36,616 bases of DNA, from positions 1 to 36,616 of the forward strand of contig MVRV01000031.1 of assembly GCA_002068015.1 (NCBI GenBank), written 5' to 3'. The stretch's first letter is position 1; each line of letters begins with the position of its first letter. The position numbers and the translations under genes are program-made. Below, piece after piece: positions 1 through 36,616 of this stretch. The stretch comes from Smithella sp. PtaU1.Bin162. Its GTDB lineage: Bacteria > Desulfobacterota > Syntrophia > Syntrophales > Smithellaceae. The notes below the pieces were generated by a model. It ran no database searches, was not told the DNA's origin, and saw only the letters and a list, made by a program, of their open reading frames with translations.

Positions 1-70
1 CGTATTTACGGGAGACACGGAGGCGCTGCTTGCGGCGGAGGAAATCCGCAAGAATTATCTGGAAGTGTAG
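1..70 (+). CDS. livF: LivF-type ABC transporter ATP-binding protein, C-terminal end only
   Basis: Only the last 22 codons are inside the window. The frame that begins at base 2 runs open to a TAG at 68-70 and reads VFTGDTEALLAAEEIRKNYL followed by EV. A tail of the form 'GD/GT-ELLA-EEVR--YLG' is the typical end of LivF, the second ATPase of branched-chain amino acid (HAAT family) importers. The next gene encodes a LivK-type binding protein in the same direction, which fits a liv-like operon whose permease and other ATPase genes would lie upstream of the window. The ATPase motifs cannot be seen, so the assignment rests on the tail and the neighbour. Confidence 0.6.
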   Translation, partial: VFTGDTEALLAAEEIRKNYLEV

Positions 71-187
71 CGGCTGTGCAATTCACCCTGTTTATGGCGG
101 ATTGTCCGGTTGCACGTAATACTTAATCACTGTTTTGTTTTTTATAAACGTGAGAGAGAAATGAACGATAGAAAAGGGAGGTGTTTT

Positions 188-1402
188 ATGAAGAGGAAGA
201 TTGTCGGGTTGGTAAGTATTTTCTTTATGGCCGTGATGCTGGGGATACCGATGGGCACAATGGCGGCCGAGGATACCATTAAAGTCGGAGCCACGGAACC
301 TCTTTCGGGAACGTTTAAAGACATTGGTGACCGCTACTACGACGGCTTGAAATATGCTGCCAAAGTCATCAATGAGAGCGGCGGACTTTTGGGTAAAAAA
401 GTGGAAATTGTGCCGGTCGATACGGAATTGAAACCGGATGTTGCTACCCGCAAGGCGCAAAATCTGATTTTGAAAGACGGCGTGAAATTCTTCTGCGGCG
501 GTACGGGAAGCTCGGTCGGTGCGGCTATGGGCCAGCTGGCGGAAAAGCAAAATGCCATTTTCTTTACCTATGGTATGGAAGCGGCGAGTATGACCGGTGA
601 GAAGTGCAATAAGCATTTCTTCCGTCCCGGCGGCCATTCCGATACACATTCTTATGCCATTGCTTATATGATGGCAAAAAAAGGATACAAGAAGATGGGT
701 ATTGTTGCGCAGGATTACTCTTTCGGTAAAGAGGCTGTAGTTGCTTTCAAAAAGAAACTTGCCCAGCTCAGTCCTTCCACGAAGATTGTGGTCGAACTCT
801 ATCACCCGTTGGGTACCAAAGATTTTGCTCCGTATATAAGTCAGCTTATTGCGGCCAAACCGGATGTCATCTTCACGCCGAACTGGGGCAATGACCTCTC
901 TTTACTACTCAAACAGGGACGTCCCATGGGTATGAATCAGAAGATTTTTTCATACTTCATCAATGACGAGGTAACCGTGCAGGCGCTGAACAATGATGAT
1001 CTGATGATCGGCAATATGGGCGTAGAAATATACACTCTCACCATTCCCACGAAAAAGAATGAGGAATTCGTCGCCAACTTCTATAAGGACAGAGGCTATT
1101 ATCCGACCTGGTTGCGCGGTAAATCTTACACGGCTTTGATGTTCTGGGCGGAAGCAGTCAAAAAAGCGGGGACAACGGATGTGCAGGCTGTAATCAAAGC
1201 CTGGGAAGGTTTAAGTTATGACGGTCCCGGCGGTGTCTGGACAATGCGGGCTTGCGATCATCAGGCGCAGGTGCCCTACTGGTACGTGGAAATAGTCAAG
1301 GACAACAAATTTTTCAAGCATGCTTTCGAAGGCCCTTCCACGATGATTCCGGCCAACGAAGTGACGGTACCCTGTGAAGAAACCGGTTGTAAGATGAAAT
1401 AA
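188..1402 (+). CDS. LivK-type periplasmic substrate-binding protein
   Basis: This 404-residue protein belongs to the type 1 periplasmic-binding fold (Peripla_BP_6) that serves HAAT-family ABC importers. It begins with a signal peptide: basic MKRK, a hydrophobic core at about residues 5-25 and a likely cleavage site after MAA, giving a mature start EDTIKVG. The segment GATEPLSGTFKDIGDRYYDG and the later GGTGSSVGAAMGQLAEKQNA are characteristic of LivK-like proteins that bind the ligand in the cleft. I chose the ATG at 188 because a GGGAGGTG ribosome site lies just upstream and the signal peptide starts there; an in-frame extension to 110 would add 26 residues with no such features. The ligand cannot be told from sequence. 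Neighbouring CoA-linked dehydrogenases suggest a carboxylate or aromatic acid as readily as an amino acid. Confidence 0.88.
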   Translation: MKRKIVGLVSIFFMAVMLGIPMGTMAAEDTIKVGATEPLSGTFKDIGDRYYDGLKYAAKVINESGGLLGKKVEIVPVDTELKPDVATRKAQNLILKDGVKFFCGGTGSSVGAAMGQLAEKQNAIFFTYGMEAASMTGEKCNKHFFRPGGHSDTHSYAIAYMMAKKGYKKMGIVAQDYSFGKEAVVAFKKKLAQLSPSTKIVVELYHPLGTKDFAPYISQLIAAKPDVIFTPNWGNDLSLLLKQGRPMGMNQKIFSYFINDEVTVQALNNDDLMIGNMGVEIYTLTIPTKKNEEFVANFYKDRGYYPTWLRGKSYTALMFWAEAVKKAGTTDVQAVIKAWEGLSYDGPGGVWTMRACDHQAQVPYWYVEIVKDNKFFKHAFEGPSTMIPANEVTVPCEETGCKMK

Positions 1403-1443
1403 TCGCATGGAGAAAAAATAGATTGATCAATGAAAATTGTTCC

Positions 1444-1476
1444 GGGCATCACCTGTTTACCGGGTGATGCCCCTTT
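1444..1476 (+). terminator. Hairpin downstream of the binding-protein gene
   Basis: A perfect 10-bp inverted repeat (GGGCATCACC at 1444-1453 and GGTGATGCCC at 1463-1472) encloses a 9-nt loop and is followed by CTTTCC. The stem is strong, but the T run is only three long, so it may be a weak terminator or an mRNA-stabilising hairpin. It lies 41 bases after the stop codon of the binding protein, a common place for a hairpin that lets the binding protein be made in excess over downstream genes. Confidence 0.55.
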
Positions 1477-1551
1477 CCAAAACAGGGCTTTTCCTCCGGA
1501 CAGGTATCCCGCTCATGGACAGGAGGGAAATATTCAAGAAGGAGATTTGCA

Positions 1552-2499
1552 ATGACCACGCTGATAACGGGCGGCGCCGGTTTTTTAGGTACTTACCTAA
1601 CAAAATTACTGATTGCGGAAGGCGAAAAGCCTGTTTTACTTGATCCGGCGCCAATGCCGGAAACGCTGAAAAGTGTTTCTGCTGAAATTGAATATGTGCG
1701 GAATTCGCTGGATTGCTTATCGATACTGATCAATATAATAAGAAAATATTCGGTTGACCGAATATTTCATTTAGGGGGGATGCTTTCAGCGCCCTCCGAT
1801 GAAAATCCCTGGGCGGCTTTTAACACTAATGTTGCGGGAACGTATAACGTTTTGGAGGCGGCACGTTTGGAAGGCGTTAAACAAGTTATTTTCTCAAGTA
1901 CCATAGCCGTATACGCCAAGGACCTTCCGGCCACACCTGTTGATGATAAAACACTTCAGCGTCCCACTTCCATGTATGGATCGACGAAGGTATTTTGCGA
2001 ACTTCTGGGAAGATTTTATGCCCGTAAGTTTGATCTTGATTTCCGGGCGATACGTTTGCCGTCGGTAATAGGGCCGGGCGCAAGAACAATGAATATGTCC
2101 ATATACAATTGCTGGGCTATCGAAAAATCATTAAACGGCGAACCATATGAGCTTTTTTGCGAACCGGACACCCGTTGTCCCGTGATGTATTTCAAGGATG
2201 CCGGCAGGGCTTTTTTGTTATTATCACAAGCTGGAAGATCGCAAATAAAAACTCAAGTTTACAATATCGCCGGTATAGTGCCGGCTTTTTCCGCCCAGCA
2301 ATTGGTGAATTTGATTACCCGCAAGATACCGGAAGCCAGACTTACCTTTAAACCGGATCCGGCAATGGTCGAACTTTTAAGAGGGATCGGTTCGCTTGTC
2401 CTGGACGATGAATGTGCCCGGGTTGAGTGGGGATGGAAGATAAAATACTCTCTGGAAGAAATGCTGGACGATTTCATCAGGGAATTTAAAAGCAAGTAA
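1552..2499 (+). CDS. NAD-dependent epimerase/dehydratase (extended SDR)
   Basis: The 315-residue protein has the extended short-chain dehydrogenase fold. The nucleotide-binding motif TGGAGFLG is at residues 6-13, a serine-rich SST stretch near 115-117, and the catalytic YxxxK is Y142-K146 within MYGSTKVFCELLGRFY. RLPSVIGPG near 169-177 is the usual substrate-side loop. This family includes UDP-sugar epimerases, but also threonine dehydrogenase and other non-sugar enzymes. Length and motifs fit the threonine dehydrogenase/UDP-galactose epimerase-like branch without deciding the substrate. The start has a good AAGGAG site about 7 bases upstream. The gene stands 22 bases ahead of a 3-hydroxyacyl-CoA dehydrogenase, so the two are probably cotranscribed and may act on the same imported compound. 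Confidence 0.82.
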   Translation: MTTLITGGAGFLGTYLTKLLIAEGEKPVLLDPAPMPETLKSVSAEIEYVRNSLDCLSILINIIRKYSVDRIFHLGGMLSAPSDENPWAAFNTNVAGTYNVLEAARLEGVKQVIFSSTIAVYAKDLPATPVDDKTLQRPTSMYGSTKVFCELLGRFYARKFDLDFRAIRLPSVIGPGARTMNMSIYNCWAIEKSLNGEPYELFCEPDTRCPVMYFKDAGRAFLLLSQAGRSQIKTQVYNIAGIVPAFSAQQLVNLITRKIPEARLTFKPDPAMVELLRGIGSLVLDDECARVEWGWKIKYSLEEMLDDFIREFKSK

Positions 2500-2521
2500 A
2501 TCGGCAGGCGAAGTAAACGAT

Positions 2522-3466
2522 ATGAAGCTGGAAAATATAAAGAAAATTGCCTGTATCGGTGCCGGAGTTATCGGCCATTCCTGGGCTTGCGCTTTTGCCC
2601 GGGGAGGATACGAAGTCAGATTAATGGATGTAAATAATGATCTGCTGAGAAAAGCGGAAAACGGGATCAGAAGAAATTATGAAGTCTTTGTCAAGAATGA
2701 GTTGATCAATCAGGACGAAGTAGCAGCGATTTTGAAAAAAATTGAGATGGGGACCGATATATCATGGGCGGTTGAGGATGCCGATTTTTGTATTGAATCA
2801 GTTTCCGAGAATATTGATCTGAAAAAAGATATCTTCGGAAAAATGGATCAGGCGGCACCGCAGCGGGCAATTCTGGCCAGTTCGACATCCGGCCAGCCAA
2901 TGACGGAAATAGCTAAGGCAACTAAACGCCCTGAAAAATGCGTTATCATTCATCCTCTGAATCCTCCTCATATTATTCCGGCCGTTGAGGTGGTGAAAGG
3001 AACTCTGACATCTGACGAGACCGTGGATTTGACTGTTGGTCTTTTAAAGAAGATAGGCCGCAGACCTTATGTCTGCTTAAAGGAAGTACCGGGATTTGTG
3101 ATGTCGAGACTCCTTACTGTCGTGTTACGCGAAGCATTGTCACTTTTGAAAAAAGGCGTTGCTACAGTCGAGGACATTGATACGGCAATAAATTCAGGTT
3201 TAGGATTACGCTTCGGGCTGATGGGTGTTTTTGAAATACACAATTTGACGGCTTCCGGCGGATTGGAAAATTTTTTCAAGAATTATTCGGGCTTCTATCG
3301 CCAGATCTGGGCGGATTTGGAAGATATGAAAGATGTTACGCCGGAACTTGCCGCAAAAGCCGTGGAGGGGATTAGAAAAGAGTTGGGAGATCGGTCCCAG
3401 GAGGATATTATCAAGTGGCGGGATGAAAAACTTTTGGAACTGATGAAGATTAGAAAACTCATTTAA
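2522..3466 (+). CDS. 3-hydroxyacyl-CoA dehydrogenase family protein
   Basis: This 314-residue protein has the single-chain 3-hydroxyacyl-CoA dehydrogenase architecture: an N-terminal Rossmann domain with GAGVIG at residues 13-18 and a C-terminal helical 3HCDH domain from about 185. The catalytic-histidine segment reads IIHPLNPPHIIPAVEVV, and the C-terminal domain opens with KEVPGFVMSRLL. Proteins of this size with the HPLNPPH signature cluster with lambda-crystallin/L-gulonate and carnitine dehydrogenases as well as 3-hydroxybutyryl-CoA dehydrogenases, so it oxidises a 3-hydroxy acid or its CoA ester with NAD. It follows the epimerase by 22 bases. The ribosome site is weak (GGCGAAG). The exact substrate is not readable from sequence. 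Confidence 0.82.
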   Translation: MKLENIKKIACIGAGVIGHSWACAFARGGYEVRLMDVNNDLLRKAENGIRRNYEVFVKNELINQDEVAAILKKIEMGTDISWAVEDADFCIESVSENIDLKKDIFGKMDQAAPQRAILASSTSGQPMTEIAKATKRPEKCVIIHPLNPPHIIPAVEVVKGTLTSDETVDLTVGLLKKIGRRPYVCLKEVPGFVMSRLLTVVLREALSLLKKGVATVEDIDTAINSGLGLRFGLMGVFEIHNLTASGGLENFFKNYSGFYRQIWADLEDMKDVTPELAAKAVEGIRKELGDRSQEDIIKWRDEKLLELMKIRKLI

Positions 3467-3749
3467 TAATAAGGTTTTGCGTATCTGGTACATTAATAGT
3501 AACAATTTATTAATATTTGTTTTTTGAGAAATTATAAAGTGTCGGCAAGAAAGCAATCATTGTTCGTACTTTCTATGCGCCGTTTGATAAGTTTGGTGGT
3601 ATTATAAAATATATTTTCAATACTTATCGTAAATGTAGAGGTGGAATTTGCCAAGTTAACCGGTAAAAAGAGGTGCTGTTGCGTGTTCAGTAATTTTCCA
3701 TCATAAAACGGATACTGTTGTTTGTCGGAATGAACGGAGGGTGTTTGAT

Positions 3750-4502
3750 ATGACCATTAAAAAAGGCAGAGTGGCTATAGTAACGGGTGCCGGTCAGGGT
3801 ATCGGCAAAGGCATCTCCTTAAAACTGGCGGAAAATGGGGCACGGGTTGTGGTATGTGACATTAATGAAGAAACGGTGCGGAATGTTGCCGCGGAAATTG
3901 TTGCCAATGGTCATGAAGCTTTGGCTGTAGCCGGCGATGTGGGGTCAAAAAGCGATTGCCTGTCTTTTGTCCAGTCGGCTTTGCAGCGCTGGGGAACGGT
4001 GGATATTTTAGTTAATAACGCCGGTATTATCAGAGATGCGTTTATCGAGAATATGACGGAGGAACAGTGGGATGCCGTCTTAAGAGTTAATCTGAAAGGA
4101 GCATTTCTATGTACTCAAGCCGCCATGAAACCGATGAAGCTGCAAAATTACGGGAGGATAATTAATATTTCATCTTCATCCTGTAAGGGCAACATCGGAC
4201 AGGCAAATTATGCTTCAGCCAAAGCCGGAATAAATGCCTTAACTTATGTTGCCGCCCTGGAACTGGCCAGATACGGAATTACCGTGAATTCCATCTGTCC
4301 CGGTGTTATTGACACACCGATGGCGCGTTCGGTTCCGCAAAAAATCCTGGACCGCTGGATAGCAACAATTCCGACCCAGCGAATCGGCCATCCTGATGAT
4401 ATGGCTTATATGGTTCTGGCTTTTGCCGCCGAAGAGGCGGGTTATCTCAACGGGCAGACTATTTTTGTGGACGGCGGTATGCAGACGGGGCTTAAAATGT
4501 AA
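3750..4502 (+). CDS. FabG-like short-chain dehydrogenase/reductase
   Basis: A classical SDR of 250 residues. It has the TGAGQGIG cofactor loop (residues 12-19), NNAG (89-92), a catalytic serine in the ISSSS stretch near 140-144, and YxxxK at Y154-K158. The C-terminus YLNGQTIFVDGG is typical of FabG (3-oxoacyl-ACP reductase) and of acetoacetyl-CoA or cyclohexanol-type dehydrogenases. I placed the start at the ATG at 3750, 9 bases after a GGAGG site; an in-frame GTG at 3741 would touch that site directly. A 283-base AT-rich gap separates it from the previous gene, so it may have its own promoter. A strong terminator follows. It could provide a beta-keto reduction step, but FabG-like proteins are too diverse to fix the substrate. 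Confidence 0.85.
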   Translation: MTIKKGRVAIVTGAGQGIGKGISLKLAENGARVVVCDINEETVRNVAAEIVANGHEALAVAGDVGSKSDCLSFVQSALQRWGTVDILVNNAGIIRDAFIENMTEEQWDAVLRVNLKGAFLCTQAAMKPMKLQNYGRIINISSSSCKGNIGQANYASAKAGINALTYVAALELARYGITVNSICPGVIDTPMARSVPQKILDRWIATIPTQRIGHPDDMAYMVLAFAAEEAGYLNGQTIFVDGGMQTGLKM

Positions 4503-4562
4503 AATATATGTATTTCCACATTTCCCTCCCTTTTTGTGCAGTCCGTTATCGGCTGTCCAGGG

Positions 4563-4606
4563 AAAACGCTGTAAAGGAAACTTCCTTTAACAGCGTTTTT
4601 CTTTTT
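4563..4606 (+). terminator. Intrinsic terminator after the FabG-like gene
   Basis: The arms AAAACGCTGTAAAGGAA and TTCCTTTAACAGCGTTTT pair over about 17 bp with one bulged base and a short loop, followed by TTTTTCTTTTT. This is a textbook Rho-independent terminator. It separates the dehydrogenase module from the copper genes. Confidence 0.85.
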
Positions 4607-4769
4607 GTGCCCTGTCTGTTATTCCCCTCCAAACGTTATTTTACAGGTTAAAAACAGCGGATCACCTGGAATAATCATGAAAAAATCAAAATATTTATTA
4701 TCAAGTTTGCTATTAAGCTAAAAGATGTTAAATTAATAAAAAATTTATTGTTTTCTGGAGGGAATTCCC

Positions 4770-4967
4770 ATGAAAAGTATAAAAATAAAAGGGATGAGCT
4801 GCGGGCATTGTGTCATGGCGGTGGAAAGAGCGCTGAGCGCGATCGCCGGCATTAAAGACGTTAAAGTCGATTTAAAAAGCGGCTCCGCCAGTTACGAGGA
4901 AACAAAACCGGTCGACGCAAAGATCATTGCCGATGCGGTGAAAAAAGCGGGGTACGAAGTTGTCTGA
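4770..4967 (+). CDS. copZ: Heavy-metal-associated domain protein, CopZ-like copper chaperone
   Basis: A 65-residue single HMA (ferredoxin-like) domain with the copper-binding motif GMSCGHC near residues 8-14. It is expected to carry Cu(I) in the cytoplasm and hand it to the adjacent P-type ATPase. A GGAGGG ribosome site lies 6-7 bases before the ATG. Its last codons overlap the start of the ATPase frame by 8 bases, which suggests translational coupling. The 160 bases upstream are very AT-rich, but I could not identify a convincing promoter or a CueR/CsoR-type operator there, and no copper regulator gene is next to it. Confidence 0.88.
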   Translation: MKSIKIKGMSCGHCVMAVERALSAIAGIKDVKVDLKSGSASYEETKPVDAKIIADAVKKAGYEVV

Positions 4968-7437
4968 GAAAGCAACATTTGCCGTTCGCGGCATGAGCTG
5001 TGCCGCCTGTGTGCGGCGGGTGGAAGAAGGACTGCGCGGAATTCCCGGAGTCCGGAAAGCTGTGGTTAATTTTGCCACGGAAAAAGCACTGGTTGAATAT
5101 GAACCGGAGCTGGTGGATATTAATGTCTTGCAAACCAAGATAAGCGATCTAGGTTATGAGGCATTTCCGGAAGCAAAACAGCCGTCGGCGGGAAAGGATA
5201 AAGTGACTATTTCCGTCGGTGGAATGACCTGTGCCGCCTGCGTACGGCGGGTGGAAAATGCCTTGAAAAAAGTTTCCGGTGTAACCGATGCCGGCGTGAA
5301 TCTGGCTACAGCCCGGGCAACGGTGACTCACGTACCAAACTGGGGCGGATTGGCCGCACTGGAAAGGGCCGTAACGGAACAAGGGTATCAATTTCTGGGC
5401 GAAACGGATTCCTCCGCTCCGGACCCGGCTGAGTCAGCCCGCATCCGCGACATTAAAGAGCTGAAACTGAAGGTCGCCTGCGGCGCTGTTTTAAGCGTAA
5501 TTATCTTTTTCGGTTCCATGCAGCACTGGTTCGGCTTTTTACAGGTGATTCCCCGGGAGATCATGCTCTATGCAATGTTTGTTTTGACCGCTCCCGCCGT
5601 CTTCTGGGTCGGCAGCCGGTTTTTCACCGGTGCCGTAAAAGCGGCCCGGCAAATGACATCCGATATGAATACGCTTGTTGCCGTCGGTTCTCTCTCCGCT
5701 TACCTTTATTCTGCGACTGCAACGTTTTTTCCCCATTTTTTTATGACCGCCGGTGTTATGCCCCATGTTTATTATGATGGTGCGGCAATGATTGTTACTC
5801 TCATTCTTGTCGGGAGACTGCTCGAGGCCAGGGCTAAAAGTAAAACTTCACTGGCGATAAGGCAGCTTCTGGGGCTGAAACCGAAAACCGCGCATTTGCT
5901 GAACGGCGTTGACACAGCGGACGTTGCCGTGGAAGAGGTCAGAGTAGATGATGTCCTGCTGGTCAAGCCCGGTGAAAGCATCCCGGTGGACGGGCTAATT
6001 ATTGCTGGAGAATCAACCATCGATGAATCCATGCTGACGGGAGAGAGTATGCCGGTATCCAAAGGTGCCGGACAAAAAATATTTGCTGCGACGATAAATA
6101 AAACGGGAAGCTTCACTTTCCGGGCCACCGGAGTCGGCAGTGAAACTGCTCTGGCCCAGATTATCCGGCTTGTGGAAGAGGCACAGGGATCCAAAGCGCC
6201 GATTCAGCGCCTGGCGGACCGGGTGGCCTCGGTTTTTGTTCCGGTGGTGTTTGTCATCGCTCTCATAACTTTTGCCGTCTGGTATTTCCTGCCCGAGCAA
6301 AGCGCTTTCAGCCGTGCTCTGCTTAACTTTGTTTCCGTGCTCGTGATTGCCTGCCCCTGTGCCCTGGGGCTGGCCACACCGACGGCGATTATGGTGGGGA
6401 CAGGTCTGGGCGCCCAAAGCGGGATCCTGATCAAGGGTGGTGAAACGCTGGAAAAAGTGCATAAACTGACCGTGATCGTTTTTGACAAGACGGGAACGCT
6501 TACCCGCGGAGAGCCGGCAGTAACCGACATTGTTGCCGGGGATGGTTTTACGGAAGATCAGATTCTGGCTTATGCGGCGGCACTTGAGGCTGTTTCCGAG
6601 CATCCGCTGGCGCAGGCGATTTTAAGGGAAACCAGGCGCAAAAAAATCAATTTTACCGCCGGTGAAAAATTTACCGCGCTTTCCGGCCTGGGAGCGCAGG
6701 CTTTTCTGGAAGGGAAATTATACCTGCTGGGCAATCGCCTGTTTTTGCAGCAGGAAAATATTTCCATAGAAAAACTGGAGCAGGCAGCGGAAAAACTGGC
6801 CGGAGAAGGAAAGACGGTTGTTTATCTGGCCGCGGAAAAAAATCTGATCGGTCTTCTTGCTCTGGCCGATGTGCCCAAAGCTTCCGCAAAGGCTGCGGTG
6901 GATAGTTTAAAAAGCAGGGGATTGCAAGTGGCTATGATGACGGGAGACAATATCGGAACTGCAAAAGCCATTGCCCGTGAACTCGGGATCGATCAGGTTC
7001 TGGCGGAAGTTCTGCCGGGGAGCAAGGCTGATGAAGTAAAAAAGCTGCAAAAGGCCGGGGAAATCGTGGCGATGGTGGGCGACGGCATCAACGATGCACC
7101 GGCGCTGGCGGCTGCGGATGTGGGCATTGCCATCGGTGCCGGAACGGATGTGGCGATGGAAGCCTCCGATATAACTCTGATCAGCGATGATCTTTTCAGT
7201 GTAACGAAAGCGATCAGGCTCTCGGAGACGACCATGCGGGTAATCAAACAAAATCTCTTCTGGGCCTTCTTTTACAATGTGATCGGTATTCCCATTGCCG
7301 CAGGTGCATTGTATCCTTTTTTCGGTATTCTCCTCAACCCCGAATTTGCCGCGGCAGCCATGGCCGCAAGCTCGTTATCAGTCGTGAGCAATTCATTGCG
7401 CCTGAGAGGTTTATGGAAGAAGCGAAGTGATGTGTAG
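4960..7437 (+). CDS. copA: Copper-exporting P1B-type ATPase
   Basis: An 825-residue heavy-metal P-type ATPase with two N-terminal HMA domains. Their CxxC motifs are GMSCAAC near residues 11-17 and GMTCAAC near 87-93. Visible catalytic features are TGES at 360-363 (actuator), CPC at 465-467 in the sixth membrane helix (Cu(I) transport site), DKTGT with phosphorylated D509, the HP motif in SEHPLA, and GDGIND at 707-712. CPC plus two HMA domains is the CopA (P1B-1) pattern. It exports Cu(I) or Ag(I) across the inner membrane. The start is a TTG at 4960 overlapping the chaperone by 8 bases; the next in-frame ATG falls inside the first metal motif and would break the HMA domain. Confidence 0.93.
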   Translation: MSEKATFAVRGMSCAACVRRVEEGLRGIPGVRKAVVNFATEKALVEYEPELVDINVLQTKISDLGYEAFPEAKQPSAGKDKVTISVGGMTCAACVRRVENALKKVSGVTDAGVNLATARATVTHVPNWGGLAALERAVTEQGYQFLGETDSSAPDPAESARIRDIKELKLKVACGAVLSVIIFFGSMQHWFGFLQVIPREIMLYAMFVLTAPAVFWVGSRFFTGAVKAARQMTSDMNTLVAVGSLSAYLYSATATFFPHFFMTAGVMPHVYYDGAAMIVTLILVGRLLEARAKSKTSLAIRQLLGLKPKTAHLLNGVDTADVAVEEVRVDDVLLVKPGESIPVDGLIIAGESTIDESMLTGESMPVSKGAGQKIFAATINKTGSFTFRATGVGSETALAQIIRLVEEAQGSKAPIQRLADRVASVFVPVVFVIALITFAVWYFLPEQSAFSRALLNFVSVLVIACPCALGLATPTAIMVGTGLGAQSGILIKGGETLEKVHKLTVIVFDKTGTLTRGEPAVTDIVAGDGFTEDQILAYAAALEAVSEHPLAQAILRETRRKKINFTAGEKFTALSGLGAQAFLEGKLYLLGNRLFLQQENISIEKLEQAAEKLAGEGKTVVYLAAEKNLIGLLALADVPKASAKAAVDSLKSRGLQVAMMTGDNIGTAKAIARELGIDQVLAEVLPGSKADEVKKLQKAGEIVAMVGDGINDAPALAAADVGIAIGAGTDVAMEASDITLISDDLFSVTKAIRLSETTMRVIKQNLFWAFFYNVIGIPIAAGALYPFFGILLNPEFAAAAMAASSLSVVSNSLRLRGLWKKRSDV

Positions 7438-7472
7438 GATGTTCTTCAGGTTGGATTTTGATTTATGATGTT

Positions 7473-7506
7473 GTGCCCCGGCTGTTATTTATGGCGGCCG
7501 GGGCAC
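7473..7506. terminator. Strong hairpin between convergent genes
   Basis: GTGCCCCGGC at 7473-7482 and GCCGGGGCAC at 7497-7506 form a perfect 10-bp GC-rich stem around a 14-nt loop. It sits between the convergent copA and cytidylate kinase-like genes, where a bidirectional terminator is expected. Neither side carries a T run, so it is not a canonical intrinsic terminator. It may act with Rho or stabilise mRNA ends. Confidence 0.45.
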
Positions 7507-7543
7507 CAGTCGATTCGGAACAAGATTTCTGCGTATCTGTCCG

Positions 7544-8362
7544 TCAGGCGAAGAGAGAACGGGTGTGGTGGATAATCTTATTATTTACTTTCTTTACACC
7601 GGTGACACTACGGGCTATCTTTTCACATTTGGCAATGATTTCTTTAACAGATGTTACCCCCTTGATGGTAACGATTCCTTTTGTTGCCGTTACCTCCAGT
7701 AACCCTATGTCGATCCCTTCGATGTAGGCTATGTTTCCATAAACTTCCTGGCTCAGGCAGATATCGGTAAGCTTCCCTTCGTCATCGGGTTTTTTCTCCA
7801 GAATCTTTGTCGCGAGAGCGGCACCTTTAATCATTTGCACCGCGTCATCAATGGTAATGATATTGGTGTTGATCATTAAATCGTACAATTTCTGATCGTT
7901 CCAGTCGACATTAAAGAAAAACTTGTGGAAGCCCTCCCTGTCGTGGTCGCTGTGCCTGATGATCTGTTCTGCCATTGTTTCGTCGCATTTATAACGATTC
8001 ATCAGGCGCTCGATTCGCAAATCATGTGGCGCAAACACGCGAATATGGAGAGCATCGGCAAATCCTTTAAAAATGGCCTGTGCTCCTCTGCCGATGATCA
8101 AACAGCTCCCTTTACGGGCGAATTCATACATAGCGGTTTTCATGAAGTGCAGATAGCGGTTTCTGTCCAGGGAAAAATCCCAAAATGGCGGTCCTTTTTC
8201 ATCATATTTTTCAATTTTATTTTCGGAAATGCCGTAATGGCCGACCAATTCTTTTTCCAAAACTTCTTTGTTGAGTAATTGAAGTCCGAGATCTTCTTTT
8301 ACTTTTTGGGATATCTCCGTGCCTAAACTTCCCACTTCTCTCGATATGGTGATAATTGCCAT
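7544..8362 (-). CDS. Cytidylate kinase-like protein with C-terminal BON domain
   Basis: A 272-residue protein. The N-terminal part starts MAIITISREVGSLGTEIS, the form of the cytidylate kinase-like family (AAA-type P-loop of the S-R-x-x-G-S kind), and continues with IIGRGAQAIF and RIERLMNRY, typical of that family. The last 65 or so residues (about 200-268) match a BON-type fold, with I-x-V-x-x-x-x-G-I-V-T-I-K-G-V and a closing 'V-x-G-V-x-x-V-N-N'. Phosphoryl acceptor and BON ligand are unknown. The start at 8362 has a GGGAGGTG ribosome site; a 25-residue upstream extension would run through the promoter at 8409-8437. It is downstream of the kinase gene at 8520 but has its own promoter. Confidence 0.75.
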   Translation of the reverse strand: MAIITISREVGSLGTEISQKVKEDLGLQLLNKEVLEKELVGHYGISENKIEKYDEKGPPFWDFSLDRNRYLHFMKTAMYEFARKGSCLIIGRGAQAIFKGFADALHIRVFAPHDLRIERLMNRYKCDETMAEQIIRHSDHDREGFHKFFFNVDWNDQKLYDLMINTNIITIDDAVQMIKGAALATKILEKKPDDEGKLTDICLSQEVYGNIAYIEGIDIGLLEVTATKGIVTIKGVTSVKEIIAKCEKIARSVTGVKKVNNKIIHHTRSLFA

Positions 8363-8408
8363 AGGAACACCTCCCTTCTGTTTATTGTTGATCAATTGGC
8401 TTAAAGAT

Positions 8409-8437
8409 AATGTAACGTTGCTTGTTTTGAGTGTCAA
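8409..8437 (-). promoter_or_regulatory. Sigma-70 promoter of the cytidylate kinase-like gene
   Basis: On the minus strand, TTGACA (8437-8432) is followed by exactly 17 bases and TACATT (8414-8409). The -35 is perfect and the -10 differs at one or two positions. Transcription would start near 8402, giving a leader of about 40 bases before the ATG at 8362. Confidence 0.7.
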
Positions 8438-8519
8438 TGGGACAGCGGATGTAAAATGTAATAAAAATTTTAATTATTTATATTGGGGTGATGGTAAAAC
8501 CAAAGTTTCAGTGAGCCGG

Positions 8520-11500
8520 TTATTTTTTATCCAGTTCTGTGCGCACCGCGAGGCCGATTTTTTCCAGAATATACGGTTTTCGGACAAATGTCCCGGCACC
8601 CATTTCCCGGGTATTCCGGACCCGGTCGTTTTCGGAAAACCCACTCACGATTATTGCCTTTTGCTGCGGATGAATTTCCAGAATTCTCCGGAATGTCTCC
8701 ATCCCGTCAATTCCCGGCTCCATGATCATATCCAGGATTATCAGATCGGCTTTCTTATTCTTGATGTACAAAACCGCTTCTTCGCCGCCGGCCACGGTAT
8801 CAACCTGATACCCTAATCTCTTCATCATGGTGGCAGCCAGTTCCCGCTGCTCTTTCATATCGTCGACAATCAGAATAAATTCGCCCTTACCCATGTAACT
8901 TATTGAATTTGCCGGCTGAACCGGCTTGGTGATTTCTTCACGGGTAACCGGGAAATAAAGGGTAAAGGTTGTTCCTTTGCCCTCTGTACTGCGGACGTCA
9001 ATGTAGCCATTGTGATCTTTTACCGTTCCCCAGACGACGGCCAGTCCGAGCCCCGTACCGCTTTTTCCCATAACTTTTTTCGTATAAAAAGGTTCGAATA
9101 TTTTTCCCAGGTCGTGCGTGGGTATTCCTTTGCCCGTATCGGAAACGGTCAAAACTACGTAGTCACCCTCCTGCATGGTATCATAACCATGAACCGGCGT
9201 GTCCAGATAGCGGTTTTCCGTTTTAATGGATATTTCCCCGTGTTTTGATATGGCCTCGGCCGCGTTGAATACCAGATTGGCGATAGTTTTACTCAGATGG
9301 ATTGGCGAGCCTTTGATTTTCAGGAGGTTTGTCGCCAAGTCAATATGCACATTGACTTTTTTGTGCTCCAGCCTCAACTTTTCATATTCAGGTGTTCGAA
9401 GATAATCGGCAACGATGCCGTTTAAGTCGATAACCTGCGAAACAGCCACACCTCTTCTCGCCAGAGTTAAAAGATCCTGAATTATCGCGCTTCCCCGCAA
9501 TCCGGCCTGCAGGATGTTATCGGCGTATCCTTTAAAGGAGCTGTCCCGGGGAAGAGAATCCCGCAGAAGCTCGGAATATCCAACGAGTATTCCCAGGATG
9601 TTATTGAGATCATGAGCTACTCCTCCGGCCAGCCTTCCCAAGCCTTCCATTTTTTCCGCACGGTTTAAACGCTCCGCCAGATTCTGCTTCTCCTCCTCCG
9701 CCAGCTTGCTGTCAGTTATATCCTCGGAGATGCCCATGAGGTAAGCCGGTTCTCCGGTTGCGTCCATGATCGGTACTTTCTTTGTATGCAGTATGCGCAC
9801 TCCCTTATTGCGGGTCTGGATCGGTTCCTCCGGAATATCCACAATTTCTTTCTCGCGCAGGGTATTTTGGTCTTTATCCGTAAAAAATTCCGCCTGATCC
9901 CGGGGGAAGAAATCAAAATCATTCTTTCCCAGGAGGTCGTCTCGGGAATAACCGAGCAGTTCCTCTCCCGCCCGGTTGAAACGGATGAACCGGAGATCCC
10001 GGGCGTCCTTGACAAAGATCATGTCGGGAATGTTCTCAATGATCGAGTCCAGAAAAACGTTCAGCCTTTGCAGTTCCTCTCCGGCCTGTTTGCGGGCTGT
10101 GATATTACGAATAAAACCGCCTACACCGACCTTATTGTCTCCCAGTTCCACGGGAAATTTCAGTGTTTCGTATACCTGATCGCCGATGGTTTCTTCGGAA
10201 ATAACGGTTGACCGGCTTTTCCGGGCTTTTGTATCCGTTTCGCGGCATTTTTCTGCGGCGGTCTGCGGCATCAGTTCCCAGTCGGTTTTCCCGATTATCT
10301 CCCCTTCCGGTTTGCCGAAAAATGAAGCCAGAGCTTGATTGACGGCAATATTGCGCAGGCATTCGTCCTTCAGAAACACCATATCCGACGAGGCATTGAT
10401 GAAGGTGCGATAAAGTTTTTCGCTTTCCTGCAGGGCCTGCTCGGCCTGCTTGCGGGTGGTAATGTCGCGGGAATTCATTACCACCGCCGTAGCTTCGCCT
10501 TTTTCATCCCTCAGCGCGTCCACCGTAGTTTCCAGCCAAACATAACGGCCGTCGGCATGCTTTACCCGGTACTCGATCCGGACGGGTTGATTGGCGGCGA
10601 TTCCGTCGATGACCGTGCCGATGACTCTTTCCACATCATCGGGATGAACAATGTCGAACCCCGCCCTGCCGAAACGTTCCTCGGTTTTGTAGCCCAGTCC
10701 CCGGAAGTGAGAAGGGCTGACATATATGTTGTTGCCCTGCATATCGGCAACCCTGATCATGTCCGACATGTTTTCGGTGAGGAGGCACAGAATTTCATCT
10801 CTTTTTACCAGAGTTTCCTCCAGGCGTTTGCGTTCGGTTACATCCTGAACAATACCGAAAACAATGTTTTTCTGTTTGTCATATTCGGCTACGGAATGAA
10901 TATCGACAATATCACCCGTGTCGGGGCGTTTTATCTTGAATTCGACATTATAGGCGCAGCAGCCTGATATAAGATCGGTAAGTGCCCGGTCGAGCAGAGG
11001 CCGGTATTCCGGCAGCGGGATCTTTTGTATTTCCGGGATCGTCCAGTCTCCTTCCGGAAGGCCGTAAATCCGGCGCGTTCCTTCCGATGCCAGAACTTTT
11101 TTTGAATTCATGTCGAATTCCCAGTGACCGGACCGGGAAATGCTCTCGGCCCGGGACAGGCGCTCTTTGCTGGTCCGTAGTTCGTCTTCCGTTTTTTTAC
11201 GAGCCGTGATTTCGGTGATCATGGCGCACAGACCATGGATGGTGCCTTTATTGTCACAAACAGGGAATTTTATGGAAATAAAATATCTTTTGCCGGATGC
11301 GTCTTCGAGAATCTCCTCCTTTTCCCAGGTTGTACCGGATTTCATTACTTCCAGATCATTTTGGCGGAATTGTTTACCTATCAGTCCGGGGAATAGCTCT
11401 ATATCCGTTCTGCCTAAGGTATCTTCCCGTTTCAAGCCGGTGACATCTTCCCATTTTTGATTAACAAACTCGTAGCGTCCTTCCTGGTCCTTGATGCAGA

Positions 11501-12014
11501 TCAGAGCGCCGCTGTGTTCAATCAGGTCGTAAAGAAATGCACGGCTTTTGCGCAATTCCTCATCCGCGTTCCTGCGTTCCGTAATGTCTGTGACAATGCC
11601 TTCCAGGAAAACCGGTTTTCCTGCCGCATCCCGGATTAAAACATTTTTCTGCTGCATTAAGCGGGTGTTGCCGGCCCGATCAGTGATCTTGAATTCATAG
11701 AACGGTTCTACCTGACCGGAGAGGATCCGTTCCCATTCCTGCTTAAAGAAGGGGATGAAATCAGGATGGATGACCTTGCGCATATATAAAGGATGAGCCA
11801 TGATTTCTTCCGGTGAATAACCGGTAACCTGCAGCGCTCCCTGGCTGACATATTCATAACGTCCGTCAGGTATGGACAGGCGGAAGATCATGTTGGGGAA
11901 TTCATTCAACAGCCGGTGGTATTGTTGAACCTTGCTTTCCAGCGCGGCATATTTTTGCCGTTCCCGGGAGAGCTCATCCAGTAGTTGTTCTTTTGTTTTT
12001 CCGGGATCGATCAT
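8520..12014 (-). CDS. Hybrid sensor histidine kinase with six PAS domains and a receiver
   Basis: A 1164-residue soluble protein without a signal peptide or membrane segments. Six PAS/PAC units follow one another from about residue 30 to 780, each ending in the usual DITERK/DVTERKR/DITTRKQ linker. The HisKA box is EGLGRLAGGVAHDLNNILG with phosphorylated His801. The HATPase domain follows with DTGKGIP and GTGLGLAVVWG. A C-terminal receiver starts at FILIVDD, with phospho-acceptor Asp1095 in LIILDMIM and the conserved lysine in FVRKPY. It probably senses a cytoplasmic cue (redox, small ligand) through the PAS set and phosphorylates itself or a partner regulator. No output-domain regulator is adjacent. 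The gene lies 110 bases after the FAH gene and may be read with it. The signal is unknown. Confidence 0.9.
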   Translation of the reverse strand: MIDPGKTKEQLLDELSRERQKYAALESKVQQYHRLLNEFPNMIFRLSIPDGRYEYVSQGALQVTGYSPEEIMAHPLYMRKVIHPDFIPFFKQEWERILSGQVEPFYEFKITDRAGNTRLMQQKNVLIRDAAGKPVFLEGIVTDITERRNADEELRKSRAFLYDLIEHSGALICIKDQEGRYEFVNQKWEDVTGLKREDTLGRTDIELFPGLIGKQFRQNDLEVMKSGTTWEKEEILEDASGKRYFISIKFPVCDNKGTIHGLCAMITEITARKKTEDELRTSKERLSRAESISRSGHWEFDMNSKKVLASEGTRRIYGLPEGDWTIPEIQKIPLPEYRPLLDRALTDLISGCCAYNVEFKIKRPDTGDIVDIHSVAEYDKQKNIVFGIVQDVTERKRLEETLVKRDEILCLLTENMSDMIRVADMQGNNIYVSPSHFRGLGYKTEERFGRAGFDIVHPDDVERVIGTVIDGIAANQPVRIEYRVKHADGRYVWLETTVDALRDEKGEATAVVMNSRDITTRKQAEQALQESEKLYRTFINASSDMVFLKDECLRNIAVNQALASFFGKPEGEIIGKTDWELMPQTAAEKCRETDTKARKSRSTVISEETIGDQVYETLKFPVELGDNKVGVGGFIRNITARKQAGEELQRLNVFLDSIIENIPDMIFVKDARDLRFIRFNRAGEELLGYSRDDLLGKNDFDFFPRDQAEFFTDKDQNTLREKEIVDIPEEPIQTRNKGVRILHTKKVPIMDATGEPAYLMGISEDITDSKLAEEEKQNLAERLNRAEKMEGLGRLAGGVAHDLNNILGILVGYSELLRDSLPRDSSFKGYADNILQAGLRGSAIIQDLLTLARRGVAVSQVIDLNGIVADYLRTPEYEKLRLEHKKVNVHIDLATNLLKIKGSPIHLSKTIANLVFNAAEAISKHGEISIKTENRYLDTPVHGYDTMQEGDYVVLTVSDTGKGIPTHDLGKIFEPFYTKKVMGKSGTGLGLAVVWGTVKDHNGYIDVRSTEGKGTTFTLYFPVTREEITKPVQPANSISYMGKGEFILIVDDMKEQRELAATMMKRLGYQVDTVAGGEEAVLYIKNKKADLIILDMIMEPGIDGMETFRRILEIHPQQKAIIVSGFSENDRVRNTREMGAGTFVRKPYILEKIGLAVRTELDKK

Positions 12015-12124
12015 TTTGGAAGGACCTTTAATATAATAATATTGTAATCAACCAAAAGACGGTAAGTGCAGAAGTCACCGCCGGATAGAAGTTTTGTCCA
12101 ATCCGGATTAGTTTATTGCCGGGA

Positions 12125-12958
12125 CTATAAAAACAAATACTCGTCTTTTATATTCTTTTCCCGGGTTACTTTATTCGTCAGGGTGCCGATTTTTTCAATT
12201 TCCACACTGACCATATCGCCTTCCTGCAAAAACAGCGGCGGCCGACGGGTAAAACCGACACCCTCCGGTGTGCCCGTCAGGATGACCGTTCCCGGCGGGA
12301 GTGTCAGGGACATGCTCAGATTGCTCACAATCTCACGGATAGGGAAAATCATTTGTGCTGTTGTGGAATCCTGGACAGCGCGGCCGTTGAGCAGGGTTTT
12401 GATTTTCAGATTATCCGGATCGGCAATCTCGTCTTGAGTTACAATCCACGGACCCAAAGGACAAAATGTATCAAAACTTTTTCCCCGCGCCCATTGTTTC
12501 TTTTGCTTGTCAATCTGCCAGTCTCTGGCGCTCACGTCGTTGGCGCAGGTGTAACCAAAAATGTAATCCATTACCTCGGAAGGAGTGATGTTTTTTGCTT
12601 TTCTGCCGATAATGACGGCGAGTTCCGCTTCATAATCAACATGATTCGGCCCGGCCTCAGGCAGGATAATCGGCCACTCGTGACCAATAATACTGGTTGT
12701 TGCCTTGATAAACAATATCGGCTGGTCGGGATAGGACAAGCCCGTTTCGTCGCCGTGCTCTTTATAATTGATTCCCAAAGCCAGGATATTTACCGGCACA
12801 ACCGGTGCGAGCAACTTTGCTACCGGCAGTTCCTGGTCTGTGATTTTATAGTTCCCGAAAATATCGCCTTCAATCAGTCTTGCCCGGGCGGGTGTTTCCT
12901 GATTAAATGCGCCGTATAAAATCCTTTTATCTCCTGCCAAAAAACGTATTATTCTCAT
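12125..12958 (-). CDS. Fumarylacetoacetate hydrolase (FAH) family protein
   Basis: A 277-residue FAH-fold protein. The metal-binding acids are visible as E110 and E112 in HVDYEAELAVIIGRK and D141 in GYTCANDVSARDWQ, a signature of bacterial FAH enzymes such as acylpyruvases, 2-hydroxyhepta-2,4-diene-1,7-dioate isomerase and ureidoglycolate lyase-like proteins. GTVILTGTPEGVG near the C-terminus is also typical. It should cleave or isomerise a diketo or 2-oxo-enol acid with Mg2+ or Mn2+. I set the start at MRIIRFL (12958), where a GGAG site sits in the end of the preceding gene 7 bases away; the frame stays open further upstream, but that stretch is antisense-like filler inside the other coding region. 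It is likely cotranslated with the amidohydrolase/C39 protein. Confidence 0.85.
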   Translation of the reverse strand: MRIIRFLAGDKRILYGAFNQETPARARLIEGDIFGNYKITDQELPVAKLLAPVVPVNILALGINYKEHGDETGLSYPDQPILFIKATTSIIGHEWPIILPEAGPNHVDYEAELAVIIGRKAKNITPSEVMDYIFGYTCANDVSARDWQIDKQKKQWARGKSFDTFCPLGPWIVTQDEIADPDNLKIKTLLNGRAVQDSTTAQMIFPIREIVSNLSMSLTLPPGTVILTGTPEGVGFTRRPPLFLQEGDMVSVEIEKIGTLTNKVTREKNIKDEYLFL

Positions 12959-12965
12959 CTTCTTT

Positions 12966-14276
12966 TCACTCCATGTGTTCCAGGTGCGATTGGACGGGCT
13001 GTTTTCCCAAAAGCACCATGCCGAAATGTTCGTATTTTTCACCGGTTTTTTCATCCATATCATGCCAGCGTGCCAGAAATTCGCGATCCCGCAGCCAGGT
13101 GCGCCGGATGGATGCCGGATCCTCAAAGAGCAAGACATCTTTATTAAGACCAATGACTATGGCGTAATGGCCGTCGTTCCAGTCACGTCGCCAGTCGTCA
13201 AGGGTCATGTAGCGGTCCGCCCAGGCCTGCAAAAGAACGATCACCGGCGTGCCCGCATCGACATACTGTTTTACCTGATTGAGCGACCACTGGGTGCCGT
13301 ATTTAACTTCAAAACCGTAACGCCGGGCAACGGCAATCATCGCCTGCGGAGAGGTGCCTTCCTCCGATGTACCCAAAGCCGTCATTAATTCGTCTCCCCG
13401 GATATCTACGTTATAATAATGCATTACCGTCAGCAGTGCCTGTGCACCGCAGTCATAATCATAAGTCTGTCTTCCGCCGTGCAGGTCGATCATGGACGGT
13501 CTTTGCGATTCCTGGAGTGATTGCATTGTCTGGGCGAGAGCTTCGGCAAAGGCCCGCCGCAGCCTGTTGATCCGGGTGACGTTTACCGTTCCGTTTTCAT
13601 TTTGAAAAAGACGTTCATTGGTTTCCTGGATGAAAGCGGGAGCACGAGCGCCGGTTTTTTTTAACGCATTTACCGAATGGGCGGCGCAGACATGACCGTG
13701 TACCTTGATAAATTCCGAAGCGTTGACGGTTACAAGCACTTCCGGCAGGCGCTTGCGGAGTTCGGCAGCATAGGTTTCTACAATGATATCCGGACAATAA
13801 TAGAGTGGCTTTTCGTCGCGCGCGGACTGCTGGAAGTTCATCAGGTCAATCTGGTTTCCGGCAACGCCGCGGGTGGTGATTGTCGAATGGCCGTCCAGAA
13901 TTAGTTCCACCCCGGAAGAAATGTTTTCTTCAATGCTGCGGTGAAAAGGTTTGAGATATTTTTCCGCCCAGGCCGTCCTCATGGAATTTGATGGTTCGCA
14001 GCCGCTTCGGTAAACCGGATGGCCGAAAACATCCACAAGAGGCACGCATTCATCTATCTCGAGCGGGTCGCGATTGGCTTCGAGCAATATACTGCAATAG
14101 GGGAAGATGATCTGTCTGTTGCCCAGGATGTCGCGGAAATCATAAAGCCATTGAGTATGCCAGTCGACATTTTTAAGCAGAACGGGAAATTCATCGGAAA
14201 GATCGTCGAGCGAAATTTCCGGGGGAACGGCGACGCCGCTGTGTGGTACAACAACCAGAACATCCGATCCCGTCAT
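12966..14276 (-). CDS. N-formylglutamate amidohydrolase fused to a C39-like peptidase
   Basis: A 436-residue two-domain protein. Residues 1-250 look like the N-formylglutamate amidohydrolase (FGase/HutG2) family: VVVPHSG near 8-14, LEANRDP near 65-71 and ILDGHST at 126-132 give the usual metal-binding pattern. Residues 265-430 look like a C39-type papain-fold domain: C276 in TYDYDCGAQALL, H370 in DGHYAIVIG and D386 in FEDPAS. All three catalytic residues are kept. The domain lies C-terminal and there is no signal peptide, so it acts in the cytoplasm unless exported otherwise. Start: the ATG at 14276 has AAAGGTG about 8 bases upstream; a GTG at 14285 would overlap that site. Neighbours are an FAH protein and an isochorismatase-like hydrolase. 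The substrate is unknown; amide or peptide-bond hydrolysis is the safest reading. Confidence 0.8.
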   Translation of the reverse strand: MTGSDVLVVVPHSGVAVPPEISLDDLSDEFPVLLKNVDWHTQWLYDFRDILGNRQIIFPYCSILLEANRDPLEIDECVPLVDVFGHPVYRSGCEPSNSMRTAWAEKYLKPFHRSIEENISSGVELILDGHSTITTRGVAGNQIDLMNFQQSARDEKPLYYCPDIIVETYAAELRKRLPEVLVTVNASEFIKVHGHVCAAHSVNALKKTGARAPAFIQETNERLFQNENGTVNVTRINRLRRAFAEALAQTMQSLQESQRPSMIDLHGGRQTYDYDCGAQALLTVMHYYNVDIRGDELMTALGTSEEGTSPQAMIAVARRYGFEVKYGTQWSLNQVKQYVDAGTPVIVLLQAWADRYMTLDDWRRDWNDGHYAIVIGLNKDVLLFEDPASIRRTWLRDREFLARWHDMDEKTGEKYEHFGMVLLGKQPVQSHLEHME

Positions 14277-14318
14277 AATTTTCACCTTTAAATTATTAAC
14301 CGTTTTCTTCTGTGCCGG

Positions 14319-14879
14319 TCAGTTCATTTCCGCCAGAAAATTTTCCAGAGTCATAACCTGCAGAAGCGGAAGAAGAGGGTTCTTGCGGTAAATATTGAGG
14401 CAGTTTTCATGTATCTCGCGGCTGAAGCTGGCGCAGCAATCTTCAATAATAATTACACGAAAATCGTTGGACAGGGCATCAAAAGCCGACGACAAAACAC
14501 ACCAGTGGGTGGCGATACCGCAAAGGATGACCGTGTCGACTCCATAAAGCCGGAGCGTCTGGTCGAGATCAGTCTTATAAAAGGCGCTGAAGCGCCGCTT
14601 GGGCGAGTAAATGTCCGTTTCCACCTGGGTCAGCAAAGCGGTTACTTCAGCACCTTTTGTTCCCCGGATGGAGTGGTTTTTCATTTTACCCTGGAAGATG
14701 AAATCTCCCGGCAGAAAGCTGTCCATGGAAAAGATTACGGGAATGGAGTGTCTCCGGGCAAAGTCAGTCAAGCGGTTGACGGCAGGTACGATGGCTCTGC
14801 CCGGTTCTTTGATGGGCATGGAGGAAGTGCTTTCCAAAGTATCTTTGAGCATATCGACGATTACAACGGCCGGTTTCAT
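14319..14879 (-). CDS. Isochorismatase-family cysteine hydrolase
   Basis: A 186-residue hydrolase of the isochorismatase-like superfamily. The catalytic triad is intact: D9 in VVIVDMLKD, K94 in SPKRRFSAF and nucleophile C127 in CGIATHWCV. Members include nicotinamidase, ureidoacrylate and N-carbamoyl amidases. The ATG at 14879 has an AAGGAG site 6 bases upstream; a longer in-frame reading from 15002 would overlap the rhodanese gene. It is 42 bases ahead of the amidohydrolase/C39 gene, so the two may act on related amide substrates. The exact substrate cannot be assigned. Confidence 0.85.
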   Translation of the reverse strand: MKPAVVIVDMLKDTLESTSSMPIKEPGRAIVPAVNRLTDFARRHSIPVIFSMDSFLPGDFIFQGKMKNHSIRGTKGAEVTALLTQVETDIYSPKRRFSAFYKTDLDQTLRLYGVDTVILCGIATHWCVLSSAFDALSNDFRVIIIEDCCASFSREIHENCLNIYRKNPLLPLLQVMTLENFLAEMN

Positions 14880-14965
14880 GAGATTCTCCTTATGATCTGT
14901 AGTTAACGGTTGCCGGAGGTGAATATAAAATTGCCGGTCGCAGATGTCAATTAAATAATAATTGT

Positions 14966-15862
14966 TCAGCGGACGACGGGGGCATGCGGGTCCTGCATCC
15001 ATTCCTGCATGGCGCCGTCATATAGGCGGACATTGGTATAACCCAGCATTTCCGCAAGAAGATATGACCAGATCGGACAACATTGTCCGGTATCGCAATA
15101 CGTAATGATTTCTTTGGACCGGTCTTTTCCGGTAACCGCTTCGACGATTGCAGTCAGTTCTTCTTTTGTTTTGAATGTTTTGTCATTATTGAAGGCGCAG
15201 GAAGTCGGCAAATTAAAAGCACCGGGGATATGTCCCGTTCTGGGGATGCAATCCAGTTTTTTTTGACCGGAAAAAAATTCCGGTTCGCGGACATCAAGAA
15301 GCAAAATACTGCCCAGACGGTTTTGTATATCAGCCTTGCCGGCGAATTTTGTCTTTGTGAACTTTCCCTGAAAAAGCCTTGCTTTGTTGCGGACGACCAT
15401 ATTCGACAGAGGTCTCTTCTCTTCAATCCATTTGTTCATGCCGCCGTCCAGAAGGGCGACATTCTCAATGCCCGCGTATTGCAGCGTACAGGCTACCCGG
15501 GCGCTTTGATAACTTAAACGCGGAGTATCCATTCGGCCTGTGACCACAATCCAGGAGTCAAAACCGATACCCATATAGCCGATTGTGTCGTTGAGATCAT
15601 CTTCATCCGGTATTTCCGAAAAAAGACCGTCTTTCTGATATGTCCAGGCACCGTAAAAACAATTGACTGCACCGGGAATGTGGCCTTCCCGATAGTCCTC
15701 CACGCGACGGACATCGAGAACGATCAGTTTGGGATTATTAAGATTGGCAGCGAGCCATTTGGTGGATACGATCGGATCAATATTACGAGATTCACCGATA
15801 ACAGGCAGTAGAATTACCGATACAATCAGCGGGAGGAGCTTAAAAAAAACGTTGGCTTTCAT
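14966..15862 (-). CDS. Exported tandem-rhodanese sulfurtransferase
   Basis: A 298-residue protein with a signal peptide (MKANVFFK, hydrophobic to about residue 21, likely cleavage near GES-RNI) and two rhodanese domains, about 30-150 and 170-295. The second carries the active cysteine C256 in ITYCDTGQCC, followed by the usual SYLLAEMLGY and VRLYDGAMQEW. The first has no cysteine at the equivalent place (VVTGRMDTP), as in most tandem thiosulfate sulfurtransferases, where that half is structural. It should transfer sulfane sulfur in the periplasm. The AAGGAGG site 7 bases before ATG 15862 supports this start. It heads a run of minus-strand genes down to the histidine kinase. Confidence 0.87.
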   Translation of the reverse strand: MKANVFFKLLPLIVSVILLPVIGESRNIDPIVSTKWLAANLNNPKLIVLDVRRVEDYREGHIPGAVNCFYGAWTYQKDGLFSEIPDEDDLNDTIGYMGIGFDSWIVVTGRMDTPRLSYQSARVACTLQYAGIENVALLDGGMNKWIEEKRPLSNMVVRNKARLFQGKFTKTKFAGKADIQNRLGSILLLDVREPEFFSGQKKLDCIPRTGHIPGAFNLPTSCAFNNDKTFKTKEELTAIVEAVTGKDRSKEIITYCDTGQCCPIWSYLLAEMLGYTNVRLYDGAMQEWMQDPHAPVVR

Positions 15863-16022
15863 GTTGCAACCTCCTTTTCTCAAAAACCTATTATTTCCGC
15901 ACCGTAAATAAATTACAGTACGCTGATACGATCGATTTACAAGCGTATAAATGCCGCCGGTCTTACCGATTATGGGGAGGTTCCACTATCCCGAAGCGGA
16001 AAATCCCTCATAAAGAAATTCA

Positions 16023-16385
16023 TCAGTCTTCATGGCAGCCGTGTTCGTGCTGAGAACAGGAAAAACCGGAATCAATAAGTTTGCCGGTAAGCCAGCTTTC
16101 AGCGACCTCTTTTACATTGCCGGAACAACCGCGTAAAACCTGAATGCCGTTTGCGGCCAGAACGTTTACTGCTCCCTGTCCCATATTTCCGGCGAGCATG
16201 TGAGTTACACCCATTTGCGCCAGTATCAAAGCAATGTTCGATTTGCAGCCGCAGCCGGCGGGCGGTGTGATGTTTTCTTCTGCCAGTATCTTATTTTCGT
16301 TGCCGATCGTGAATACGGTAAAATATTCACAGTGGCCGAAATGTTCGTCCACTTTGTTTTGGTAGGATGGTAAGGCGATCTTCAT
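16023..16385 (-). CDS. NifX/NafY-like dinitrogenase iron-molybdenum cofactor family protein
   Basis: A 120-residue member of the dinitrogenase iron-molybdenum cofactor biosynthesis family, starting MKIALPSYQNKVDEHFGHCEYF, the usual form of the stand-alone (MTH1175-like) branch. GCGCKSNIA near 44-52 and the tail with CSQHEHGCHED are cysteine- and histidine-rich and may bind a metal. No nif structural genes are in the window, so a role in nitrogenase assembly is not implied; small proteins of this family often occur with MinD-type ATPases or DUF134 regulators in anaerobes. It lies 31 bases after the DUF134 gene and is presumably cotranscribed from its promoter. AAGGAG precedes the ATG. Confidence 0.85.
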   Translation of the reverse strand: MKIALPSYQNKVDEHFGHCEYFTVFTIGNENKILAEENITPPAGCGCKSNIALILAQMGVTHMLAGNMGQGAVNVLAANGIQVLRGCSGNVKEVAESWLTGKLIDSGFSCSQHEHGCHED

Positions 16386-16416
16386 AAATTTCTCCTTTTA
16401 ATGATAGTCTTTATTT

Positions 16417-16809
16417 CTATGCCTGCTTTTTGCAATGCGGGCAAATGGTAATATCGTGAGCATTCTGCTCAAGGTTAAAAATCTTGCGGCATTTACGGCA
16501 TGTTGACTGCTTGATCTTCCGTAAGGAAATTTCACCGCCTTCGATTTTTAACGCTTTTCCGTTAATCAGAACGTCGGCAATCTTCGTATGGGCGGATGTA
16601 ATTATTCTGCCGAATGTCTGACGTGATATACCCATCAGAGAAGCCGCTTCCTCCTGGTAAAGTCCTTTAAAATCAGCAAGTCTTACAGCTTCGAATTCAT
16701 CGAGCGTTAAAACTATTTCCGTAAGCAGAGATGACGGAATGCCTTTTGGTTTAAAATAGTTTTTATCCGGCACATTGGCAATGCAGCGGCAATATTTCGG
16801 TCTGGCCAT
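16417..16809 (-). CDS. DUF134 (UPF0251) predicted DNA-binding protein
   Basis: A 130-residue protein of the DUF134 family. It begins MARPKYCRCIANVPD, has a helix-turn-helix resembling a sigma-70 region 4 at about 45-75 (LDEFEAVRLAD then YQEEAASLMGISRQTFGRI), and ends in a zinc-ribbon-like CRKC near 100-103 and CPHC near 123-126. It likely regulates its own operon with the NifX-like gene. A perfect consensus promoter with a palindrome overlapping its spacer and -10 lies just upstream, a plausible autoregulatory site. Confidence 0.88.
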   Translation of the reverse strand: MARPKYCRCIANVPDKNYFKPKGIPSSLLTEIVLTLDEFEAVRLADFKGLYQEEAASLMGISRQTFGRIITSAHTKIADVLINGKALKIEGGEISLRKIKQSTCRKCRKIFNLEQNAHDITICPHCKKQA

Positions 16810-16829
16810 AATTTCCTCTTCCGGAATTC

Positions 16830-16858
16830 ATTATAAGCATATGCCCATAATCTGTCAA
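16830..16858 (-). promoter_or_regulatory. Consensus sigma-70 promoter of the DUF134-nifX-like operon
   Basis: Read on the minus strand, TTGACA (16858-16853) is followed by 17 bases and TATAAT (16835-16830). Both hexamers match the consensus exactly with ideal spacing. The start codon of the DUF134 gene is at 16809, so the leader is about 15 bases. Such a strong promoter normally needs repression, and a dyad lies within it. Confidence 0.85.
16831..16850. promoter_or_regulatory. Palindromic operator candidate in the DUF134 promoter
   Basis: The 20-bp sequence TTATAAGCATATGCCCATAA is a dyad with outer TTAT/ATAA arms and a perfect GCATATGC centre. It covers most of the promoter spacer and the -10 hexamer, so a bound protein would block transcription. 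The adjacent DUF134 protein is the obvious candidate binder; this is inference from position. Confidence 0.5.
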
Positions 16859-16893
16859 GGTCAATTTGAATTTACGGAAAGAATACTTCCTGT

Positions 16894-16922
16894 TTGCCAA
16901 AATTGTTGATAAATAGTATATA
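16894..16922 (+). promoter_or_regulatory. Sigma-70 promoter of the nitroreductase gene
   Basis: TTGCCA (16894-16899), a 17-base spacer and TATATA (16917-16922) lie just upstream of the nitroreductase, whose ATG is at 16942 after an AAGGAG site. The transcribed leader would be very short (about 13 bases). It is divergent from the DUF134 promoter 36 bases away. Confidence 0.6.
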
Positions 16923-16941
16923 AAAAACAAGGAGAATAATT

Positions 16942-17613
16942 ATGGAAATAATGGAAGCGATCAACAAAAGAAAAAGCATCCGGGGATTCAAATCCGATAG
17001 TGTTCCCCGGGATATTTTAACTAAGATTATGGAAGCGGCCTGTCAGGCGCCATCGGCGATGAATACGCAACCTTGGGAATTTATTGTGGTAACCGGCGAT
17101 GTTTTGAATAAACTGAGGCTTGCGATTGTCGATAAATTAAATAAAAAGGAACCGGTCGATCATGATCATGCAATAGTCAGCTGGTCGGAGGGCAGTATAT
17201 ATCGGGACCGCCAGGTGGGTCTTGCCAAAAAAATTTTTGAACTTATGGATATTCCACGGGGAGATAAGCAAAAAAGAGCGGCCTGGCTGGAAAGAGGGTT
17301 CCGGTTTTTTGATGCCCCGGTCGCCATTTTTCTTCTTACGGACAAGGAACTCAGCGATGTAGGTCCGCTGCTTGACCTGGGGGCGGCCATGCAGAATATT
17401 TGTCTGGCCGCACTTGGCTTCGGTCTCGGTACCTGTATTGAAGATCAGGGGGTATTGTATTCTAAAGTACTGAGAGAAATTCTGGAGATACCGGAAAATA
17501 AAAAGATCATCATTGCCATTGCCTTAGGTTTTCCGGACTGGAACTTCCCGGCCAACGCCTTAGTGAGCGGACGGGAGCCTCTGGAGACAAACACCCGCTG
17601 GATCGGCTTTTAA
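16942..17613 (+). CDS. Nitroreductase family FMN-dependent oxidoreductase
   Basis: A 223-residue nitroreductase-fold protein. The N-terminal segment INKRKSIRGFKSD and the following CQAPSAMNTQPWEFIVV are the family's FMN-binding signatures. ALGFGLGTCIE near 155-165 and IAIALGFPDWN near the C-terminus are also typical. It should bind FMN and reduce a nitro, quinone or enone substrate with NAD(P)H; the physiological substrate is unknown. It has a good ribosome site and its own promoter, divergent from the DUF134 operon. Its stop codon overlaps the stop codon of the convergent butyrate kinase gene in a shared TTAA, so there is no room for a terminator between them. Confidence 0.88.
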   Translation: MEIMEAINKRKSIRGFKSDSVPRDILTKIMEAACQAPSAMNTQPWEFIVVTGDVLNKLRLAIVDKLNKKEPVDHDHAIVSWSEGSIYRDRQVGLAKKIFELMDIPRGDKQKRAAWLERGFRFFDAPVAIFLLTDKELSDVGPLLDLGAAMQNICLAALGFGLGTCIEDQGVLYSKVLREILEIPENKKIIIAIALGFPDWNFPANALVSGREPLETNTRWIGF

Positions 17614-18692
17614 TCGCCGCTGCCGTATATTTTTAATTCTTCTTCGTGATGCAGTACCCTGAGGCCGCCTTCGGCGAGCGCCAGCATTTCGTCCTCGCCG
17701 GGGGAGACGAACAAAGGAGCAAGAAAGCGGACCCTTTCACGGATCCGGCAAGTAAGTGTTTCGGAGTGTGCAAGACCGCCGGTTAAAATTATTCCGTCTA
17801 TCCTGCCTTGCAGAACAGCTGCCATAGCGCCGATTTCTTTGGCGATCTGATAGGCCATTGCTTCATAAATCAGTTTTGCTTTTTCATTTCCGGCAGCGAT
17901 CATGGTTTCCACCCGGCGGGCATCTGTTGTGTCTAAATAGGCGGCCAGGCCGCCCCGGCCCACCAATCGTTCCTGAATTTGTTTTTTATCCGCCTTTTCC
18001 GAAAAGATGAGATCAACAAGACTCATTGTGGGAAGAGCGCCGGCGCGCTCAGGAGTGAAGGGACCTTCGGCAAGCCCATGGGTGCAGTCGATGACCCGCC
18101 CGTGCCTGTGAGCTCCGACGGTTATGCCCCCTCCCAGATGGGCCACAACAATGTTGATTTCCTCATATTTTTTTCCGCAGGCGGCGGCATATTTTCTTGC
18201 AGCCATTTTCTGATTGAGTGCATGAAAAGCGCTTTTGCGCTCAATTTCAGGAATCCCGGAAATTCGGGCCAGCGGTTCAAATTCATCCGTGCTCGGAGGA
18301 TCGATGACAATGGCAGGCATGCCGAATTCCTGCGAGAAATCAAAGGCCATGGCCGGGCCCAGCGCCGAAGGATGCTTCCCGTATGTTCCGGCCAGCAGGT
18401 CGCGGCACATGATTTCATCTATCTTATAGGCACCGGCAGGCGAGGGTTTGCCCATACCGCCGCGGCTGACGATCATATTCACTTCCGGCAGCTTGATTCC
18501 ATTATTACTCAGGAATTTCAGAATGCCTTCCCGGCGCAGCGGCAGTTGCTCCGCAAGCGAGGGAAAAGCGGCCAGTTCTCCTGTGCTGTAATGAATATTT
18601 TCCGAGGCAACAGGGTTTCTCCCCCGGAAGCAGGAGACCTTGGTTGAGGTGGAACCGACGTTGATGATGAGCAGAAGATATTCTTCAGCCAT
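17610..18692 (-). CDS. buk: Butyrate kinase
   Basis: A 360-residue acetate/butyrate kinase-family protein. Motifs of the ASKHA fold are visible: LIINVGSTSTKVSCF (residues 7-21), VSRGGMGKP, VVAHLGGGITVGAHRHGRV with the catalytic-region histidine, and GIILTGGLAHS. Length and the HLGGG pattern with RGGxxxP fit butyrate kinase rather than the longer acetate kinase. It converts butyryl-phosphate (or a branched or aromatic acyl-phosphate) and ADP to the acid and ATP, or the reverse to activate acids. It is the last gene after two phosphotransbutyrylase genes and overlaps the second by 8 bases, so translation is coupled. Confidence 0.88.
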   Translation of the reverse strand: MAEEYLLLIINVGSTSTKVSCFRGRNPVASENIHYSTGELAAFPSLAEQLPLRREGILKFLSNNGIKLPEVNMIVSRGGMGKPSPAGAYKIDEIMCRDLLAGTYGKHPSALGPAMAFDFSQEFGMPAIVIDPPSTDEFEPLARISGIPEIERKSAFHALNQKMAARKYAAACGKKYEEINIVVAHLGGGITVGAHRHGRVIDCTHGLAEGPFTPERAGALPTMSLVDLIFSEKADKKQIQERLVGRGGLAAYLDTTDARRVETMIAAGNEKAKLIYEAMAYQIAKEIGAMAAVLQGRIDGIILTGGLAHSETLTCRIRERVRFLAPLFVSPGEDEMLALAEGGLRVLHHEEELKIYGSGD

Positions 18693-19602
18693 GATTTTTC
18701 CCTTTCCGGCACATAAGGCAGGCCAATGCTATTTCCACCGCTTTATCATCTGCGGAGATAAAGGGAAGATTGATGATCACGGGAGAAGATGTGCCCAGAA
18801 CAACGCCTGCGGAGCGCATTTTACCGAAGAAAGCCAGGGATTCGGCAAAAAGATAACCGGTATCAATTTCGGGAACTACATAAATGTCGACATCTCCCGT
18901 AACTATGCTGTGCAGGCCTTTGCGCTCGGCTGCCGCCCGGCTGACTGCGCAGTCAATGTCCAAAGGACCCTCCACGGTTGCCTTTCCGAATTGCCCGCGG
19001 TCCGACATTTTGGAGAGGATCGCCGCATCAAGGGTTGAAGCAATGGCGGGATTGACCTGCTCAATCGCGGCGAGTACGGCCACTTTGGGTGCCTCCATTC
19101 CTAATGTACGGGCGAGGTTAAGAGCATTTTCCAGGATTCCCTGTTTTTCGGCAACATGCGGGAAGTTGTTGCAAAAAGTATCCGTTACCAGCATCAGTTT
19201 ATCCTTTGAGAAATGTTGAAAAAGAGAAACATAGCTTATCGTCCGGCTTGTTTTGAGACCGGTACTTTTATCCTGCAGGGTGTCGAGCAATACCTGCGGA
19301 TTAATGCCTCCCTGCATAAGAATATCCGTCTCGCCTTTCTTCAGTTGTTCTATTGCGAGGTTCAACGCATCTTGCGGATCGTCTGCGGAAATAATCTCAG
19401 CTCCTGCCGGGAAGAGAGGTGATTTGCCCACTATGGCTTTCAGGGATTTGGTTTCACCGATGAAGCGGGGGATAACCAAGCCTGATGCCGCCGCACGCGA
19501 GAGGACGTCGATATCCTCTCTGGCCGGAGAAGGTATGACAATTCTCCTTGCACCGCTGTGTTTGGCCGCTTTCAGAATATCATTAAATGAGTTCATTATC
19601 AT
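18685..19602 (-). CDS. Phosphotransbutyrylase paralogue, second copy
   Basis: A 305-residue protein of the phosphate acetyl/butyryltransferase (PTA_PTB) family. The C-terminal half has the family pattern: VEGPLDIDCAVSRAAAERKG, GDVDIYVVPEIDTGYLF and SAGVVLGTSSPVI. It should exchange CoA for phosphate on a short acyl group, feeding butyrate kinase just downstream. The first codon overlaps the stop of the preceding phosphotransbutyrylase in an ATGA arrangement; MIM gives a second possible ATG at 19596. It differs clearly from the first copy, so the two are not a recent duplication; they may form a mixed enzyme or handle different acyl groups. Confidence 0.85.
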   Translation of the reverse strand: MIMNSFNDILKAAKHSGARRIVIPSPAREDIDVLSRAAASGLVIPRFIGETKSLKAIVGKSPLFPAGAEIISADDPQDALNLAIEQLKKGETDILMQGGINPQVLLDTLQDKSTGLKTSRTISYVSLFQHFSKDKLMLVTDTFCNNFPHVAEKQGILENALNLARTLGMEAPKVAVLAAIEQVNPAIASTLDAAILSKMSDRGQFGKATVEGPLDIDCAVSRAAAERKGLHSIVTGDVDIYVVPEIDTGYLFAESLAFFGKMRSAGVVLGTSSPVIINLPFISADDKAVEIALACLMCRKGKNHG

Positions 19603-20534
19603 TTTTGCACCTTCTTTTTCCTTTCCATGTGGTCGGCCAGAACGACGCCCATGGAAATCTGCTCTACCAGATTGTGGCTTTTGTCGGAACGGGAAGGTAT
19701 ACAGACCGGCCCCCGGGATGTAGCGACCAGTGAACTGCGTTTGACGTTGAGAAAAAAATCAAGCTTGCAGATAATGTTGCCCGTATCAAGACAGGGGACG
19801 ATCAGAATATGGGGAACACAATCTTTTCTAACGTTCTTTTCATCTCCGGTGCGTTTTTTCCCAGCGAGAAAGATTTCCGTAAAAGAGGTAGCAGGGATAA
19901 TTTCGCAATCGCCGAATTTTCCTTCATCCGCTTCAATTTTCAGGGCTTCATAATCCCGGTACGAGGCCATTGTGCCGCCCACTTCCCTCTGACCGGAAAG
20001 TACTGCTATTTTTGGTCGGGTATATCCCAGAAGATGAAAAACAAAAACTGCGTTTTGAATGATTTCTTTTTTGGCTTTCATATTTGGTTTGATGCTGACT
20101 CCCGTATCGGTGAAGGCGATGAGGTGGTCGATGCCCGGTACCTCCCAAAGAGATACTACGCTTACCGTCATGCCGGAATTGGCCTTTGCCTCCTCGCGAA
20201 TAATAGAGCGGTAAATGTATGAGGTGGGAATTTGACCCTTGCCGGCGATGGGTGTTTCTCCGGAAAAAAGCATCCGGATGCCCAGATCGGAAATGCTCTG
20301 CTTATCTTCTTCGGAAATTTTCCGGAAAGAGCCGATATTGAAATCGACCTTTTGCGCCGCTTCGGCAATTCTCTTTTTGTCGCCGACAAGGATTGGTTCT
20401 ATGTAGCCCAGTTCATGGCTTTTCTTGATGGCCATCATGAAATCGTTGTCTTCCGGTGCGAGGACAACCATTTTTTTGGGACCTTTTTCCCTGGCGAGTT
20501 TGGCAAAGTCACCAAGTTTTCTGATCATTGTCAT
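19599..20534 (-). CDS. Phosphotransbutyrylase paralogue, first copy
   Basis: A 311-residue PTA_PTB-family protein beginning with MTMIRKLGDFAKLAREKGPKK and VVLAPEDNDF, the form seen in phosphate butyryltransferases. The C-terminal half is more diverged than usual: where the second copy has GPLDIDCAVSRAAAERKG, this one has GDCEIIPATSFTEIFLAGKK, and it ends with a basic MERKKKVQK tail. Activity of its own is therefore less certain than for the second copy. An AGGAG site precedes the first of two close ATGs (20534 and 20528). It is separated by 136 bases from the flavin reductase-rubredoxin gene and starts the ptb-ptb-buk run. Confidence 0.8.
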   Translation of the reverse strand: MTMIRKLGDFAKLAREKGPKKMVVLAPEDNDFMMAIKKSHELGYIEPILVGDKKRIAEAAQKVDFNIGSFRKISEEDKQSISDLGIRMLFSGETPIAGKGQIPTSYIYRSIIREEAKANSGMTVSVVSLWEVPGIDHLIAFTDTGVSIKPNMKAKKEIIQNAVFVFHLLGYTRPKIAVLSGQREVGGTMASYRDYEALKIEADEGKFGDCEIIPATSFTEIFLAGKKRTGDEKNVRKDCVPHILIVPCLDTGNIICKLDFFLNVKRSSLVATSRGPVCIPSRSDKSHNLVEQISMGVVLADHMERKKKVQK

Positions 20535-20670
20535 TTTTTTTCTCCTGCTCCAACGGCATTATCCTTCTCCTCGCTCCGGAGTTCCCTGTCCCGGCGATTA
20601 TTCCTGATAAAAAAGGCGTTTTTACCTTTGGGGATAGCGGATAAAGCATCTTCCGGTGCGTCCGTAGTTT

Positions 20671-21363
20671 TTATTTTTCTTTTTCAAACTGTGTTTTGGC
20701 GGCGCCGCAGACCGGGCATACCCAGGAATCGGGAATATCTTCAAACCTTGTACCCGGAGCAATACCGCCGTCAGGATCGCCTTTGGCGGGATCATAAACA
20801 TAGCCGCAAATTGTACAGACATAACGCGCAGCGGGAGCAGTGGACCCGGTATTCTTCTCTTCCCCGATATAGGTGGGAGCGGTTTTGGGCGCCTTTCCGC
20901 CCTTCACCTTGTGATAATAGTCATAGGTCATTGGTTTGGCTTCGCCGGTTATATCGGCATCAACGACACGCCCGATAAAAATCGTATGGGTGCCGCAATC
21001 CATCTCCTGTATTACTTCCGTTTCCAGGTAGCCTATGGAATAGTCGATGACTATCGGTACTCCCGTTGTGCCTTGCCTGGTTTTTACATTTGTGAGTTTA
21101 TTGACGTCACGGCCGCTTTTGAATCCGAAAAGACCGATGAAAGTCATCGGTGCCTCCTGCGAGAGAATGGAAACGGTGAATCGGCGGCTCAATTTAATCA
21201 GCTCATGCGTAAAATTTTGTTTATTTATGCTGATGGCGACCGTTGCCGGTTCCGATGTTACCTGAAACAGCGTATTACCGATTTGTCCATTTCCTTTGCC
21301 CTCCTGCCCGGAGGTAATTATGTAAAGACCGTAACTTATTTTATGTAATGCCGCTTTGTTCAT
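20671..21363 (-). CDS. Flavin reductase-rubredoxin fusion (high-molecular-weight rubredoxin type)
   Basis: A 230-residue protein. Residues 1-155 form a flavin reductase-like FMN-binding domain ([50 protein letters not shown]). Residues 181-226 form a rubredoxin with C183-C186 in [12 protein letters not shown] and C216-C219 in [10 protein letters not shown]. The same arrangement is known as Hrb in acetogens and in flavoredoxin-rubredoxin proteins of anaerobes, where it passes electrons from NAD(P)H to flavodiiron NO or O2 reductases. No flavodiiron partner lies in the window. The ATG at 21363 has an AAGGAG site; an upstream in-frame extension lacks one. It is divergent from the lipid cluster. 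Confidence 0.9.
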
Positions 21364-21576
21364 CTTTTTCTCCTTAATCGGGTATTGGATTTTATTTTTA
21401 TACCGCAAAATGGTTTCCCGTTCCATGAAATATTGTGCAGACAATGGAATTTATGTCCTGGTCGGCGGGTTCTTTTCTTTTGACAAAACCATGTTTATCT
21501 TATAGTCCATTGCCGGTAAGAAGAAATACCGACTATACAATTCAATAGTTGACTAACAGGTTTCACGCCGGAGATC

Positions 21577-21603
21577 ATGACACTATCTGTTTCTCATTAT
21601 AAT
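21577..21603 (+). promoter_or_regulatory. Candidate promoter for the lipid cluster
   Basis: A perfect TATAAT lies at 21598-21603, 40 bases before the FabA-like start, with ATGACA 15 bases upstream (21577-21582). The short spacer weakens the call. A second candidate further up, TTGACA at 21480-21485 and TATAGT at 21501-21506, also has a 15-base spacer. The 279-base gap between the divergent genes holds nothing else I could recognise. Confidence 0.35.
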
Positions 21604-21642
21604 GATTACAGTAGGCATCCCTAAAGAAGGAGAAAAAGCAAA

Positions 21643-22236
21643 ATGATGAATTATCAGGAATTTATGGCCAGAGACCATTTTAATCTGGAAGAGATTTTGG
21701 GGATGGCATACGGGACGATGATCTCCGATCCTCCGGAGCACTTTGACGCGAGACTTCCGGCTCCTCCTTTTTTAATGGTGGACAGAGTACTGAAAATGGA
21801 AAGTAACGGGAGCCGCGGAAAAATAATTGCGGAGCAGGATATTCGTATTGATGCCTGGTATTTCCAGTGTCATATGCCGGGCGATCCGGTACAGCCGGGA
21901 TGTCTTTGTGTTGATGCCGTCTGGCAGTTACTTGGTTTTTATTGTCTGTGGCGGGGAGCCCTGGGATCGGGACGTGCTTTGGGTTGCGGGGAAATTGCCT
22001 TCAACGGCCAGATCCGTCCTTTTAACAAGTGTGTTCGCTACGAAATCAATGTGCGGCGTTATTCCTGCCTGAAAGATTCCGGATCATCAATAGTTACCGG
22101 TGACGGTAAAATATTTGTTGACGATGAGATGATTGCCTTTGTTGCGCAGGCCAAAACCGGAATATTCCGTGATATTGCTTACCGGGATTATCCCGTAAGA
22201 TCGAAGAATTCCGTAGGCGGAATAATGGCAAGATGA
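21643..22236 (+). CDS. FabA-like 3-hydroxyacyl-ACP dehydratase/isomerase
   Basis: A 197-residue hot-dog protein clearly of the FabA type. LPAPPFLMVDRV (residues 38-49) opens the domain, and the active-site helix reads WYFQCHMPGDPVQPGC with catalytic H77 and, 14 residues later, D91 in VDAVWQLLGFY, the FabA histidine/aspartate pair. GRALGCGEIAFNGQI also matches FabA. It is slightly longer than E. coli FabA (172). FabA enzymes dehydrate 3-hydroxyacyl-ACP and can isomerise trans-2 to cis-3 double bonds, so this gene could put cis double bonds into the chain made by the cluster. It is the first gene of the cluster, with an AAGGAG site about 11 bases from the ATG. Confidence 0.9.
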   Translation: MMNYQEFMARDHFNLEEILGMAYGTMISDPPEHFDARLPAPPFLMVDRVLKMESNGSRGKIIAEQDIRIDAWYFQCHMPGDPVQPGCLCVDAVWQLLGFYCLWRGALGSGRALGCGEIAFNGQIRPFNKCVRYEINVRRYSCLKDSGSSIVTGDGKIFVDDEMIAFVAQAKTGIFRDIAYRDYPVRSKNSVGGIMAR

Positions 22237-22363
22237 TTTATCAGGGAAACTTTGCTGCTGTTTTTAAACGGAGTATTATCCGGGTGTCTTTACGGAAATT
22301 CTTCTTGAAAATAAATCTGACTTGAAGCTATCATCAAAAACATTTTTACAATTAAGATAAAAC

Positions 22364-22789
22364 ATGGGAGTTAATTTGAGTTTATTAAAAAAAACGGCCC
22401 ATTATTTTGCCCGGAAGGAATTCTGCCGGAAAGCAATTGACGAGCATGCCGACCTTAGCGTTTTTAAAAAGAAACCTTCTTTCCGCATCGCTATCGGGCT
22501 TATTTTAATCGCCTTCAGTTATGCAATCGGCCTGCCGGCGGCAATTATTCTGAGTGTATTTGCGGTTTCCCAGGGCAATACAATGATGGCCGCTGTTGCG
22601 GCTCCGCTCTTGTACGGCTTATCCTGGCTGATTTTTATGGTCGGTTTGTACCTTGCAGGTCCGGAATATGGTAAGGCTTTGGGTCGTTTTACGGCGAGGA
22701 TTATTCTGGAAAAAATACTCGGTGCCGAGGCAAAAGTGCGCTCTCCTGCATCCTCTGAGGGATCGGAAAGTGACGAGCGGAAACACTGA
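22364..22789 (+). CDS. Small membrane protein of the lipid cluster, function unknown
   Basis: A 141-residue protein I do not recognise. A positively charged N-terminal third (KKTAHYFARKEFCRK) is followed by hydrophobic stretches at about 40-68 and 74-98, giving two or three membrane segments, and a hydrophilic C-terminal tail rich in E and S. It is inside the lipid cluster, 127 bases after the FabA-like gene and 31 before the first carrier protein, so it may anchor the system or a product to the membrane. The start is uncertain: the ATG at 22364 has a poor ribosome site, whereas an in-frame TTG at 22376 has GGGAG 5 bases upstream and would shorten the protein by 4 residues. Confidence 0.7.
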   Translation: MGVNLSLLKKTAHYFARKEFCRKAIDEHADLSVFKKKPSFRIAIGLILIAFSYAIGLPAAIILSVFAVSQGNTMMAAVAAPLLYGLSWLIFMVGLYLAGPEYGKALGRFTARIILEKILGAEAKVRSPASSEGSESDERKH

Positions 22790-22820
22790 AGTACATACAT
22801 AGATAAAAACGAGGTGTTAA

Positions 22821-23093
22821 ATGACTCAACTTGATGAATTAACCGCTGAACTTAAAGTAAAAATTATTAAGACTCTGGGTTTAATGGATGTTAAACCCGC
22901 AGACATTAAGGATGAAGCCCGGCTTGTCGGTGGGGATACCGGCATTGATTCCATTGATGTGCTGGAGCTGGTAATGATGATTGAAAAAGACTATGGTGTC
23001 AAAATCGAAAGCAAGGAATTGGGCGCCAAAGTTTTTGCGTCTGTGCGGGCGCTTGCCGCATACATTTCGGAAAACCGGAAGCAAAAGGCATAA
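22821..23093 (+). CDS. Acyl carrier protein 1
   Basis: A 90-residue acyl carrier protein. The phosphopantetheine site is S44 in GIDSIDVLELVMMIEKDYG, and helices on either side match the ACP fold (a first helix through TLGL, a final one through AAYISENR). It is expected to carry the growing acyl chain as a thioester. It is one of two different carriers in the cluster, which suggests separate pools or stages (for example elongation and modification). It stands 55 bases ahead of the B12-binding radical SAM gene. Confidence 0.9.
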   Translation: MTQLDELTAELKVKIIKTLGLMDVKPADIKDEARLVGGDTGIDSIDVLELVMMIEKDYGVKIESKELGAKVFASVRALAAYISENRKQKA

Positions 23094-23148
23094 TAGTCCG
23101 CCTGAGCAATGACGATTTTCTCATTATTTTCACTTACAGGCTGCTTCT

Positions 23149-24498
23149 ATGAAAGTATTGCTGATATCGGCAAACGCCCTGAAAGTGCCTTACCCCGTCT
23201 ATCCTCTGGGGCTCGATTATGTCGCGGGCGCTCTCGGTTCCGGCTATAATGTAAAAACAGTGGATGTGAATGATTTTGCTTCACCGGCGGGGCTTACCGA
23301 AGCCATCAGGGATTTTTCTCCTGATTTTGCCGGAGTATCAATCCGCAATATCGACAATACGGATACAATTAACAGCAGGGATTTTCTCGGCGAATATCAA
23401 AACCTGGTCCACCGGATCAGGGAAAATTCGCGAGCTCTGGTCATTCTCGGCGGCAGTGGTTTTACAATCTTTCCCCGGGAATTCATGCGGGCGCTTGATG
23501 CCGATTACGGTATTGTCGGTGAAGGCGAAAAGTTGCCGCTTCTTTTGCAGGCACTGGAAAATAATGGAAACGTGCAATCTCTGCCCGGGATCATCACCAA
23601 AGAAACAACCGATATTATTTACGAACCGTGGGGAAAGGAAATTAAGCGGTGTTTCTCCCCGGAAAGTTCCCCGGTAAAATTTTATCTGGCCAGAGGCGGA
23701 ATGCTTAACCTGCAGACGAAGCGGGGGTGTCCTTTCCGCTGCAGTTACTGCACTTATCCGCATATTGAAGGACGCCGGATGCGTTTTTTTCCGCCGCGGG
23801 AAGTAGCCCGGGAGGCACGAAAATTACAGGATGCCGGAGCCGGATATATTTTTATTACTGATTCCGCATTTAATGCCGACTACGATCACAGCCTGGAGGT
23901 GGCGCAATCTTTCCTTGAGGCCGGTATTTCGATACCCTGGGGTGGCTTTTTTGCTCCGACGGTGCCGCCCGGCGGATATTATAAAAAACTTGCCCTCGCA
24001 GGGCTCAGCCATGTGGAATTCGGGACTGAATCGCTCTCAGCTGCAATACTGAAAAATCTGCAAAAACCTTTCGCCGCGGAAGATGTCTTTGCGGCTCACG
24101 ATCAGGCACTGGCGGCAGGTATTCATATTGCCCATTATTTCCTTTTCGGCGGACCCGGTGAAAGCGCTGCCACTCTCCGGGAAACATTGGATAATGTAGA
24201 AAAAATTTCCCGATCGGTTTTTTTCTTTTTTTGCGGTATTCGTATTTATCCCCACACTGCTCTGTATGAAATTGCACTGAGGGAAGGCCAGATCACTGCC
24301 CGGCAAAATCTTTTACAGCCGGTATTTTACCGGTCGCCGGCTATAACGGACAGGGAAATAATGCAGAAGGTGGAAAGTAGTGCCGCCGGTCGTTTCAACT
24401 GGATAATCGGAGCCGGTGAAAATAAGGCATTGAAAGTTCTTCCCAAGCTTTATGAGCGGGGATTTACGGGGCCCTTGTGGGAACATTTGATTTCCTAG
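23149..24498 (+). CDS. B12-binding domain radical SAM protein
   Basis: A 449-residue protein with a cobalamin-binding Rossmann domain (about 1-150: MKVLLISANALKVPYPVYP, GVSIRNID, VILGGSGFTIFP, GIVGEGE) and a radical SAM barrel from about 185. The iron-sulfur cysteines are C194, C198 and C201 in RGCPFRCSYCTYP. The B12 domain has no DxHxxG motif, as in many enzymes of this class. FGTESLS and LFGGPGES are typical barrel motifs. Class B radical SAM enzymes methylate unreactive carbon or phosphorus, but relatives also do ring contraction and cyclisation. Its place between acyl carrier and dehydratase genes points to a lipid substrate. I recall related proteins named for lipid biosynthesis in organisms with ladderane-like cassettes; that is memory, not a search result. 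Confidence 0.88.
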   Translation: MKVLLISANALKVPYPVYPLGLDYVAGALGSGYNVKTVDVNDFASPAGLTEAIRDFSPDFAGVSIRNIDNTDTINSRDFLGEYQNLVHRIRENSRALVILGGSGFTIFPREFMRALDADYGIVGEGEKLPLLLQALENNGNVQSLPGIITKETTDIIYEPWGKEIKRCFSPESSPVKFYLARGGMLNLQTKRGCPFRCSYCTYPHIEGRRMRFFPPREVAREARKLQDAGAGYIFITDSAFNADYDHSLEVAQSFLEAGISIPWGGFFAPTVPPGGYYKKLALAGLSHVEFGTESLSAAILKNLQKPFAAEDVFAAHDQALAAGIHIAHYFLFGGPGESAATLRETLDNVEKISRSVFFFFCGIRIYPHTALYEIALREGQITARQNLLQPVFYRSPAITDREIMQKVESSAAGRFNWIIGAGENKALKVLPKLYERGFTGPLWEHLIS

Positions 24499-24550
24499 CA
24501 GATTTGCTAAGGCTTATGTGTTGTCGGTTACTTTAAGCTAAGGATTATTA

Positions 24551-25366
24551 TTGAAAAACGGGGAAAAAATCGTTTATCCGGCGCATATTGCCGGGATAAT
24601 TTTTCTGGCCGCAGCCGCGCTGCTTTTTTTTATACAACCGCTCGCTGCGGGGATTATTGCCTTTTTATATATTTTGCTTTGTTTTGCCGCTTCTTTTTTC
24701 CCGGCAACAAGCTTTTTTGGTCCGGTGGTGAGCCGCGGCAATACCGGGGAAAACCTGGTTGCTCTCACTTTTGATGATGGTCCGTCAGATCCCTTGACCA
24801 GGCAAATTCTTGACCTGCTCGATAAATATAAGGCACCGGCCACTTTTTTCGTCACAGGTGCCAATGCCGTCAAATATCCGGAAATAATTAAGGAAATAAT
24901 TTGCCGGGGGCATGATATAGGCAATCACTCTTTTCATCATGATCCGTTTTTGATGCTGAAAAGTTCACGGGTGATTTTTGAAGAAATTATTACCGCCCGG
25001 GAAGTACTAAGAAAAATGGGAGTGGAGACACCGGCCTTCCGGCCGCCCGTGGGCATAGTTAATCCCAAACTGGCTCCGCTTCTCCTGGAATTAAAAATGT
25101 ACTGTATAACCTTCAGCTGCCGGGCGTTTGATGCCGGAAACCGCCGGGTGAAAGGTATCGGCCGGAAAATCCTGAAAAAAATAGCATGTGACGACATAGT
25201 TTTGCTGCACGATGCCATGCCGCCCCGGCAAGGCGATGAGACCGTTTTACTCCGGGAGATAGAGGATCTGCTTTGCGGACTTACCTCCCGCGGGCTGAAG
25301 GTGACGCCGCTTTCCCGTTTAATCGGCAGAAGCGTAATGAATAAAGGAACTAAACTTAAAAAGTAA
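24551..25366 (+). CDS. Membrane-anchored polysaccharide deacetylase (NodB homology)
   Basis: A 271-residue protein with two N-terminal membrane segments (about 8-30 and 32-50) and a NodB-type carbohydrate esterase 4 domain from about 70. Motifs are LTFDDGPSD (metal aspartate), GNHSFHHDP (metal histidines), FRPPVGIVNP and VLLHDAMP. CE4 enzymes remove N- or O-acetyl groups from sugars with a divalent metal. The catalytic part should lie outside or at the membrane face. It is unusual inside a fatty-acid-like cluster and may deacetylate a sugar headgroup of the final lipid, or have another deacylase role. The start is a TTG (24551) with AAGGA upstream; no better ATG is near. Confidence 0.85.
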   Translation: MKNGEKIVYPAHIAGIIFLAAAALLFFIQPLAAGIIAFLYILLCFAASFFPATSFFGPVVSRGNTGENLVALTFDDGPSDPLTRQILDLLDKYKAPATFFVTGANAVKYPEIIKEIICRGHDIGNHSFHHDPFLMLKSSRVIFEEIITAREVLRKMGVETPAFRPPVGIVNPKLAPLLLELKMYCITFSCRAFDAGNRRVKGIGRKILKKIACDDIVLLHDAMPPRQGDETVLLREIEDLLCGLTSRGLKVTPLSRLIGRSVMNKGTKLKK

Positions 25367-25471
25367 ATTAATTCTTGACGTTATAAAAAAATTTTGCTTG
25401 AAAAAACATTTGGTGATAAGAAATTAAATTCTTTAACGATAATCATATTCCGGCTGTAAAAAAGGTGGTTT

Positions 25472-25846
25472 GTGGAAGATCAATGGCAATTGCTGACGGA
25501 TGTGAAGACAGTAGAGCCCAACAGTATCGAGGCGCATGCATTTGTGCCCGTTTCTTCTCTGTGGTTTTCGGGTCACTTCCCCGGAGAGCCGATTTTGCCT
25601 GGAATGGCCCTGGTTCACGTTGTCTGGCAGGCTATTGTCCGGGAAGCAGGAAAAAGAGCCGAAGAAATCACTCTCACTAAATTGAAAAGGGTGCGATTTA
25701 CCCAGCCGGTGCGTCCGGGAGACCATATAGCGGTGCTGATAACAGTCATTGAAGAAGGCAGTGAATCTACATATTCGTTTAAAGTTGTCAGTGGAGAAAA
25801 TGTTATTTGCAGCGGAGGAATTGCTGCTAAAAAGATAAATAAATGA
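25472..25846 (+). CDS. FabZ-like hot-dog protein lacking the catalytic acid
   Basis: A 124-residue FabZ-type hot-dog protein. The active-site region reads FSGHFPGEPILPGMALVHVVWQ. H35 is present, but position 49, 14 residues later, where FabZ has glutamate and FabA aspartate, is histidine. The rest (LTKLKRVRFTQPVRPGD, near 69-85) matches the family well. Either it uses a histidine pair, or it has lost dehydratase activity and serves as a subunit or isomerase. The start is a GTG at 25472 after AAAGGTGG. It lies 105 bases after the deacetylase and 15 before the second carrier protein, so it may act on chains bound to that carrier. Confidence 0.82.
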   Translation: MEDQWQLLTDVKTVEPNSIEAHAFVPVSSLWFSGHFPGEPILPGMALVHVVWQAIVREAGKRAEEITLTKLKRVRFTQPVRPGDHIAVLITVIEEGSESTYSFKVVSGENVICSGGIAAKKINK

Positions 25847-25861
25847 AAAAGGAGGAACATG

Positions 25862-26134
25862 ATGCCTACAAGCAAGAATAGAAAAGGCATTATAAAGCAT
25901 GTTGCCTCGATAATTATCGAGGAACTTAAACTGGAAAATATAACCGCGGAAACATTCAATCCCGACTTGGATTTGGTTGATGAACTGGGTATCGACAGCA
26001 TGGATCTGGCGACAATCGCCCTGGTTTTACAGGATGAATATAAGATTACGATTGATGAGGACGATTATCCCAAATTGAAGACGGTTTCTCTGATTGCCGA
26101 ATATATTGAGGGAAAACTTGCGGCAAAAAATTAA
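25862..26134 (+). CDS. Acyl carrier protein 2
   Basis: A 90-residue acyl carrier protein, different in sequence from the first one in the cluster. The phosphopantetheine serine is S46 in DELGIDSMDLATIAL. The third helix is very acidic (TIDEDDYPKL), which is uncommon and may set partner choice. I start it at the second of two adjacent ATGs because the GGAGG site then has a 6-base spacer. It directly precedes two radical SAM genes, suggesting that this carrier presents the substrate to them. Confidence 0.9.
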   Translation: MPTSKNRKGIIKHVASIIIEELKLENITAETFNPDLDLVDELGIDSMDLATIALVLQDEYKITIDEDDYPKLKTVSLIAEYIEGKLAAKN

Positions 26135-26147
26135 TTAATGGTTGTTT

Positions 26148-27233
26148 ATGACTATAAGCAATAAAATATTTTCTGCAGAAGACAGACCGAAATTTTCCGA
26201 GCTTTTAGCCTGTCCCGAAATTCGGCAGCGCTGGGAAAAAGTCCGCAAGTATTTTTTCCTGCGTGAATCCACTTACGATATGAGTAACCGCTGCAATCTC
26301 CGTTGTGACGGTTGCTATTATTATGAAGGTGCAAAGCAGTTTGCCGCGGAAAACAATGATGCCGCAGCCTGGTGTAAACTTATGAAATCCGAGGCCGCGC
26401 GCGGCATCACGTATGTAGTACTGGCCGGAGCAGAGCCGTCGCTCGTGCCGGAGCTTCTGGAGGTCTGTTTTCAGGAAATGCCGCTGGGCAGTATTGCCAC
26501 CAACGGTTTCCAAAAAATACCCGAAGCCGTCGGTTATAAAATTCACATTTCCGTCTGGGGGAGTGATGAAACCAGCCTGCGTGTGCGCAAAGCAAAAAAT
26601 CTGCTGCAGAAACAGATTGTCAATTACAAAAACGATCCGCGGGCGGTTTTTGTCTACACTTTTACGCGGGAGAATATCAATGAAGTTTATTCGGTTGCCC
26701 GGGATCTGGCGGCGGAAAATTGTAAATTGACCTTCAATGTTTTTTCGTCACCGGTCGGTTACTCAGGTTCTTTACGTCACACGGAGGAATCGTTGCAACA
26801 GACAAGAAAGGCAATGATCGATCTTCTCGGCAAGTATCCGCAAAATGTTCTTTTTTCGGTTTATAATGCCGTGGCGCACACTGATAAAAAGGGATTGCAC
26901 GATCTTTACTCCTGTTCTTATCCCCGTATGAACCGTTCGCAGGACATCGGCCTGGGGCGTTCATTCCGCCAGTACAGAACTGATTTGAGCTGGGACAGGG
27001 ATGTCGCCTGTTGTGTGCCGGATACGGATTGCGCCGATTGCCGGCATTATGCCGCAGGGTCGGCGGTTGTTACCGCCCGGCTGTACCGGCATGTAGGCAG
27101 CCCGGCTATTTTCAAATCATGGCTGGATTATGTGGATACCTATCTTGCGGTTTGGGTCATGGGTTATGAAAAAGGAGAAAATCTCTGTGCTGAACAGGTT
27201 GATCCGCCCGCAGCGGCGGGCAGGACAAACTGA
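26148..27233 (+). CDS. Radical SAM protein 1 of the lipid cluster
   Basis: A 361-residue radical SAM enzyme with C49, C53 and C56 in NRCNLRCDGCYYY. A glycine-rich SAM-binding strand follows as VVLAGAEPSL, and IATNGFQK is typical of the barrel. The C-terminal part carries a second cysteine set: C256, then C288-C289, C295 and C298 (ACCVPDTDCADC), likely for an auxiliary iron-sulfur cluster. The protein is paralogous along its length to the next gene. The ATG at 26148 is preferred over a TTG two codons upstream; neither has a clear ribosome site, and the gene starts 13 bases after the second carrier protein. The reaction is unknown; C-H abstraction on a carrier-bound acyl chain is the likely role. 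Confidence 0.87.
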   Translation: MTISNKIFSAEDRPKFSELLACPEIRQRWEKVRKYFFLRESTYDMSNRCNLRCDGCYYYEGAKQFAAENNDAAAWCKLMKSEAARGITYVVLAGAEPSLVPELLEVCFQEMPLGSIATNGFQKIPEAVGYKIHISVWGSDETSLRVRKAKNLLQKQIVNYKNDPRAVFVYTFTRENINEVYSVARDLAAENCKLTFNVFSSPVGYSGSLRHTEESLQQTRKAMIDLLGKYPQNVLFSVYNAVAHTDKKGLHDLYSCSYPRMNRSQDIGLGRSFRQYRTDLSWDRDVACCVPDTDCADCRHYAAGSAVVTARLYRHVGSPAIFKSWLDYVDTYLAVWVMGYEKGENLCAEQVDPPAAAGRTN

Positions 27234-27267
27234 GAGCGGATACCGGAAGAGGTGAGAGGGAATATTA

Positions 27268-28266
27268 ATGCAGACTGTAAGTTCATTGCTCAATAAAGAA
27301 TGGTATGAGCGTTATAAGCGCATCGCCAGTCTTAATATCCGCAGTTCCATATATGATGTCACCAATAGATGTAATTTGCGTTGCAAGGGATGTTTTTTCT
27401 TTTCTTCCGGTGAACACGAGGCAGCCCGGGAAGAGATGGATATAAAAAAATGGGAGAATTTTATTGACCGGGAAAAAGCACGTGGCGTCAACCTGGCCAT
27501 TTTAATCGGCGGTGAGCCGACGCTCTGCATGGATCGGGTGGAAGCTTTTTACACTCGTCTGCCCTCTTATTGCGCCACCAATGGTCTGATTAAAATTGAC
27601 CGCGCGAAATTTCCCGACCTGATGGTGGGGATTTCCTTATGGGGTGGCGGCGAAGATGAAAAAATTCTCCGCGGACGCGATACCTTTGCCATATCCAGTA
27701 AAAATTATGAGGGCGACACCTGTACTTATTATCTTTACACCATAACACCGCGTCAGGTGGGAAAGATCGAGCCGGTGATTAAACGGATTGCGGATGTCGG
27801 ACTGAAAGTGCATCTGCAGCTTTTATCCAACGACGAAGGTGTGGATGGGTTTTCCTGGGGAAAAGAGGAACTGGCGGATTTACGCCGGGAAATGGATGAA
27901 GTCCTCGACAAGTATCCGCGGACGGTAATTTCCAGCAAATATTACCATGAAGTAATAACTACGGGAAAGATGATGGGCCGTGCATTCGGCTGGCCAGAAT
28001 GTCCTTCCGTAACCGAGTCTCTCGATACGAGAAAGCCGCAGCCGAGGCGTTTGATTCATTTTGTCCGCTGGGCGTCCGATTTGCAGACCGTTCATCGCTG
28101 CTGTACATCGGCGACACGCGATTGTTCCACCTGCAAAGACGGGGCGGCGCACATGAGCTGGATCATGGTCAATAAGCGCGAGCACATCCGGACAACCAGG
28201 GATTTGCAAAACTGGATCGAAGTTTATGAGATGTTTGCCAAGTTGTATCGTTTTATTCCCTGGTGA
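27268..28266 (+). CDS. Radical SAM protein 2 of the lipid cluster
   Basis: A 332-residue radical SAM enzyme with C35, C39 and C42 in NRCNLRCKGCFFF. ILIGGEPTL and CATNGLIKI correspond to the barrel motifs of the preceding gene, and GISLWGGGEDE to its HISVWGSDE. The same C-terminal cysteine set is kept: C245, C278-C279, C286 and C289 (RCCTSATRDCSTC). The two proteins look like an old tandem duplication that kept both iron-sulfur sites, so they may act one after the other on the same chain or as a heterodimer. The ATG has a GAGGG site upstream. It is followed by the ketosynthase genes. Confidence 0.87.
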   Translation: MQTVSSLLNKEWYERYKRIASLNIRSSIYDVTNRCNLRCKGCFFFSSGEHEAAREEMDIKKWENFIDREKARGVNLAILIGGEPTLCMDRVEAFYTRLPSYCATNGLIKIDRAKFPDLMVGISLWGGGEDEKILRGRDTFAISSKNYEGDTCTYYLYTITPRQVGKIEPVIKRIADVGLKVHLQLLSNDEGVDGFSWGKEELADLRREMDEVLDKYPRTVISSKYYHEVITTGKMMGRAFGWPECPSVTESLDTRKPQPRRLIHFVRWASDLQTVHRCCTSATRDCSTCKDGAAHMSWIMVNKREHIRTTRDLQNWIEVYEMFAKLYRFIPW

Positions 28267-28361
28267 TATTATAGTATGTCCAACCCTTTTTTACAGAAGA
28301 TCAGTATTTAAAGGGGCGCAATAATAATCCGCTGTTCATCATGATGTTTCGGGGTTGCCTT

Positions 28362-29612
28362 ATGTCGTCAAAAAGAGCTGTAATATTGGGATATGATTGC
28401 GTCTCGTCTCTCGGCACGGATTTGGAAACCCAATGGAGGCGGGCAGCAGACGGTGAAAGCGGAATTTCCGGTCTGACCAGATTTCCGCTGACTGCCGATT
28501 TCCCGGTGCGTATCGCCGGAGAAGTCCCGGAAATCGATGTTTCCCCGTACCCTTTTTTACAGCCCCGCGAAATGGCCCACTGGACATCGCCGATTTTCAA
28601 ATACGCCCTCCTGGTTGTGCATCGCGCACTCATAAAAAGCGGCATTACCATATCGCCCGCGCTGGCGCCGCGTATTGCCGTAACTTTCAGCACTGCAGTA
28701 GGCGGCCTCGATGCCGTGCTGCATGCCGACAGATTGCTGAAAGCCGAAGGAAAGCTTCCTCATCCTTTCACCAATCCTAATTCCTGCATTAACATGGTCG
28801 GCGGCAAGGTTTCCATTCTTACGGGGGCGACCGGACCGATCTGCTCGACAATTACCGCCTGCGCCACAGGCATTACATCGCTCATCATCGGGGAAATGCT
28901 TTTACAGCGGGGAATGGCGGATGTTGTCATCGGCGGTGCCGTTGACTTTCCTCTGGTTGAACCGATTGTGGCCGGATTTGCGACGATGAACGGCGCTTAC
29001 CGGCCGAAAGAGGGACAGCCGGATGAGCCGCCGCAAAAAACCAGCCGGCCGTTTTCGCTCAATCGCCGGGGTTTTGTCGTTTCCGAAGGCGCCGGATGTA
29101 TTATCCTCGCCTCGGCCGAATTTGCGGAGGCTCACGGTCTTGCGCCTTTGTTTGAACTGGCCGGTTGGGGGATGACCTCCGACGCCGGCCATTTTGTATC
29201 GCCCAATCCGGTCACCGTGCAAAGGTGCATCGAAGAAACGATTGCAAATGCCCGCTTGCAGCCGGAGGACATCGATGCCGTAAACGCTCATGCGACCTCG
29301 ACGAAAGTTGGAGATAAAGTGGAAGCCGATGTCCTGCACGATGTGTTTGGCGGGAAACTGCCGCCGGTTTCGGCAAATAAATCGCAACTGGGACATGCCA
29401 TGGGTGCATCCTCAGCGATAGAGACGATATTAGCAATGGAAGGAATGTGCCGGGATACATTGCTTCCCACCATTAATTATATTCCCGATCCGGCAATTGT
29501 TCTCGACTGTGTTGCGGAGGGGGCGCGGAAATTGAAGCAGGAATTTGTTTTGAAAAATTCATTCGGCTTTGGCGGATGTAATTCTTGCGTGCTTTTGCGC
29601 CGGCTGGTATAG
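28362..29612 (+). CDS. Beta-ketoacyl-ACP synthase 1 (FabF-like)
   Basis: A 416-residue KAS II-type condensing enzyme with a complete triad: C167 in STITACATG, H310 in NAHATSTKVGD and H345 in NKSQLGHAMGAS. The usual KS core (SEGAGCIILA, SFGFGGCNSCVLL) is present. The alanine in NAHATST replaces the usual glycine. It condenses malonyl-ACP with an acyl chain. The start is taken at MSSKRAVILG (28362), the family-typical N-terminus; earlier in-frame ATGs at 28341 and 28344 add non-conserved residues. Only 15 bases separate it from the second ketosynthase. It could be the elongation partner of a KS pair. Confidence 0.88.
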   Translation: MSSKRAVILGYDCVSSLGTDLETQWRRAADGESGISGLTRFPLTADFPVRIAGEVPEIDVSPYPFLQPREMAHWTSPIFKYALLVVHRALIKSGITISPALAPRIAVTFSTAVGGLDAVLHADRLLKAEGKLPHPFTNPNSCINMVGGKVSILTGATGPICSTITACATGITSLIIGEMLLQRGMADVVIGGAVDFPLVEPIVAGFATMNGAYRPKEGQPDEPPQKTSRPFSLNRRGFVVSEGAGCIILASAEFAEAHGLAPLFELAGWGMTSDAGHFVSPNPVTVQRCIEETIANARLQPEDIDAVNAHATSTKVGDKVEADVLHDVFGGKLPPVSANKSQLGHAMGASSAIETILAMEGMCRDTLLPTINYIPDPAIVLDCVAEGARKLKQEFVLKNSFGFGGCNSCVLLRRLV

Positions 29613-29627
29613 GAAAATATATAAATT

Positions 29628-30893
29628 ATGAAAGCTCCGAAAAACAGAAGAGTATTTGTCGTCGGTTACGGAGCGGCTACCCCGCTCGGCTGCACGTTTG
29701 AAAAAACCTGGAAGCGCGCCTGCCGCGGAGAGGCCGGTTTTCGCAAAGTTACGCGCTGCAGTGTGGAATCACTGTGCGATGTTGTCGGTGAAATACCCGA
29801 CTGGTATCCGCTGGACCTTGATTTTACCGATGCCAAAGAAGTTTATAACTGGAATGCCTCGTTCGTGATACTGACCATGGCCGTCTGCAAGGAAGCGCTT
29901 GCCGGTTCCGGAATTATCATCGACGAACGGACTGCGCCCCGGATGGCGTGTCTTATCGGTTCGGCGCTTAACGGCACCGATGCCTTTCGTATCGCCATGC
30001 ATGACCTGGAACACAGAGGTCCGCTCCGGGTCAGCCCCTACCTGCTTCCCAATTTATGCGCCAATCTGCCTTCCGGTAAAGCGGGGATGCTCCTGAAATT
30101 TACGGGGCCGATATTTTCACCGCAGGGAGCGTGCGCTTCCGGGAACTATGCCATCGGTGTCGGCGCGAGAATGATCCGGGACGGCGATTGTGATTTTGTG
30201 CTGGCCGGCGGTGCCGATACGCCGATCCTGCCGGAACTGATTCACGGTTTTGCCAACATGAATGCGACAATTAAAATTAATTCCCAGGATCGGGCATACG
30301 CCGATCCGGCGCAGGCATCGCGGCCGTTTAGTGCCGACCGCAGGGGTTTTGTTCTTTCGGAAGGAGCGGGCGTTCTGGTTCTGGCCGCCGATGATGTAAT
30401 TGCCGCGCACGGTCTTGTCCCCAAAGCGGAAGTGATTGGTGCCGGCTGGAGTTCGGATGCTTACCATTATACTGCTCCCAATCCGGTGACGATTACCCGC
30501 GCCATCCGCGAAGCGATCGATGATGCGGGATTGCAGCCGGAAGATATTCAGTATATTAATGCCCATGGAACTTCCACAGCGAAAGGCGATCGGACGGAAG
30601 TGAAATGTCTGCGCGATGTCTTCGGCAAAAAAATCGAAAAAATTCCCGTATCCTCGAATAAATCTCAACTGGGGCATACCCTGGGTGCCACGGCGGCGAT
30701 CGAAGCCGCGCTCACCATTGAAGGTATGAAGAAAGGGATTATCCTGCCGACGATCAATCATCTTCCCGATCCCGATCTGGCGGACATTGATGTTGTTCCC
30801 AATACCGCCCGCAAACAGAAATATGAAATTGCGCTTTCCAATGCCTTTGGTTTCGGCGGGACAAATTGCTGTATCATTTTTCGAGGAGTGTAA
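29628..30893 (+). CDS. Beta-ketoacyl-ACP synthase 2 (FabF-like)
   Basis: A 421-residue condensing enzyme, also with a complete triad: C169 in SPQGACASG, H313 in NAHGTSTAKGD and H350 in NKSQLGHTLGAT. In type II PKS pairs the second KS is usually a chain-length factor without the cysteine; here both copies keep it, so both should be able to condense. Together with the preceding KS it may form a heterodimer or handle different chain lengths. Several in-helix cysteines (C145, C188, C327) are unusual but not diagnostic. The ribosome site is weak, so translation may depend on coupling to the first KS. Confidence 0.88.
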   Translation: MKAPKNRRVFVVGYGAATPLGCTFEKTWKRACRGEAGFRKVTRCSVESLCDVVGEIPDWYPLDLDFTDAKEVYNWNASFVILTMAVCKEALAGSGIIIDERTAPRMACLIGSALNGTDAFRIAMHDLEHRGPLRVSPYLLPNLCANLPSGKAGMLLKFTGPIFSPQGACASGNYAIGVGARMIRDGDCDFVLAGGADTPILPELIHGFANMNATIKINSQDRAYADPAQASRPFSADRRGFVLSEGAGVLVLAADDVIAAHGLVPKAEVIGAGWSSDAYHYTAPNPVTITRAIREAIDDAGLQPEDIQYINAHGTSTAKGDRTEVKCLRDVFGKKIEKIPVSSNKSQLGHTLGATAAIEAALTIEGMKKGIILPTINHLPDPDLADIDVVPNTARKQKYEIALSNAFGFGGTNCCIIFRGV

Positions 30894-30895
30894 TC

Positions 30896-31375
30896 ATGAA
30901 GCCCAGACCTTTTAAACCGGAAATATTTAATAGTGATCCCCGGTATGTCCGCGACACCTCAACCGGGCTGATCTGGCACCGCTCACAGCATCGGACGCTG
31001 TATGCCGATACGGATCGTTCGGAAGTTGTTTATCATGCCAATTATCTGCGGTATTTTGAATTCGGCCGAACCTCCCTGATGCGTGATGCTGCTTACCCCT
31101 ATAAGGAAATTGAATTGAGCGGCTATGTCTATCCGATTATCGATCTGGGGATAAATTTTTATCAGCCTCTCTATTATGATGATCTCATGTACATCCAGAC
31201 AAGGCCGACCCATCTGGAGCGTGTTCGCCTGCAGTTTGATTATGTCATTACCTCGGCGGAGAAAGGACATATAATTTGCATCGGCTTTACCAAACATTGC
31301 GCCTTAAATTCAGCGGGCAATCCCGTTGCCGTCGATCCGAAAACGGTTCAACTATGGAAAGCATTTCCCGCATGA
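30896..31375 (+). CDS. YbgC/4HBT-type acyl thioesterase
   Basis: A 159-residue single hot-dog thioesterase. YADTDRSEVVYHANYLRYFE (residues 36-55) is the 4-hydroxybenzoyl-CoA thioesterase/YbgC signature with catalytic D40. It should release acyl chains from carrier or CoA, or could act as an acyltransferase-like helper. It starts 2 bases after the stop of ketosynthase 2, with a GAGGAG site inside that gene, so it is tightly coupled. Its last codons overlap the next gene in an ATGA arrangement. In the cluster it would end elongation, or edit stalled chains. Confidence 0.88.
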   Translation: MKPRPFKPEIFNSDPRYVRDTSTGLIWHRSQHRTLYADTDRSEVVYHANYLRYFEFGRTSLMRDAAYPYKEIELSGYVYPIIDLGINFYQPLYYDDLMYIQTRPTHLERVRLQFDYVITSAEKGHIICIGFTKHCALNSAGNPVAVDPKTVQLWKAFPA

Positions 31376-32223
31376 ATTCCACAATATCTCTTCCCTGGAC
31401 GATAAAAATATCTTCTTATCTGTACGATCATTCCCTTGCGGGAAAAGCGATTTATCCGGCCGCCGAAATCCTTGTTGAACTCGCCGGGGTGGTGAGACGG
31501 AATTTTCCGCAGGCGGGCATTGATAATTTGACCGAGGCTTTCTTTCCGCGTTTTCTTCCCGTTCCCGCCAACGCGCAAAGTCTTGCAGTATCCGTGCAGA
31601 TGAATGCCGTTGAAAATAATGGAATTGCGGCTTCTCTGTTGACGAAAGTGGAATTAAAAACGGGAAATATCAGCCGTGTACTCGAGCACGGGCGGGTGAA
31701 ATTTTCCTCTCTTTCCGGAAATAAAGTACCGGTGCCGCCTTTTTCCGTTCCGGAAAAACTTCCGGGGGAATGCATTGCCGTGCCGCCGGAAGTGATTTAC
31801 CGGGAACTGGTGCCTTTTGGTAAATCTTACCGGAATATTACGGGTGATCTAACCGTTTCCCGGGCCGGAGCTGTTGCCTGTCTTTCCGGCGGCGGAACCG
31901 GGGCCGATGATGACCTTCTGGGATCGCCGTTTCCGTTTGACGCCGTGCTGCATGCCGCCTGTGTCTGGGGGCAACGCTTTGGCGGCATTGTTGCTTTTCC
32001 TGTCGGCTTTTCCGGAAGAACTATTTATAAAAAGACAAAAAAAGGAATTACTTACCGGGGACAGGTGATACCTGTGCAATCCGGAGAAAAGGCGCTTGTT
32101 TTTGATGCCTGGATTTTTGATCTGCAGGGATCTGTCTGCGAAGAGATTCGGGGAATCCGGATGCAGGATGTGAACAAAGGGAAAATGAAGCCGCCGGACT
32201 GGATCAGGGCGACGACCTTGTAA
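31372..32223 (+). CDS. PKS-type double-hot-dog dehydratase-like protein
   Basis: A 283-residue protein with the features of a polyketide-synthase dehydratase domain: H20 in LYDHSLAGKAIYPAAEILVE (the HxxxGxxxxP motif), YRELVPFGKSYRNITGD near 143-159 (the YxxxxxGxxY motif), and D190 with H194 in PFDAVLHAACVWG (the DxxxQ/H motif). The catalytic pair H20 and D190 is kept. Freestanding proteins of this kind dehydrate 3-hydroxyacyl chains. It is the third dehydratase-fold gene in the cluster. The start at 31372 overlaps the thioesterase stop; longer in-frame starts would run deep into that gene. Confidence 0.8.
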   Translation: MNSTISLPWTIKISSYLYDHSLAGKAIYPAAEILVELAGVVRRNFPQAGIDNLTEAFFPRFLPVPANAQSLAVSVQMNAVENNGIAASLLTKVELKTGNISRVLEHGRVKFSSLSGNKVPVPPFSVPEKLPGECIAVPPEVIYRELVPFGKSYRNITGDLTVSRAGAVACLSGGGTGADDDLLGSPFPFDAVLHAACVWGQRFGGIVAFPVGFSGRTIYKKTKKGITYRGQVIPVQSGEKALVFDAWIFDLQGSVCEEIRGIRMQDVNKGKMKPPDWIRATTL

Positions 32224-32224
32224 A

Positions 32225-32345
32225 ACGTCCATATGCAGCGTTGCGCTTCAGCCTTTCGTCATTGCGGCGTATGTCGAAAATACGCCTCATTCCGAAGGCC
32301 TTGCGCGCCTTGCCTCTGGAGCATTTTACAAAGTCGTCAATGCTG
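32225..32345. repeat. Probable dispersed repeat between dehydratase and PlsY genes
   Basis: The region contains a 7-bp hairpin (GGCGTAT at 32266-32272, ATACGCC at 32280-32286, 7-nt loop) within sequence that resembles the non-coding dispersed elements I remember from Desulfobacterota genomes, of the form 'GAGGCGTA-hairpin-TACGCCGCAATGACGAAA'. No second copy exists in the window, so the call depends on memory and not on comparison. No convincing gene lies here; a 46-codon frame from 32233 has no ribosome site. Confidence 0.4.
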
Positions 32346-32428
32346 TTCAAATATGTGCCGATTTTTCCATTGAACAAAACCGTATAAAATAACGGTTCTG
32401 TCGAAGTTATAAAAATATTAGGGAATCT

Positions 32429-33007
32429 ATGGGTAATCTTATTTTAGTTTGTTTTTTTGCCTATCTCGCCGGGTCGGTGAACTTTGCCGTCATTTTTTTT
32501 AAGCTTACCGGCAAAGCCGATCCCCGTCTGGGATTCAGCGGCAATGCCGGAACGACCAATGTTTATCGTCAGGCCGGAATCTTTTGGGCGGCATTTATTT
32601 TTCTTCTGGATATCGGCCGGGCAGTGGGCGTAGCGTTCCTTTCCGTTTATTGGCTGCCGGCATCTTTTGTCCCCTGGGCGGTTTTTTCTCTTGTTTTGGG
32701 AAACGCGTATCCCTGTTTCCATGGATTTTCCGGCGGCAAAGGGGTGGCCAATTATCTGGGATTTTCCTTATTTGTCGCTCCGTGGTGGGCCGTTGCTTCC
32801 GCGATCATGTGGCTTGTCGTCTATGGAATTGGCCGGATTCCTTTTATTGCTTCTTTCTTTATGGTTTTTATTCTGGCGGCCGGTCAGATTTTTACTTTAA
32901 ACCGGGAACCGGCAGGCACAGCCGGTGCCGCTGCAACGTTTGTGCTCATCATATTCAACCACAGAAAAAACATTATCGACAAGCTGAAAACAAGACGAAT
33001 AAAATAG
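32429..33007 (+). CDS. PlsY-type glycerol-3-phosphate acyltransferase
   Basis: A 192-residue integral membrane protein with about five hydrophobic segments. PlsY motifs are present: GSVNFA near 15-20, GFSGNAGTTNVYR near 35-47, and GNAYPCFHGFSGGKGVANYLG near 91-111. PlsY moves an acyl group from acyl-phosphate (some relatives from acyl-ACP or CoA) to glycerol 3-phosphate. It is separated from the rest of the cluster by a 205-base gap with a repeat-like element, so it may be only loosely part of the operon. If it belongs, it points to a product built into a glycerolipid. No PlsX gene is present nearby. Confidence 0.85.
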   Translation: MGNLILVCFFAYLAGSVNFAVIFFKLTGKADPRLGFSGNAGTTNVYRQAGIFWAAFIFLLDIGRAVGVAFLSVYWLPASFVPWAVFSLVLGNAYPCFHGFSGGKGVANYLGFSLFVAPWWAVASAIMWLVVYGIGRIPFIASFFMVFILAAGQIFTLNREPAGTAGAAATFVLIIFNHRKNIIDKLKTRRIK

Positions 33008-33063
33008 TCTGCAATTATTCGGAAAACCGCTCCGGCACAGATTATCGCTTTCCTTGCCTGCAA

Positions 33064-33092
33064 TTGACAAACTCTAAAAAGAGGTTCATAAT
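33064..33092 (+). promoter_or_regulatory. Sigma-70 promoter of the propeller/caspase gene
   Basis: TTGACA (33064-33069), a 17-base spacer and CATAAT (33087-33092) match the consensus at 11 of 12 positions. Transcription would start near 33099, about 30 bases before the ATG at 33131, which has an AGGAG site. This shows that the gene is its own unit and not part of the lipid cluster. Confidence 0.7.
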
Positions 33093-33130
33093 CTTCCTGT
33101 AAAGAAACATCTTTTTTCAGGAGATGCGTC

Positions 33131-36100
33131 ATGAAAAAAATAAAAGAAATATTTATCGGCCTTGCTGTCCTGATAGTATTTGCAGCCGCGGTTTTCGCCG
33201 AGGATCAGGTACTCCTGATTCCCCTGACCGTGAAGATGCAGACCGAACGGATATTGGAGCATCCGGGTGTCAGTTCCGTAAGTTTGTTGGGAGACGGTAA
33301 ATATATTCTATCCTACTCTTATTCCCCGGATAACAGAAAAATTTTGTGGGATGCCAATACTGGCCGGAAAATATCCGAAGTGAAGAATCGGGATATTAGT
33401 TATGATACGGATAGTATGCGTTTTTTGACCTACGAAAGCGGCAGCCCGGAAATCGAAGTTTATGATTTGAGGACCGGCAACAAAATACGCACACTACGTG
33501 GCAACGGGACTAAAGGATTCGGGTATACATATTTTGCGCACAAGGGGAAATATGTCTGCGGCGCTGCGGAAAAAACGCGATATATCTGGGATCTGGATAC
33601 GGGCAAAGTAGTGCTTAGCGAAACCGGTATTAACGAAAGTCCGTGGTTTTCTATTTTAGTAGACGATAAGGAAAAGATTTATGTAGTCATTTCCTACAGC
33701 AAGGATTACGACGAAGTAAAACTCTGGGACATGAACGACTGGAGTAAGATAGGCGCTTACAAGGGGCATGCGGGCGGAGTATACACCGCCTCTTTATCCA
33801 AAGACCGCAAGCTTTTATACAGCAGCGGTGACAAAGACGGCAAAACCATACTCTGGGATGTGAAAGATCAGAGCGTCATTAATACCTTTGGAGGACATAC
33901 CGGTCGTCTTTATGGTTATTTGAACGAAGAACAAAAAATATTTACAACAACCGGTTTAGATGACAAAAAGATAACATTCTGGAATCCGCAGACCGGTGAT
34001 AAAATTTTTACCCTGAGCTGCCGGAAGGCAGCGCCGTCATACTCATGGATCGGCAAGAGCAGCTATCTTGCGGCCAACTGTGTCGGGGAGCAGGCGGAGA
34101 TTGATATTTATAACGGCCGGACGGGGGAGAAAATCAGGCGGCTGGAGGGTCATTCCTCTCCGGTTGTCTTATTCGGCCGCTACTCCAAAACCGAATCGCC
34201 AAGATTTCTCAGCTCCAGTTTCAATGAACTGATCTTTTGGGACATGAAGAATTACCGCCAGATATCTATTCAGAAACCAAGCGGCAATTACAAAGCTCAA
34301 TTCTACGGTTTTGTTATTCCGCCCGATTACAACAAGTATGCAAGTTACATGGGGAATAATGAAATCTCAGTGTGGGACATGGAAACAGGCGGGAAAATCG
34401 GCAATTATTCCGGACATGTCGACGGCGGTGAGAACCGCTATAATTATGATGATATTTTCTTTTCTCCCAACGGCAAATTGATGTTTTTGAGACAAAAGAA
34501 GGAAAAGACGATAACCGTTTTGGATATGGCCACCGGCAGAAGGCTGGAAGTCATCAAGGGTGTGGGCGATGATCCCAACGTTTCCTTTGCTCAAAAGGCG
34601 GATATAGCTGTCATCTCCAGGGAAGAAAAAGACCGGGTACGGATCATTCGATTGATCGCGCCGCAAACTTTAGTCGATGAGCAGTATTATGCCGTGGATA
34701 AGGAAATAGCGGTGCTGCAATTGGAGCGCGACGTCAAAATCAAGGAACTGGCCTCACCCCGTGGTGAGTTTGAAACGACCGCAGAGTATGAAGCCCGCCT
34801 GAAATCGGCCGATGCGGGGAAAATAAGGATAACAAATGAATACCAGCGGAAGATCGAAGCGGTGCTGGTGCAGGCGCAAAAGCGCATTTATCCCTATTCG
34901 GCAAGAATTACGCTCGGCCGTTACGATGCCGACCGGGGAAGCTTTGAAGCCGATTTTCTGGGCCGGAAAATGCTGTTTCCCGTTCCCCGCGCCAAGGCGA
35001 TTGAGCTCGCCCGTCATCGTGATCGTGTCCGGGTGGAAGGGATGCTTCGTTACTCCAGCACCGATTATGCAGAGCTTGTCAACGCATATCTCGTCGATGA
35101 AACCAACCAGGAAAAATATGCTTTTGGCCGGCACACTGGCGATACGGCTGTGGCGGCAGCCCAGCGGGTTTTGCCCGATTTGGCGATAAAAGCAATTACA
35201 CTTGTCGAACCTTCCGGAAACGGCATTCTCGATGCCGGAGAGATGGGGAAAATAGTGGTCAAAGCGGTGAACAACGGTAAAGGCACGGCATTCGGCGTTG
35301 GCTTGGTTATTTCCGCAACCGGAGGCAAGGGTTTGCGTTTTGCCGAAAAGACCGTTATCGGCGCCTTAAGCCCACAGGAAGAAAAAGAAGTATCCGTTGA
35401 TATTGCAGCGTCGGAGGAGGAAGCGGTTTCCGCCGATATTTCGCTCAAGGTTGTTCTTGCCGAATCGAGCGATTTTGATTCTCCGCCGGTGATTCTTTCC
35501 TTCAAAACGAAAGAATATCTGCCGCCGCTTTTGCAGGTGGCAAAAATTGATATCGAGGACGCCGAAGGAGGCCGCAAGATAGGGCGCGGCCGGGAAGTTA
35601 CGCTAACTCTGACCGTGCAAAACGCAGGCGCCGGCCCGGCCCGTGCGGTCACCGCCGAGATAGAGGTAGGCAGCAAAGATATCCGGTTATTCAGTGCCGG
35701 CAAGGTTTATCTGGAAACTATTGCTCCCGGTGAAGCGAAAAAAGCGCGGTTCGCCATTGCCGTAACTCAGAAGTACAAGGGCGCCAAAGTTCTGCCGCTT
35801 GCTTTTAAAGTCGCCGAAGAGCACGAGAAGTATTCCGTAAGGCCGGATATAAAACTCGCTTTAGGCGAAGAAGCTCCGGCAGTCAAGGTGGTCAAGGTGG
35901 AGACAAGGGAAACCGTGCTTGCTCTGTCCGCAGCTGAAGATGTTCGGCTGGCGCCCGCTTTGCAAGCGCAGCAAAAAACGTTCGGTGCCGACGATGTTGC
36001 CGTAGTTATCGGTATCGAAAGATACCAGAGCCTGCCCAAAACTGATTTTTCCTACAATGATGCAAAGCTCGTACGCGAATATCTGCGGGCGATGGGATTT

Positions 36101-36616
36101 GCCGAGCGCAATATCGAATATCTGGTTGATGACCGCGCCACGCTCTCGGCGATTAAAAAAGTACTGGAAACAAGGCTGCCCAATATCGTTAAACCGGGCA
36201 GCCGGGTGGTGATTTATTACTCCGGTCACGGTTCGCCCGATGCGGCAACCGGTGAAGCCTATATCGTTCCCTTTGACGGCGATCCGCAGTATCTGGCCGA
36301 TACGGCTTATCCTTTACGTCGTCTGTATGAAAGACTGGGCAGGCTTCCGGCAAAGGAAATTCTTGTTGTGACCGATGCCTGTTTTTCCGGCACCGGCGGA
36401 CGCACGGTGCTCGCGAAAGGTGCCCGGCCGGTTGTTATGGTGGATGAAGCGAAAAAGCCGCCTGTGCCCGATAATGTAATTGTGCTTTCGGCCACACAGG
36501 GAGCGCAGATCAGCACATTCTTTCCGGAAAAAGAGCAGGGGCTCTTTACCTACTATTTTTTAAAAGCACTCAAAGACGGTAAAAAAGATGTTTATTCCGT
36601 CTATCAGTATGTCAGA
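33131..36616 (+). CDS. Secreted beta-propeller/caspase-like protein, incomplete at window end
   Basis: Open for 1162 codons to the end of the window. MKKIKEIF and a hydrophobic core to about residue 20, with a likely cut after VFA, form a signal peptide. Residues 30-520 hold WD40-type repeats with recurring x-W-D-x-x-T-G-K and D-G-K-x-x-L endings. A hydrophilic helical part follows (about 530-680), then two CARDB/Ig-like segments (about 685-920), the first starting EPSGNGILDAGE, and a caspase-family (C14) domain from about 955. The catalytic dyad is H1033 in YYSGHGSP and C1084 in TDACFSGTGGRT. Prokaryotic caspase-like proteases cleave after basic residues or act in regulated cell death or defence; the secreted form with a propeller suggests action on the cell envelope or outside. 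The C-terminus is missing. Confidence 0.85.
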   Translation, partial: MKKIKEIFIGLAVLIVFAAAVFAEDQVLLIPLTVKMQTERILEHPGVSSVSLLGDGKYILSYSYSPDNRKILWDANTGRKISEVKNRDISYDTDSMRFLTYESGSPEIEVYDLRTGNKIRTLRGNGTKGFGYTYFAHKGKYVCGAAEKTRYIWDLDTGKVVLSETGINESPWFSILVDDKEKIYVVISYSKDYDEVKLWDMNDWSKIGAYKGHAGGVYTASLSKDRKLLYSSGDKDGKTILWDVKDQSVINTFGGHTGRLYGYLNEEQKIFTTTGLDDKKITFWNPQTGDKIFTLSCRKAAPSYSWIGKSSYLAANCVGEQAEIDIYNGRTGEKIRRLEGHSSPVVLFGRYSKTESPRFLSSSFNELIFWDMKNYRQISIQKPSGNYKAQFYGFVIPPDYNKYASYMGNNEISVWDMETGGKIGNYSGHVDGGENRYNYDDIFFSPNGKLMFLRQKKEKTITVLDMATGRRLEVIKGVGDDPNVSFAQKADIAVISREEKDRVRIIRLIAPQTLVDEQYYAVDKEIAVLQLERDVKIKELASPRGEFETTAEYEARLKSADAGKIRITNEYQRKIEAVLVQAQKRIYPYSARITLGRYDADRGSFEADFLGRKMLFPVPRAKAIELARHRDRVRVEGMLRYSSTDYAELVNAYLVDETNQEKYAFGRHTGDTAVAAAQRVLPDLAIKAITLVEPSGNGILDAGEMGKIVVKAVNNGKGTAFGVGLVISATGGKGLRFAEKTVIGALSPQEEKEVSVDIAASEEEAVSADISLKVVLAESSDFDSPPVILSFKTKEYLPPLLQVAKIDIEDAEGGRKIGRGREVTLTLTVQNAGAGPARAVTAEIEVGSKDIRLFSAGKVYLETIAPGEAKKARFAIAVTQKYKGAKVLPLAFKVAEEHEKYSVRPDIKLALGEEAPAVKVVKVETRETVLALSAAEDVRLAPALQAQQKTFGADDVAVVIGIERYQSLPKTDFSYNDAKLVREYLRAMGFAERNIEYLVDDRATLSAIKKVLETRLPNIVKPGSRVVIYYSGHGSPDAATGEAYIVPFDGDPQYLADTAYPLRRLYERLGRLPAKEILVVTDACFSGTGGRTVLAKGARPVVMVDEAKKPPVPDNVIVLSATQGAQISTFFPEKEQGLFTYYFLKALKDGKKDVYSVYQYVR

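Follow-up and report, generated by a model that had tools for sequence, protein, structure and literature searches.

The window analysed here, a stretch of 36,616 nucleotides from Smithella sp. PtaU1.Bin162, carries a run of acyl-chain genes with three radical SAM (rSAM) enzymes embedded in it. The initial annotation took this run as a fourteen-gene candidate pathway for an unusual lipid, not necessarily a ladderane, and likened it to the ladderane candidate clusters of anammox bacteria. This raises the question of whether the run is a pathway of its own and to which known system it belongs.

Composition of the gene block

Fourteen ORFs, all on the plus strand, were found within positions 21643-33007. 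They are mostly tightly spaced, and the thioesterase gene overlaps the dehydratase gene behind it. ORF calls and Pfam and NCBIfam matches confirmed all fourteen as initially described. Together with a divergent neighbour these are:

20671..21444, minus strand: flavin reductase-rubredoxin fusion, divergent neighbour (PF01613, PF00301)
21643..22236, plus strand: FabA-like dehydratase/isomerase (PF07977, 2e-38; CHxxGDPxxPGC and VDAVWQL motifs, His and Asp kept)
22364..22789, plus strand: small membrane (TM) protein of no family (no Pfam match)
22821..23093, plus strand: acyl carrier protein 1, ACP1 (PF00550, 1e-8)
23149..24498, plus strand: B12-binding radical SAM enzyme, B12-rSAM, of the TIGR04072 family (409.4 bits, cut-off 360)
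24551..25366, plus strand: NodB-type polysaccharide deacetylase (PF01522, 2e-29)
25472..25846, plus strand: FabZ-like, predicted ApeI-type half-dehydratase (His kept, Glu lost; PF22818, 25.5 bits)
25859..26134, plus strand: acyl carrier protein 2, ACP2 (PF00550, 6e-10)
26148..27233, plus strand: rSAM1, CxxxCxxC radical SAM enzyme (PF04055, 9e-6, under the Pfam cut-off)
27268..28266, plus strand: rSAM2, paralog of rSAM1 (PF04055, 4e-7)
28341..29612, plus strand: ketosynthase KS1, FabF-derived, intact
29628..30893, plus strand: ketosynthase KS2, FabF-derived, sister of KS1, intact
30896..31375, plus strand: 4HBT (YbgC/FadM-type) thioesterase, TE (PF13279, 3e-11; TIGR00051 above cut-off)
31354..32223, plus strand: PKS-type dehydratase, PS-DH (PF14765, 2e-8; HxxxGxxxxP and Asp motif intact)
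32429..33007, plus strand: PlsY acyl-phosphate:glycerol-3-phosphate acyltransferase (PF02660, 1e-32)

The most likely starts are 30896 for TE, beside the KS2 stop, and 31354 for PS-DH; rSAM1 begins at 26148 or at a TTG at 26142. Promoter-like sites (21, with 15.6 +/- 3.9 expected) and terminator-like sites (29, with 16.7 +/- 4.4 expected) were not used to draw an operon.

The outer genes of the block vary between families. The FabA-like gene was seen in the window's family alone among the examined loci, with 66-86% homologs in L056 and L058-L061. The same loci keep the flavin reductase-rubredoxin neighbour, whose membership in the block is unproven. Homologs of the small membrane protein (42-54%) occupy the same place in family f1 and are weaker elsewhere, and a PlsY-like gene was counted in 11 loci, with further loci at lower coverage. 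ACP1 adjoins a KS-CLF fusion in other families, and ACP2 (60-81% across syntenic loci) adjoins the rSAM/KS core. The deacetylase is possibly a head-group de-N-acetylase.

KS1 and KS2 both keep the Cys-His-Lys-His motifs and branch with FabF in the tree, not with the ketosynthase pairs of anammox bacteria. In the FabZ-like protein the catalytic His is present and the catalytic Glu is missing in 13 of 13 aligned homologs. It resembles ApeI-type subunits, the PF22818 score lying below the cut-off of 28.5, and it is a predicted half-dehydratase of this type. For PS-DH a PDB search gave no matches.

The initial annotation correctly reported that the interval has no ketoreductase, adenylating enzyme, glycosyltransferase or CrtI-like desaturase. 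The last three, however, sit on another host contig (C169), and the CrtI-like enzyme belongs to the larger set described below.

Conservation and association with aryl-polyene-like genes

Whether these genes are conserved together elsewhere was put forward as a refuting test, and the outcome was strongly positive. Orthologs of rSAM2 (69-88% identity) were found in 41 of 59 relatives and in 21 of 297 genomes of the phylum, and the core ApeI-like–ACP2–rSAM1–rSAM2–KS1–KS2–TE–DH kept its gene order in most of the 27 homologous loci compared. Since rSAM2 recurs and the gene order is conserved, the block is not a chance assembly. rSAM2 has the highest median identity within the core (77%) and stays at roughly 70% identity or above from family to family. 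At the level of sequence, this supports the proposal of a conserved radical SAM lipid pathway with dedicated carriers.

In other families the core sits inside clusters of ~40 kb resembling those for aryl polyenes (APE). These carry ApeP, an ApeQ-like ketoreductase, LolA, MMPL, KS-CLF, an ApeR-like ketosynthase (here named KS3) and a glycosyltransferase, often together with an aromatic ammonia-lyase and a CrtI-like enzyme. In five genomes (G044, G037, G189, G144 and G331), a stretch of about 30-45 kb holds most of the block together with the APE set. The co-located genes, not every one in each genome, are ApeP, FabG, LolA, lipoprotein, MMPL, LpxL-type, GT2, FakA-like, KS-CLF and KS3, joined in several by the ammonia-lyase. 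The ketosynthase tree pairs KS3 with E. coli ApeR as its sister (support 100/100) and groups the KS-CLF fusions (L062, L063, L066 etc.) with ApeO (94/90).

Most of the genes initially called missing were found on two other contigs of the host. C169 carries a CrtI-like enzyme, ACP3, KS3, PlsC, two ketosynthases, an AMP ligase, an acyl-CoA dehydrogenase, an aromatic ammonia-lyase, a thioesterase, a FakA-like protein (a fusion of DAK2, FakA-middle and DegV domains) and GT2. C56 carries an MMPL-methyltransferase, an LpxL-like protein, an ACP, another B12-rSAM and an ApeO-like ketosynthase with a KS-like partner that has no Pfam match. Ketoreductase, ApeP and LolA were seen in the host's relatives only; in the family members G005, G007 and G011, ApeP-FabG-LolA-lipoprotein lies directly beside CrtI-ACP3-KS3. 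ApeP was not detected in the host by a Pfam search in which the controls were silent too, and C169 ends where relatives carry it. The host contigs that were read showed neither LolA nor the lipoprotein.

The supply and activation of an aryl acid (the ApeH-type step) is provided for on C169 by the AMP ligase and the ammonia-lyase, going by their presumed substrates. The model closest to the latter is tyrosine ammonia-lyase, with a score under its cut-off. Its orthologs (54% or more) are confined to rSAM2-positive genomes, of which 10 of 21 have one; thus an aryl starter may not be universal.

The association also holds where the loci are split. KS3 was present in 20 of 21 rSAM2-positive and in 0 of 276 rSAM2-negative genomes (n=297; p=3e-30), with the two genes on different contigs or far apart in 13 genomes. 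This co-occurrence is nearly perfect, absences within families included. The best reading is that the fourteen genes form one block of a split APE-like set of roughly 40 genes. The initially proposed pathway therefore stands as a real conserved block, but not as a self-contained one, judging by C169 and the contiguous clusters of other families. We regard the block as probably the radical SAM and fatty acyl part of a split supercluster making an APE-type outer-membrane lipid under anoxia. This reading draws on the conserved order, the residence in contiguous APE-like clusters, the co-occurrence with KS3 and the ApeI-type half-dehydratase.

Alternatively, the block might make its own unusual acyl chain (methylated, cyclised or polyunsaturated) for ordinary phospholipids and share only export or precursors with the APE pathway. 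KS1 and KS2 are intact and FabF-derived, the host also carries canonical FabF-type genes, so that the pair could serve a separate chain, and the block has its own ACP, dehydratase, thioesterase and PlsY and lies apart from the APE set in the window's family. We nevertheless consider this unlikely, given the contiguity in several families, the pattern of KS3 and the ApeI-type subunit within the block itself.

The radical SAM enzymes and a proposed pathway

rSAM1 and rSAM2 are paralogs with 27-30% identity. Across 23 sequences rSAM1 conserves C51, C55, C58, C109, C258, C290, C291, C297 and C300 (numbered from the TTG start at 26142), that is, six Cys besides CxxxCxxC. Their presence hints at an auxiliary Fe-S cluster of the kind found in SPASM-type enzymes. 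Among curated family models and solved sequences neither enzyme had a characterised match above superfamily level. An AlphaFold model of rSAM2 with its paralog as the only partner reached a pLDDT of 46 and was set aside. A lone rSAM1-like gene (L075) was seen in genome G076, with no lipid cluster recognised around it.

The additional Cys would fit enzymes that mature a peptide or protein, e.g. ACP2 or the small membrane protein, instead of a lipid, and so would the closest entries of solved structure, most of which are peptide maturases (SkfB, a SuiB-type entry and PqqE). However, the tetraether lipid synthase (5e-4) ranks roughly level with most of these matches, a precursor peptide gene was not recognised, and the pair nearly always lies beside ACP2, KS and TE. 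Against curated maturase models the best scores were about 30 bits with cut-offs of at least 300, which does not place the pair in a SPASM or peptide-maturase family. We give the maturase reading a small chance.

For the B12-rSAM the closest solved sequence is the tryptophan C2-methyltransferase TsrM (3e-28). At 409 bits the gene belongs to TIGR04072 (rSAM_ladder_B12, lipid-biosynthesis B12-binding radical SAM), a family of putative function that is named in no paper found by our literature search.

For the APE-type lipid the following route can be proposed. Where present, the ammonia-lyase and the ligase would make and activate an aryl acid starter, and KS-CLF, the ketoreductase and the ApeI/ApeP dehydratase would assemble the polyene. 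KS1 and KS2 with PS-DH and FabA may build or extend a second unsaturated chain on ACP2. rSAM1, rSAM2 and the B12-rSAM could modify an ACP-bound chain by methylation, desaturation, cyclisation or C-C coupling; cyclisation or rearrangement is a guess. The thioesterase would release the acid, the FakA-like kinase convert it to the acyl-phosphate, and PlsY and PlsC load the acyl group onto glycerol-3-phosphate. The glycosyltransferase and the deacetylase may complete the head group, and MMPL, LolA and lipoprotein components would carry the lipid to the outer membrane. The roles of the kinase, PlsY and the deacetylase are assigned from family names.

The carrier lineage looks anaerobic. Tentatively, the system might even represent a new class of anaerobically made APE-type lipid in the membranes of many anaerobic bacteria, in which the dedicated rSAM pair, acting on ACP, and several B12-rSAMs rebuild the polyene through C-C bonds or cyclisation. 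In any case, a conserved and undescribed rSAM pair is tied to a type of pigment-lipid cluster that ranks among the most widespread in bacteria, and the parts list of about 40 genes over split loci accounts for the genes initially found missing.

Comparison with known systems

With the genes counted that the window's family carries at split loci, or other families in contiguous clusters, the set resembles apeA-R of E. coli CFT073 in its ApeI- and ApeP-type dehydratases, ApeQ-like ketoreductase, KS-CLF, ApeR-like KS3, ApeK-like thioesterase, ApeJ-like GT2, ApeD/LpxL-type acyltransferases, LolA, MMPL and lipoprotein. In contrast, KS1/KS2, PS-DH, the two paralogous rSAM enzymes, the several B12-rSAMs, the CrtI-like enzyme, the FakA-like kinase and PlsY have no counterpart there. 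The ammonia-lyase, found in many sets of the rSAM2 type, is absent from E. coli apeA-R as well.

Flexirubin-type clusters likewise combine an ammonia-lyase with LolA-type and KS genes, and with the flexirubin LolA2 model (cut-off 125) the LolA scored 115 bits. The ammonia-lyase, however, stayed far below the FlxA cut-off (295/700 bits). We know of no flexirubin clusters with paired rSAM enzymes. The tetraether lipid synthase Tes shares radical SAM chemistry on lipids and a weak superfamily match, but the score is far under the family cut-off (27/450 bits).

A ladderane or ladderane-like pathway, in which fused rings would be formed from a polyunsaturated chain by the rSAM enzymes, was suggested by the gene content. 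The Kuenenia clusters combine FabZ, KS, ACP, radical SAM and deacetylase genes (PMC2649909), and the Kuenenia and Brocadia loci (kuste2802-2805 and 3603-3608 type) share the general mix of ACP, FabZ, KS pair, CrtI-like enzyme and B12-rSAM. The TIGR04072 assignment points the same way, as does a Cys-less ketosynthase of C169 (KS5), which groups with the Cys-less anammox ketosynthases (99/95) on a long branch. Against this, a search with rSAM2 gave no ortholog of the pair in ten anammox genomes, gathered by a Kuenenia HAO query; kuste3342/3343 and the Desulfotalea psychrophila loci lie outside this comparison. KS1 and KS2 fall outside the anammox clades, where one member of the pair is Cys-less. 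The B12-rSAMs at the anammox KS loci score only 72-90 bits against TIGR04072, and the TIGR04072-like anammox gene adjoins a type III PKS-like gene, not the KS/FabZ/CrtI loci. The CrtI-like proteins of the two systems are only 20-22% identical, and their B12-rSAMs belong to different families.

Membership in the ladderane cassette was rejected on the rSAM, KS and B12-rSAM tests; the suggested kinship is not borne out, and we hold a ladderane product to be very improbable. Calls of 'ladderane' by antiSMASH also occur in non-anammox bacteria (PMC9902471). Such calls and the name 'rSAM_ladder' tend to merge both systems, and the comparison made here sets the APE-like system apart from the ladderane candidates.

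Gene content and conservation of the block

The fourteen genes listed in the initial annotation were all found at the positions assigned to them, on a single strand (21643-33007, +). The catalytic motifs were intact in both FabF-derived ketosynthases (KS1 and KS2), and the PKS-type dehydratase (PS-DH or DH) retained its His and Asp motifs. The most likely starts of the thioesterase (TE) and of DH are 30896 and 31354, respectively. The gene named FabZ there is present, but it encodes an ApeI-type subunit instead, which kept the His and lost the Glu; this was the case in 13 of 13 aligned homologs.

Most of the 27 homologous loci shared the order ApeI-like gene, ACP2 (a carrier), rSAM1 and rSAM2 (paralogous radical SAM enzymes), KS1, KS2, TE and DH. 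Core members were missing or shifted in a few loci that lie at the end of a contig or carry inserted genes (e.g. L074, L079 and L072). Median identity was highest for rSAM2 (77%) and lowest for the ApeI-like gene (35%) and DH (38%). Orthologs of rSAM2 with 69-88% identity were present in 41 of 59 relatives, and rSAM2 orthologs occurred in 21 of 297 genomes of the phylum.

Further features of the window were:
16023-16809 (-), a small pair, by eye a dinitrogenase-cofactor-type protein and a DUF134-type DNA-binding protein
17610-20534, a butyrate kinase-like gene and two adjoining PTA/PTB-like paralogs, 305 aa and 311 aa long
33101-36616, an open frame that runs for 1172 codons or more and extends past the window edge, with a WD-repeat-like start and a caspase-like end (domains by eye)

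A host living by anaerobic fermentation or syntrophy would be consistent with the butyrate kinase and phosphotransbutyrylase-like genes.

Aryl-polyene-like gene sets

As a unit the block is real and conserved, but it is not the complete pathway that had been proposed, representing about a third of a larger system. In other families it sits inside clusters resembling those for aryl polyenes (APE), with an ApeP-like dehydratase (PF22817), FabG, LolA, a lipoprotein, an MMPL-methyltransferase fusion, an LpxL-type acyltransferase and GT2. These clusters also carry a KS-CLF fusion and ACP3-KS3-PlsC, and several add a CrtI-like FAD enzyme and an ammonia-lyase. ApeR of the E. coli APE cluster (apeA-R of CFT073) was the sister of KS3 in the tree (100/100). 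In the host genome the counterparts are divided between two other contigs.

Counterparts of APE-like genes in the host genome
C169: CrtI-like, ACP3, KS3, PlsC, KS4, KS5, AMP ligase, acyl-CoA dehydrogenase, B12-binding protein; further ammonia-lyase, TE, FakA-like, GT2
C56: MMPL-methyltransferase, LpxL-like, ABC transporter, ACP, ApeO-like KS, another B12-binding radical SAM enzyme (B12-rSAM)

The FakA-like kinase unites DAK2, FakA-middle and DegV domains within a single protein. CrtI is the first gene of C169; outward of it, the family members G005, G007 and G011 carry lipoprotein, LolA, FabG and ApeP. A Pfam search of the host genome for ApeP gave no match, its controls being equally silent. 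Two further proteins, one of 135 aa and the other of BtrH_N/DUF4872 type, accompany the APE-like set (L185:5642-7111; also in G037 and G004).

KS3 orthologs (69% or more identity; next best 44%) were found in 20 of 21 rSAM2-positive genomes versus 0 of 276 others (Fisher p=3e-30), a p-value which overstates independence because the genomes are related. The exception, G141, had a KS3 relative of 41%. In 13 of the 20 genomes rSAM2 and KS3 were unlinked, lying on different contigs or, in one case, 1.7 Mb apart. Families f22, f30, f32, f35, f59 and f95 were mixed, with members with and without rSAM2. The ammonia-lyase (54% or more) was confined to rSAM2-positive genomes, 10 of 21 carrying it (p=3e-13). 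The best model for the ammonia-lyase was tyrosine ammonia-lyase, with a score under the cut-off.

Radical SAM enzymes and proposed pathway

The paralogs rSAM1 and rSAM2 share 27-30% identity. Each has nine conserved Cys, six of them outside CxxxCxxC and in corresponding order, which suggests a putative auxiliary Fe-S cluster. Their profile matched SkfB at 1e-8; tetraether synthase, PqqE and an entry of SuiB type gave weaker matches, and all of these were at superfamily level. In the open literature, mostly at title and abstract level, no link between aryl polyenes and these enzymes was found. A lone rSAM1-like gene (33%) lies outside any recognised lipid locus in genome G076 (L075:9897-11024), which elsewhere carries an ammonia-lyase relative (45%).

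In the APE precedent, ApeH activates the starter, ApeO/ApeC, ApeQ and ApeI/ApeP elongate, ApeK releases, ApeD/ApeJ attach and ApeL/M/N export (PMC8253772, PMC8041823). On this frame, an unsaturated acyl chain carried by ACP2 would be made or lengthened by KS1, KS2 and PS-DH, joined by FabA in the family of the window, and rSAM1/rSAM2 and B12-rSAM may modify this chain. A plausible route would then lead from free acid via acyl-phosphate to acyl-glycerophosphate through TE, the FakA-like kinase, PlsY and PlsC. For the deacetylase, a possible role would be deacetylation of a glycosylated head group.

Comparison with known lipid loci

The block had been likened to anammox ladderane clusters. The synteny argument of Rattray et al. 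2009 was built on K. stuttgartiensis and D. psychrophila (PMC2649909); our comparison covers ten anammox genomes gathered via a Kuenenia HAO query, with K. stuttgartiensis (kuste3342/3343) and D. psychrophila outside this set. Within this set the analogy failed on three points, and identity with a ladderane cassette was rejected. No rSAM2 ortholog was found in the ten genomes, the best matches being of ~30-37% across roughly 110-190 core-domain residues; the three that were read lay outside lipid loci. The B12-rSAMs of the anammox KS loci, assigned by gene order to the kuste3603-3608 and kuste2802-2805 types, reached 72-90 bits against TIGR04072 ('rSAM_ladder_B12'), compared with 409 bits for that of the window (23149..24498), a member of this family. 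In the KS tree, KS1 and KS2 formed one clade (100/100) neighbouring canonical FabF, apart from the anammox pairs.

A Brocadia B12-rSAM is a near-member of TIGR04072 (324 bits, cut-off 360). Such anammox genes (L140:7714-9141, L145:5795-7228) adjoin a type III PKS-like gene, judged in Brocadia from its N-terminal sequence, and not the FabZ/KS/CrtI loci, so the 'ladder' in the family name may mislead. KS5 of host contig C169 (L183:7388-8659) has no active-site Cys and clusters with Cys-less anammox ketosynthases (99/95, long branch).

Among known systems, the block is best filed as a new radical-SAM-bearing variant of aryl-polyene-type lipid pathways.
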